Origin: Bifidobacteriaceae bacterium
GTDB taxonomy: Bacteria; Actinomycetota; Actinomycetes; Actinomycetales; WQXJ01
NCBI GenBank assembly: GCA_031281585.1
Contig: JAITFE010000025.1
Span: forward strand, 1-45,280
DNA length: 45,280 bases
Direction of reading: 5' to 3'
Shown: positions 1-45,280 of the stretch, piece by piece
Numbering within the stretch: position 1 is the first letter of the stretch
How the letters are laid out: every line of letters begins with the position of its first letter
Translations under genes and position numbers: made by a program
The notes under the pieces: generated by a model
Told to the model about the DNA's origin: nothing
Databases searched by the model: none
What the model saw: only the letters and a program-made list of their open reading frames with translations

Positions 1-782
1 GGTACGGCGCGGAGCGGGTCCAGTCGGCTCTCGGCCGGGTGGCGGAGGTGCCGCTGGGCGGCACCGCCGTGGGGACGGGCATCAACACGCCCCAGGGCTT
101 CCCGCAGCGGGTGGTCGAACTGCTGGCGGAGGACACCGGCCTGCCGATTGTCGAGGCCCGCAACCACTTCGAGGCGCAATCCGCCCGGGACGCGTTGGTC
201 GAGTTGTCCGGCCAACTCAAGACCGTGGCCGTCTCGCTGATCAAGACCTGCAACGACCTGCGCTGGATGAGTTCCGGGCCCCGCGCCGGGCTGGGCGAGA
301 TCCACCTGCCGGACCTCCAGCCCGGCTCCTCGATCATGCCGGGCAAGGTCAACCCCGTTATTCCAGAGGCCACGCTGCAGGTCTGCTCCAGGGTGATTGG
401 GAACGACTCGGCGATCGCCTGGGGCGGGGCTTCCGGCTTCTTCGAGTTGAACGTCCAGATCCCGTTGATCGGGTCGGCGCTGCTGGAGTCGATTCGGCTG
501 CTGGCGGCGGTCTGTCGGCTCCTCGCCACCAAGGTGGTGGACGGCGTCACGGCTGACGCCGTGCACTGCCTGGAACTGGCCGAATCCTCGCCCTCGATTG
601 TCACGCCGCTCAACCGAATCATCGGCTACGAGGAGGCCGCGAAGGTCGCCAAGTACTCCGTGGCGCATGAGACCACGGTTCGCCAGGCCGTCTTGGACCT
701 GGGCCTGGTGGCCCAGGGAAAGATCACCGAAGCCCAACTGGATGCCGCGCTAAATGTGATGTCGATGACCCACCCCGCATGA
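1..782 (+). CDS. fumC: Fumarate hydratase class II, C-terminal part (5' truncated by window edge)
   Basis: This enzyme interconverts fumarate and L-malate in the TCA cycle. The reading frame is already open at base 3 and runs to TGA at 780-782, so the N-terminal part lies outside the window. The fumarase/aspartase signature [11 protein letters not shown] is present. The upstream block [16 protein letters not shown] and the downstream block [17 protein letters not shown] are typical of class II fumarases. The segment [15 protein letters not shown] also favours fumarase over aspartase, although the two families are close. The stop codon's last two bases are the first two bases of a perfect palindrome. 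A second, unrelated fumarase (class I) lies about 1.7 kb downstream on the other strand. Confidence 0.93.
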
Positions 783-841
783 GAAATGGGGACGGTACCT
801 TTTTCCGGCTCTGCCGGAAAAAGGTACCGTCCCCATTTCTC
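781..841. repeat. Perfect 29-bp inverted repeat with 3-nt loop
   Basis: The left arm 781-809 and right arm 813-841 are exact reverse complements around the loop TCT (810-812). The core of each arm contains GGGGACGGTACC or its complement GGTACCGTCCCC. The palindrome begins inside the fumC stop codon. In RNA it would form a very stable hairpin that could block read-through or protect the 3' ends of the convergent fumC and xseB transcripts. There is no clean T-tract after it, so a classical intrinsic terminator is not clear. Arms of this kind resemble REP-type palindromes mobilised in trans; that origin is inference. Confidence 0.9.
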
Positions 842-848
842 TCGAGCT

Positions 849-870
849 GGAAAAGGGTACCGTCCCCGTT
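849..870. repeat. Third copy of the palindrome arm
   Basis: The sequence GGAAAAGGGTACCGTCCCCG repeats, with a few changes, the right arm of the adjacent palindrome (GGAAAAAGGTACCGTCCCCA). It sits directly against the xseB stop codon at 872-874. The three arms together fill the fumC-xseB intergenic space almost completely. Confidence 0.8.
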
Positions 871-871
871 T

Positions 872-1081
872 TTAGTCGGGGGGATTGGCGCGGGCCGCCA
901 GACGGGCGCGGGCCGCGTCCAGCCATTCCTGGCAGCGGTCCGCCAGCGCCTCACCCCGCTCCCACAGCGCCATGGCCTCCTCAAGGGTTTGCGAACCGGC
1001 CTCTAGCTCCTGGACCACCTGGACCAACTCCGTGCGGGCCTGTTCGTAGGACAATTCCCCAGCGGGGACCGGGTTGCTCAT
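872..1081 (-). CDS. xseB: Exodeoxyribonuclease VII small subunit
   Basis: The 69-aa product is the small subunit of exonuclease VII, which degrades single-stranded DNA into oligonucleotides with the large subunit XseA. The sequence has the family helical core: [18 protein letters not shown], then the motif [14 protein letters not shown] and a C-terminal helix ending [10 protein letters not shown]. The ATG start overlaps the TGA stop of xseA in an ATGA arrangement, so translation is probably coupled, which suits a complex needing several small subunits per large one. Length is normal for the family. The stop codon touches a repeat arm that may have replaced the original 3' flank. Confidence 0.93.
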
Positions 1082-2325
1082 GGTTTCAAGCCTAGCGAGG
1101 CCCCCGGCGCGGGTCCGGCCTCCGCTCCAACCGCCGCCCCTGCGGCTTTGGCCCCGAACGCGCCGCCCGCCACCCGCACCCGCAGTTGGTCGCCCCCGGC
1201 GACCTGCGCCGGGTCGGTGACCAGCGCGCCCGCCTTGGTCACCAGCGCGTAACCGCGGTCCAGCGTCCCCTGGGGCGACAACGCCACCAGCCGCCCGGAC
1301 AAGACGGCCAGTTTGGCTTCGGCGGTGCCCAGCCTTTGCCCGATGCCGCGCCGCCCGTCCGCCGCCAAACTCGCCACCTCCTGGGCCCGGCTGGCGATGA
1401 TCCAAGCCGGGTCTTTCAACGCCGGTCGCGTCCTCAAGGCTGCCAGCGTCTCTAGTTCGCGGTCCAGCCGCACGGCGAGGATTCGCTCCAGCCGCTCGGC
1501 GGCGCCGCGGACCAGGGCCGACTCGTCGGCCCAATCCGGGACAATCCGCTTGCCCGCGTCCGTGGGCGTGGCCGCCCGGAAATCGGCCACCAGGTCAAGC
1601 AGCGGCGAGTCCGGCTCATGCCCTATGGCGCTCACCACCGGCGTGGACGCGGCGGCCACGGCCCTGATCAGGGCCTCGTCGGAGAAGGGCAGCAGGTCTT
1701 CCAGCGATCCGCCGCCGCGGGCGATCACGATCACCTCCACGGATTGGTCCGCGTCCAGTTCCGCCAGGGCCGCCGTCACCTGCGCGGCCGCTGTCAGCCC
1801 CTGCACCGCCGTGTTCTTGACCAAGAAGCGGGCGGCGGGCCAGCGGCGCGTGGCGACCTCCACCACGTCATGTTCCGCCTTGGAGTCCCGCCCGCAGATC
1901 AGTCCGATCAGCGCCGGGGCGAACGGCAACGGCCGCTTGCGTTCCAGCGCGAACAGGCCCTCGGCGGCCAACTTGCGTTTGAGCCGCTCCAACTGGGCCA
2001 GCAACTGGCCCTCGCCCGCCAGGCGGACCTCGCGGACCTTGAACGACAGCCGGCCCTGTTTGGTCCAGAACTCGAACTTGCCGTTGACCACGACCCGCGC
2101 GCCTTCGGCCAACTCCAAGCCGACCAGCGCGGAGGCGGGCACCGAGATGTCGATCGACACGTTTTGGGCGGTGTCCCTGAGCACGCCGAAGGCCATGCCC
2201 GCGCGGCGGTTGAACTGCACCACCTGGCCCTCCACCCAGACGGCGCCGAGCCGCTCAACGTAGCCTTTCACCAGGTCGGAGACCCGGCTGACCGGCCACG
2301 GAGTCTCCGGGGACGAGTCGTTCAC
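1078..2325 (-). CDS. xseA: Exodeoxyribonuclease VII large subunit
   Basis: This is the 415-aa catalytic subunit of exonuclease VII. An N-terminal OB-fold (roughly residues 10-105, including [20 protein letters not shown]) binds single-stranded DNA. The catalytic domain shows the family motifs [34 protein letters not shown] and [22 protein letters not shown] long coiled helix region follows, with the C-terminal LDRGYALV motif near residue 360. I chose the GTG at 2325 because homology begins just after it; the frame stays open further upstream but that extension overlaps the class I fumarase gene and looks non-biological. Its TGA overlaps the xseB ATG. The 164 bp upstream, up to the fumarase gene, show no clear feature. 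Confidence 0.93.
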
Positions 2326-2489
2326 GCCGGCCCCGCCGTCTGGCGCCTTGAATCCCCGGCACCCCCGGTCCACGGGTCGGCCGCCCGGAGTCCGGACCGT
2401 CCGGCGTCCCGGGTCCCGGATCGCCGGCAGTTCGTTGGACTCGGCACGCGCTCCGGCGGCGAACCGGCCTGAAGCTCGGGGGCCACCGC

Positions 2490-4247
<1,758 letters not shown>

Positions 4248-4404
4248 GGCCAGGCTCCTTTGCTTCGAGGGTGTTCAGTTCCGCCGGGCCAATTCTCCCA
4301 TGCCCCCCTGACGACGCTGCCCGCGCTCGCGGCCTGCGGCGCTGCCCCCGTCGCTGGAACCGACGGGCGTTCGACGGGTCCGGCCGGGGTGAGAGACTAG
4401 GGGA

Positions 4405-5154
4405 ATGGCGAAAAGCACCGGCAAGGTTGTCCTTTGGCATTTGCTCATGGCGGGGGCCGCCCTGGGCACCCTGGCCGCCTGGCGCTGGCAGCGCCGCTGG
4501 GGCGCCACCGCCGCCGAACAACGCGCCGTTTTGCCTGGGGACGACCTGATTCCGCAGCCGTTGGCCCAGGCCACGCGGGCGATCGGCATTGACGCCCCGC
4601 CGGACGTGGTCTGGCCGTGGCTGAAACAACTCGGCTACGGCAAGGCGGGTTTCTACTCCTACGCCTGGTTGCAGCGGTTGGCGGGCCTCGACATTGAGAA
4701 CGCGGACGCCATTGTGCCCGAGTGGGCGGACATCGAGGTGGGAAGCACCGTCAACCTGGCCGAGGACTTGGGGCTGTCGGTGGCCTGCGCCGAACCGGAA
4801 CGCGCGCTGGTGCTGGTTGGGGCGGGCGACCCCCCGCCCGGAATGGGCCAGTTCGACTTCTCTTGGGCGTTTGTGCTTGAACCGGAGGGTCCCGTCGGCA
4901 CGCGCCTGGTGGTCCGGGAACGTTATTCCTGGTCAAGGTGGCTGGACGGGCTGACCATCAAAGCCGTGGGGTGGGTCAGTTTCGTCATGAGCCGCGCCAT
5001 GTTGCAGGGCATCCGGGCCCGCGCGGAACGCTCGTGGCAGGACCGCCTTGACGCCAGATTGGACGATGCCGCCGCCGACGTCCCCGAATCCCCTTCCGCC
5101 GTCGGGTCGGCCGGCGCTGGCGACCAGGCTGACGCGCCCCAGGCTTTGGCTTGA
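4405..5154 (+). CDS. SRPBCC-fold (polyketide cyclase/START-like) membrane-anchored protein
   Basis: This 249-aa protein begins with a short basic stretch and one hydrophobic segment (residues 8-25, [18 protein letters not shown]), then about 180 residues with the pattern of an SRPBCC ligand-binding fold. Typical elements are [18 protein letters not shown], the [18 protein letters not shown] loop, and the strands [11 protein letters not shown] and [11 protein letters not shown]. Proteins like this are common in Actinomycetota and bind small hydrophobic ligands; no substrate can be read from the sequence. The acidic, low-complexity tail (after residue 215) overlaps no other gene. It lies divergent to the class I fumarase gene across 157 bp and only 91 bp upstream of ispH, so the two may share a transcript. 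Confidence 0.75.
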
Positions 5155-5245
5155 GAACGCGGGGAAGCCGGTCGGCTTGGAAAAGGCGGGGCACGCGGGT
5201 GGGCCGCCGGACCGCCCGGCGGGCAAGGCTGGCGGGGGAGCGCTA

Positions 5246-6223
5246 GTGGGGAAGGTGCTGCTGGCCGCGCCGCGCGGCTATTGCGCGGGCGTGGACAGGG
5301 CGGTTGAGACGGTCGAGCGCGCTTTGGAGCTCTACGGCGCGCCGATTTACGTGCGCAAGGAGATTGTCCACAATCGCCATGTGGTGGACCGGCTGGCTGG
5401 CCGGGGCGTGGTGTTCGTGGCCGAATTGGATCAGGTTCCCCACGGGGCGTGGGTGGTGTTCTCCGCCCATGGTGTCTCCCCGGCCGTCCGGGAACAGGCG
5501 AAGGCGCGCGGCCTGCAGGTCATCGACGCGACCTGCCCGCTGGTCACCAAAGTGCACCGCGAGGTCGGCAAATTCGCAGGCCGAGGCTTCTCCATTGTGC
5601 TGATTGGGCACCAGGGCCACGAGGAAGTGGAAGGGACGGCCGGCGAGGCGCCGCAGGCCATCCAGGTGATCGACTCCCCGGCGGAGGTAGACGCGGTCGA
5701 GGTGCCAGATCCCGCCAAGGTGGCCTGGCTGTCCCAGACCACCTTGTCGGTCGATGAGACCATGGCGACCGTGGCCCGCCTGCGGGAACGTTTCGCGGAC
5801 CTGACCGACCCGCCCTCGGACGACATTTGCTATGCGACGCAGAACCGCCAAGGGGCCGTCAAACAAATCGCGGAGCGCTGCGACGTGGTGATCGTGGTCG
5901 GGTCCGCCAATTCATCCAACTCGGTCCGACTGGTCGAGGTCGCCCTTGGCCACGGGGCGAAGGCCGCCTACCGGGTGGATTCGGCGGCCGAGGTCGACCC
6001 TGGCTGGCTGGACGCCGCGGCCACGGTGGGGCTGACCTCGGGCGCCTCGGTGCCGGAGGTCCTGGTGGACCAGGTGCTGGACCGGCTGGCCGTCCTGGGC
6101 TTCGACCACCGCGAAGAGGTGGCCGCCGCCTCTGACGCGCTCGCTTTCGCGCTGCCGCGCGACCTGCGCAAAGACATGGAATCCGCGGGTCAACCGATCC
6201 CGCAGCTCCCGCACCGCGCTTGA
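5246..6223 (+). CDS. ispH: 4-hydroxy-3-methylbut-2-enyl diphosphate reductase
   Basis: IspH catalyses the last step of the non-mevalonate (MEP) isoprenoid pathway, reducing HMBPP to IPP and DMAPP with a [4Fe-4S] cluster. The three cluster cysteines are Cys13 (PRGYCAGV), Cys97 (DATCPLV) and Cys195 ([11 protein letters not shown]). Active-site motifs [11 protein letters not shown] (His125, Glu127), [18 protein letters not shown] and TSGASVPE are intact. The GTG at 5246 is chosen because GGGGGAG lies 5 nt upstream and homology begins at the next codons; 325 aa is the usual length. The frame is open further upstream, but that part is Gly/Pro-rich and overlaps the previous gene. Its stop lies 4 bp from the convergent nudC stop. 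Confidence 0.95.
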
Positions 6224-6227
6224 GCGG

Positions 6228-7016
6228 TCAGAACCAGCCCGCAAGCGCGCCCGCGCGCCACGACTCGACGGTTTGACGCGCCACGGAGTAATCCAGCGGC
6301 AGGGTGACCTGGCCCGAGGCGAGGGCGCGGGTGAGGGCGGGCCGGGTGAACCACACGGCATCGGTGATTTCGACCCCGTCAACCCTGATCTCGGTGGAAG
6401 TCGCCAGGGCCGCGAATGAGGCCATCAACGAACCGGGGAACGGCCAGGGCTGCGAACGGATGAAGCGCAATTCGGACACCTCGATCCCCACCTCTTCCAA
6501 GGCTTCGCGGCGCACCGCCGCCTCCAACGCCTCGCCCGCCTCCACGAACCCGGCCACCAGGGTGTAAAGGCCGTCCGGGTGGTTGGCGGCATGGGACAAC
6601 AACAGCCGTTCGTCCTGGTCCAGGATCGCGGTGATGATGCAAGGGTCGGTGCGGGGGAAAACCGCGCGGTCTTCCCGCACGCAGAGGTACCCCTCCCGTG
6701 CGGGGTCGGGTTCGACCGGGCCGCCGCAAGCGGGGCAGAACCGGGACTGATGGCGCCAATTGGCGACCGCGACGGCCCTCAACGCGGCTGGCTGGGTGGC
6801 CGGAGGCAGGGCGGGCAACGCCGCCCGCGCGGGCACCCAAACCGCGTCGGGGATCGCCAACGGCGAGGATCGGGATTCGGTCACGACGGCCGCAATGCCG
6901 TCGCCCACCGGGACTGGCGGAATGGCTGGGAGCGCCTGAGCGGCATCGGCCAACCGATGGCCGGACATCAACAAAAGGGGGGCGGTGCCGGGAATCACGC
7001 CGATGACCTGTGCCAC
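6228..7016 (-). CDS. nudC: NADH pyrophosphatase-type Nudix hydrolase (NudC family)
   Basis: NudC enzymes hydrolyse NAD(H) to NMN(H) and AMP and can remove NAD caps from RNA. A complete Nudix box (GX5EX7REUXEEXGU) spans residues 156-178, and the NudC-specific motif SQPWPFPGS follows at 188-196. The zinc-ribbon zone shows CPAC (94-97) and Cys112, but the fourth Cys of a normal ribbon is absent (LCVRED). The N-terminal domain is short for the family. The start is uncertain: GTG at 7016, GTG at 6998 and ATG at 6968 are all in frame. I took 7016 because GGGGAG stands just ahead of it, although the spacing is tight. It is convergent with ispH. Confidence 0.85.
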   Translation of the reverse strand: MAQVIGVIPGTAPLLLMSGHRLADAAQALPAIPPVPVGDGIAAVVTESRSSPLAIPDAVWVPARAALPALPPATQPAALRAVAVANWRHQSRFCPACGGPVEPDPAREGYLCVREDRAVFPRTDPCIITAILDQDERLLLSHAANHPDGLYTLVAGFVEAGEALEAAVRREALEEVGIEVSELRFIRSQPWPFPGSLMASFAALATSTEIRVDGVEITDAVWFTRPALTRALASGQVTLPLDYSVARQTVESWRAGALAGWF

Positions 7017-7087
7017 TCTCCCCAATTTACTGTCATGTCGCGCGGGCGGGGGTGGGCGACAGGCCCAGGGCCAGCCGGCGGGCGGGG

Positions 7088-7867
7088 CTACCAGGTGGCG
7101 TCGCCGCGCGTGAGCACGTCCGTGCCCCCGTCCACAAACACGACCTGGCCGCACAAGTGCGTGTTCTCCTCCGAGGCCAGCCAAACCAGCAGCCGCGCGG
7201 GCGCTGTGGGCGGCGCGGCGGGGCCGTTGAGCGGCATGGGCGTCGATTTGAAGGCCAATTCGCGTCCCTCCGGGGTGGACAAGAGCTGCTTTGTCATGGG
7301 CGTTTCCACCACCCCCGGGGCGATCGCGTTGAGCGGAATGGACTGGCCCGCCCAGCGCCTCTTCGGGGCCGAGCGCCGCACCCAGCGCGCCAACGCCTCC
7401 TTCGACGAAGAGTAGATCAAGTACCCCAAACGCGGATCCGCTTCGAGTTCCTTTGCCCTGGCCAGAGCGGCCGGTTCGTCGCCGGCCAACATCATGTCCA
7501 CCAAGGCCGGGTCGGCCGGATGCAGACTGGCGGTCGAGGACACGCCCACCGCCCTGGGCGCCGGCGAACCCGCCAGGTAGGGCCGCAACCCTTCCAGCGT
7601 GGCCACCATTCCGAAGTAGTTGACCGATGCCGTCAGCGCAGTTGGCGCCGAAATCCCGGCCACGGCGATTATCCCGTCCAGCCGTCCCCCCGCCAGTTCT
7701 CCCGCCAGGTCGACCAACGCCATGCGCCCGTCCGCCGTGGCCAGGTCGCAATCAATGTCGCTGCCTTTGACGTCGGCCCCGATGACCCGGTGGCCTTGTT
7801 CCGCCAACAGCGTCGCTGTGGCCTGGCCGATTCCCGATCCCGCCCCGGTGACCAAGTAGGTCCGCAT
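7088..7867 (-). CDS. Short-chain dehydrogenase/reductase (SDR)
   Basis: This 259-aa protein is a classical SDR, an NAD(P)(H)-dependent oxidoreductase. The Rossmann motif TGAGSGIG is at residues 7-14, and Asp32 after the second strand suggests a preference for NAD. The catalytic set is Ser (GVSSTAS, about 110-111), Tyr152 and Lys156 (YSSSK). The C-terminal segment NAIAPGVVETPM and the end CGQVVFVDGGTD are family-typical. The layout resembles 3-alpha(20-beta)-hydroxysteroid dehydrogenase-like SDRs, including a long insert between the Ser and Tyr blocks, but the substrate cannot be assigned. It lies 71 bp upstream of nudC on the same strand and divergent from the MFS gene across 160 bp. Confidence 0.88.
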   Translation of the reverse strand: MRTYLVTGAGSGIGQATATLLAEQGHRVIGADVKGSDIDCDLATADGRMALVDLAGELAGGRLDGIIAVAGISAPTALTASVNYFGMVATLEGLRPYLAGSPAPRAVGVSSTASLHPADPALVDMMLAGDEPAALARAKELEADPRLGYLIYSSSKEALARWVRRSAPKRRWAGQSIPLNAIAPGVVETPMTKQLLSTPEGRELAFKSTPMPLNGPAAPPTAPARLLVWLASEENTHLCGQVVFVDGGTDVLTRGDATW

Positions 7868-8027
7868 GTTTTCCCCCGATGTGTGCTGGGGCGCGGTCGG
7901 CTGTGACCGCGCCGTTCATTCCATTCTGCGTTGCGCGCGCGCTTTTCCCAAACCGGCCAAGGGACCTTCGGCCCAGGTGGTCCTACGACATGCGCCGTTC
8001 ACCCGCGAGGCCTATGATTTTGAACTT

Positions 8028-9479
8028 ATGCGTCCGTACCTCGACCTGCTCAAAATCCCAGGTGCGGCCGCGTTTTGCGCGGCTGCGCTGGTGGCGCGCG
8101 CGGGCGGGGCGATGATGGGGATCGGGACGGTCATGATGGTCTCCACCGAGTACCACAGCTACGCGCTGGCGGGCAGCGTTTCGGCCGCGAATGTCATCGC
8201 TTGGGCAGTCGGCACGGCCGTGTTGTCGAATCTGGTCGACCGTTACGGGCAGCGGCGGGTGATGTTGCCGGCGGCGCTCGTGTCGGCGGGGACGCTGGCC
8301 GTGCTGGTGGTCTTCGGCATTTTGCACACTCCGGACTGGGCCTTGTTCGCCCCGGCGGTCATCTCCGGCGCCACGGGCGGCGCCCCTGGTGCCATGGTCA
8401 GGGCACGGTGGAACGTGGTGGTCAAGAGCGCCCGCCAGTTGCACACCGCGTTTTCTTTGGAATCCACACTGGATGAACTCTGCTTCGTGGTCGGGCCGGT
8501 CGCGGCCACATTCTTGGCCACCCAGGTCATGCCGAGCGCCGGATTGATCGCGCCGGTCATCCTGGGCGTGGTCGGCTCGCTCTGGTTCTACTCAATGCGG
8601 GCGACCGAACCGCCGGTCTTGGGCCGGAAACCGCATGTCGCCGAACCGCGCCGACAGGATGAGGCCCAGCCGCCGGACTTGGCGACGCACCCCGCCGAAG
8701 ACGCGCCCGCCGGGCCTTCGGCCGCCCCGCCCGCTGAGCGGTCGGGCGGGACTGGGTCCCTCCCGGAAGGGGCGGTGGCGGGAGCGGCGGGCGGGTTGCC
8801 GCACGGCGCTGCGGATGAGTCGCGCGGGGTGCGGCGTGGGCTCGCGCGTGGCGCGCGCACAGCGGCCGCGGCTGCGTCCCGGTTGACGGCCGAGTTGATT
8901 CTGGTCATGCCGGGCGTCGCCCCGGTGGCGATCGTCACCGTGATGGTGGGCGCCTTGTTCGGGGCGTGCGACGTGACTGTCGTGGCCGCCACCGACGCCT
9001 GGGGTGTGAAGCCGTTGTCCGGAGCGGTCCTGGGCGCGATTTCCCTGGGCTCCGCGCTGGGCGGCTTGGCGTACGGCTCGCGGAACTGGGTGAGTTCGGT
9101 GGCCCGGCGCTGGGTGATCTGCCTGGGGCTGCTGTCGCTGGCCTGCGTGTCGGTTCTGTTCGCGTCCGATCCGCTGTTCCTGAGCCTGGTCGGATTCGCG
9201 GCTGGTCTGACCATCGCGCCCACCATGATCAACCTCAACGCCTTGATGCAGTCGTTGGTGCCGACCAACCGGTTGACCGAGGGGCTGGCCTGGGTCGGAA
9301 CGTCTCTGGGGATTGGCGTCTCCGCCGGCGCGGCCCTGGCGGGTCAGCTGATCGAGAAGGTCGGCTACCAGGCCGGTTTCGTCGCCATGATGACGGCGGG
9401 ATTCGTCGGCACCGCCTTGGCGCTGGTCCGGGCCCGTGCGGTGGCCCGCACGGCGCGCGAAGTGGCCGCAGGCCGGTAG
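8028..9479 (+). CDS. MFS transporter
   Basis: This 483-aa integral membrane protein has about 12 hydrophobic segments in two halves, as in the major facilitator superfamily. A motif-A-like loop, DRYGQRRVMLP, lies between helices 2 and 3. The halves are joined by an unusually long Pro/Ala/Arg-rich cytoplasmic loop (roughly residues 200-290), followed by AELILVMPGVAPVAIVTVMV. The C-terminal half ends in a short basic tail. The substrate is unknown; actinobacterial relatives are annotated only as putative efflux carriers. I use the ATG at 8028 because the membrane-protein homology begins there; the frame is open 54 codons further upstream but that part overlaps the SDR start region and is not membrane-like. 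Confidence 0.85.
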   Translation: MRPYLDLLKIPGAAAFCAAALVARAGGAMMGIGTVMMVSTEYHSYALAGSVSAANVIAWAVGTAVLSNLVDRYGQRRVMLPAALVSAGTLAVLVVFGILHTPDWALFAPAVISGATGGAPGAMVRARWNVVVKSARQLHTAFSLESTLDELCFVVGPVAATFLATQVMPSAGLIAPVILGVVGSLWFYSMRATEPPVLGRKPHVAEPRRQDEAQPPDLATHPAEDAPAGPSAAPPAERSGGTGSLPEGAVAGAAGGLPHGAADESRGVRRGLARGARTAAAAASRLTAELILVMPGVAPVAIVTVMVGALFGACDVTVVAATDAWGVKPLSGAVLGAISLGSALGGLAYGSRNWVSSVARRWVICLGLLSLACVSVLFASDPLFLSLVGFAAGLTIAPTMINLNALMQSLVPTNRLTEGLAWVGTSLGIGVSAGAALAGQLIEKVGYQAGFVAMMTAGFVGTALALVRARAVARTAREVAAGR

Positions 9480-9703
9480 CGCCGTCTTGGCGCGGGCGGG
9501 GGCAGTCTTTTCGGGCCGCCCCCAAGCGATCCGTCCACTCTCTCGGCGTTCCGGATTCCAGTCGCAAGTCGGATTGCTCCGTGCCTTCTCGCTGATCCCC
9601 CTCGCCCGGCGGCGGATCCCGCGCCACCGGTTCATCGACTGGCGGATTCTCCTACCCCCTCGCCGCCGACTGGCGGATCTTGCGCCGCCGGCTCCGTCCC
9701 CGA
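9480..9703. other. Non-coding stretch after the MFS gene
   Basis: No convincing gene is present here. I see only small imperfect repeats: the string GACTGGCGGAT occurs twice (around 9637 and 9668) next to CCCGCGCC / TTGCGCCGCC blocks. It leads directly into the half-site array. Confidence 0.6.
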
Positions 9704-9734
9704 CCAGATGAAAACCTACATTCGCCGCCCCTGA

Positions 9735-9824
9735 CCGCCCCTGACCAGATGCGAACGTACACTCGGTGCCGACTGTACGTTTTTGTCTGGCTCTCCGGCC
9801 CGAGTGTACGTTCCTGTCTGGCCC
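9735..9824. repeat. 90-bp direct repeat, copy 1
   Basis: Bases 9735-9824 are identical to 9953-10042 (offset 218 bp). Each copy contains one forward and two reverse half-sites of the array. Perfect identity indicates a recent local duplication or gene conversion. Confidence 0.9.
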
Positions 9825-9952
9825 GGACAGTCGAATGTACGTTCCTGTCTTGGGGCCAATTCCGTATTCCAAGGTCACGGGCTCGAAGGAGGGCCGACCG
9901 GCAGATGAAAACCTACATTCACCGCCCCCAACCAGATAAGGGCTTACACTCG

Positions 9953-10042
9953 CCGCCCCTGACCAGATGCGAACGTACACTCGGTGCCGACTGTACGTTT
10001 TTGTCTGGCTCTCCGGCCCGAGTGTACGTTCCTGTCTGGCCC
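9953..10042. repeat. 90-bp direct repeat, copy 2
   Basis: This is an exact copy of 9735-9824. The copies diverge abruptly at both ends: after GCCC the next base is C here and G in copy 1. Confidence 0.9.
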
Positions 10043-10350
10043 CGCAGGTCGGGCGGGCAAGACGCCCTGGCGCCGAGAAGGGCGGCGCTATTGGCCGTGG
10101 CCGGATTGACCTCAAACCGCCTCGGGGACCCGTTTCAGGTCAATCAGGCCGCCTCGCGCAAAGAATCCGCTTCGGGCTGAAGCGGGTTCCGGATCGTCGA
10201 CCGATGGGCTTTGTGCCTCCGCCTGTGGCCAGTGGCGACTGCTCCAACGCCTCCCCGAGTGGCGGGTTCTGGACGGGGCGGGTTGCGGGCTGAGCGCTGG
10301 TGCGGTGCCGGTCGCCGGGGTGGCCTTGGGCGCGGTGGTTTTGCTGCGGA
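10043..10350. other. Non-coding stretch upstream of the first giant surface gene
   Basis: I find no gene here. A small hairpin (CCGCTTC, loop GGGCT, GAAGCGG at 10167-10185) is visible, without a T-tract. The promoter of the surface-protein gene should lie in the 3' part of this stretch, but I cannot pick a convincing -35/-10 pair. Confidence 0.5.
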
Positions 10351-10439
10351 TGGAATATGCGGGGCTCTGGGCGGGTTATTGCGGTGCAGCAATTCGTCGT
10401 CATGCGGCCGTTCTCGGGCCGCCGGAAGGGTTCGTGTTC
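10351..10439 (+). promoter_or_regulatory. Conserved 89-nt leader of surface gene 1
   Basis: The block from TGGAATATGCGGGGCTC to the start codon is closely similar to 16471-16559, and the distance to the ATG is exactly 89 nt in both. Shared strings include GGTGCAGCAATT, TGCGGC, GGGCCGC and the ribosome binding site region (GGAAGGG here, GGGAGGG there). Similarity falls away upstream of TGGAATAT. Differences are not concentrated in third codon positions and there are compensating 1-nt indels, so this looks like a non-coding regulatory leader or promoter-plus-UTR. The mechanism is unknown. Confidence 0.6.
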
Positions 10440-13400
10440 ATGCGTGGTTTCTCGGGTGTTGGTCGTGGTTTGGGTTTTGCGGTGTTGGGATTGTCGCTGG
10501 TGTTGGGGTTGCTGGCGGCAGCCATCCCAGCGCTGGCGGAGGGTTCTGACCCGGAGTTTGTACGAGTCGAGGTGCCGGTGACGGTACAGGTCGTTGATTC
10601 CGGGTCCCCCAATGGCGGCGGCGGCGGTTCGGGCGAGATCGGCGATGGCGGCCAGCCCGGCGAAGGCGGCTCGGGCGACGGTGAGATTGGCGATGAAGGC
10701 TCGGGCGGTCAGGATGGGCTCCCTGGGGACGGCGGCCAGCCTGGCGACGGCGGTTTGGGCGACGGCGGCGCTGATGGCGATGGCGGTTCGGCTGGTGAAG
10801 ATGGGCTGCCTGGTGAAGGCGGTCAACCCGGCGATGGCGGCTCGGGCGAAGCTGGCGATGGCGGTTCGGGTGACGGGGACGCTGATGGTGAGGGCGGTTC
10901 GGTTGGCGCGGATTCGTCGGTTGGGGTGTTGCCGTTCACTGGTTCCGGGTTGTGGGCTGCTGGTTTGGCGGTGTTGCTGGTCGGCGCGGGCGTGACGATT
11001 CTGGTTGTGAGGGCCGGGACTGGCCGGGGCGTGCGGCTGGCGGCCGGGGTTCTTCTGAGCGTGGGCGTTGTCGCCGGCGTGGGCGGCGTGGTGGCCGCGT
11101 CGGCGGAGCCCGCAGGGCCCTCGGCGGCGGACGGCGTGGTTGTAGTGGTGGACAAGGGCGTGTCGTTGACGGGCCGCGCGACCGTGGGGTTGGATGTGGC
11201 CGGGCTGGGCTCGAAGGTGGTCGGGGTGGACCAGGCTATCGAGGCCGGCTTTGCCGAGTTTTCGGTCAACGGTGTGGGCGTGGGCGCGTCGGCCTCGCGC
11301 GTCGCGGAGGTCGCGGACAAGGACTTCGACGGCCGGTTGGAGCTTGTTCTGGAGGTCGCGGTCGACCCGGACTTGCCGGTGGGGACCTATCAGGCCGCCT
11401 CGGTGGTGGAGGCCTTCGACGAGCGCGTGGTGGTCGAGGCAGTGGAGGCCGCGTTCGCCCCGAAGCAATACGACGGGACGGATGCCCTGCTGCCAACGGC
11501 GGCCCCGGTGGTGGTCGGAGTCGCCGATGGCGATGAGGTGGCGCTGGAGGGTTTGGGATTCTCGGCCGCGGGCGTTGAAGCCGCCGCCGGGCAGTCCGTG
11601 ACGGCGCGCGCGGATGGCTTGTCCGGCGAGGACGCCTGGCGCTACCGGCTGGCCAGCCCCGTGTTGCGGGTGGTGGCCCCTGGCGGGTCGGATGAGGACG
11701 GCGAGGAGCGGGCCCCGGCGGTGGCCGCGATCGTCCCGAGGGAACTGGTGGTGGCCGGTCTGGCCGCCGAGGACAGGGTTTACGACGGCACCGACGCCGT
11801 GTCGTTGACCGGGCGACCGGCGCTGGGCGGCGTTGTCGGCGACGACAAGGTGTTCGTGACCGGCACGCCGTCCGCCAGGTTTGAGTCGAAGGACGCGGGC
11901 GCGGACAAGGCCGTGGCGTTCGATCTGGGCTCATTTGCCCTTGAGGGCGCGGACGCGGCGAATTACGTGCTGCGCTCGCCGCAGTTGACCGCGTCGGTCG
12001 CCCCGAAGCCCTTGGGGGTGACCGGTTTGGCCGCCCAGGACAAGACTTACGACGGGGCCGTCGAAGCCACCATCACCGGCGATGCCGTCTTGGTCGGCGT
12101 CGAGGCGGCCGACCAGGTGACGCTCGGCGGCGTTCCGAAGGGCGAGTTCGACTCGAAGTCCGCCGGCGATGGCAAAGCCGTCGCCTTGGACGCCGATGCC
12201 GTGCGGCTGGCGGGCGCCGACGCCGGCAACTACACGTTCGACCTGCCGGGGCTGACGGCATCGGTCACGCGGCAAACTCTGACGGTGGCCGGTTGGACGG
12301 CCCAGGACAAGGTCTACGACGGCACCCAAGACGCCCACTTCTCCGGGACCGGATCCCTGGTCGGCGTGGTGGCCGGGGACCAGGTGTCGCTGACGGGCGC
12401 GCCCTTCGGCGCGTTCGACTCGAAGGCGGCTGGCGCGGACAAGCCCGTGACGGTGGACCCCGCATCGGTCGGCCTGGCTGGCGCAGACGCCGCCAACTAC
12501 GTGCTGGACGTGGCTGGCGAGCACACGGCATCGGTCGCCGTGAAAGAAGTGACCGTTGACGGTCTGGCAGCCGAGGACAAGACTTACGATGCCGCCGTGG
12601 ACGCCTCGTTCACGGGCGCGGCCGTCTTGGTCGGCGCGGTGACCGGCGACGACGTGGCGGTCCAGGGAGCGCCGTCAGGCCGGTTCGACTCGAAGAACGT
12701 GGGCGACGTGAAGGTGGTGACCCTGGACGAGGGCTCGCTGACCCTGGCCGGCGAGGACGCCGCCAACTACGCGCTGGCCCTGCCGGAACTGACCGCGGCG
12801 GTCGCCCCGAGGGAACTCGGGGTGGCCGGTTTGGCCGCCGAGGACAAGATCTACGACAGAACCGAGGCCGCCTCGCTGACGGGCGCCGGGTCCCTGGTCG
12901 GCGTGGTGGACGACGACCTGGTGTGGCTGGCGGGCGCGCCGGTGGGCGTGTTCGACTCCGCCGCCGCCGGGGAGGGCAAGACCGTCACGGTCGACCCGGA
13001 CGCGTTGAGCTTGGCCGGCGAGGACGCACAAAACTACACGTTGCGACTGCCCCAACTGACCGCGTCGGTGGCCCCGAAGGGCTTGAGCGTCGCGGGCTTG
13101 ACGGCCAACGGGAAGGTCTACGACGGGACGGCGGACGCCTCGTTCGCGGGAGAGGCCTCGCTGACGGGCGTGGTGGACGGCGATGCCGTCTCGCTCGAGG
13201 GCGCCCCGGTCGGCGCGTTCGACTCGGAGGACGCCGGCGCCGACAAGGCTGTGACGCTCAGCGCCGATTCGTTCGCGCTAACCGGCGAGGACGCGGCCAA
13301 CTACACGCTGGGCCTGCCCGAACTGCGGGCGTCCATCACCCCGAAGCGGGTCGACGTGACCGGCTTGACGGCGGTGGACAAGGTCTACGACGGTTCGGCG

Positions 13401-16331
13401 GACGCGGTGTTCGCCGGTTCGCCGGTGCTGTCCGGGGCGGTTGGGCAGGATCCCGTGTGGCTGACCGGGGTTCCCTCGGGCTGGTTCGGGTCCGGGGACG
13501 CCGGAGCCAACAAGACGGTGACTTTGGATCCGGCTGCGCTGCGGCTGGACGGCTCGGGCGCTCCGAACCACGTGCTGCACCTGCCCGGCTTCACGGCGTC
13601 GATCATTCAAAAGGACTTGGCCATCACAGGCTTGACGGCCGTGGACAAGACGTATGACGGAACCGCCGCCGCTGTGTTCGACGGCACGCCGGAGTTGACG
13701 GGTGAGGTGGGCCAGGACGACGTGTCGCTGACCGGGACGGCGCGGGGCGTGTTCGCCTCGGCGGCCGCTGGCGGCGCCAAAGCGGTGACGTTGAACCCGG
13801 GCGCTTTCGGGCTGGCGGGCGGCCATGCCGCCAACTACGCCTTGACCTTGCCAGAGTTCTCGGCCACCATCACCCCGCGAGAGCTTGTCATTGCGGGCTT
13901 GACCGCTGAAGACAAGGCTTACGACGGGAACGAGGACGCCTCGTTTGCGGGGACGGCCGCGCTGGTCGGCGTTGTCGAAGAGGATTCGGTGTCGCTTGAT
14001 GGCGCGGCGCGGGGCGTTTTCGACTCCATGGAGGCTGGCCAGGACAAGGCCGTGAAACTGGATGCGGACTCGTTCGCGTTGTCCGGGCCCCATGCCGCCA
14101 ATTACACGCTGAGCCTGCCGGAACTGACCGCCTCGATCAACCCGAAGGCCTTGACGGTCACCGATTTGACGGCCGTCGACAAGATCTACGACGGCACGGC
14201 GGCGGCTTCGTTCACGGGCGCGCCGGCCTTGGCCGGGGTTGTGGGTAAGGACGAGGTCCGGCTGGTCGGCTCGCCCGCCGGCCGGTTCGACTCCGAGGAA
14301 GCGGGGACGGGCCGGACGGTCACCTTGGACTTCGACTCGGTTTCCCTGGTAGGCGAGAAGGCCGGCAACTACCGGCTGGACGCGGCTGGCCCCTACACGG
14401 CATCGATCAAGCCGAAGGAACTCACGCTGGAGGGCTTGACCGCTGAGGACAAGACCTACAACGGGACTGCGGACGCCCGGTTTGCGGGTCAGGCCACGCT
14501 GGCAGGCGTTGTCGAGGACGATGCCGTCTGGCTGGAAGGTTCTCCGGCGGGCGCCTTCGACTCGAAAGACGTCGGAGAGGGCAGGGCGGTCACGCTGAGG
14601 GCGGGATCTTTGACCCTGTCCGGCGGCGACGCCCCCAACTACGCGTTGAGGCTGCCCGTGATGGCCGCTTCGATATCCCCGCAAGTGGTGACGCTCGAAG
14701 GCTTGACGGCCGAGGACAAGACCTATGACGGGACTGCGGACGCGACGTTCGCGGGCGAGGCGACCTTGTCCGGCGTGGTGGACGGCGAGACCGTGTCGGT
14801 CAAGGGCACGCCGCGCGGGCTGTTTGACTCGAAGAACGCCGGGGACGGCAAGACTGTGACGTTTGTGGCCGCTTCCGTCGAATTGGACGGTGCGGGCGCG
14901 GGTAACTACATCCTCGGGGTGGGCGGGCAATACACGGCGTCGGTCGCCAGGCGGCCTGTGACCTTCGAGGGCTCCGTGAAGGCCACGCGCGATCTGGACG
15001 ACACCGATCCGGCGAGCTTCGATCTGCGTGTTGAGGACGAGTCCTCATTTGGGAACGTGCTGCACGGCGAAGCCTTGTCGCTCAGCGCGGATGCGGTCTC
15101 GGCCGTTGTGCCCGCTGGCGACGCGTTCGGGATCGAGGGGACCTCTCAGGGGGTGGTGACCGGCCAGTTCGGCCTCTCTGCAGGTGCCGGAGCTTCTGTC
15201 GACAACTACACGTTGGCGGAGCAGCCGACCGCACAAGTGACCATTGCGGCAGCGCGAATCGTGTTGCGAGCCGAGATCACCGCCGGCGGCCAACAGGTGA
15301 AGCTGAACAAGTACTTCGCCAACGGGTACACGGTGGACTGGGGCGACGGAACCCCGGTCGAGCAGGCACCCGAATCCGCGACCGGTTCCCTGATCCATGT
15401 CTACGACGGCGCCAGGGACGGGGGCTACAAGATCACGCTCACGTCTTTGTTGACCGGGGAGCAGCGGTGGACTTTCCGGAACGGCTCAGCGCCTTTGGTT
15501 CCAAAGTCGGGAACCACGGCCGCGCGGATGGTTGTTAAGAAGTTTCCAAAGCTTCGGGCGTTCATGTCGAGCCAAACGCGAGCTGACGACCACTTCTTCC
15601 GCAGTTTCAACTACAGCGGAGCTTTGGCCGAGTTAGCGCCGGGATCATTCGACACCAGCGACATAACCTGGGCGGGAGATCATTTCTTCGACGACTTCAA
15701 CCTCAATGGCAAACTGGAACGGCTGCCCGAGGGCTCTTTCGACACGTCGGCGATCACCAGGGCGGGCTCCTATTTCTTCGCCTACTTCAACTACTACGGC
15801 GTGTTGACGGGGTTGCCGGAAGGGTCGTTCGGCACGAGCAGTATCACCAGCGCCGGGTTCAATTTCTTCGTCGCGTTCAACTACTACGGCGCGTTGACGA
15901 AGCTGCCGGAAGGGTCGTTCGACACGAGCAGGATCACCAGCGCCGGGTCCGAATTCTTCGCCGCGTTCAACTACGCCGGCGCCTTGACGGAATTGCCGGC
16001 TGGTTCTTTCAACACCCGCAGGGTTCTGCAGGTCGGATCAGGGTTCTTCGCCTATTTCAACTATCGCGGGCAACTGGCCACCCTTCCGGATTCTTTCAGG
16101 TGGCCGGCACTGGACAAAACGACAGCGAGCCAGGCGGGAAATTTCCAGGAGGCTTTCAACAGTTCGATCCGCATAAGCCGTGCGGCCAGCGAGATCATCG
16201 GCGGTTGCGCCACTCCCGACACGGACCGCAACACCTTCAGCGACAACCAACCGGGCGTGGATGAGGTAGACGACAACTGGAGGCAGTCGCCGCGCGAGTC
16301 GGAAGGGAACGAAGAGAGGGACACCCAGTGA
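10440..16331 (+). CDS. Giant surface protein 1: signal peptide, internal LPFTG signal, YDG/MBG repeats, PKD-like and BspA-like LRR repeats
   Basis: The product has 1963 aa. The start follows GGAAGGG by 9 nt. Order of parts: signal peptide (1-33, ALA|E); segment VRVEVPVTVQV; Gly/Asp/Glu-rich stretch (about 56-160); LPFTG at 164-168 with a hydrophobic helix (171-190) and Arg191; second hydrophobic helix (200-221) with ASA|E at 222/223; a domain containing one degenerate YDG unit (around 345); 12 YDG/MBG-type repeats of about 89 aa (about 430-1505; YDGT motifs at 448 to 1429); a TVDWGDGT PKD-like domain (about 1605-1710); six 30-aa repeats of the FFxxFNYxGxLTxLPEGSF type (from 1718); and a tail with one conserved Cys. 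There is no C-terminal sorting signal. The role is probably adhesion or surface display. It is paralogous to the next gene. Confidence 0.9.
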   Translation: MRGFSGVGRGLGFAVLGLSLVLGLLAAAIPALAEGSDPEFVRVEVPVTVQVVDSGSPNGGGGGSGEIGDGGQPGEGGSGDGEIGDEGSGGQDGLPGDGGQPGDGGLGDGGADGDGGSAGEDGLPGEGGQPGDGGSGEAGDGGSGDGDADGEGGSVGADSSVGVLPFTGSGLWAAGLAVLLVGAGVTILVVRAGTGRGVRLAAGVLLSVGVVAGVGGVVAASAEPAGPSAADGVVVVVDKGVSLTGRATVGLDVAGLGSKVVGVDQAIEAGFAEFSVNGVGVGASASRVAEVADKDFDGRLELVLEVAVDPDLPVGTYQAASVVEAFDERVVVEAVEAAFAPKQYDGTDALLPTAAPVVVGVADGDEVALEGLGFSAAGVEAAAGQSVTARADGLSGEDAWRYRLASPVLRVVAPGGSDEDGEERAPAVAAIVPRELVVAGLAAEDRVYDGTDAVSLTGRPALGGVVGDDKVFVTGTPSARFESKDAGADKAVAFDLGSFALEGADAANYVLRSPQLTASVAPKPLGVTGLAAQDKTYDGAVEATITGDAVLVGVEAADQVTLGGVPKGEFDSKSAGDGKAVALDADAVRLAGADAGNYTFDLPGLTASVTRQTLTVAGWTAQDKVYDGTQDAHFSGTGSLVGVVAGDQVSLTGAPFGAFDSKAAGADKPVTVDPASVGLAGADAANYVLDVAGEHTASVAVKEVTVDGLAAEDKTYDAAVDASFTGAAVLVGAVTGDDVAVQGAPSGRFDSKNVGDVKVVTLDEGSLTLAGEDAANYALALPELTAAVAPRELGVAGLAAEDKIYDRTEAASLTGAGSLVGVVDDDLVWLAGAPVGVFDSAAAGEGKTVTVDPDALSLAGEDAQNYTLRLPQLTASVAPKGLSVAGLTANGKVYDGTADASFAGEASLTGVVDGDAVSLEGAPVGAFDSEDAGADKAVTLSADSFALTGEDAANYTLGLPELRASITPKRVDVTGLTAVDKVYDGSADAVFAGSPVLSGAVGQDPVWLTGVPSGWFGSGDAGANKTVTLDPAALRLDGSGAPNHVLHLPGFTASIIQKDLAITGLTAVDKTYDGTAAAVFDGTPELTGEVGQDDVSLTGTARGVFASAAAGGAKAVTLNPGAFGLAGGHAANYALTLPEFSATITPRELVIAGLTAEDKAYDGNEDASFAGTAALVGVVEEDSVSLDGAARGVFDSMEAGQDKAVKLDADSFALSGPHAANYTLSLPELTASINPKALTVTDLTAVDKIYDGTAAASFTGAPALAGVVGKDEVRLVGSPAGRFDSEEAGTGRTVTLDFDSVSLVGEKAGNYRLDAAGPYTASIKPKELTLEGLTAEDKTYNGTADARFAGQATLAGVVEDDAVWLEGSPAGAFDSKDVGEGRAVTLRAGSLTLSGGDAPNYALRLPVMAASISPQVVTLEGLTAEDKTYDGTADATFAGEATLSGVVDGETVSVKGTPRGLFDSKNAGDGKTVTFVAASVELDGAGAGNYILGVGGQYTASVARRPVTFEGSVKATRDLDDTDPASFDLRVEDESSFGNVLHGEALSLSADAVSAVVPAGDAFGIEGTSQGVVTGQFGLSAGAGASVDNYTLAEQPTAQVTIAAARIVLRAEITAGGQQVKLNKYFANGYTVDWGDGTPVEQAPESATGSLIHVYDGARDGGYKITLTSLLTGEQRWTFRNGSAPLVPKSGTTAARMVVKKFPKLRAFMSSQTRADDHFFRSFNYSGALAELAPGSFDTSDITWAGDHFFDDFNLNGKLERLPEGSFDTSAITRAGSYFFAYFNYYGVLTGLPEGSFGTSSITSAGFNFFVAFNYYGALTKLPEGSFDTSRITSAGSEFFAAFNYAGALTELPAGSFNTRRVLQVGSGFFAYFNYRGQLATLPDSFRWPALDKTTASQAGNFQEAFNSSIRISRAASEIIGGCATPDTDRNTFSDNQPGVDEVDDNWRQSPRESEGNEERDTQ
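11737..14952 (+). repeat. Twelve tandem YDG/MBG-type repeats (~267 bp each)
   Basis: Each unit reads roughly GLTAEDKxYDGTxDAxFxG, then LxGVVxGDxVxLxGxPxGxFDSKxAG, then LxGxDAANYxLxLPxLTAS. The YDG motif is degenerate in units 4 (YDAA), 5 (YDRT) and 11 (YNGT). The spacing averages 89 codons. These beta-rich modules are known from bacterial adhesins and extracellular fibres. Confidence 0.88.
15591..16130 (+). repeat. Six tandem 90-bp (30-aa) BspA-like leucine-rich repeats
   Basis: The consensus is FFxxFNYYGxLTxLPEGSFDTSxITSAGS. A partial seventh unit (NFQEAFNSS) follows. The pattern is that of BspA/DUF285-like surface LRRs, in which short leucine/aromatic repeats stack into a solenoid. Confidence 0.85.
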
Positions 16332-16380
16332 ATTGAGCCACCCCATGTGGCTTGATTGAGTCGGTTTGCTTGGACCCTGC

Positions 16381-16421
16381 GGGCGGCCCGGCGGCGAATG
16401 CCGCCGGACCGCCCTCTTTTC
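16381..16421 (+). terminator. Rho-independent terminator after surface gene 1
   Basis: A 15-bp GC-rich stem (16381-16395 with 16400-16414, one mismatch) around the loop GAAT is followed by TCTTTTCGTTT. It lies about 50 bp after the stop. This indicates that the two giant genes are transcribed separately. A smaller hairpin (AGCCAC/GTGGCT) lies just after the stop codon. Confidence 0.8.
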
Positions 16422-16470
16422 GTTTGGGTGCCTGGTCGGCTACTGGATTGCCCGATTCTTCGCCTCTGAG

Positions 16471-16559
16471 TGGAATATGTGGGGCTCTTGTGGGGTTGTT
16501 CGGGTGCAGCAATTTCGTCAATGTGCGGCTATTGGTGGGCCGCTGGGAGGGTTGGTTTG
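16471..16559 (+). promoter_or_regulatory. Conserved 89-nt leader of surface gene 2
   Basis: Counterpart of 10351-10439. It begins TGGAATATGTGGGGCTC and ends with GGGAGGG and the ATG at 16560. Because the terminator of gene 1 lies upstream, this leader must contain or closely follow the promoter of gene 2. Confidence 0.6.
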
Positions 16560-19500
16560 ATGCGTGGGTTGTCGGTCGCGGCACGGGGTTTGGGCTTCGC
16601 GTTGCTGGGGTTGTTGTTCTTCTTCGCCTTGTTGGTCGCGGCTGCGGCCCCCGCGCAGGCGGATGGATCCGATGCGGGCTCGTTGCAGGTCGAGGTGCCG
16701 GTGACGGTCCAGGTGATCGACTCCGGCCAGCCGGAGGAGGGCGCGACCGGCGGCGACGAGGGCGAGGCGGAGGGCGGTCTGCCCGACGGCGGCGACAGCG
16801 GGGCTGAAGGCGAAGATTCTACGGCCGGGGGCGAGGACGCGGCCGGTGGCGACGGCGACCCGGCGGAAGGCGGCGAGGATTCGACCGCAGGTGGCGAAGA
16901 TGCGACTGGTGGCGAAGACGCGACGGGTGGCGAGGATGCGACTGGCAGCGAGGACGCGGCCGATGGCGACGGTGCGGCCGGTGGCAGTTTGCCCGGTGGC
17001 GATGGTCCTTCGGCTGGAGTGTTGCCGTTCACCGGGTTTGGTTGGGACGCGGCCGCCTTGGCTTTGCTGCTGGTGGCCGCGGGGCTCGCGGTTTTGGTCG
17101 CTCGGCGGCGCCCGGCACGCGGCGTGCGGGTGGCGGCCGGGGTGCTCCTGGGCGTGGCTGTGATGGCTGGAGTTGGCGGGGTGGTGGCCGCGTCGGCGGA
17201 GCCGGCCAGCGACGACGGCCTGGTGGCCGGCTCTGCGGGGACGGCTGGCGACGGCGGCGTGGCGAGCGCGGACCGGGTGGTTGTGGTTGTGGACAAGGCG
17301 GCGTCCCTGTCGGGGGCCTCGGTCGTCGGTTTGGATGTGGCGGGGTTGGAGTCGAAGGTGGTCGGGGTGGACCAGGTGGTCAACGCCGACTTCGAGGCGG
17401 AGTTCTTGGCGGACGGCAAGGCTGTGGGCGGTTCGCCGGTGCGTGTCGTCCAGGTGGCGGACAAGGACTTCGACGGCCGGTTGGCGGTCGACCTGGAGGT
17501 GACGGTCGATGAGGGCCTGCCGGTGGGGGTGTATGAGGCGGTTTCGACGTTCGTGGCCGTTGACGACCGGGCGGTGATCGGCGCGGTCGAGGCTGCGTTC
17601 GCGCCGAAGGAGTACGACGGGACTGATGTGCTGGTTCCGGCGGGGGAGCCGGTGCCGGTAGGGGTGGCCGCCGACCACGACGTGGTGTTGGACGGCCTAG
17701 GCTTCACCGTCGGCGGGGTTGACGCGGCGGCTGGCCTGCCGGTGGCGGGCCACGTGGAGGGTTTGTCCGGGGAGGACTCGTGGCGTTACCGGTTGGCGGC
17801 CCCGGTGTTGAAGGTTGTCGCCCCCGGGACCGGGGATGGCGGCCAGGACGGCGGCGACGGCGGCGGCGACGGCGTGGACGGCGGCGAGGGCGGCGCGGAG
17901 GCGCCGGTGGTGGTCGCGGTTGTGCCGAGGGAACTTGAGGTTGTCGGTTTGTCGGCCGAGGACAAGGTCTACGACGGGACTGACGCTGTCTCATTAGCGG
18001 GCACCCCGGTGCTGTCCGGGTTGCTCTCCGGCGATGACGTGTCGTTGGCCGGATCGGCGTCCGCCACGTTCGAGTCAAAGGACTCCGGGAGCGGCAGGAT
18101 CGTGGTCGTGGACCGGGGTTCGTTGCGGTTGGAGGGCACGGACGCTTCGAACTACGCGCTGCGGGTCCCGCAGCTGCGGGCCGACATCGCGCCGAAAACG
18201 TTGGCGGTGGCGGGTTTGGCCGCCCAAGACAAGGATTACGACGGGTCCGCGGACGCGGCGATCGCCGGGACGGGGTCCTTGGTCGGCGTGGTCGAAGGCG
18301 ACCAGGTGTCCCTGGCGGGCGCCCCGGCCGGCCGGTTCGACTCGAAAGCCGCAGGCGAGGGCAAGACGGTGGCGCTGGACGCCGACTCGCTCGGCCTGGC
18401 GGGCGCGGACGCCGCCAACTACGCGCTGGAATTGCCGGAGTTGACTGCGGCCATCGCCCCGAAGCGGTTGGCCGTAGAGGGCCTGGCCGCTCAGGACAGG
18501 GTGTACGACGGCTCTGTGGTCGCCTCGTTCACCGGCTCGGCGGTGTTGGCGGGCGTGGAGGCCGGCGATGCCGTCACGCTCACGGGCGCACCGGTCGGCA
18601 CGTTCGCATCGAAGGAGGTGGGCGACGGCAAGACCGTCACCCTGGACGCCGACTCCGTTGGCCTGGCGGGCGCGGAGGCTGCCAACTACGTGTTGGACAC
18701 GGCGGGCGACTACACGGCATCGGTCACCCCGGCGGTGGCGACCGTCGAAGGTCTGACGGCCGAGGACAAGATCTACGACGGGTCGCGGGACGTTGCGTTC
18801 GCGGGCGAGGCTTCGCTCGCCGGGATTCTGGACGGCGATGCCGTGTCGCTCAAGGGCGCCCTGTCAGGCGTTTTCGCTTCGAAGGACGCCGGGAACGACC
18901 AGGCCGTGACGCTCGACGCGGACTCGTTCGTGTTAGCCGGCGCGGACGCCGACAACTATCTGTTGAGCCTGCCCGAATTGCGGGCCTCGATCGCCGCGAA
19001 ACGCGCCGATGTGGCCGGTTTGACCGCTGTGGACAAGGTCTACAACGGGTCTGCGGAAGCCATGTTCGCCGGGTCGCCGGTGCTGGTCGGGGCGGTTGAG
19101 GGAGACCTGGTGCACCTGGCCGGGGCGCCGTCCGGAGAGTTCGACACAAGGGACGCCGGGGCGGGGAAAACCGTCACGCTGGCGCCAGGCGCGTTTCGGC
19201 TGACCGGCGGCGACGCCCCCAACTACGTGCTGCGCCTGCCCGCCTTCGAGGCGTCGATAGCCCAGAGGGAAGCTGCGCTCGGGGGCCTGACGGCCCTCGC
19301 CAAGACCTACGACGGCTCCCGTGACGCCCAGATCGCGGGGAAACCCGTGTTGGCGGGCGTGGTCGAGGGTGACGTGGTGTCGGTCCAAGGCGCGGCCGCA
19401 GGGGCGTTCGACTCCAAGAACGTCGGTCAGGGTAAGACTGTGACGCTGGAGAAGGGGTCTTTGACCCTGTCCGGCGCGCATGCGGGCAACTACGCGCTGG

Positions 19501-22214
19501 TCTTGCCGGCGCTGAAGGCGTCGGTGGCGCGGGCGGAGGTGACCGTGGGGGGTTTGGCGGCCGAAGACAAGGTCTACGACGGGACCAAGAAAGCCTCGTT
19601 CTCCGGCCCGGCTGCGCTGGTGGGCAAGGTCGCTGGCGACAAAGTGTCGCTGGAAGGCACTCCCACAGGGACATTCGCCTCGAAAGACGCTGGGACCGGC
19701 TTGAGCGTCGCGCTGGACGCCGCCTCGTTGAGTTTGGTTGGCGAAGACCGGGGCAACTATGCCTTGAAAATGGCAGGCGACTACTCGGCATCGATCAACG
19801 CCCGTCCGGTGACCTACACCGGATCGGTCAAAGCCGACCGGGAACTTGGCGACGCGAACCCCTCCGGTTTCAGCCTGCGAATCGACAACTGGACCGCCTT
19901 CGCGGACGTGGTCGCAGGTGAGGCGCTTACTCTAGTCGCCAGCGGGGTCACCGAGGTCGTTCCGGCCAACGGCGTGTTTGACGTGGAGGGTGTTTCGCCG
20001 GCAGCGGTGACCGGAGCCTTTGGATTTGAGGCCGGCTATGGCGTCAAGGCCCAGAACTATGCGCTAGTCGAGCAGCCGACCGTCCAGGTGGAGGTCGCCA
20101 TGACGCAAATCGTTCTGGGGGTCACGATCACCGAGCCGGAGCAGCAGGTGACTTTGTCGAAGTACTTCTCGAACGGATACACCGTGGACTGGGGGGATGG
20201 GGCGACGGATTCCGTGTCGGTGTGGGATTCGAACTCGTTGACCCACGTCTACGCTGACGCCGACACCTATCAGGTCCGGCTGAAATCCACCACGTCCGGA
20301 ACGCAGCGGTGGAGCTTCCGGAATGCCGGGAAGGCTCTTGTCCCCAGACAAGGCACGACCGCGCAAGAAGTGGTTATAAGGGAGTTCCCGGAACTTCGTT
20401 GGTTCACTGCGAACGGAAGAGCGCCTGCAAGCAACTTCTTCGCTGACTTCAACAATGAGGGCGCGCTGACCGGCTTGCCGGATGGCTCCTTCGACACCAG
20501 CGGGATTGAGGCCGCCGCAGACGGGTTCTTCAGGGCATTCAACTATGGCGGGAACCTGGCGCGCCTGCCGGAGGGCTCTTTCGACACGTCTGCGATCACT
20601 TCGGCGGGATATCAATTCTTCGCCGAGTTCAACGGCCACGGCCCGTTGACGGAACTGCCCGATGGGTCGTTTGACACCGGGAGCCTCAAGACAGCCGGGG
20701 GGGAGTTTTTCGCGCGGTTCAACGAGCAGGGCAATCTGGTAGGCCTCCCTCGCGGTTCGTTCGACATCAGCGGAATCACTGCGGCGCCGACGGGCTTCTT
20801 CGCGAATTTCAATCTGTATGGAACTCTGCGGGAGTTGCCGGCGAACTCGTTCGACACCGGCGGCATAGCGGCGGTGGCGGGCCGGTTCTTCGCCTACTTC
20901 AATTACTACGGGAGTTTGACGCGCTTACCTGAGGGGTCGTTTGAGACGGGCGGCATCACCTCAGCTGGAGCCGAGTTCTTCTACCGCTTCAACAGCGGGG
21001 GTAAACTTGAAGAGCTGCCTGACGGGTCATTCAACACTAGCGGCATAGAGTCGGTTGGGAAGTCCTTCTTCGCGCGTTTCAACGACTGGGGCGCGCTGAC
21101 CAAACTGCCCGAAGGCTCGTTCGGGACGCAACAGATCGTAATTGCGGCCGACGAATTCTTCAGCGGTTTCAACACCGGCGGACCCATCAATACGCTGCCG
21201 ACTGGTTCGTTTATGACTGACGCAATAACCTCGGCGGGTTCGGGCTTCTTCGCCAGCTTCAACTCTAGCGGCGCCTTGACCGGGCTGCCGGCTGGCTCGT
21301 TCAACACGAGTAACATCACGTCGGTCGGCAAGGACTTCTTCGCGTTGTTCAACGCGTACGGCGCGCTTGAGGAGTTGCCGACCGGATCCTTCGATCTGAA
21401 GGGCATCCGCGAGGCTGACGACGGCTTCTTTCAGCGTTTCAACATGAACGGGGCGAAACTGGTTGAACTACCCGCTGGCTCGTTCCAGATCACGAATATC
21501 GAGTCAGTGAAGAGAGACTTCTTTTCTTGCTTCAATGACAGCGGGAGCTTGACAACGCTCCCTGAAGGCTCCTTCAACACGGGCGCGATCACGTCGACGG
21601 GATACGGCTTCTTCTACGCCTTCAACGCTGGCGGCAGCCTAGTGCGGTTGCCTGACCACTCCTTCACGAATGAGAGCGTTAGCTCAGTGGACCAGGCCTA
21701 TTTCTCATACTTCAACTACCGGGGTTCTCTAGTGGAGTTGCCCGAGGGGTCATTTGCCGAGAGGAACATCGTGTCGGCCCCAGAGAGCTTCTTCGCCGGT
21801 TTCAACTCCGAAGGCGCCTTGACATCGCTGCCGGAGGGTTCATTCAACATTGACAACATCGAGTCGGTTGGCAACGCCTTCTTCTTGACCTTCAACTCCT
21901 ACGGGGCACTGGAGAGCCTGCCGGAGGGTTCGTTCAACTCCAGCAGGTTGGTGTCGGTAGGAGAGAACTTCTTTTGGCGCTTCAATACCAACGGCAAGTT
22001 GAGAACGCTGCCGGCTTCGTTCATGTGGCCGAAACTTGATCAAGCGGAGGTCGACAAGCGGAATAACTTCGAATACGCGTTTTCGAGTGGAACCACGCTG
22101 CTCAGCGACGTCGGTCGCATTGTGAACGGTTGCGCGGCCCCGAGCGAGCAGCGCCACGTGTTCAGTTCGAACCAGCCAGGGGCGGAGGATCTGGAACTGA
22201 CCTGGCGGACGTGA
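16560..22214 (+). CDS. Giant surface protein 2: same architecture, fewer YDG and many more LRR repeats
   Basis: The product has 1884 aa. Order of parts: signal peptide (1-34, AQA|D); segment LQVEVPVTVQVIDSG shared with protein 1; acidic repeats such as GGEDATGGEDATGS (about 58-150); LPFTG at 155-159, hydrophobic helix 161-181, then RRR; second hydrophobic helix (190-210) with ASA|E at 213/214; a linker domain with a degenerate YDG unit; seven YDG/MBG-type repeats (YDG motifs at 471 to 1006); a TVDWGDG PKD-like domain (near 1209); about 18 repeats of 30 aa (1292-1832); and a tail with one Cys matching protein 1. No C-terminal anchor is present. The last 53 bp overlap the convergent Gmd-like gene. 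The start follows GGGAGGG. Confidence 0.9.
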   Translation: MRGLSVAARGLGFALLGLLFFFALLVAAAAPAQADGSDAGSLQVEVPVTVQVIDSGQPEEGATGGDEGEAEGGLPDGGDSGAEGEDSTAGGEDAAGGDGDPAEGGEDSTAGGEDATGGEDATGGEDATGSEDAADGDGAAGGSLPGGDGPSAGVLPFTGFGWDAAALALLLVAAGLAVLVARRRPARGVRVAAGVLLGVAVMAGVGGVVAASAEPASDDGLVAGSAGTAGDGGVASADRVVVVVDKAASLSGASVVGLDVAGLESKVVGVDQVVNADFEAEFLADGKAVGGSPVRVVQVADKDFDGRLAVDLEVTVDEGLPVGVYEAVSTFVAVDDRAVIGAVEAAFAPKEYDGTDVLVPAGEPVPVGVAADHDVVLDGLGFTVGGVDAAAGLPVAGHVEGLSGEDSWRYRLAAPVLKVVAPGTGDGGQDGGDGGGDGVDGGEGGAEAPVVVAVVPRELEVVGLSAEDKVYDGTDAVSLAGTPVLSGLLSGDDVSLAGSASATFESKDSGSGRIVVVDRGSLRLEGTDASNYALRVPQLRADIAPKTLAVAGLAAQDKDYDGSADAAIAGTGSLVGVVEGDQVSLAGAPAGRFDSKAAGEGKTVALDADSLGLAGADAANYALELPELTAAIAPKRLAVEGLAAQDRVYDGSVVASFTGSAVLAGVEAGDAVTLTGAPVGTFASKEVGDGKTVTLDADSVGLAGAEAANYVLDTAGDYTASVTPAVATVEGLTAEDKIYDGSRDVAFAGEASLAGILDGDAVSLKGALSGVFASKDAGNDQAVTLDADSFVLAGADADNYLLSLPELRASIAAKRADVAGLTAVDKVYNGSAEAMFAGSPVLVGAVEGDLVHLAGAPSGEFDTRDAGAGKTVTLAPGAFRLTGGDAPNYVLRLPAFEASIAQREAALGGLTALAKTYDGSRDAQIAGKPVLAGVVEGDVVSVQGAAAGAFDSKNVGQGKTVTLEKGSLTLSGAHAGNYALVLPALKASVARAEVTVGGLAAEDKVYDGTKKASFSGPAALVGKVAGDKVSLEGTPTGTFASKDAGTGLSVALDAASLSLVGEDRGNYALKMAGDYSASINARPVTYTGSVKADRELGDANPSGFSLRIDNWTAFADVVAGEALTLVASGVTEVVPANGVFDVEGVSPAAVTGAFGFEAGYGVKAQNYALVEQPTVQVEVAMTQIVLGVTITEPEQQVTLSKYFSNGYTVDWGDGATDSVSVWDSNSLTHVYADADTYQVRLKSTTSGTQRWSFRNAGKALVPRQGTTAQEVVIREFPELRWFTANGRAPASNFFADFNNEGALTGLPDGSFDTSGIEAAADGFFRAFNYGGNLARLPEGSFDTSAITSAGYQFFAEFNGHGPLTELPDGSFDTGSLKTAGGEFFARFNEQGNLVGLPRGSFDISGITAAPTGFFANFNLYGTLRELPANSFDTGGIAAVAGRFFAYFNYYGSLTRLPEGSFETGGITSAGAEFFYRFNSGGKLEELPDGSFNTSGIESVGKSFFARFNDWGALTKLPEGSFGTQQIVIAADEFFSGFNTGGPINTLPTGSFMTDAITSAGSGFFASFNSSGALTGLPAGSFNTSNITSVGKDFFALFNAYGALEELPTGSFDLKGIREADDGFFQRFNMNGAKLVELPAGSFQITNIESVKRDFFSCFNDSGSLTTLPEGSFNTGAITSTGYGFFYAFNAGGSLVRLPDHSFTNESVSSVDQAYFSYFNYRGSLVELPEGSFAERNIVSAPESFFAGFNSEGALTSLPEGSFNIDNIESVGNAFFLTFNSYGALESLPEGSFNSSRLVSVGENFFWRFNTNGKLRTLPASFMWPKLDQAEVDKRNNFEYAFSSGTTLLSDVGRIVNGCAAPSEQRHVFSSNQPGAEDLELTWRT
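17924..19800 (+). repeat. Seven tandem YDG/MBG-type repeats
   Basis: These are the same ~89-codon modules as in surface gene 1, with motif variants YNGS (unit 5) and LAKTYDGS (unit 6). The array is five units shorter than in the paralogue. Confidence 0.87.
20433..22052 (+). repeat. About eighteen tandem 90-bp BspA-like leucine-rich repeats
   Basis: The consensus is FFAxFNxxGxLTxLPEGSFxTSxITSAGx, with strict 30-aa periodicity except one 31-aa unit (GAKLVELPAGSF). There are three times as many units as in the paralogue, and the units are more diverged from one another. Confidence 0.85.
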
Positions 22215-23160
22215 TGTCCGCCTGGACCATGCGGGCCACCATGCCGGCGAAGTCCACTGTGGGCGCCCAGCCCAGTTCGCGGCGGGCTTTGGCTGGGTCG
22301 CCCACCAGCAGGTGGGGGTCGGCCGGGCGCGCCAGCGCCGGGTCGACCTCCACGTGAGCCCGCCAGTCCTCAACGCCGACGCAGGCGAACGCCTCACGGG
22401 CCAGGTCCGCGACTGAGTGGGCCTGGCCCGTGGCCACCACATAGTCGGCCGGCTCCGGGTGCCTGACCGCGCGGACCATCGCGTCCACGTAGTCGGGCGC
22501 CCAACCCCAGTCACGCCGTGCGTCCAGGTTTCCCAGGCGCAAAACGCCGCCGCCGCGCTCCGCTATCAGGGCCGCCCCGGCCGTGATCTTCCTGGTCACA
22601 AAGCTGAGCGGTCGCCGGGGCGACTCGTGGTTGTAGAGGATGCAGGCGACCGCGAACAAGCCCTTGGCGCGGTACGCCTCGACCATGAAATGCGCGTACG
22701 CCTTGGCGGCCCCATAGGGGCTGACCGGCGCGATCGGAGTCGCCTCGGTTTGGGGCGAGTCCTTGGGGGACCCGAAGATTTCCCCGCTGGACGCCTGCAG
22801 CACGCGCACGCCGCGCCCCGTGCGCCTTTGCAGTTCCCACGCCGCCTCGAAAACCGCCGCCGCGCCGGTCCCGTTGACCCGCCCCGTCGTCAGGGGGTCC
22901 TCCCAGGATTGCGCCACCGAGGAGACGCCCCCCAAGTTGTAGATCTCATCCGGTTCCAGCGCCCGGATCAGTTCCGCCACGCTCCCCGGCTCGGCCAGGT
23001 CGCCAGCGTGGATCCGCACGCCCGCCGGGACGAACCGCGTCTCGTTTTCCGATGCCGTGTCGAGCACCGTGCCGTGCACGTCCATTCCCTCGCCCAACAA
23101 CCGCTCGCTGAGGTAGGAGCCGTCCTGGCCGCCCACGCCGGTGATCAGCGCGACACTCAT
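22162..23160 (-). CDS. GDP-mannose 4,6-dehydratase-like protein (paralogue)
   Basis: This 332-aa extended SDR has the NAD(P)-binding motif GVGGQDG near the N-terminus. Gmd-family signatures follow: ASSGEIFG, SPYGAAKAYAH (Tyr and Lys of the catalytic pair), NHESPRR, FVTRKI and GNLDARRDWGWAPDYV. In E. coli Gmd the first motif is S-T-S-E; here it is S-S-G-E, keeping the glutamate. It lies 18 bp downstream of a second, more canonical gmd and is surely co-transcribed. It may act on a different sugar nucleotide or as a downstream reductase in GDP-deoxysugar synthesis; sequence alone does not decide. Its 3' end overlaps the convergent surface gene by 53 bp, giving a tail (VPDPPPLAGSN) not typical of the family. 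Confidence 0.82.
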   Translation of the reverse strand: MSVALITGVGGQDGSYLSERLLGEGMDVHGTVLDTASENETRFVPAGVRIHAGDLAEPGSVAELIRALEPDEIYNLGGVSSVAQSWEDPLTTGRVNGTGAAAVFEAAWELQRRTGRGVRVLQASSGEIFGSPKDSPQTEATPIAPVSPYGAAKAYAHFMVEAYRAKGLFAVACILYNHESPRRPLSFVTRKITAGAALIAERGGGVLRLGNLDARRDWGWAPDYVDAMVRAVRHPEPADYVVATGQAHSVADLAREAFACVGVEDWRAHVEVDPALARPADPHLLVGDPAKARRELGWAPTVDFAGMVARMVQADITSARSVPDPPPLAGSN

Positions 23161-23178
23161 CGGGTGCCCCCCTTATGC

Positions 23179-24171
23179 CTATTTGGCGGCCAGCTTCGCT
23201 TGGGATTCCAAGTCCGAGTCCACCATCATGGCCACCAGCGTTTCGAAATCGACCTCCGGGCGCCAGCCGAGGACCCGGCGCGCCTTCGACGAGTCGGCCA
23301 CCAGGCGGTCGACCTCCGCTGGCCGGAAGAAGCGCGCGTCTTGTTCCACATACGGCGACCAGTCGTCAATCCCGACATGGCCGAAGGCCTGGTCCAGCAG
23401 GTCCCGGATCGAGCGGGTCTGGCCGGTGCCGATCACGTAGTCGTCGCCCTGCGGTTGCTGGAGCATCAGCCACATTGCCCGCACATAGTCCCCGGCGAAA
23501 CCCCAGTCGCGCTCCGCGTCCAAGTTGCCCATGACCAGTTTGTCTTGCAGCCCCAGTTTGATGCGGGCCACCGCCAAGGACACCTTGCGGGTGACGAACT
23601 CCGGGCCTCGCCGGGGCGACTCGTGGTTGAAGAGGATGCCGCTGGAGGCGTGCATCCCGTAGGACTCGCGGTAGTTGATAGTCATGTAGTGGCCGAACAC
23701 CTTCGCCACGCCGTAGGGCGAGCGCGGCCAAAGGAGGGTCGTTTCCCGTTGCGGCACCTCTTGTACCTTCCCAAACATCTCCGAGCTGGACGCTTGGTAG
23801 AAGCGGACGGCGTCCACGGCATCGCCGGCGAAAAGGCGGACGGCCTCGAGGAGGTTCAACACGCCGATCCCCGTCACGTCGGCGGTGACGTGGGCGTTGT
23901 CCCACGAATAGGCGACGTAGGAAATGGCGCCCAGGTTGTAGACCTCGCTCGGCTGTGAGATGTCGAGGACCCGCCGGAGCGACGACTGGTCCGTCAAGTC
24001 GCCCTGGACAATGCGCACCTCGGGAACGGTGCGGGCGACCAACTCGGCCTTGGGGTTCTGTTGCCCGCGGACCAAGCCGAAGACTTCGTATCCTTTGCTG
24101 AGCAGCAATTCGGCCAGGTAGAGGCCGTCCTGGCCGGTGACACCGGTGATGAGGGCATTGGGCACGCGCAC
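23179..24171 (-). CDS. gmd: GDP-mannose 4,6-dehydratase
   Basis: Gmd converts GDP-mannose to GDP-4-keto-6-deoxymannose, the precursor of GDP-fucose, GDP-rhamnose and related sugars for polysaccharides. The 330-aa protein has [15 protein letters not shown] for cofactor binding, the catalytic block [21 protein letters not shown] with Tyr and Lys, [21 protein letters not shown] and [16 protein letters not shown]. All are close to the canonical family. It is the first gene of a two-gene operon with the adjacent paralogue and lies just downstream of the LCP gene on the same strand. No GMER/WcaG-type epimerase-reductase is visible unless the paralogue fills that role. Confidence 0.9.
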
Positions 24172-24197
24172 AAGGGTACCCCGAACTCGCGCGCGGC

Positions 24198-25676
24198 CTA
24201 CGGCGTGCCGTCAAGCACGGCGTTGATCTTCGCCTTGGCGTTGTCCACTGTCGCCTGGTCGGGAATCATGACGTAGAGCCGCTGCGCCCCCATCGAATAG
24301 GTGGGCTCGCTGGCGCCCTGCCCGTCCACGCTGACCGATTCGACCTGCCACGACTTGCCGTCCTCAAGACGTTGGCGGACCACGGAGGTGATCTGGTCCA
24401 TCGGGACGTTCATCTCCAGGGCGCCGTCAAGGGCGTCCAGGAGCTTGTCGTAGCGGAGCAGGTTGGAGCGCTGCGACGCCTTGTCGATCAAGGCGGCGAT
24501 CACCTTCTGTTGATTCTGGCCGCGGGTGCGGTCGCCGGCGGCGAAGGAATAGCGCTCCCGGCTGAACCCGAGGGCCTGCTCGCCGTTCATGTGGTTGACG
24601 CCCGTGGTGAAGGTGAAGTTCCCGTGGCGCGAGGTGAAAGCCTGGTCAACATTCACATCGACCCCGCCCAATGTGTCCACAATCTTCACCAATGATGAGA
24701 AGTTCACGCGGGTGTAGTAGTCGATTTGGATTCCGTAAAGGTCCTCCAGCGTTTCGATCGACTTCTGCACGCCGTAGATGCCGGCGTGGGTCAGCTTGTC
24801 TTTGGTGCCGGTGGTGCCGTGGAGTTGCACGTAGTAGTCGCGCGGAGTGTTGACCAGGACCACTTGGCCGGTGTCCGGGTTGACCGCCATGAGCATGTTC
24901 ACGTCGGAGCGCGACACCCGGTTGATCGGCCCGGCGGTGTCGATTCCGGAGATGTACACCACGAAGGAGGAACCGGCGGGTTTGGGGCTGGCGCTGGGCG
25001 GCGCCGCCACGGGGGCCGCGTCTAGGTCGAAGGTGTAGATGATCTGGATTGAGTCGTAGAAGTCCGGGTCGGACTCCTCGTAGATGGCGAGGAAGCTGGA
25101 GTCGAGCACGGCGGCGTCGAACCCCTTCGCCGTGAGGCCTGCCGCCAATTCGGTCGGGTCGGCGCATTGGGTGAAAGATGAGTCGAACTTGCTTTGCAGT
25201 TTCAGCTCTACGGCCTGTCGGTTCACGTCATTGGCGAGTTCGCCAATGCTCTCGCGCTTGAGCGAGCTTTCGGCTGGGTCGTGGTCCTGCAGCGCAATCA
25301 CGACGTATTCGCTCTTGGGCTGCACAGGCCTTGCTCGGTTGACAAAGCCTTCCACGTCGGAGACGGCTTTCACGCCCACCGCCGATGCCGCTATGCCCAG
25401 TAACGCGACCAGGCTCAGCGCGGTGAACCGGAACCAGGAAGGCGGCGCGTGGGTGCGCCACAGGGCGACCGCCACCAGCCCCGCCACCAGGACCGCCACG
25501 AAACCCGTTCCGGCCAGCCACGGCACGGGCAGAACGCCGAACCGGCTCAGGGCGACCAGGCCCACCACCACGGCCACCCCGAGCGCCGTCGCCAGCACCC
25601 GTGCGACCCAGCGCGGGAAGCGGCCGCCAGCAGCACCAGAACTGGCTTGTTCCACGGCGTCCGGTCTTGCTCTCAC
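24198..25676 (-). CDS. LytR-CpsA-Psr (LCP) family cell-wall glycopolymer ligase
   Basis: LCP proteins transfer lipid-linked glycopolymers to peptidoglycan at the outer face of the membrane. The 492-aa protein has three or four N-terminal hydrophobic helices (about 25-125) and a CpsA-like accessory domain (about 140-245). The LCP catalytic domain then shows [51 protein letters not shown] and [23 protein letters not shown], so the conserved Arg and Asp residues are intact. The GTG start has AAAGGGG 8 nt upstream. Its position in this cluster suggests that it anchors the polysaccharide made by the neighbouring genes. Confidence 0.92.
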
Positions 25677-25842
25677 GTTTGTAGCCCCTTTGAATCCCTC
25701 TAGTCACTTGTGTTTACGCAACGTCGCCCGTTTGGTGGGGCATGGTGCCCGCTGACGTTCCCCGAGCTTCCCGGTCGCCTTGGGTTCCGACAATAGCGCG
25801 TCGGAACAAAGGCGAAGTCGTTCGTGATCCCGGCGAGCCGGG

Positions 25843-26646
25843 TCATTTTCCCCGGCGGCCTTGCCTCAAACTGGCTGCGGCGACCCCCAAGAATCGGGGA
25901 CCCTCCACCAGGTAACGCCGCGCCAGGCGCCTGGGCTCTTGGGCAAGGCGCCAGGCCCACTCGAGGCCAAGGCTCTGCGTCCACTTCGGAGCCCGCCGCA
26001 CAACTCCGGCGGCAAAGTCCACGGCCGCTCCCGCGCCCACGTAGACGCCCGGCGGGAGGGTGTCGCGCCATTGGCGGAACCACAACTCCTGTTTCGGCGC
26101 GCCCAGGCAGATGAACACGACCGAAGGACGAAAAGCGCCCAGTTCCCCCACCACGTCCGCAGATCCTTGATCGGCGGCCGAACGCAGCACCGGGAGGCCA
26201 AAGCCCCGGATCGCTGCCCCGTGCGAGATTTCGGTGAGACGCTCGGCGGCTTTCGCCGCAATTCCGGGGGCGCCGCCGACCAGCGCGACTTTCCAACCGC
26301 GCGCGTTCGCGGCGCGAGTCACCTGGAAGATCAAGTCGGCGCCCGTGTTTCGCCACGGTTTGGCCAGACCCATCAACCGGGCCAGCACCACCAGGGGCAT
26401 GCCGTCAATAGTTCGCAGTGAGGCCGCCTGGTAAGCGCTGCGGTAGGCCGGGTTTTCCTGCAGGTCCAAGACTTGGTTCACGTTCAGCGTGGTCACCAGG
26501 TGCCTGTCTCCGTCTTTCGCCAACTCGTCGATCCGGGCAAGCAAGGCGTTCGGGCTCCCGCTGAACACGGCCTGCCCGTACAGCCTGAGCACGCCTTCAG
26601 ACACTTCGAAGCGCGCTGGCCGGCGGCCGCGACCGTTTGCAGTCAT
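25843..26646 (-). CDS. WecG/TagA/CpsF family glycosyltransferase (GT26)
   Basis: This 267-aa cytoplasmic enzyme belongs to GT26, which adds ManNAc or a related sugar to an undecaprenyl-diphosphate-linked acceptor. Visible motifs are TLNVNQV (family Thr), DGMPLV (family Asp near residue 82), GADLIFQV, VALVGGAPG, FICLGAPKQE and VGAGAAVDFAAGVVRRAPKW, followed by the membrane-associating C-terminal block LGLEWAWRLAQEPRRLARRYL. Length is normal. It is the only clearly cytosolic, non-initiating glycosyltransferase in the cluster. The gene lies between the LCP and polymerase genes in the same direction, with 166 bp and 88 bp gaps. Confidence 0.92.
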   Translation of the reverse strand: MTANGRGRRPARFEVSEGVLRLYGQAVFSGSPNALLARIDELAKDGDRHLVTTLNVNQVLDLQENPAYRSAYQAASLRTIDGMPLVVLARLMGLAKPWRNTGADLIFQVTRAANARGWKVALVGGAPGIAAKAAERLTEISHGAAIRGFGLPVLRSAADQGSADVVGELGAFRPSVVFICLGAPKQELWFRQWRDTLPPGVYVGAGAAVDFAAGVVRRAPKWTQSLGLEWAWRLAQEPRRLARRYLVEGPRFLGVAAASLRQGRRGK

Positions 26647-26734
26647 TCAGGCAAGATTACACGGGCGCCTTTTGTTTCCGGTGGCGCCCCGCTGCGGACC
26701 GGAGGCTTTCCCACGGAGAGCGGCCAACTGCGGG

Positions 26735-28393
26735 TCAGCCTTGTTTGGGGCGAACGCTGCGGCGCACAGTCATCCGACTGGCGGCTTTGTCTGATTTGCC
26801 GCCCAGCTTCGAGGCCCTTCGGCGCGGCGGGGCCGGGCTGTGTTCGGGCTCGGCCAGCAAGGCTGCGGAAATGAGCAGCGGGCCCGCCACCAACGGTCCC
26901 AACATGGACTCTGCGATGGCTGCGGTGCCGATCCAAGTGCCGAGGAGCGCCGCAGACTGTCGGCCCAGCATGCGGGCGAGGAGAGCCACAACGACCACGA
27001 AGAGGATCAGGCCCGGCAACCCGATTTGGTAGGCCATGACCCCCAGCCCGGACTCGCTGCCGGTTTCAAGGGTTCCAATCACGGACGCCGGCGCGCTGGA
27101 ATCTTCGTTGAGGACGTCGAACAGCCTGCCGAAGTTTCCCCCCTCGCCCAAATGGTGCCCCAACGGCTGGCTCAAAGCGCTCCGGACGCCCAGCACCAGG
27201 CCGGACCAGTGAATCGAAGAGCTGTCGCCCCGGATCAGGGAGGCGGGGTCGCTGAAGGCGTGGACCACGGCGCCTCGGTAGAGGACGGTCATGTATGTCA
27301 AGGTGGCGAGGGCCACCATGGCCGGGGCCGCCGCCACGACTTTTGCTCGCCACGCCGGCCGCTGGCCCAGGCCGTACAGCGCGAAGCCCAGCACCAGCAG
27401 CAAAGGCGCCATCTTCACGCCGGAGAGGAAGCAGGCAATGCCGGCTCCCATGATTACCAGGCAAAAGCGCACAACGCCAAGAGCCCCCAGGCGGGACCGC
27501 TCTTCGGGACTTGACGAGGCGGAGAACCACAGCATGGCCGCCGCGAGGACGGTGCCCGAAGCGATGTATCCGGCGGTCACGGGTTCGCCTAGAAAACCGC
27601 CGATCCGTTCGATCTTGATGCCGAACAGCGGCGTGGAGGTCGACAAAGAAGAGAGCGAGGCAAGGGTCTCGGTGCCCATGAAGCCGCGCCATCGCGAGGT
27701 GCCGACCATTTCCTCGATCATCGCCCCGGCGAACAACGCGCTTGCCAGAAACGACAGCCAACTGCCAAGGATCTGGTTCTTCCTCTCCCGCTGCCACGTT
27801 CGCGTCCTGGCCGCCACCAGCAAGAGGACCAGGATTGGCAGGGCGAAGTTCCGCCCGTAGGCCAGCGCGCTGGGCGCCAGGGACCGCAGGTTGATCGCCA
27901 TGCACGCGAAATACGCGGCCAGCACCCAAAGCACCGGGCGCAGCCGGGAGAGGTAGTTCCAAACCGCAGGAGCACAGGCGGCCGCGGCCACCAAAGCGGA
28001 CAGCGTCTTCGCCTCTGTCACGGCCAAAGGCGCTTCCTCTTGCACAAGTCGGAACCAGAGCCCGGAGATGAAGTTTTGGCTCATGGCAAGCACCAGCCAG
28101 TAATACAGGTAGGCGTCAAAAGCGCGCCGCGCCATCAGCGCGGACGCGACCACCGTGACAAGGCAGCTGATGACCAACCCGACCGTTGGCAATATGGGGG
28201 CCAGGACCGCCGGAACGCCGTAGGTGACCGTCGCGAGAGCCCCGCCCCAGCAAAGCGCCGGCACCGCGTCCACAGGCACGGAGTCGACCTGGCGTAACCA
28301 CCGAACGCGCAGGCGCTCGCGACGGCGGCCGGGGGGCTTTCCCCCGGCCGCAGCCTGGCGCGTTGCCGCCGCAGGCCGATCGTTCAATGCCAT
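26735..28393 (-). CDS. Wzy-like O-antigen/exopolysaccharide polymerase
   Basis: This is a polytopic membrane protein of 552 aa with about 11-12 hydrophobic segments and a long extracytoplasmic loop (roughly residues 350-430) before the last helices, as in Wzy/O-antigen-ligase-like proteins. I see FLGEPVTAGYIASG and the loop segment HHLGEGGNFGRLFDV, similar in character to the weakly conserved Wzy regions. The assignment rests on topology and gene context (flippase, Wzz, initiating transferase) rather than strong motifs. The Arg-rich cytoplasmic N-terminus precedes the first helix. I used ATG 28393, which has GGAGG 12 nt upstream; an upstream in-frame start at 28444 cannot be excluded. Confidence 0.75.
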   Translation of the reverse strand: MALNDRPAAATRQAAAGGKPPGRRRERLRVRWLRQVDSVPVDAVPALCWGGALATVTYGVPAVLAPILPTVGLVISCLVTVVASALMARRAFDAYLYYWLVLAMSQNFISGLWFRLVQEEAPLAVTEAKTLSALVAAAACAPAVWNYLSRLRPVLWVLAAYFACMAINLRSLAPSALAYGRNFALPILVLLLVAARTRTWQRERKNQILGSWLSFLASALFAGAMIEEMVGTSRWRGFMGTETLASLSSLSTSTPLFGIKIERIGGFLGEPVTAGYIASGTVLAAAMLWFSASSSPEERSRLGALGVVRFCLVIMGAGIACFLSGVKMAPLLLVLGFALYGLGQRPAWRAKVVAAAPAMVALATLTYMTVLYRGAVVHAFSDPASLIRGDSSSIHWSGLVLGVRSALSQPLGHHLGEGGNFGRLFDVLNEDSSAPASVIGTLETGSESGLGVMAYQIGLPGLILFVVVVALLARMLGRQSAALLGTWIGTAAIAESMLGPLVAGPLLISAALLAEPEHSPAPPRRRASKLGGKSDKAASRMTVRRSVRPKQG

Positions 28394-28740
28394 GTGGTGT
28401 CGGGACCTCCAATTTCGCCCAGCCGGCCGCAGGCCGCTGCACACCTAGGATACGTGGCTCCCAAGTGACTGGCTGGGATGTGCCGCCCTGGCGGCGAGGG
28501 CAAGGCGCGCCTGTCTTCGCCGGTTCCCGGCGAGCGGCCACAAGGAGCGGCGTTCGCGTCTAGTATTCTCGTTTGTCGTGCCCGTAGCCTTTCAGCCGCC
28601 GTCCGGACCGGAAGCGCGCCCAGGGACGCTGGGTGGGCTATCGCACCAGGCGGTGGCGAACCGCATGCGTCTGAGCCCCGCTCAGACCTTGCGACGGCCG
28701 TCCGCCCAACACGCGCCTGGCAGTTCGGGAAGGGGTAACA
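28394..28740. other. Divergent intergenic region between the Wzy-like and Wzz-like genes
   Basis: These 347 bp should contain the promoters of both arms of the polysaccharide locus. I see -10-like hexamers (TATTCT near 28564 on the plus strand, TATCCT near 28450 on the minus strand) but no matching -35 elements. No gene, terminator or clear operator is evident. Confidence 0.5.
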
Positions 28741-29898
28741 ATGAGTTTTCGTGACGGGCTCCTTGTGGTGCGCAAGTTTTGGTGGCTGATCCTTGTGGGC
28801 CTTGTCGCGGGCGTGGCGGTCGGCTATCAGACGTTCACGGCTCAACCCGCGACCTACACGGCCAGTTCCAATGTGATCGTTGGCTGGTATGGCGCCGACC
28901 GCGTGACTCATTACTCCAACACCTGGGCGGCCCAGGTCCTGGCGATGGGCTTGGACGAGGAAGACTACCGAGCGGCGGCCGAAGCCGGGGGACTGGATCT
29001 CGAGCTGGTCGACCTGGAGCAGGCCATCAGAATCTCGCAGACCCCAGACGAGGCGAGAATCGAGGCGTTTGTCGACGCGAATGAGCCTGCGGCCGCCCGC
29101 GCCGCCGTGGCGGCGGTGATCACCGCCGTGACGGACAACGTCAAGGAGTTGGCGGGGGCAGGCGGGCGCGGCGCCGTCTATGTTCCGGGGCCGGTCACGG
29201 CGGAACTCACCTCCGCGCCGGGCCCGAGTCTGGCCAGCCAGATGGCGACCGGCGGGATCCTCGGGTGCGCCCTGGGGTTTGTCCTGGTGGGGGTGGCATA
29301 CTTCGCCCGGCGAACCGTGCTCAGCTCTGACACCATGCGGGAGTTCGGGCTGCCCGTCTTCGGCACGCTTGCCAGTTCCCGGCCACGTGCCTCACGGATC
29401 CCGGTGCCGGAGGAAAGCCGGGTTCTTGAGAAGATCAGGCTGGCCCTGCGAGCCGACTCGGTGCGGTTCCTGCTGATGATGTGTTCGAGCGCCGCAGATG
29501 TGGCGGCAATCGCCGAGTCTGGCGCCGCGTCGCGCCTCGCGGCCGTCATGGGGCCGGATGCCGTCATCGTGGCGGGGAAGGGGAAGGTCGGCGAAGAGAT
29601 CGTGCAGTCTTTGGACGAATTGCCGCTTGTGCCCTGGCTGGAACAGCGGGTGTTGCTGACCCCCGAGCTGATGGCTTCCGGCCGCGCCGCGCGCCAACTG
29701 CTCGCCCATTCGGCCACTCGGCCGGTGTTGTTCGTTTGCGACGCCGAGCCAATCGCCCTGTCTGCGGCAAGCCTGACGCAGAGCGTGCTGCTCGCCGCAG
29801 TGCCCGGCAAGACCAGAATCACCAGCCTTCGCCAACTTGGCGTTGATCTGGAACTGACAAACAGCCACCCGATCGGCGCCGTGCTGGTCAAGGCCTGA
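28741..29898 (+). CDS. Wzz/YveK-like chain-length determinant with a degenerate, kinase-less C-terminal domain
   Basis: The 385-aa protein has a helix near residues 13-30 (FWWLILVGLVAGVAVGY), an extracytoplasmic alpha/beta region, and a second helix near 165-190 (GGILGCALGFVLVGVAYFA). This is the Wzz fold that sets polysaccharide chain length. The C-terminal ~190 residues sit where BY-type tyrosine kinases have their ATPase domain, but I find no Walker A or B motif and no Tyr-rich tail. It may be a decayed or regulatory domain. The start has AAGGGG 5 nt upstream. It is the first gene of the plus-strand arm of the cluster. Confidence 0.78.
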   Translation: MSFRDGLLVVRKFWWLILVGLVAGVAVGYQTFTAQPATYTASSNVIVGWYGADRVTHYSNTWAAQVLAMGLDEEDYRAAAEAGGLDLELVDLEQAIRISQTPDEARIEAFVDANEPAAARAAVAAVITAVTDNVKELAGAGGRGAVYVPGPVTAELTSAPGPSLASQMATGGILGCALGFVLVGVAYFARRTVLSSDTMREFGLPVFGTLASSRPRASRIPVPEESRVLEKIRLALRADSVRFLLMMCSSAADVAAIAESGAASRLAAVMGPDAVIVAGKGKVGEEIVQSLDELPLVPWLEQRVLLTPELMASGRAARQLLAHSATRPVLFVCDAEPIALSAASLTQSVLLAAVPGKTRITSLRQLGVDLELTNSHPIGAVLVKA

Positions 29899-29923
29899 CG
29901 GTCGAGCGGGCTTTTGCTATGGT
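29895..29923 (+). promoter_or_regulatory. Candidate sigma-70-type promoter
   Basis: CTGACG (29895-29900), a 17-bp spacer, then TATGGT (29918-29923), preceded by TGC as in an extended -10 element. The -35 overlaps the stop codon of the Wzz-like gene. It would drive the acyltransferase and downstream genes, with a leader of about 70 nt. Confidence 0.4.
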
Positions 29924-30002
29924 GGGCGTTTCGCGGATGGCTGTACTCCGAATTCCGGTCGCGGCGGAGGCGCACAAGACCCCGGATTGGAGATTCTGAA
30001 AG

Positions 30003-31130
30003 GTGACGGTGGATTCCAATCGCGTGCGCCCGCTGGCCAATCGCCTGGGACGTTACGCCCATATCGACGCACTGCGGGCCTACGCGGTTCTCGTGGTGGT
30101 GGTCTCCCACCTTTGGCCCGACCTGGCGGTGCCTGGCGGCAGCGGCGTGACGCTGTTCTTCGCCATCTCGGGTTTCGTCATCACGCTGGTGACATTGAAA
30201 GAATTCGACAGAACGGGCGGGTTCTCCGTTCGCGGGTTTTATTGGCGCCGTTGCCTCAAGATAATCCCGCCTTTTGTCGCGATAATCGCTGTGCCCACGC
30301 TGGTCTATGCGGTCTTTCGGCCGGTCAACTGGGGAAGGTTTCTGAGCCAGGTCTTCTTCTTCTACAACTGGACACGAGAGCCGGAAGGACCCGGCGTTCT
30401 GCCCGGATCAGGCGTGACCTGGAGCCTGGCGATCGAGGAGCAATTCTATATCGCGTTCGCGTTGGCTTGGCTCTGGCTTGTCCACCGAAGTGGTCGCCCC
30501 ATAAGGGTTCTGGCCTACGGAGCGGTCGTCATGTCGTGCCTTGCGATCACGGAGCGTTTTGCCTTCGCCTTCGCCGGCGCCTCATGGGAGCGTTCCTACT
30601 ATGGGACTGACACCCGGCTCGACTCAATCGGGATCGGCGTTCTGACGGCGATTGTCTTTTACCGGAAACTGGCCAACAACCTCTGGAGACGGGTGTCGGC
30701 CATCTTCCGCAGCGACTGGATGCTCTTGGCGATGATCATGCTCTACCTGGCTTCGGTGGCGGTGCGCAACGACATGTTCAGGGACACAATCCGCTACACC
30801 GCGCAATCCGCAGTCGCATGCGGTCTGATCCTCTACGGCATGCTGCGCCCCAATTCGCCGACCCGGATCCGTCTGGCCTTTGAGAAGGTCGTCTCCGTCC
30901 GGTTTGTGCAGGTGGTCGGATTGTCCAGCTACAGCCTGTACCTGGTTCACGCCCCCGTCTTCCACTTGGTCTCGTTTGTCACCGGGGAGTTCGCCCTGGC
31001 AGGGTTGTGGGCGCTAGTCGTCTCATTCGGCGCGATGGGGTTGGCGATCACCGCGGGATACTTGAGTTGGCGATTGATCGAGACGCCGGCGCTAAGACTG
31101 AAACAACTGTTTTCAAGCGAGCGGACTTGA
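30003..31130 (+). CDS. Acyltransferase 3 family membrane protein (OafA/YrhL type)
   Basis: This 375-aa protein with about ten transmembrane helices would transfer acyl (often acetyl) groups to surface sugars. Family features are the early HIDALRAYAVLVVVVSHLWP (with the catalytic-type His in the first helix), the GVTLFFAISGFVIT segment, the RR pair in FYWRRCLKIIPPF, and WSLAIEEQFYIAF. The C-terminal SSYSLYLVHAPVFH block is also typical. Length is normal without the SGNH extension seen in some relatives. The GTG start at 30003 has GGAG 10 nt upstream. In this cluster it most likely O-acylates the polysaccharide. Confidence 0.9.
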   Translation: MTVDSNRVRPLANRLGRYAHIDALRAYAVLVVVVSHLWPDLAVPGGSGVTLFFAISGFVITLVTLKEFDRTGGFSVRGFYWRRCLKIIPPFVAIIAVPTLVYAVFRPVNWGRFLSQVFFFYNWTREPEGPGVLPGSGVTWSLAIEEQFYIAFALAWLWLVHRSGRPIRVLAYGAVVMSCLAITERFAFAFAGASWERSYYGTDTRLDSIGIGVLTAIVFYRKLANNLWRRVSAIFRSDWMLLAMIMLYLASVAVRNDMFRDTIRYTAQSAVACGLILYGMLRPNSPTRIRLAFEKVVSVRFVQVVGLSSYSLYLVHAPVFHLVSFVTGEFALAGLWALVVSFGAMGLAITAGYLSWRLIETPALRLKQLFSSERT

Positions 31131-31184
31131 TAGCTCCACTGGGGGTAGCGGTGAGTTGCAAGTCGGCGAAAGGTTAGGCGGAAC

Positions 31185-32486
31185 ATGACCAACGCTCTGA
31201 AGCGGCACCTGATCGGCGCCCTCATGAAAGCGCGGCGCGCCGTCTTGGGCGCGGCGGACTCTCCCCGTTTGGTGCGGGCGACTCGGCGGCGCGTTCTCAG
31301 GACGTTTGGGGAGGCCGCGCGGGAGCCCCGGAGGGGGCCCGGCTATCATCTCTTGATCACGTCGACAGGGGTGAACAACATTGGCGACCAGGCGATGTTC
31401 GAGACTTTTGTTCAGAACGCGCCGGGCCGCATCCTCGCCATAACGGGGCCCAGGGCGACGTACCGGATTCCGGATGACGCGGCGGACCGCGTTCGTCTGG
31501 TCAAGCTTGGCCGCTTGATCTACGGATTCGGCCTTTCGCATCGACGGGACGTGGCGCGCTTCGCCCGCCTGGCGACCCGCGCCCGGTCGGTCGCCCTGGT
31601 CGGCGCCGACGTGATGGACGGGGGTTACGGCGTCCGCAAGTCGGTCGTGGAGTGGGCGTTGGCCCAGGGCGCGGCTGAGGCGGGGTTGCCGACTCGAGTG
31701 TTGGGTTTCAGTTGGCAACAGGACGTTGACCAGGCGGTCGCGGACGCGGCTCGAAGCGCGGTCGAGTCCGGCGTGGTCGCCTATCTGAGGGACCCCGACT
31801 CGGCGGATCGCTTCGAAGCCGCCACGGGTGCGCCCGCCCGCCGCGCCGCCGACATAGTCTTCCGTCTGCAGGGCAAGGATGATTCGGAGCCGGCCGTTCG
31901 TCTGGCGCAAGAGCTGGCCTCGCGGGGGCCGCTGCTGTTGGTCAACGTGAGCGCCTTGATCGCGCGAAGCGTGGACCTTTCCCGCGACTACCAGCGGGTC
32001 GCGGACGCGGCCCGCGCGTTGGGTTTTCAAGTGCTGTTTGTCCCTCATGTCGGCGATGCCGCCGGGGGAGACGCGTCGGCCATCCGGACCGTGGTGGACC
32101 GGCTCGCCTGGGAGCCGGGGCAGGTGTCGGCGTTGCTAACCCCCCAGCAGATCAAGGCCCTGGCGGAGCGCGCGAGCCTGGTGCTGACCGGCAGGATGCA
32201 CCTGGCGATTCTCGCCCTGTCGCAGGGCACTCCCGCGATCGTCCTGAGCACCCAGGGGAAAGTGGCGGGACTGCTGCGCGAGGTTGGAACCCCGGACTGG
32301 TGCTTAGAACCCAAAGAAGGCTTCGCCGACCAGGTGATACCGATTCTTGAGGCCTATGCCCGCCAAGGATCCGGTCCCGACGTGGGGCCTGGAGTTGGGC
32401 GGCTCAGCGAGTTGGCCCAGTCGAACTTCGTCGGCCTTGCGGCCCCGGCCTCCCCCGCCGACGAGCGTTCGCGCGCCGAGCGCTGA
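31185..32486 (+). CDS. Polysaccharide pyruvyl transferase family protein
   Basis: This family moves pyruvate from phosphoenolpyruvate to sugar hydroxyls to form ketals, giving the polymer negative charge. The 433-aa protein has a basic N-terminal leader (1-50), then GVNNIGDQAMFE, the middle block VALVGADVMDGGYGVRKS, and the conserved C-terminal TGRMHLAILALSQGTPAIVL, where Arg and His are family hallmarks. The last 40 residues are low complexity. It lies 54 bp after the acyltransferase in the same direction, with AAAGG upstream of the ATG, so it is probably in the same operon. Confidence 0.88.
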   Translation: MTNALKRHLIGALMKARRAVLGAADSPRLVRATRRRVLRTFGEAAREPRRGPGYHLLITSTGVNNIGDQAMFETFVQNAPGRILAITGPRATYRIPDDAADRVRLVKLGRLIYGFGLSHRRDVARFARLATRARSVALVGADVMDGGYGVRKSVVEWALAQGAAEAGLPTRVLGFSWQQDVDQAVADAARSAVESGVVAYLRDPDSADRFEAATGAPARRAADIVFRLQGKDDSEPAVRLAQELASRGPLLLVNVSALIARSVDLSRDYQRVADAARALGFQVLFVPHVGDAAGGDASAIRTVVDRLAWEPGQVSALLTPQQIKALAERASLVLTGRMHLAILALSQGTPAIVLSTQGKVAGLLREVGTPDWCLEPKEGFADQVIPILEAYARQGSGPDVGPGVGRLSELAQSNFVGLAAPASPADERSRAER

Positions 32487-32615
32487 GCGGGGGCGCGGCC
32501 CCCACGGCCGGTGGCCTGGACGGCGGCGGCCGCGGAGACGTGGCGCAGGGGAACGGGGGACGGGGAAACGCGGGAAGGCCATCGGCACCAGGGGTTCTTG
32601 GTAGTCTTGGATGCC

Positions 32616-34073
32616 GTGTCCACGGCTCTGCGTTCCGGGGCCCGCGGCGCGGGGGCGAGCCTTGTGGGCCAGTTCGGCCGGGTGGCGATTCACTTCTTCG
32701 GCACCATCGCGTTGACGCGTCTTCTGCTGCCTGAGGATTTCGGCTTGGTCGCAATGGTGGCCGTATTCGTGGCCCTGAGCGAACTGATCCGGGACTTCGG
32801 CATGTCGACTTCCGGGATCCAGGCACAGCACTTGTCCGCCCAGCAGGCCTCGAACTTGTTCTGGGCGAACGTTGTGCTCGGCGCTTTGGGCGGCCTCCTG
32901 CTGGTGGGGCTCACGCCATTGGTGGTGGCGTTGTACGGGGAGCCGCGCCTGGGGACCATCATTCCCTGGATGGCGGCCGCCACCTTGTTGAACGGTGCCC
33001 AAGCCCAGCTCCAGGTGCAACTGGTGCGGGCCATGCGGTTCGTCGCCGTGGTCGTCAGCGACTGCCTGGCGTGGGGCGCGGGCTATGGGTTCGCCATCGT
33101 CGGAGCCGCGAACGGCATGGGCTATTGGGCGCTGGCCATTCAGCCGCTGGTTGTGGCGTGTGTGATGGTGGTGTCACGGTGGTGGCTGACCAGATTCCGT
33201 CCCCAAAAGCCCAGGCATCTCAGGTCGTCAACGGCGCTTTTCCGGGCGGGAGGGCACTACGGTTTGTCGTCGTTGCTGCAATTCGCCGCGTCCAACGCCG
33301 ACACCATGGTGATAGGCGCGCGTTTCGGGTCCACGCCCCTGGGCTACTACAACCGCGCTTTTCAACTGCTCCTGGCGCCCCAGGCGGCGCTGCTGTCGCC
33401 GATGACCAACGTTGTCATACCGACGTTGAGGAAAGCCTCCCAAGAGGGACGCGATAGGCAGGCGCTGCTGGTCAGGCTGCAGTCGCTGGTCGGCTTCCCC
33501 GTCGCCATAGTGTTCCTGGCGATCGCGGGGTGCGCGTCTCCTCTTATAGACCTGCTGTTCGGAGCCGATTGGGCGGAGACGGGCACGCTGCTTCGCATTC
33601 TCGCCTTGGGCGGGGTCTTCTGGACGCTCAACACCGTTAACTATTGGGCGTTTGTCTCATCGGGCAAGAGCCGCGGTCTTCTGCAATCCAACGCGATCAC
33701 CAAGTCCATCACAGTCGCCGCTGTGGTCTTGTTCTCGCTGATATCGACCGAAGCCGTGGCCTGGGCGTTTTCCATTTCAACCGGCCTCACCTGGCTGATA
33801 GCCCTGCGGGTTGGCCAACGTCACGGCGCGCTGGTCTCACATGACTTTGTGCGCGGCGGCATTGCGATTCTGGCTCCCGCCTGTGTCACCTACGGGGTTT
33901 GCTGGGTCGGCGCACCATACCTGTCCGGTTTGGGCGCGTTGGTCGGAACGATTGCGGGAGCCCTCGGTGCCGTTGCCGTGTTCTTTGTTCTGTCGATGGC
34001 CTGGGGCGCGAGCCGCCGGGCGCTCAGGGCCGCATTTCGCGACGCCAGAACCGCCGTGCGGTCAATGGCCTAG
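32616..34073 (+). CDS. Wzx-type polysaccharide flippase (MATE/MOP superfamily)
   Basis: This is an integral membrane protein of about 485 aa with some 12-14 helices. The N-terminus (TALRSGARGAGASLVGQFGRVAIHFFGTIALTRLLLPEDFGLVAM in overall pattern) and the block ADTMVIGARFGSTPLGYYNRAFQL are typical of lipopolysaccharide/teichoic-type exporters (WzxC/PST family). It would flip the undecaprenyl-linked repeat unit across the membrane. Start choice is uncertain: GTG 32616 best fits the family N-terminus but lacks a good ribosome site; TTG 32607 and GTG 32511 are in frame. It follows the pyruvyltransferase by about 130 bp. Confidence 0.87.
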   Translation: MSTALRSGARGAGASLVGQFGRVAIHFFGTIALTRLLLPEDFGLVAMVAVFVALSELIRDFGMSTSGIQAQHLSAQQASNLFWANVVLGALGGLLLVGLTPLVVALYGEPRLGTIIPWMAAATLLNGAQAQLQVQLVRAMRFVAVVVSDCLAWGAGYGFAIVGAANGMGYWALAIQPLVVACVMVVSRWWLTRFRPQKPRHLRSSTALFRAGGHYGLSSLLQFAASNADTMVIGARFGSTPLGYYNRAFQLLLAPQAALLSPMTNVVIPTLRKASQEGRDRQALLVRLQSLVGFPVAIVFLAIAGCASPLIDLLFGADWAETGTLLRILALGGVFWTLNTVNYWAFVSSGKSRGLLQSNAITKSITVAAVVLFSLISTEAVAWAFSISTGLTWLIALRVGQRHGALVSHDFVRGGIAILAPACVTYGVCWVGAPYLSGLGALVGTIAGALGAVAVFFVLSMAWGASRRALRAAFRDARTAVRSMA

Positions 34074-34228
34074 GACGGCGGCAAGAAGGCCACCGCCCGC
34101 GTGGTCGGATCCCGGCTTGAGACAGGCCTTGAGGTAGTATGAACAGCCGACCTGGTTGAGACCGGCCCAGGAGCCGCCGGGAACCCGGTCAAGCCGATCA
34201 ATCGTAAGGCCGTCAGGAGGTCTACCCC

Positions 34229-35956
34229 TTGTACACCGCGCAAAGGAACTACCGGATCCTGCTACCGCTGCTCAAGGATTACGGTGTCCGCCATGTGGTG
34301 ATCTCTCCGGGGGCGCGAAACATCCCCTTCGTCAAGAGCGTCGAGGATGATCCGGATTTCACTTGCTACTCCGTGGTGGACGAACGGGGCGCGGCTTACT
34401 TCGCCATAGGGATCTATCTTGAAACCGGCGAACCGGTGGCCCTCAGTTGCACCAGCGGCCAAGCGACCAGGAACTACCTCCCGGGATTGACGGAGGCCTA
34501 TTACCGGCAGGCGCCGATCGTGGCGATCATGGGCGACTACCCCCCCAGCCAAATCGACCAGTTAAACATGCAGTGCGTCAGGCAATCGTCTGTGCCCTCG
34601 GACACGGCCAAGGTGACGGTCACGCTTCCGGTCGTCAAGGATGACGACGACGCCCGCTATTGCGTCAGGTTGGTCAACCAAGCGTTGACGGCGCTGACGC
34701 TCCACGGAGGCGGCCCGGTCCAGGTGAACGTCCCCACGATTGACCAGTGGGCGCGGGGGCGTGACCGCCTGGAAAAGCCGCGTCGGATCTGGCACCATTC
34801 GCTGCCGGACCAGGATTGGCCGAGCCTTGGGCGCCGGAGCCGGGTCATGGTGGTGGTTGGCCAACACAGCCCGTTCACGGCTTCCCAGCAGGCGGCCCTG
34901 GATTCGTTTTCCGAGGCCACGAACTCAATCGTGTTCGTCAGCCACCTGTCCAACTACCATGGCCCAAGGTCCGTTCACGGCAACCCGGTCTTGCAGCGTC
35001 TGGGGCGCGTGCCGTCAGCGGCTTTTCGACCAGACGTGGTCATTTCGATTGGCGGCCTGCTCGGCGATTACGATCTTCGGGCTTTCTTGAGCCTTGGCGA
35101 ATACGAGCACTGGCGGGTCGGCCCGGACGGGGAGATCAGGGACACCTACGGCCGGATGACCCGCGTGTTCGAATGCGATGACGAGCAGTTTTTCAGGCGC
35201 ATGGCCGAGTCCCTTGGCGACGGCCCGGTGGCCGCGCCCTTCTTCGATGCCTGGGCGGAGGCTGCGGCAAAGGTGGAACCGCCGGACGGTCTGCCCCTGT
35301 CTCAGGCGTATGTGGCGCAGGCGCTGGCGCCACGCCTCCCGGCCGGGTGCGTCCTTCATTTGGGCATCCTCAATTCGCTGCGCCACTGGGACATGGTGCC
35401 GTTGGATCCGAGCATCCGGGTCTACTCGAACGTCGCGGGATTCGGGATTGACGGGTCCTTGTCGACCTTCCTGGGGCACGCCGTGGCCACGGAACGCACT
35501 TCCGTGCTGGTCATAGGAGATCTCAGCTTCTTCTACGACATGAACGCGATCGGCAATCGCCACATCAAGGGCAACGCGCGAATCCTGGTTGTGAACAACG
35601 GTGGTGGCGCCGAGTTCCGCATGACCACCAACGCGGCCTACCAGTTCGGAGAACGGGCGAACCGCTTCACCGCGGCGGCGGGTCATTTTGGCGCCGCCCG
35701 CGAATGGGCCGAAGCGAGCGGTTTTCGGTACGTGGCCGCCCGTTCCACGGCCGAGTTCGACGACGGCATCGGGCGCTTTCTAGAAGACGGAGAGGCGCCC
35801 GTGCTGTTCGAAGTGTTCGTGACCATGGAGGACGACACGCGAGCGGTGGAGCTGATGAGAAGCCCGGCACGGGGCTCCCGCTGGGCGAGGTCCGTTGGAC
35901 GGCGCTTGCCGCCGGGCCTGAAGGCGGCCGTGAAACGACTGATCGGCATGCGCTGA
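34229..35956 (+). CDS. MenD-like thiamine-diphosphate-dependent enzyme in polysaccharide cluster
   Basis: The 575-aa protein has the fold order of MenD (SEPHCHC synthase). VVDERGAAYFAIG contains the ThDP-activating Glu52. The C-terminal SNVAGFGIDGSLST and GDLSFFYDMN...VVNNGGG form the diphosphate/Mg2+ motif. The substrate side differs: MenD SPGSR reads SPGAR (28-30 region), and the DRPPEL segment reads GDYPPSQ, so an arginine for isochorismate is lost. No other menaquinone gene is near. It probably makes a different keto or hydroxyketone product for sugar decoration. The basic amphipathic tail (last 25 residues) might touch the membrane. The start is TTG at 34229 with AGGAGG 8 nt upstream. 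Confidence 0.82.
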   Translation: MYTAQRNYRILLPLLKDYGVRHVVISPGARNIPFVKSVEDDPDFTCYSVVDERGAAYFAIGIYLETGEPVALSCTSGQATRNYLPGLTEAYYRQAPIVAIMGDYPPSQIDQLNMQCVRQSSVPSDTAKVTVTLPVVKDDDDARYCVRLVNQALTALTLHGGGPVQVNVPTIDQWARGRDRLEKPRRIWHHSLPDQDWPSLGRRSRVMVVVGQHSPFTASQQAALDSFSEATNSIVFVSHLSNYHGPRSVHGNPVLQRLGRVPSAAFRPDVVISIGGLLGDYDLRAFLSLGEYEHWRVGPDGEIRDTYGRMTRVFECDDEQFFRRMAESLGDGPVAAPFFDAWAEAAAKVEPPDGLPLSQAYVAQALAPRLPAGCVLHLGILNSLRHWDMVPLDPSIRVYSNVAGFGIDGSLSTFLGHAVATERTSVLVIGDLSFFYDMNAIGNRHIKGNARILVVNNGGGAEFRMTTNAAYQFGERANRFTAAAGHFGAAREWAEASGFRYVAARSTAEFDDGIGRFLEDGEAPVLFEVFVTMEDDTRAVELMRSPARGSRWARSVGRRLPPGLKAAVKRLIGMR

Positions 35957-35970
35957 GCGGGCGCCCCGGC

Positions 35971-36681
35971 TCATGAAGGCCTGGCGTCTCCCACCACCAG
36001 GTAATCCAGCTTGTAACCGCGCTCCCGGCAAAAGTCCAGCAAGGGGGCCGGCGGCTCGCCTGGGGGGCATTCGGCTGGCTCAACTCGGCGACGCCTAATG
36101 GCGGCCCGCAACAACGCGGCCGGGAGTTGGATGGTCCAAGGGTAAAAGACCAACGGCGCCATCCGGTCCCACTTGCGCAGCATCTTTCCCGTCAGGCGGC
36201 GTTGGTCCATCGGGTGAAGCATTGACAGGTTGGCATATGACCGCAGGGCCCGGCCCTTTTCGGCCGCCGGGTCCAGGTAATAGACAACTGTGCCGCCTTT
36301 GCGCAGGTACGAGTGGTAGCGCATCACAACAAGTGTGCTGAGCCGCTCCTCTTGGCCGGGCAGGCACAATGAAAGAGTCTTGGCGTCCCCAAACGTCGCC
36401 TTGAAACCATGGCGGAGCCATGCCTCCTTGCCGCCCACAATGAGCGCGTCGAAGTTCCGCGAGGCCGGGAAATCGGTCCAAGTGAGAGCGAGCGGCCGTG
36501 CGACCATCCGGTGCACGCAGAGGTCCATTGCTGTGAGCGCCAGAACGAGGACGGACAAGAAGAATGCGATCCCGCACACCCAGCCGGGCCAGCCGAACAG
36601 CAGGCCGGCCGCGCCGCCAAGCGCGAGCAGGCCCGCCAGGGCGAACTTGCCGGCGAACAGGACCAAGTAGATTCTGCCCAT
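35971..36681 (-). CDS. Unrecognised membrane-anchored protein of polysaccharide cluster
   Basis: I do not recognise this 236-aa protein. It begins with two hydrophobic helices (about residues 3-26 and 29-50) and continues as a soluble domain with FDALIVGGKEAWLRHGF, TLSLCLPGQEERLSTLVVM and GGTVVYYLDPAAEKGRALRSY. The order of these three blocks recalls SGNH-like membrane proteins of surface-polymer loci (FDxLIxGS... then LD), but the catalytic Ser is replaced by Gly-Lys, so this is only a loose guess. The ATG comes 1 nt after the aldo/keto reductase stop, implying coupled translation. Its end lies 14 bp from the convergent MenD-like gene. Confidence 0.7.
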   Translation of the reverse strand: MGRIYLVLFAGKFALAGLLALGGAAGLLFGWPGWVCGIAFFLSVLVLALTAMDLCVHRMVARPLALTWTDFPASRNFDALIVGGKEAWLRHGFKATFGDAKTLSLCLPGQEERLSTLVVMRYHSYLRKGGTVVYYLDPAAEKGRALRSYANLSMLHPMDQRRLTGKMLRKWDRMAPLVFYPWTIQLPAALLRAAIRRRRVEPAECPPGEPPAPLLDFCRERGYKLDYLVVGDARPS

Positions 36682-36682
36682 G

Positions 36683-37510
36683 TCAGTATCCTGTGACGCC
36701 AAGCGACGGCAGGAACATTCTTGCGTTCTGATTGAGTTGGTCGATCGCGCGAAGGTCGTCCTCGTCGAGGGAAAAATGGTCGACATGCGTATTCTCGAAG
36801 ACGCGGCCCACTTTGGTTGTCATGAAGACCACGTGCCGACCTCTTTGGATGTGCCAACGGTGAATGACCTGCGTTAGCGAAGCACCGTGCTGTTGGGACA
36901 TCCGCGCGAGCGCGGGACTTTGGGCGACCGGTGGGCTCAGCCGGGCGGTCGGCGTGTAGGCGACCAGCGGAATGCCGTGTTCGGTGCAATAGGACGTGAG
37001 TTCCTGGTCGGTGCAAAGGGGGTGGACTTCGTTCTGGACCAGGTCGGGGATTATTCCCCGATCGCGTAGATCGGTGAGGTGGCCGGGAGTCACGTTGCAC
37101 AACCCCAGCGCTCGCGCCGCTCCCCGGTCCCTCAGTTCGCGCAGCTGAGCCCAGGCGTGGTCAAGGTAGTCGAGAAAAGGCCAATGAACGTAAATGGCGT
37201 CGTAGTACGCAAGGCGGTTCGCCGCCAGCACCTGGAGGACTTGCCGGACTATGCTCTTTCCCCCCTCGGCGCTCTCTTGCACCTGTATCCCGTCGACTTT
37301 GTCGGAGACAAAAACGGCCGAGCGGTCGCACCCGGTGGCGCGAATCGCCGAGCCGAGGGTGAGCTGGGTCCCGTACCCGGGGGCGGTGTCGAAGCCGATC
37401 CCGCCCAGCCGAACTGCCTCTGCCACGACGCGGCCCAGCGCGCGCGAATCCTTTTGGTTGAATGTGCCCAACGTGAAGCTGGGAACCTGGGGCCTACGGC
37501 TGTCGGTCAC
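36683..37510 (-). CDS. Aldo/keto reductase
   Basis: This 275-aa (alpha/beta)8-barrel oxidoreductase reduces carbonyls with NAD(P)H. The catalytic tetrad is visible: Asp41 (GFDTAPGYG), Tyr46, Lys71 (SDKVDG) and His109 (YVHWPFLD). LGLCNVTPGHL, LVQNEVHP and LVAYTPTARLSP follow the family order. It ends shorter than many relatives, lacking part of the C-terminal loop. The GTG start overlaps the end of the upstream glycosyltransferase by 17 bp, and the stop is followed after 1 nt by the next gene, so it is embedded in an operon. A sugar or keto-acid substituent is a plausible substrate; this is inference from context. Confidence 0.9.
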   Translation of the reverse strand: MTDSRRPQVPSFTLGTFNQKDSRALGRVVAEAVRLGGIGFDTAPGYGTQLTLGSAIRATGCDRSAVFVSDKVDGIQVQESAEGGKSIVRQVLQVLAANRLAYYDAIYVHWPFLDYLDHAWAQLRELRDRGAARALGLCNVTPGHLTDLRDRGIIPDLVQNEVHPLCTDQELTSYCTEHGIPLVAYTPTARLSPPVAQSPALARMSQQHGASLTQVIHRWHIQRGRHVVFMTTKVGRVFENTHVDHFSLDEDDLRAIDQLNQNARMFLPSLGVTGY

Positions 37511-38996
37511 GCGATCTCCTGGTGCCTCCCATGAGGCGGGCCCAGGCTGGCGCGCCGAGGGCGAACAGGGCCGGCATGGCGAGGTAGCGGTAGCGCGGTT
37601 GCACTTCGATCGCCAAATGCATCAGCGCGTAGGCCGCGACGAAACACGCGAGGGCGGTCGCCAGAACACTCCATGAGCGCCGGTTCATAATGGTGGCCCA
37701 TCCCGCCATGATGACGATCGGGAGGAAAAGACCCCGCTCCAGCAGGACCAGGCCGGCGCGGGCGAAACTGGTGGCGGGAGTCGGGTCGTCAATGTTGAAA
37801 TACCATGCGCCCATCGTGTTCTGTCCCCAAAGGCGCCACAACTGGAGCCGCAGAGTGGGCTGCCAGTCGTTCGGCAGATCCGCGATTTCCTTCTCAACAT
37901 AGCGCCGCACGATCTCGCGGGCCTCGGGATGCGGCGGGTCTTCCAGCACACCCGGAAACCCGAAGCCGACGTCCTCACGCGCCTGGTCCAGAACCTCCGG
38001 GTTGGCGGGTGCAAAAGCCCTCAGGACCTTCAGCTCCGGCAGGTTGTTTTTCAGGCCTTGGTCATTGACCCCGGTGGCCTGGATGGTCCAAGAGGCGCCG
38101 GCGCCCACGATCAAGTAAACGGCTGCGGCGACTCCCATCCCGGCCGCTATCCGTCCCACCCGACGGCCTGCGGCTCCTTTCCGCGCGGACATCAAGGACC
38201 AGACCAGTAGGCCGATCATCCCCATCCACATGGCTATCCCGGCCGGACGCGCCAGGTTGCCAAGCTCCAGCGCCAGGCCCGCCGCGGCGAAGAGGCCCGC
38301 GCCGCGCCATTTGAACGGTCCTGCCGCCGCCAAAACGGCCAGGTACAAGCCGAGGTACAGGAGGACCGTAGACATGTGCTCGTTCGTCAACACGTTCGCG
38401 AGCAGAATATGCCCCGGACACAGCAAGTAGGCCGCAGCGACTGCGATCCCCACCGCCGCAGATCCCGTCAGCCTCCGCGCCATAAGGTACACCAGCAGAT
38501 TGGTGCCGGCCATCGCCAAGGCGTTCACAATCAGGATGGGCACCACGCTGCCGCCGCCCACCCGTAGCAGGCCGGCCTCAAGCAGCGTCCACGGCGTCTG
38601 GTACGCGTGATAGTAGTAATAGGCGCTTTCGCTGAAACTCCAATCGCCGTCAGCGATGGACTGCGCCGCTCCGAGCATCGCCTCCCAGTCGATGGACTGC
38701 TTGGTCCTCACCGCGAGCGCCGCGACCAGGTCGACAACCAGTGAGCCGCTGAATACGGCGCACGGGACGGCCCAACCGGGCGCGCTCCGGCGGCTCCACG
38801 CAACCCGCACGCGGTACCCGTACCGGCGCCAGGCCAGCGCGGCCAACACGATTCCCTCGCCCACGGCCAGCCACCACGGGCCCAATTGGATCTTGTCGGA
38901 GTACCGCACCGCCACCGCCGCGATCACCGAGAGTATTGCGACCAGCCCAATCGTCAGAGCCCACCCGAGGACAGTTCCGAGCTTGGTGGACGACAC
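37494..38996 (-). CDS. GT-C-type (ArnT/GT39-like) membrane glycosyltransferase
   Basis: This 500-aa polytopic protein has about 11-12 helices and the layout of lipid-phosphosugar-dependent glycosyltransferases. The first extracytoplasmic loop has an acidic pair region (KQSIDWEAMLGAAQSIADGD), followed by YHAYQTPWTLLEAGLLRV and later NVLTNEHMSTVLLYLGLYLA. The extracytoplasmic loop ADLPNDWQPTLRLQLWRLWG precedes the last helices. Such enzymes add a sugar outside the membrane. The GTG at 38996 is a best guess: there is no good ribosome site, and the upstream DNA contains a broken partial copy of this same gene, which may have altered the original start region. Its stop overlaps the aldo/keto reductase start. 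Confidence 0.75.
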   Translation of the reverse strand: MSSTKLGTVLGWALTIGLVAILSVIAAVAVRYSDKIQLGPWWLAVGEGIVLAALAWRRYGYRVRVAWSRRSAPGWAVPCAVFSGSLVVDLVAALAVRTKQSIDWEAMLGAAQSIADGDWSFSESAYYYYHAYQTPWTLLEAGLLRVGGGSVVPILIVNALAMAGTNLLVYLMARRLTGSAAVGIAVAAAYLLCPGHILLANVLTNEHMSTVLLYLGLYLAVLAAAGPFKWRGAGLFAAAGLALELGNLARPAGIAMWMGMIGLLVWSLMSARKGAAGRRVGRIAAGMGVAAAVYLIVGAGASWTIQATGVNDQGLKNNLPELKVLRAFAPANPEVLDQAREDVGFGFPGVLEDPPHPEAREIVRRYVEKEIADLPNDWQPTLRLQLWRLWGQNTMGAWYFNIDDPTPATSFARAGLVLLERGLFLPIVIMAGWATIMNRRSWSVLATALACFVAAYALMHLAIEVQPRYRYLAMPALFALGAPAWARLMGGTRRSRDRQP

Positions 38997-39067
38997 AGGC
39001 AACGAGGATAGCCGCGTTCCTGACCTGGGCCAAAACCGGGGCTGCCGCAGGTTTCCGAGGCGTCCTT

Positions 39068-39298
39068 GTGGCAGGAGCCGGGTCGTCAATGTTGAAATAT
39101 CGGGTGGCTGTCGTGTTCTGTCCCCAAAGGCGCCATGACTTGAGCCGCAGAGTGGGCCGCCGGTCGTTCGGCAGATCCGCGATTTCCTCCGCCAGGTGAC
39201 GCCGAACCGCCTCGGGGGCCTGGGGATGGTCCCCCGTCCATGACGCCAGCGACCACGACAGGAGTCCGGCCGCCCCCAACCACATGGCGGTGCCGGCG
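39068..39298 (-). pseudogene. Decayed, internally deleted partial copy of the adjacent GT-C glycosyltransferase
   Basis: Read on the minus strand, this DNA encodes AMWLGAAGLLSWSLAS joined directly to EEIADLPNDRRPTLRLKSWR and WGQNTTATRYFNIDDPAPAT. The intact gene has AMWMGMIGLLVWSLMS and KEIADLPNDWQPTLRLQLWR separated by roughly 260-300 bp. Nucleotide similarity is strong at 39068-39190 versus 37771-37893 (shared strings GGGTCGTCAATGTTGAAATA and GTTCGGCAGATCCGCGATTT) and continues at about 39234-39298 versus 38186-38245. The remnant runs up to the stop codon of the initiating transferase. It is a segmental duplication followed by deletion, lying 5' of the intact copy. Confidence 0.8.
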
Positions 39299-41059
39299 TC
39301 AGTAGGCGCCGTGTCCCGCAAGGACCACCTTCAGCGTCCTGAACAGCAGTTGCAGGTCGCCGATGAACGTCCAATTCTCAACGTAATACAGATCCAGTCG
39401 GATCGACTCGGTCCAACTCAGGTCGGAACGGCCCGACACCTGCCAGAGCCCCGTGATGCCTGGACGCACCAAGAAACGCCGGGCCACCTGCTCCTGGGTG
39501 TAGTGGTCGACCTCCTCGGGTAAGGGGGGGCGGGGTCCCACCAGGGACATGGTGCCGAAGAGGACGTTCAGCAACTGCGGGGTCTCGTCCAGGGAGAAAC
39601 GCCGCATCCAGCGCCCGACCGCCGTGATCCTTGGATCGTCGCGGATCTTGAACAAGACTTCGTTGCCGGCGTCGCGTTGGTCCCGCAGGTGCTCCACATG
39701 CTGGTCGGCGTCCGCCACCATGGAACGGAACTTCCAGATGGAGAAAGTGGACCCATGCAGTCCCACGCGTTGCTGACGGTAGAAGACCGGCCCTTTGGAG
39801 GTGGCCTTGATCAAGAGGGCCAGAACCGCGCCGGGCACCAACAGGATCAACAGGCCAGCGCCGGACACAACCACGTCGAACACTCGCTTGGCTTTCGCGC
39901 CCGGCCCGGTGAAACGCGGGGTCTCAACGTGGAGCAAGTTCAGGCCGGCGACGGGTCGGGTGGCCAGGCGGGGCCCGGCCACGTCCAGCAGGCTGGGTGC
40001 CACCGCCAGGTGCTCAACGCCGGGTTCGAGCTCCCAGCTCAGCTCTCTGACCAGGGCGGCGTCAACGCCTTCGCCACCGGCGATGATCAGCGAATCCGCC
40101 ATGCAGGCCCGCATGGCGGTGACCGATTCGGGGAACGTCACGATCGGAACACCTAGCTCGTAAAGCGCCGTTGGCGGTTCCTCGCCCTCCGGCAGGGCCA
40201 CCGCTTGAATTGAATAGCCGGCGGCCGGCGAGCGCATCAACTCGTTGGCGATGGTTTCCGCCTGCCCGGCCGAGCCCACCACAACCGCCCGCTGGGTGTA
40301 GAGGCCCTGGCGGCTTCGCTTGATGACCAGCCATGATCGCCACATTTTGCGGTCCACGACCAAGGCCGTCAGCCCGAGCGGAAAAGCGAGCAGTATGTAT
40401 CCCCGCGCGAGGTCGATCTTCCAAACCATCGCGATGATCGCCACCAACCCGAACCAGACAAAAGAAGCCGCCGCCACCCGGCTGTACTCGCCCGGACCTT
40501 CGCCATAAAGCAACGGGTCCCGGCCGCCGGCGACTTCGAGCGCCGCCATCCAGCCAACGATCACGACCAACGAGATCCCGGGATAGTCGAGTCTTTGGCC
40601 GGCGCCGACCAGCGCCGACTCGGCGGAGGTGCCAAACCAGATCAGCTGCGCCCCCAGTACCGCCCAGGTGACGGACATCAGATCGGTTAGGGCGAGGCGG
40701 TGCGAGTAGACCCGGCGCCACCCGGTGGCGCTACGCATGGTCAATGAACCCTGATAGTCGACTACTCGGGAATGGGACCGGATCCTCAGCAACGACAGCG
40801 AGGAAATCAACCAACCGGACACGCCCAGAACAGCCCACAGCCAGGCCGGCTGATCGGCCAAGAGTTCGCGCCAAGGCCGGTCTGCGGCGACCAGTCCCCG
40901 GAAGGTCGAGTGGAACGGGCCGAGCGCCCAGGCGGGAACCAGAATTGCGACGACCATTGCAACCAAGATCGCGGTGCCGATCACGTAGTAGACCGCGCCC
41001 ATGCGGGGTGCTCGCAACGAGGGGACGGGCTGATCGCCGGTCTTGGTCAGAATAGTCAT
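39299..41059 (-). CDS. Undecaprenyl-phosphate sugar-1-phosphate transferase (initiating transferase)
   Basis: This enzyme starts repeat-unit synthesis by loading a sugar phosphate onto undecaprenyl phosphate. The 586-aa protein has N-terminal helices and a central CoA-binding-like domain (AVVVGSAGQAETIANELM, near residue 290). The catalytic C-terminal domain follows: KRVFDVVVSGAGLLILLVPG, KGPVFYRQQRVGLHG, IWKFRSMVADAD, FSLDETPQLLNVLFG, VGPRPPLPEEVDHY and RPGITGLWQVSGRSDLSWTESIRLD in pattern. This is the WbaP/WcaJ (bacterial sugar transferase) family. Start ATG 41059 fits the first helix; the in-frame ATG at 41182 would add an uncharacteristic extension. It is the first gene of the minus-strand arm. 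Confidence 0.93.
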   Translation of the reverse strand: MTILTKTGDQPVPSLRAPRMGAVYYVIGTAILVAMVVAILVPAWALGPFHSTFRGLVAADRPWRELLADQPAWLWAVLGVSGWLISSLSLLRIRSHSRVVDYQGSLTMRSATGWRRVYSHRLALTDLMSVTWAVLGAQLIWFGTSAESALVGAGQRLDYPGISLVVIVGWMAALEVAGGRDPLLYGEGPGEYSRVAAASFVWFGLVAIIAMVWKIDLARGYILLAFPLGLTALVVDRKMWRSWLVIKRSRQGLYTQRAVVVGSAGQAETIANELMRSPAAGYSIQAVALPEGEEPPTALYELGVPIVTFPESVTAMRACMADSLIIAGGEGVDAALVRELSWELEPGVEHLAVAPSLLDVAGPRLATRPVAGLNLLHVETPRFTGPGAKAKRVFDVVVSGAGLLILLVPGAVLALLIKATSKGPVFYRQQRVGLHGSTFSIWKFRSMVADADQHVEHLRDQRDAGNEVLFKIRDDPRITAVGRWMRRFSLDETPQLLNVLFGTMSLVGPRPPLPEEVDHYTQEQVARRFLVRPGITGLWQVSGRSDLSWTESIRLDLYYVENWTFIGDLQLLFRTLKVVLAGHGAY

Positions 41060-41131
41060 AAAGTTCGCCTGGTCGGACCCGCCGCTTCGAAAACGCCTGG
41101 CAGCGGCGTGTGCCCCACCTCGAAAACCATC

Positions 41132-41137
41132 ATAATA
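41132..41137 (-). promoter_or_regulatory. Candidate -10 element upstream of the initiating transferase
   Basis: TATTAT on the minus strand, about 70 nt before the ATG, is one of the few A/T-rich hexamers in this G+C-rich region. I find no good -35 at 16-18 bp, so this is tentative. The surrounding 258 bp (41060-41317) hold no gene. Confidence 0.3.
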
Positions 41138-41317
41138 CGCGGCCGAGGCAGTCTGGATTTCGCGGGTGCGCTCCCGAGGCACGTAGTCAAGACTGGAACT
41201 CCGTTGGGGTTATTTGGATCGTGACTGTTGGTCAATGCTAACCGCAACCGGCCCCGGCACGGGGAGGCGCACGGGTGGGAATGCTGGAGGGAATCGGCGC
41301 TGGCGCGCCGCCGCAGA

Positions 41318-41701
41318 CTAAACCGGACGCCCGCCCGCCCGAGCCGCCAATTCCGCCGGGGCCGCCAGCGCGTACGAATCAGTCAACAATTCCCGCACCT
41401 CCGACCAGTCGGCCACCGCGTCGAGGTCCAGTTCAAGCCACAGTTTGAAATGCGGCGCCACGCCGATCCGGGGGTCGGCCGCCAGCGCGGCCCGCTCCGA
41501 CGGCACGGGTTTGAAGATCAGCCAACGCCCCTCGCCTGCCAACCCGCCGCCGTACACCCCGAACAGTCTTCGCCGCACCCGCAGCGTCATCACCCCCCAG
41601 GTCTCCTCATGCCCCGCCTCGGGGAGGTGGGCGATGCCGTCCAGCACACCCTTCAGCACCGGGTCGTCCGGGTCGTATCGCCGTCGCCAGGCCCGCGCCA
41701 T
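41318..41701 (-). CDS. MmcQ/YjbR family protein
   Basis: This 127-aa protein matches the pattern of the MmcQ/YjbR (DUF419) family, small proteins with a double-wing-like fold of unclear, perhaps DNA-binding, function. Family-like elements are the block around HEETWGVMTLRVRRRLFGVYG, KPVPSERAALAADPRIGVAPHF and the end DWSEVRELLTDSYALAAPAEL. ATG at 41701 is preferred to an in-frame start 24 bp upstream because family N-termini begin near ARAWRRRYDPDDPVLKG. It is monocistronic in appearance and unrelated to the polysaccharide genes. Confidence 0.75.
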   Translation of the reverse strand: MARAWRRRYDPDDPVLKGVLDGIAHLPEAGHEETWGVMTLRVRRRLFGVYGGGLAGEGRWLIFKPVPSERAALAADPRIGVAPHFKLWLELDLDAVADWSEVRELLTDSYALAAPAELAARAGGRPV

Positions 41702-41828
41702 GCGCCCAGTGTAGATGCCTCCCACTCACCTGCCACGCTGCGAAGGCGTTCTCGCCACCGGCAAGAAGTCCCCAGGGCGGGCCGCGTTGGGGCATCACGA
41801 GCGCGAGCGCACCCCTGGCACCAGCGAG

Positions 41829-42359
41829 CTAGTCGAGGCGAGCGGACCAGCGGGCCTCGTCGATGATCTCCCCGGTGGGGGCCTGCCAAGAGCGTTCGGC
41901 CCCGTCAGCGCCGAAACCGGCCGAGCGCAGGAACCGCTGGCGGAAAACGTCTTGGCGGGCAACCCAATGTGAGAGGCGGGATGCGGCCTGGAGGCGGCGG
42001 GCGGCGTCGGCGGAGGCCTCCAGCAAACGCGAGCCGTGGCCGGCGCGCTGGTGATCTGGAGACACCCACAGCGCCACCAGTTCGGCGGCGCCTTTGCCGC
42101 CGTCCGGATCCAGTAGCGGGCCCAGGGCCGCGAAGCCGACCACCGCCCCGCCCGCATCCTCCGCCGCCAAGACGGCGTAGGGGCCGTCGCCGCCGCTCAG
42201 TTGGATGGCGTTGCCCCAGGTTTGGGTCAGCCCGGCCGCGTCCAAACTGGCTTCCAGGCCAGGCAAATCGAGTCCCAACAGGGCAAGCCAATTGGCGCGG
42301 TGAATCGCCGCGAGAGCGGGCGCGTCGAGTGGGGCAGCGGCACGCACGGAATTTGGCAC
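41829..42359 (-). CDS. GNAT family N-acetyltransferase
   Basis: This 176-aa protein has the acetyl-CoA-binding motif A of GNAT enzymes: LVALWVSPDHQRAGHGSRLLEAS (Q/R-x-x-G-x-G/A as QRAGHG). It follows strands GPYAVLAAEDAGGAVVGFAALGP and precedes the C-terminal FRQRFLRSAGFGADG, typical of motif B. The acceptor is unknown. The start is GTG at 42359; another GTG lies four codons downstream. The gene is divergent from dapA across 244 bp that contain no other feature I can identify. Confidence 0.85.
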   Translation of the reverse strand: MPNSVRAAAPLDAPALAAIHRANWLALLGLDLPGLEASLDAAGLTQTWGNAIQLSGGDGPYAVLAAEDAGGAVVGFAALGPLLDPDGGKGAAELVALWVSPDHQRAGHGSRLLEASADAARRLQAASRLSHWVARQDVFRQRFLRSAGFGADGAERSWQAPTGEIIDEARWSARLD

Positions 42360-42603
42360 CCGACCATTGTGCCTTCTGCCGCGCCGCCTTTGGCGCCGCC
42401 GGCCGGCCTCCCGGTCACGGGTGCGACTTTCGGGCCGATCGTGATCCGGTGGTGGATCACAATCGTGGTTTGGGTTGCACCTGAACGCCTCCAGGGGCGG
42501 GAAACGGAAGTCGGCGCTCTGCCTTGGCGGCCACCGTCCACGGTCCCGTACCCGCGCCGGGTGCCGCCGCGCGTCGAACCCGGTGAAGCGCTAGGTTAGG
42601 TGC

Positions 42604-43530
42604 ATGTCTCAGCTTGACCGCCCTTCGCGTCCGTTCGGAGCCCTTCTGACCGCCATGGCCACGCCCTTCAAAGAGCACGGCGGCCTTGACCGCGAGTCGG
42701 CGCGCCACCTGGCCGCCCACTTGGTGGCCCACGGCCACGACGGGATTGTGGTCAACGGCACCACCGGTGAGGCCCCCACCACCACCGACCAGGAGAAGCG
42801 CCAGGTCATTGAGGATGTGCGCGAAACGGTGGGTCCGGCCATCAAGGTTGTGGCCGGGGTCGGCACCAACGACACGGCCCACTCGGTCAGGCTCGCGGTT
42901 GACGCGGCCGCGGCTGGCGCGGACGGCCTGCTGGCCGTCACCCCGTACTACTCCAGGCCCAGCCAGGCCGGGTTGATCCAGCATTTCCTCCGCATCGCGG
43001 ACGCGACGGACTTGCCGGTGATGATTTACGACATCCCCGGCCGCAGCGCGGTTCAGTTGCATGAGGACACGCTGGCGGAACTAGCCCGCCACGACCGCAT
43101 TGTCGCGGTCAAGGACGCCACCGGGCAGGCGGGCGCGGCCTTCCAGAAAATGGTTCGGACCAACCTGGCGTATTACGCCGGCGACGATCTGCTGGGCTTG
43201 GCCTTCCTGACCAGCGGCGGTTCCGGCGTGGTCTCGGTGGTGGGCCACGTGACGGGAGATCTTTGGCGCCAGGTGATCGATTCCGTCGACAGGGCCGACC
43301 TGCCGGCCGCCCGTCACGCCATGGCCCGGATGCTGCCAGTGATCGACGCGGTCATGGGCGGCGGCCAAGGCGCGGTCATGATCAAGGCGGCCTTGGAGAT
43401 CATGGAACTCCTTCCCCGCCGGACCGTGAGGCTGCCCTTGGCTGAGGCCACGGAGGTGGAGGCCGGGCACGTGCGCCACGCCCTGGCGGTGGTGGGGCTG
43501 GGACCCGGGCGGACGGCGCCGGCGGCGTAG
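42604..43530 (+). CDS. dapA: 4-hydroxy-tetrahydrodipicolinate synthase
   Basis: DapA condenses pyruvate with aspartate semialdehyde, the first committed step to diaminopimelate and lysine, so it feeds peptidoglycan synthesis. The 308-aa TIM-barrel protein shows the Schiff-base lysine Lys170 (AVKDATG), the catalytic Tyr142 (YDIPGRS), the Thr53-Thr54 pair (NGTTGEAP) and TPYYSRPSQAG. These match the family and make sialate-lyase-type relatives unlikely. The ATG start fits the family N-terminus. RNase J begins 46 bp downstream in the same direction, an arrangement common in actinobacteria and probably co-transcribed. Confidence 0.95.
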   Translation: MSQLDRPSRPFGALLTAMATPFKEHGGLDRESARHLAAHLVAHGHDGIVVNGTTGEAPTTTDQEKRQVIEDVRETVGPAIKVVAGVGTNDTAHSVRLAVDAAAAGADGLLAVTPYYSRPSQAGLIQHFLRIADATDLPVMIYDIPGRSAVQLHEDTLAELARHDRIVAVKDATGQAGAAFQKMVRTNLAYYAGDDLLGLAFLTSGGSGVVSVVGHVTGDLWRQVIDSVDRADLPAARHAMARMLPVIDAVMGGGQGAVMIKAALEIMELLPRRTVRLPLAEATEVEAGHVRHALAVVGLGPGRTAPAA

Positions 43531-43576
43531 GCGGTTAGTGTTAGGGGCTCAAACACCCCCGAAGGAGGATTGAGCG

Positions 43577-45265
43577 GTGCAATCAAAAGTCTGGCCCGAA
43601 CTGTCCGAGCCGCCGGAACTCGAAGAAGGCGTGCTGCGGCTGATCCCGCTGGGCGGCCTGGGCGAGGTCGGCCGGAACATGACGGTCTTCGAGATCGACG
43701 GGAAGATCCTGTTGGTCGACTGCGGGGTGCTGTTCCCGGAAGAGCACCAGCCGGGGGTGGACCTGATCCTGCCGGACTTCGGGCCGATCCGCGACCGGTT
43801 GGATGACGTGGTCGCGCTGGTGTTGACGCACGGGCACGAGGACCACATCGGCGCGGTGCCGTATCTGCTGAGGCTGCGGGACGACATCCCCTTGGTGGGG
43901 TCGCAGTTGACGCTGGCGTTCATTGAGGCGAAGCTGACCGAGCACCGCATCAAGCCGCTGACTTTGGCCGTGGACGACGGCTCAGTCGCCACCTTCGGGC
44001 CGTTCACTTGCGAGTTTATGGCGGTGACGCACTCTATCCCGGACTCGTTGGCGCTGACCATCACCACCGAGGCGGGCCGCGTGCTGCACACCGGCGACTT
44101 CAAGCTGGACCAACTGCCGTTGGACGGCCGGATCACCGACTTGCGGGCCTTCGCCCGCGCGGGGGATGAGGGCGTCGACCTGCTGATGATGGACTCAACC
44201 AACGCGGAAGTGCCCGGTTTCATCCCGACTGAGCGGGAAATCGGGCCGACCCTCGATCTGGTGTTCGACCAGGCTCCGGGCCTGATCATGGTGGCTTGCT
44301 TCTCCTCGCATGTGCACCGCGTTCAGCAGGTGCTGGACGCCGCGGCGGCGCATGACCGCAAGGTGGCGTTCGCGGGACGGTCCATGATCCGCAACATGAC
44401 GATCGCGATCGACTTGGGGTACCTGACCGCCCCGGAGGGCACCATTGTGCCCCTCAACACCGCCGACGCGCTGCCGCGCGACGAGGTGGTGTTCGTGACG
44501 ACGGGTTCGCAGGGCGAACCGATGGCGGCCCTGTCCCGGATCGCCAACGGCGACCACAAGATCCATGTGGGGCCCGGTGACACGGTGATCTTGGCGTCCT
44601 CCCTGATCCCCGGGAACGAGAACTCGGTCTACCGGGTGATCAACGGCTTGACGCGGATGGGCGCGAAGGTGGTCCACAAGGGCAACGCGGCCGTCCACGT
44701 CTCGGGTCACAGCGCGGCGGGGGAGTTGCTGTACACGCTCAACATTGTGGGCCCGCGCTGCGTCATGCCGATCCACGGCGAGGCCCGCCACCTGGTGGCC
44801 GCCGGCCGGCACGCGGTGGCCACCGGCGTCCCGTCCGACCAGGTGGTGCTGGCGGAGAACGGCATGGTGATCGACTTGGCAGAGGGCCTGGCGGAGATTG
44901 TCGGGGCCGTCGAAGTGGGCAACGTGTACGTTGACGGCTCTTCCGTGGGGGAGTTGACGGAGGTCGGGCTGAAGGACCGCCGCATCCTGGCGGACGAGGG
45001 CTTCGTGTCGATTTTCGCCGTGGTCGACCCGGCGGAGGGCTACATCATGGTCGAGCCGACCATTCAGGCCCGCGGGGTGGCCGAGGAGCCGGGCGTGTTC
45101 GACGAACTGGTGGTCCAGATCAGCCAGGCGCTGGTGCTGGCCATGGACCAGGGCGCGCACGACACGCACCAGCTTCAGCAGGTGATGCGCCGCGTGGCCG
45201 GCCGGTGGATCTCCAAGAAGCTCCGCCGCCGCCCCATGATCATCCCGGTGATAGTCCTGGCGTAG
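43577..45265 (+). CDS. rnj: Ribonuclease J
   Basis: RNase J is a metallo-beta-lactamase/beta-CASP nuclease with 5'-3' exonuclease and endonuclease activity in mRNA decay and rRNA maturation. The 562-aa protein has the HGHEDH metal motif at 85-90, VDCGVLFP, HTGDFKLDQ, MDSTNAEVPG, ACFSSHVHRVQQ, TTGSQGEPMAALSRIA and HVSGHSAAGELLYTLN, then the C-terminal domain. All metal ligands that I can recognise are intact. The GTG start has AGGAGG 8 nt upstream. The stop lies 15 bp before the window end, so nothing can be said about what follows. Confidence 0.95.
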   Translation: MQSKVWPELSEPPELEEGVLRLIPLGGLGEVGRNMTVFEIDGKILLVDCGVLFPEEHQPGVDLILPDFGPIRDRLDDVVALVLTHGHEDHIGAVPYLLRLRDDIPLVGSQLTLAFIEAKLTEHRIKPLTLAVDDGSVATFGPFTCEFMAVTHSIPDSLALTITTEAGRVLHTGDFKLDQLPLDGRITDLRAFARAGDEGVDLLMMDSTNAEVPGFIPTEREIGPTLDLVFDQAPGLIMVACFSSHVHRVQQVLDAAAAHDRKVAFAGRSMIRNMTIAIDLGYLTAPEGTIVPLNTADALPRDEVVFVTTGSQGEPMAALSRIANGDHKIHVGPGDTVILASSLIPGNENSVYRVINGLTRMGAKVVHKGNAAVHVSGHSAAGELLYTLNIVGPRCVMPIHGEARHLVAAGRHAVATGVPSDQVVLAENGMVIDLAEGLAEIVGAVEVGNVYVDGSSVGELTEVGLKDRRILADEGFVSIFAVVDPAEGYIMVEPTIQARGVAEEPGVFDELVVQISQALVLAMDQGAHDTHQLQQVMRRVAGRWISKKLRRRPMIIPVIVLA

Positions 45266-45280
45266 GGCGACGGGGCCCAA

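Follow-up and report, generated by a model that had tools for sequence, protein, structure and literature searches.

An LPxTG-type sorting signal near the N-terminus of a long repeat protein is part of a module that is, by alignment, conserved in ten proteins from five genomes of one actinobacterial family, in the order signal peptide, strand, linker, L[PA]xTG, helix, loop, helix and Ig-like domain. In surface protein 1 (P1), encoded in a window of 45,280 nucleotides (the whole stretch of DNA analysed), sequence comparison indicates that this arrangement is a conserved module and neither a fusion accident nor a separate internal gene; judged by substitution rates, purifying selection acts on the module in those paralogue pairs that were compared. 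P1 and its neighbouring paralogue P2 may well be, on a reading given roughly even weight, N-terminally wall-anchored adhesin-like proteins in which a strand on the wall-linked piece would hold the repeat protein non-covalently.

Layout of P1 and P2

P1 (10440-16331, + strand, as are all features of P1 and P2 below) is translated as 1,963 residues from an ATG at 10440, with a Shine-Dalgarno-like GGAAGG (10424-10429) 10 bases upstream. A signal peptide, read by eye from the sequence (residues 1-33, 10440-10538, ending ALA|E), is followed by the conserved beta-strand VRVEVPVTVQVVDS (residues 41-54, 10560-10601), which is the proposed donor strand, and by an acidic, Gly-rich linker (residues 55-163, 10602-10928). 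The LPFTG sorting motif (residues 164-168, 10929-10943) leads into hydrophobic helix 1 (residues 169-190, 10944-11009; best 18-residue mean Kyte-Doolittle 2.56, and a helix in the AlphaFold2 model), a basic loop, RAGTGRGVR, predicted to be cytoplasmic (residues 191-199, 11010-11036), and hydrophobic helix 2 (residues 200-222, 11037-11105), whose end, ASA|E223, is a candidate signal peptidase site 59 residues after the motif. Beyond it lie an Ig-like domain resembling donor-strand pilins, placed by alignment (residues ~232-334, 11133-11441), a YDG repeat array of 13 stretches (Pfam E 2.6e-196; approximately 11450-14920, from Pfam and from matches of the YDG part of an alignment along the window) and C-terminal LPxGSFDTSxI repeats (approximately 15600-16200), which are PARCEL-like at a TIGR02167 E-value of 0.0011, below the cut-off.

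A preliminary description of this DNA had already recognised the LPFTG motif, the two helices, the loop and the ASA|E end of helix 2, and translation reproduces them at exact coordinates, with ASA ending at 11105. The long repeat part was put there at 1,740 residues without a C-terminal anchor; translation gives 1,741 residues after helix 2, and the C-terminus of the translated sequence has neither an anchor nor a hydrophobic tail. The P1 sorting signal is not protein-terminal, unlike that of C-terminal LPxTG (PF00746) proteins, and neither P1 nor P2 is among the PF00746 matches in their own genome (E <= 1). The topology proposed at that stage, with the N-terminal part outside, one helix running in, the loop inside and the next helix running out, is consistent with the basic loop and the conserved motif. 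What was overlooked is the beta-strand at residues 41-54, and the presence of the same feature in P2.

P2 (16560-22214; 7 YDG stretches), likewise defined by translation, has the N-terminal module in the order of P1, with the strand LQVEVPVTVQVIDS (16683-16724), LPFTG at residues 155-159 (17022-17036), helix 1, the loop RRRPARGVR and helix 2 ending ASA|E (17037-17198), and an Ig-like domain placed by alignment (17277-17585). A Pfam scan gave YDG domains (PF18657) at 636.9 bits in P1 and 371.8 bits in P2, against a gathering score of 25, together with a sub-threshold PKD_4 in P2, and no M26 catalytic domain in either protein. The neighbouring genes in the window are housekeeping genes, encoding the exonuclease VII large subunit, fumarase, LytB and an MFS transporter, as well as GDP-mannose 4,6-dehydratase and an LCP-family protein.

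Just upstream of P1, two near-identical intergenic copies (9746-9825 and 9964-10045) carry the inverted arms GTACACTCGG and CCGAGTGTAC; their 30-base core occurs exactly twice in the genome when up to 3 mismatches are allowed, both times here. A related locus, L025 (contig C34 of genome G013, 2252-13147), holds three tandem module-bearing paralogues on one strand, and P1 and P2 are likewise in tandem; module-bearing genes seem to expand through local duplication.

Conservation of the N-terminal module

The search for relatives used first a 224-residue query beginning downstream of helix 1 and later profiles built on the downstream domain. Over the Ig-like domain, eight proteins match in addition to P1 and P2; they come from four other genomes in the same family as the source, and in all eight an L[PA]xTG motif, a helix, a basic loop and a second helix lie ahead of that domain. 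Seven of these motifs are LPxTG (LPVTG, LPLTG or LPYTG) and one is LAATG; the search, which relied on sequence downstream of the motif, did not select for it. In every one of the ten members the loop between the helices holds 3-6 K/R and 0-1 D/E, and helix 2 ends in A/S-x-A just before the Ig-like domain. The LAATG protein was found by its Ig-like domain alone, without YDG repeats, and still has the strand, both helices and an ALA|A end. It is the clearest case, a stand-alone member (L070:3504-4685, +) that ends shortly after the Ig-like domain.

In a core alignment of nine sequences, with 23-68% identity to P1, six of the 63 ungapped columns are invariant, four of them the motif's L, P, T and G and the other two an A-G pair. 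Each of the nine rows was excised at the motif, which aligns the motif columns by construction, and the sequences share descent; the alignment is best read as showing the constancy of the motif and not as an unbiased test. Substitution rates in three paralogue pairs (P1/P2, L025b/c and L025a/c, in that order) point the same way along the module. The dN of the linker is 0.557, 0.607 and 0.627, that of the LPxTG-helix-loop-helix core is about 3-8 times lower at 0.192, 0.102 and 0.081, and the strand, which is only 11-14 codons long, has the lowest dN in all three pairs (0.105, 0.041 and 0.041) and is the slowest-evolving segment. Conservation is lowest in the acidic linker (dN/dS of 0.54, 0.83 and 0.51), whose length is also very variable: between strand and motif the members have about 14 to about 149 residues. 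In two relatives, L022 and L023, the linker is only a few residues long and the strand nearly abuts LPVTG; judged by eye, L022 has no clear signal peptide in frame and L023 has a weak one.

When public genome contigs were scanned with L025c, relatives were found in two MAGs labelled Bifidobacteriaceae; a scan of such contigs with P1 gave no match, and no relatives were found in viral contigs. Outside the family, the core profile gave only partial matches, mostly of the C-terminal type, across 297 genomes of the order, and the Ig-domain profile gave nothing at E 0.001 in 395 genomes of the class, with relatives possible beyond this sample. The ten members, all of one family, come from draft and fragmented assemblies, that of the source included. 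Weak Pfam matches to the core (SepZ, DUF2628, CcmH and others) fall below the cut-off and were rejected as identities, as they look like membrane-helix composition. Also rejected, as Ig-like relatives, were L113, L117 and L111 (genomes G015 and G017), which match at chance level (E 0.04-0.22) and in which the module is absent from the stretches read; these are secreted proteins of related genomes with a WxL-like beta-sandwich end (DWSLTGKVSDF...LGW).

The strand, the Ig-like domain and the proposed tether

The strand is recognisable in 10/10 proteins by its mostly alternating hydrophobic residues, as in P1, in DLDVVVNVIDS and in IDLPVVVHVVDS. AlphaFold2 models of P1 and of one relative (L075), built on an alignment of six sequences only and with overall means of 50-60 pLDDT, give the strand a pLDDT of 86-87 (about 86 in P1) and the Ig-like domain mostly 85-94 (about 90 in P1), whereas the linker and the two helices mostly stay under 50. 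VIA-align found the domain-swapped pilin EcpA (3qs2) as the best match of both the L075 and P1 models, with Z of 9.1 and 8.2, just slightly above the level given by common arrangements, and with 124 and 120 residues aligned over ranges 4..222 and 7..299; it was followed by BPSL1626 and then by CfaB and CooA for both models and FimG for one. Foldseek also placed EcpA first for the L075 model (E 9.1e-5), and for the P1 model it gave no match with E <= 0.001 and EcpA was not the best. The strand is counted as part of the EcpA match because the aligned lengths exceed the approximately 100 residues of the Ig-like domain. A lone strand predicted with confidence is likely to be paired, and the only confident partner is the Ig-like domain. 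Docking of the strand on that domain, in cis or in trans, is thus suggested by local confidence, by the strand that DSSP assigns and by the ranges aligned.

Under the proposed mechanism, the signal peptide would export the N-terminal part with the strand, helix 1 would stop transfer, and helix 2 would act as an internal signal that re-exports the long repeat part. Signal peptidase would then cut at ASA|E and sortase at LPFT|G, linking the N-terminal part to the wall, where its strand would complete the Ig-like domain with which the repeat protein begins and keep that protein on the wall non-covalently, its C-terminus pointing outward. The piece on the wall would, in the shortest relatives, amount to hardly more than the strand (~15 residues) and LPxT. 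Such capture would explain why a C-terminal anchor is missing, why the motif is invariant and why the linker varies freely while the strand is strictly conserved. More tentatively, and at somewhat less than even confidence, the sorting signal may sit inside a single Ig-like domain of the donor-strand-pilin kind, with its first strand before LPxTG and the rest after the helix hairpin, so that the strand on the wall captures the repeat protein once sortase and signal peptidase have cut, and this may be general for N-terminal LPxTG proteins.

LPxTG sorting presumably works in the source organism, because its genome encodes ordinary C-terminal sorting signals with the motif 36-45 residues from the stop. 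A class E sortase is encoded as well (240.7 bits against a cut-off of 160); no sortase was recognised among the scanned window proteins, the two sortase matches of the genome being on other contigs. A counter-point to the mechanism is that the preference described for class E sortases is LAxTG and the one clear sortase found is of class E, whereas the motif is LPFTG in P1 and P2; that of L070 is LAATG. Further sortases may be missing, since the MAG is 95% complete. The second match (L073:4243-5667, +) scores below the class E cut-off, is extended by a long N-terminus rich in Pro and by additional hydrophobic stretches at the C-terminus, and shows no TLxTC catalytic motif; it is possibly a degenerate sortase.

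Neither sortase nor signal peptidase need cut if the two helices simply anchor one chain as a hairpin, with the N-domain and the repeats both outside. The topology and the basic loop agree with such an arrangement, and the strand could equally pair in cis with the Ig-like domain, yet a hairpin requires no invariant L, P, T and G, and these are invariant in nine sequences with cores as diverged as those above, while the sole exception to the motif, LAATG, is a sorting motif of the class E type in its own right. This alternative is considered unlikely, if worth weighing.

It is distinctly unlikely that an acidic peptide on the wall and a repeat protein released from the cell arise as products independent of each other. 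The two sites do look suitable for cutting and a C-terminal anchor is absent, but the acidic peptide would consist of the least conserved segment, reduced to a few residues in L022 and L023, and the conserved piece is the strand of predicted fold, which free release leaves unexplained. The preliminary description had proposed a two-product precursor of this kind; cleavage into two products fits the conserved L[PA]xTG, the basic loop and A/S-x-A, while the repeat protein probably does not end up free, because the conserved strand is predicted to fold and its only confident partner in the model is the first domain of the repeat protein, so that the two products would stay together.

If sortase alone cut, at LPFT|G, the wall would receive the N-terminal peptide and the repeats would stay membrane-bound through the remaining G-helix-loop-helix. 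The conserved motif is in keeping with this, and evidence for the signal peptidase site is weak, as A/S-x-A is easily found in Ala-rich sequence and the cut site remains a candidate. The A/S-x-A end nevertheless precedes the Ig-like domain in all members, and the mature chain of the M26 precedent begins well past the motif, which makes a sortase-only cut quite improbable. Finally, two genes joined by chance, by assembly error or by a lost stop, with helix 2 as a signal peptide with its own start, are scarcely credible: an in-frame GTG lies in the loop of P1 and P2 (...GRGVR...), but no start codon is conserved there (most G013 and G016 copies have none), no Shine-Dalgarno-like sequence precedes the P1 GTG and the order is kept in ten loci of five genomes. 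A separate gene starting in the loop was rejected on the first of these grounds and a fusion or assembly error on the last. The own start for helix 2 that the preliminary description had named as a refuting case is thus not supported.

How the bulk of N-terminal LPxTG proteins such as IgA1 protease is retained after the sortase cut is, to our knowledge, not settled; the key experiment on IgA1 protease is reportedly that of Bender and Weiser in 2006. A limited open-access literature search did not find a strand tether from a split domain. The wall-anchoring of P1 by strand capture would make its family a compact system for this retention problem with a testable answer, namely that the cut-off strand belongs to the next domain, and the strand and Ig-like domain would lend themselves to use as a two-part display tag. 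Sorting signals at the N-terminus also occur outside M26 proteases and outside Firmicutes, so predictors that accept LPxTG at the C-terminus only would miss such proteins.

Comparison with known systems

An N-terminal LPxTG is itself already known. The preliminary description knew of no family with this order, and that view does not hold, as streptococcal M26 IgA1 protease and ZmpB, ZmpC and ZmpD have an N-terminal LPxTG (PMC9637739, PMC6722419, PMC7939560, PMC2225412). M26 IgA1 proteases have a conserved N-terminal LPXTG and are cleaved 56 residues downstream of it (PMC9637739), compared with the 59 residues to ASA|E in P1, and the mature S. pneumoniae enzyme comprises residues 154-1963 (PMC7695701). 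The location of the motif in M26 proteases has been called atypical (PMC6722419), ZmpB and ZmpC also carry it (PMC7939560), and repeats occur in the exported part of M26-type proteins (PMC2225412). P1 and P2 share with the streptococcal and Gemella M26 proteins (IgA1 protease/ZmpA, ZmpB, ZmpC and ZmpD) a signal peptide, an LPxTG placed close to the N-terminus with transmembrane segments in the same N-terminal domain, and a very large, exposed C-terminal part with repeats. Unlike them, P1 and P2 lack the M26 domain, belong to Actinomycetota and not Firmicutes, come from a genome with a class E sortase, and have an Ig-like domain and YDG repeats after the helices. Judged by motif, hydrophobic segments and large exported C-terminal part, they are proteins of the N-terminal LPxTG layout and not members of M26.

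The sorting signal of P1 resembles the ordinary C-terminal anchor (Gram_pos_anchor, PF00746) in its LPxTG, hydrophobic helix and basic residues, and the genome uses the same motif variants, but in P1 the signal is followed by about 1,800 residues and by a second, re-exporting helix. YDG (PF18657) and PARCEL/Liste_lipo_26 proteins have repeats like those in the C-terminal 1,700 residues of P1, the PARCEL match being below cut-off; these models cover the repeats alone and none covers the N-terminal module. The closest parallel to the predicted fold is with the Gram-negative chaperone-usher donor-strand pilins (EcpA, CfaB and FimG), in which a separate N-terminal strand completes an Ig-like domain, a likeness that comes from model matches and not from sequence similarity. 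In P1, however, strand and domain are encoded by one gene and split by a sortase signal and two helices, and the proposed role of the strand is tethering, not polymerisation.

Follow-up and report, generated by a model that had tools for sequence, protein, structure and literature searches.

A sortase-type signal in the interior of two tandem adhesin-like proteins from a Bifidobacteriaceae bacterium, with a proposed split-domain mode of wall anchoring

Sortase signals are understood as C-terminal. In the window that we analyzed (the whole 45,280-nucleotide stretch, positions 1 to 45,280 of contig JAITFE010000025.1, here C25, from a 3.98-Mb draft genome that is 95% complete), two tandem paralogues, P1 (10440 to 16331) and P2 (16560 to 22214), with frames of 1963 and 1884 residues, carry an LPFTG signal close to their N termini, and about 1730 (P2) to 1800 (P1) residues lie C-terminal to it. 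How could such a signal anchor the part of the protein that follows it? We found no relevant paper on mid-protein sortase signals, midcut, or bacterial polyproteins in the open-access literature.

Layout of P1 and P2

Both proteins share one order: signal peptide, beta-strand, acidic linker, LPFTG, a first transmembrane helix (TM1), a basic loop, a second helix (TM2), and ASA↓E (arrows mark candidate cleavage points). A beta-domain, YDG repeats, and then PARCEL-like repeats follow. P2 starts at an ATG at 16560 with GGGAGG upstream. The first-pass annotation had placed its LPFTG at residues 155 to 159, given positions for its two helices, and named RRRPARGVR and ASA↓E; its coordinates and residue numbers proved correct. 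The features are as follows.

16560..16661, + strand: P2 signal peptide 1, residues 1-34, AQA↓D; hydrophobic core and AxA
16680..16718, + strand: P2 conserved beta-strand, residues 41-53, includes VEVPVTVQV; alternating hydrophobics, AlphaFold2
16725..17015, + strand: P2 acidic GGED-type linker, residues 56-152; dN/dS 0.56, pLDDT mostly <50
17022..17036, + strand: P2 LPFTG motif, residues 155-159
17040..17102, + strand: P2 TM1, residues about 161-181, from hydropathy
17103..17129, + strand: P2 basic loop RRRPARGVR, from sequence
17130..17198, + strand: P2 TM2 (about 191-211) and AxA site (ASA↓E, 211-214); proposed internal signal peptide
17259..17579, + strand: P2, first domain of the passenger, a beta-sandwich at about residues 234-340; AlphaFold2, VIA-align
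17937..20009, + strand: P2 YDG repeats (PF18657), E 1e-113
20457..22211, + strand: P2 PARCEL-like repeats, without a C-terminal anchor; TIGR02167 below cut-off
10440..10538, + strand: P1 signal peptide 1
10557..10595, + strand: P1 conserved beta-strand, VEVPVTVQVVD
10602..10925, + strand: P1 acidic GDGG-type linker
10929..10943, + strand: P1 LPFTG motif, residues 164-168
10944..11105, + strand: P1 TM1, basic loop, TM2, and ASA↓E; the block from LPFTG to ASA↓E is residues 164-223
11121..11438, + strand: P1 first passenger domain, aligned to P2

P1 and P2 have the LPxTG, hydrophobic helix, and basic residues of an LPXTG sorting signal but not its C-terminal position, and a scan of both proteins found neither a second LPxTG nor a C-terminal hydrophobic anchor. 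We propose that RRRPARGVR in P2 doubles as the tail of the sorting signal and the n-region of a second signal sequence. The YDG model (PF18657) scores 637 and 372 bits in the two proteins (gathering cut-off, 25). The PARCEL model TIGR02167 gives 18.7 for P1 and 14.1 for P2, both below its cut-off of 30. A relative, L064, passes this model (73.5) and also passes TIGR01167 in mid-protein (17.0 versus a cut-off of 15.9).

The 90 bases upstream of P1 and P2 (10352 to 10439 and 16470 to 16559; TGGAATATGYGGGGCTCT...GGTGCAGCAATT) are also alike, so the duplication included the leader. This shared leader may hold a common promoter or regulatory site; an Rfam search gave no match across the window, leaders included. 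Downstream, at positions 22162 to 34073, a surface polysaccharide cluster adjoins the P1/P2 adhesins; its genes are for two GDP-mannose dehydratase-like proteins, a LytR-CpsA-Psr protein, a WecG/TagA-type glycosyltransferase, an acyltransferase, and a polysaccharide flippase.

Conservation of the internal signal block

The first-pass annotation held that the LPFTG, loop, and second helix are nearly identical in the two paralogues while the acidic linkers differ strongly, and that this argues for a working signal rather than a fusion or assembly accident. The linkers have indeed diverged strongly (41% identity, 22 gap columns). The block from LPFTG to ASAEP (62 codons) is 71% identical, and near-identity fits TM2 (84%) but not the loop (50%); TM1 is about 54 to 66% identical. 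The identities of TM1 and TM2 exceed those of composition-matched shuffles, none of 10,000 of which reached the P1/P2 value.

From a codon alignment of P1 and P2, dN/dS was 0.21 for the block, 0.56 for the linker, 0.30 for the following domain, and 0.34 for the YDG repeats, and a second, region-wise alignment gave 0.205, 0.544, and 0.303 for the block, linker, and domain; these ratios are rough because dS is high (about 0.9 to 1.0). Bootstrap ranges of pN/pS were 0.19 to 0.49 (block), 0.54 to 0.95 (linker), and 0.31 to 0.54 (domain). Nonsynonymous change is therefore clearly reduced in the block relative to the linker, as had been anticipated, but for this pair it is not clearly lower than in the following domain. 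Four more copies, from genomes G015 and G014, show 78 to 86% identity in the block, 54 to 73% in the domain, and 25 to 44% in the linker, and pN was lower in the block than in the domain in all six pairs. Together, these comparisons point to purifying selection on the block.

Twelve homologues, found in eight further genomes of two families, share the layout; nine have LPxTG, one has LAATG, and two have neither. They include copies from the same genus (G009:C29, G005:C188, and G005:C469), the same family (three tandem copies in G015:C34, one each in G015:C35 and G014:C304), and the Propionibacteriaceae (G750, G858, and two in G799). The motif varies among LPFTG, LPVTG, LPLTG, LPYTG, LPDTG, and LAATG, with the hairpin present each time. 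The acidic linker is almost absent from five copies (those of G009, G750, and G858 and the two of G005), whose stretch from signal peptide to LPxTG holds little beyond the strand (e.g., DVSGEVNVLVRVTGGS-LPVTG in G750). The G009 copy has no obvious signal peptide 1.

In other LPxTG loci that we read in genomes of the family, the motif sits at or near the frame end. Additional matches over 1e-5 came from a search of 396 genomes of the order; those readable as LPxTG proteins carry it near the frame end. One of the proteins read, L052, has 79 residues after its LPxTG, yet no second helix. Among 394 genomes drawn evenly from the class, a sampling that can miss rare clades, nothing was found outside the window, and plasmids gave no match. 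The first-look matches L003, L015, and L007 were unrelated membrane or enzyme sequences.

The three tandem split-signal adhesins of G015 (L027, G015:C34:20001-36000) have acidic C-terminal tails and adjoin murC-, murG-, and ftsQ-like genes. In the domain tree, G005:C469 (L028) clusters with the Propionibacteriaceae copies and not with its own genus (support, 80/85), a placement that suggests transfer or old paralogy.

The motif and the sortase also go together to a large extent. A sortase was found in six of the seven motif-bearing genomes searched, the exception being G750 (LPVTG, no sortase match, completeness not given). The genome of P1 and P2 encodes one class E sortase (G000:C158; 240 bits versus an NCBIfam cut-off of 160, with an MTTC catalytic-site motif) and has other LPxTG-anchor matches. 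Class E sortases are known for the LAxTG motif; in G015:C35, LAATG replaces LPxTG while the strand and hairpin are unchanged. Both G799 copies retain the signal peptide, strand, TM1, loop, TM2, and ASA and lack LPxTG, and the G799 genome yielded no PF04203 sortase and no LPxTG-type protein match. This motif-less pair forms one branch of the domain tree, which is unrooted, so that loss of the motif would be the simpler, though not the sole, reading. A second sortase-like protein in the genome of P1 and P2 (L099, G000:C42:5041-5286) apparently lacks the cysteine of TLxTC, has ELMTGDG instead, and may be inactive.

Given the recurring layout, the switch to LAATG with the hairpin kept, and the pairing of motif absence with sortase absence, the P1/P2 signal is likely a working internal sorting signal. 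The earlier reading stands in this respect but was incomplete: the constraint covers the strand, LPxTG, and hairpin without singling out LPxTG, one genome retains the strand and hairpin with no LPxTG, and the conserved N-terminal strand, which hints at the purpose of the internal signal, had been overlooked.

The N-terminal strand and how the adhesin might be held

In a by-eye alignment of the 14 segments that directly follow the signal peptide, all 14 strands have hydrophobic residues at four alternating positions and nearly all-polar residues at two intervening ones. Three strand valines are invariant in a nine-row alignment, as are motif residues L, P, T, and G. Since G799 keeps the strand without LPxTG, the role of the strand is not that of a sortase substrate alone.

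AlphaFold2 models built on nine sequences place this strand with confidence. In the L064 relative, strand residues 2 to 11 have a pLDDT of 94 and residues 46 to 72 (loop and TM2) fall below 50; in the model of P2 residues 36 to 425, strand residues 6 to 18 reach about 95, even though 97 residues of disordered linker and then the hairpin come after them. DSSP calls the N-terminal segment a strand in both models, a call that requires a hydrogen-bonded partner, and all other strands in both models sit behind the hairpin. From DSSP and pLDDT we deduced the pairing: the N-terminal strand is predicted to dock into the first domain behind the hairpin. With VIA-align, the matched range in both models starts in the strand and ends with the first sandwich (about 3 to 302 in the P2 model), and 116 to 120 residues align to EcpA and BPSL1626, compared with about 106 for the domain alone. 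Pilin-like sandwiches, donor-strand pilins prominent among them, are among the best structural matches; according to the tool's own warning, unrelated sandwiches often reach Z scores like those obtained, 5 to 8.6 (best, EcpA, 8.6), and we take these matches as a description of the modeled fold and not as kinship. Foldseek alone gave no match below 1e-3. What is new in this analysis is the retention of the strand in every homologue together with its confident predicted placement, in two homologues, in the domain behind the hairpin.

From the motif, hairpin, strand, linker drift, and sortase, all read from sequence, and the docking, a model prediction, we infer two cuts and a non-covalent anchor. 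The sortase signal, hairpin, and signal peptidase site would interrupt a beta-sandwich between its first strand and the remainder. The hairpin would span the membrane twice, leaving the strand and the large C-terminal part both outside, where they could fold together in cis. Sortase would then cut LPxT↓G and link the C-terminal threonine of the strand to the cell wall, and signal peptidase I would cut at the AxA after TM2, freeing the adhesin from the membrane. The wall-linked strand, by completing the first domain of the adhesin, would hold it non-covalently to the wall like a peg. We lean, if only slightly, toward this split-domain anchoring as the correct account; its weakest steps would be the second cut and the order of the cuts. 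The strand might possibly be donated to a neighboring molecule as well, from P1 to P2 or along a chain.

Should the second cut not take place, the hairpin would stay in the membrane with the strand on the wall, and the protein would bridge the two. AxA is frequent at the ends of Ala-rich helices and so is weak evidence for a signal peptidase cut on its own, and the hairpin is conserved even in motif-less G799, both of which suit such a bridge. It is nonetheless unlikely, given that AxA (SxA once) follows TM2 in all 14 sequences with a varied middle residue and that TM2 with its basic start resembles a signal peptide.

The persistence of strand and hairpin without LPxTG in G799 means that the hairpin has a sortase-independent role, and it would also fit a plain membrane hairpin anchor in which LPxTG is an uncleaved leftover of a fusion. 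We regard this as decidedly unlikely: LPxTG or LAxTG is kept in 12 of 14 sequences despite drifting surroundings, and the motif is missing only in the genome that lacks both sortase and LPxTG-protein matches.

Very unlikely, in our view, is a polyprotein whose two products part, the short peptide fixed to the wall and the adhesin secreted free. One reading frame does hold two complete sets of export signals, but the strand is predicted to dock (pLDDT 94 to 95) and is conserved where the first product is otherwise nearly gone. An accident (recent gene fusion, assembly error, or a separate gene starting within the hairpin) is barely credible, since, for all the resemblance to a fusion of an LPxTG gene with one for a secreted protein, the reading frame is kept in 14 sequences from nine genomes, independent homologues contradict a fusion or assembly artifact, the block appears to be under purifying selection, and, within the hairpin, none of the 14 sequences offers a start codon with a Shine-Dalgarno-like site from which the passenger could be translated.

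Comparison with known anchoring and donor-strand systems

The P1/P2 signal resembles the canonical LPXTG sorting signal in its LPxTG, hydrophobic helix, and basic tail. It differs in lying about 50 to 190 residues from the N terminus across the family and in being followed by a second helix and about 200 to 1800 further residues. Should split-domain anchoring hold, a wall-fixed strand encoded in cis would explain how a mid-protein signal anchors the part downstream of it, and annotation rules that expect a terminal LPxTG would be overlooking real substrates. The midcut-by-XrtH family (NF033207), which belongs to exosortase H, suggests a mid-protein sorting signal by its name alone; P2 is not a member, its score of 9.7 bits being far below the cut-off of 45.

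Donor strands occur in Gram-positive fibers, as in TasA of Bacillus subtilis (PMC9674648), and donor-strand complementation is also found in archaeal threads (PMC9715654). As in these systems and in chaperone-usher pilins, an alternating-hydrophobic strand would complete an Ig-like sandwich in P1 and P2. In those systems, however, a separate subunit donates the strand and a fiber is built, whereas in P1 and P2 one precursor would supply both strand and sandwich, and sortase would attach the strand to the wall.

The closest known parallel is CscD of the WxL/csc clusters, stand-alone LPxTG proteins of 90 to 140 residues with a stretch of 40 to 60 residues before the motif; its authors proposed that the short peptide serves as an anchor for other Csc proteins, by way of unknown interactions, and the role of very short wall-linked LPxTG peptides is an open question in the literature (Siezen et al. 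2006, PMC1534035). Like CscD, the P1/P2 family combines a signal peptide, a short stretch, and LPxTG such that only a short peptide would reach the wall. The stretch before LPxTG is about 17 to 130 residues in the P1/P2 family (longer in the LAATG copy), against 40 to 60 in CscD. Unlike CscD, the peptide is fused in frame, via the second helix, to the protein to be anchored, and a single conserved strand is the only element common to the peptides of the family. WxL and DUF916 domains were absent from P1, P2, and ten neighboring frames.

An actinobacterial genome, G361, encodes a stand-alone 139-residue protein with a signal peptide, a VVVTVEI strand, and LPTTG (L125:6013-6432). Beside it (G361:C6, L125:6013-8273) are two secreted-protein genes that look DUF916- and WxL-like by eye and have no NCBIfam match. 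The 139-residue protein is possibly a trans form of the P1/P2 device.

By analogy, P1 and P2 could be read as a CscD-like peptide fused to its own client. Our broader suggestion, which we advance tentatively and with somewhat less than even confidence, is that two cuts inside one domain constitute a new type of Gram-positive wall anchoring and that short, CscD-like LPxTG proteins may act likewise in trans. If so, the conserved strand of P1 and P2 would provide a testable prediction for CscD-like peptides.
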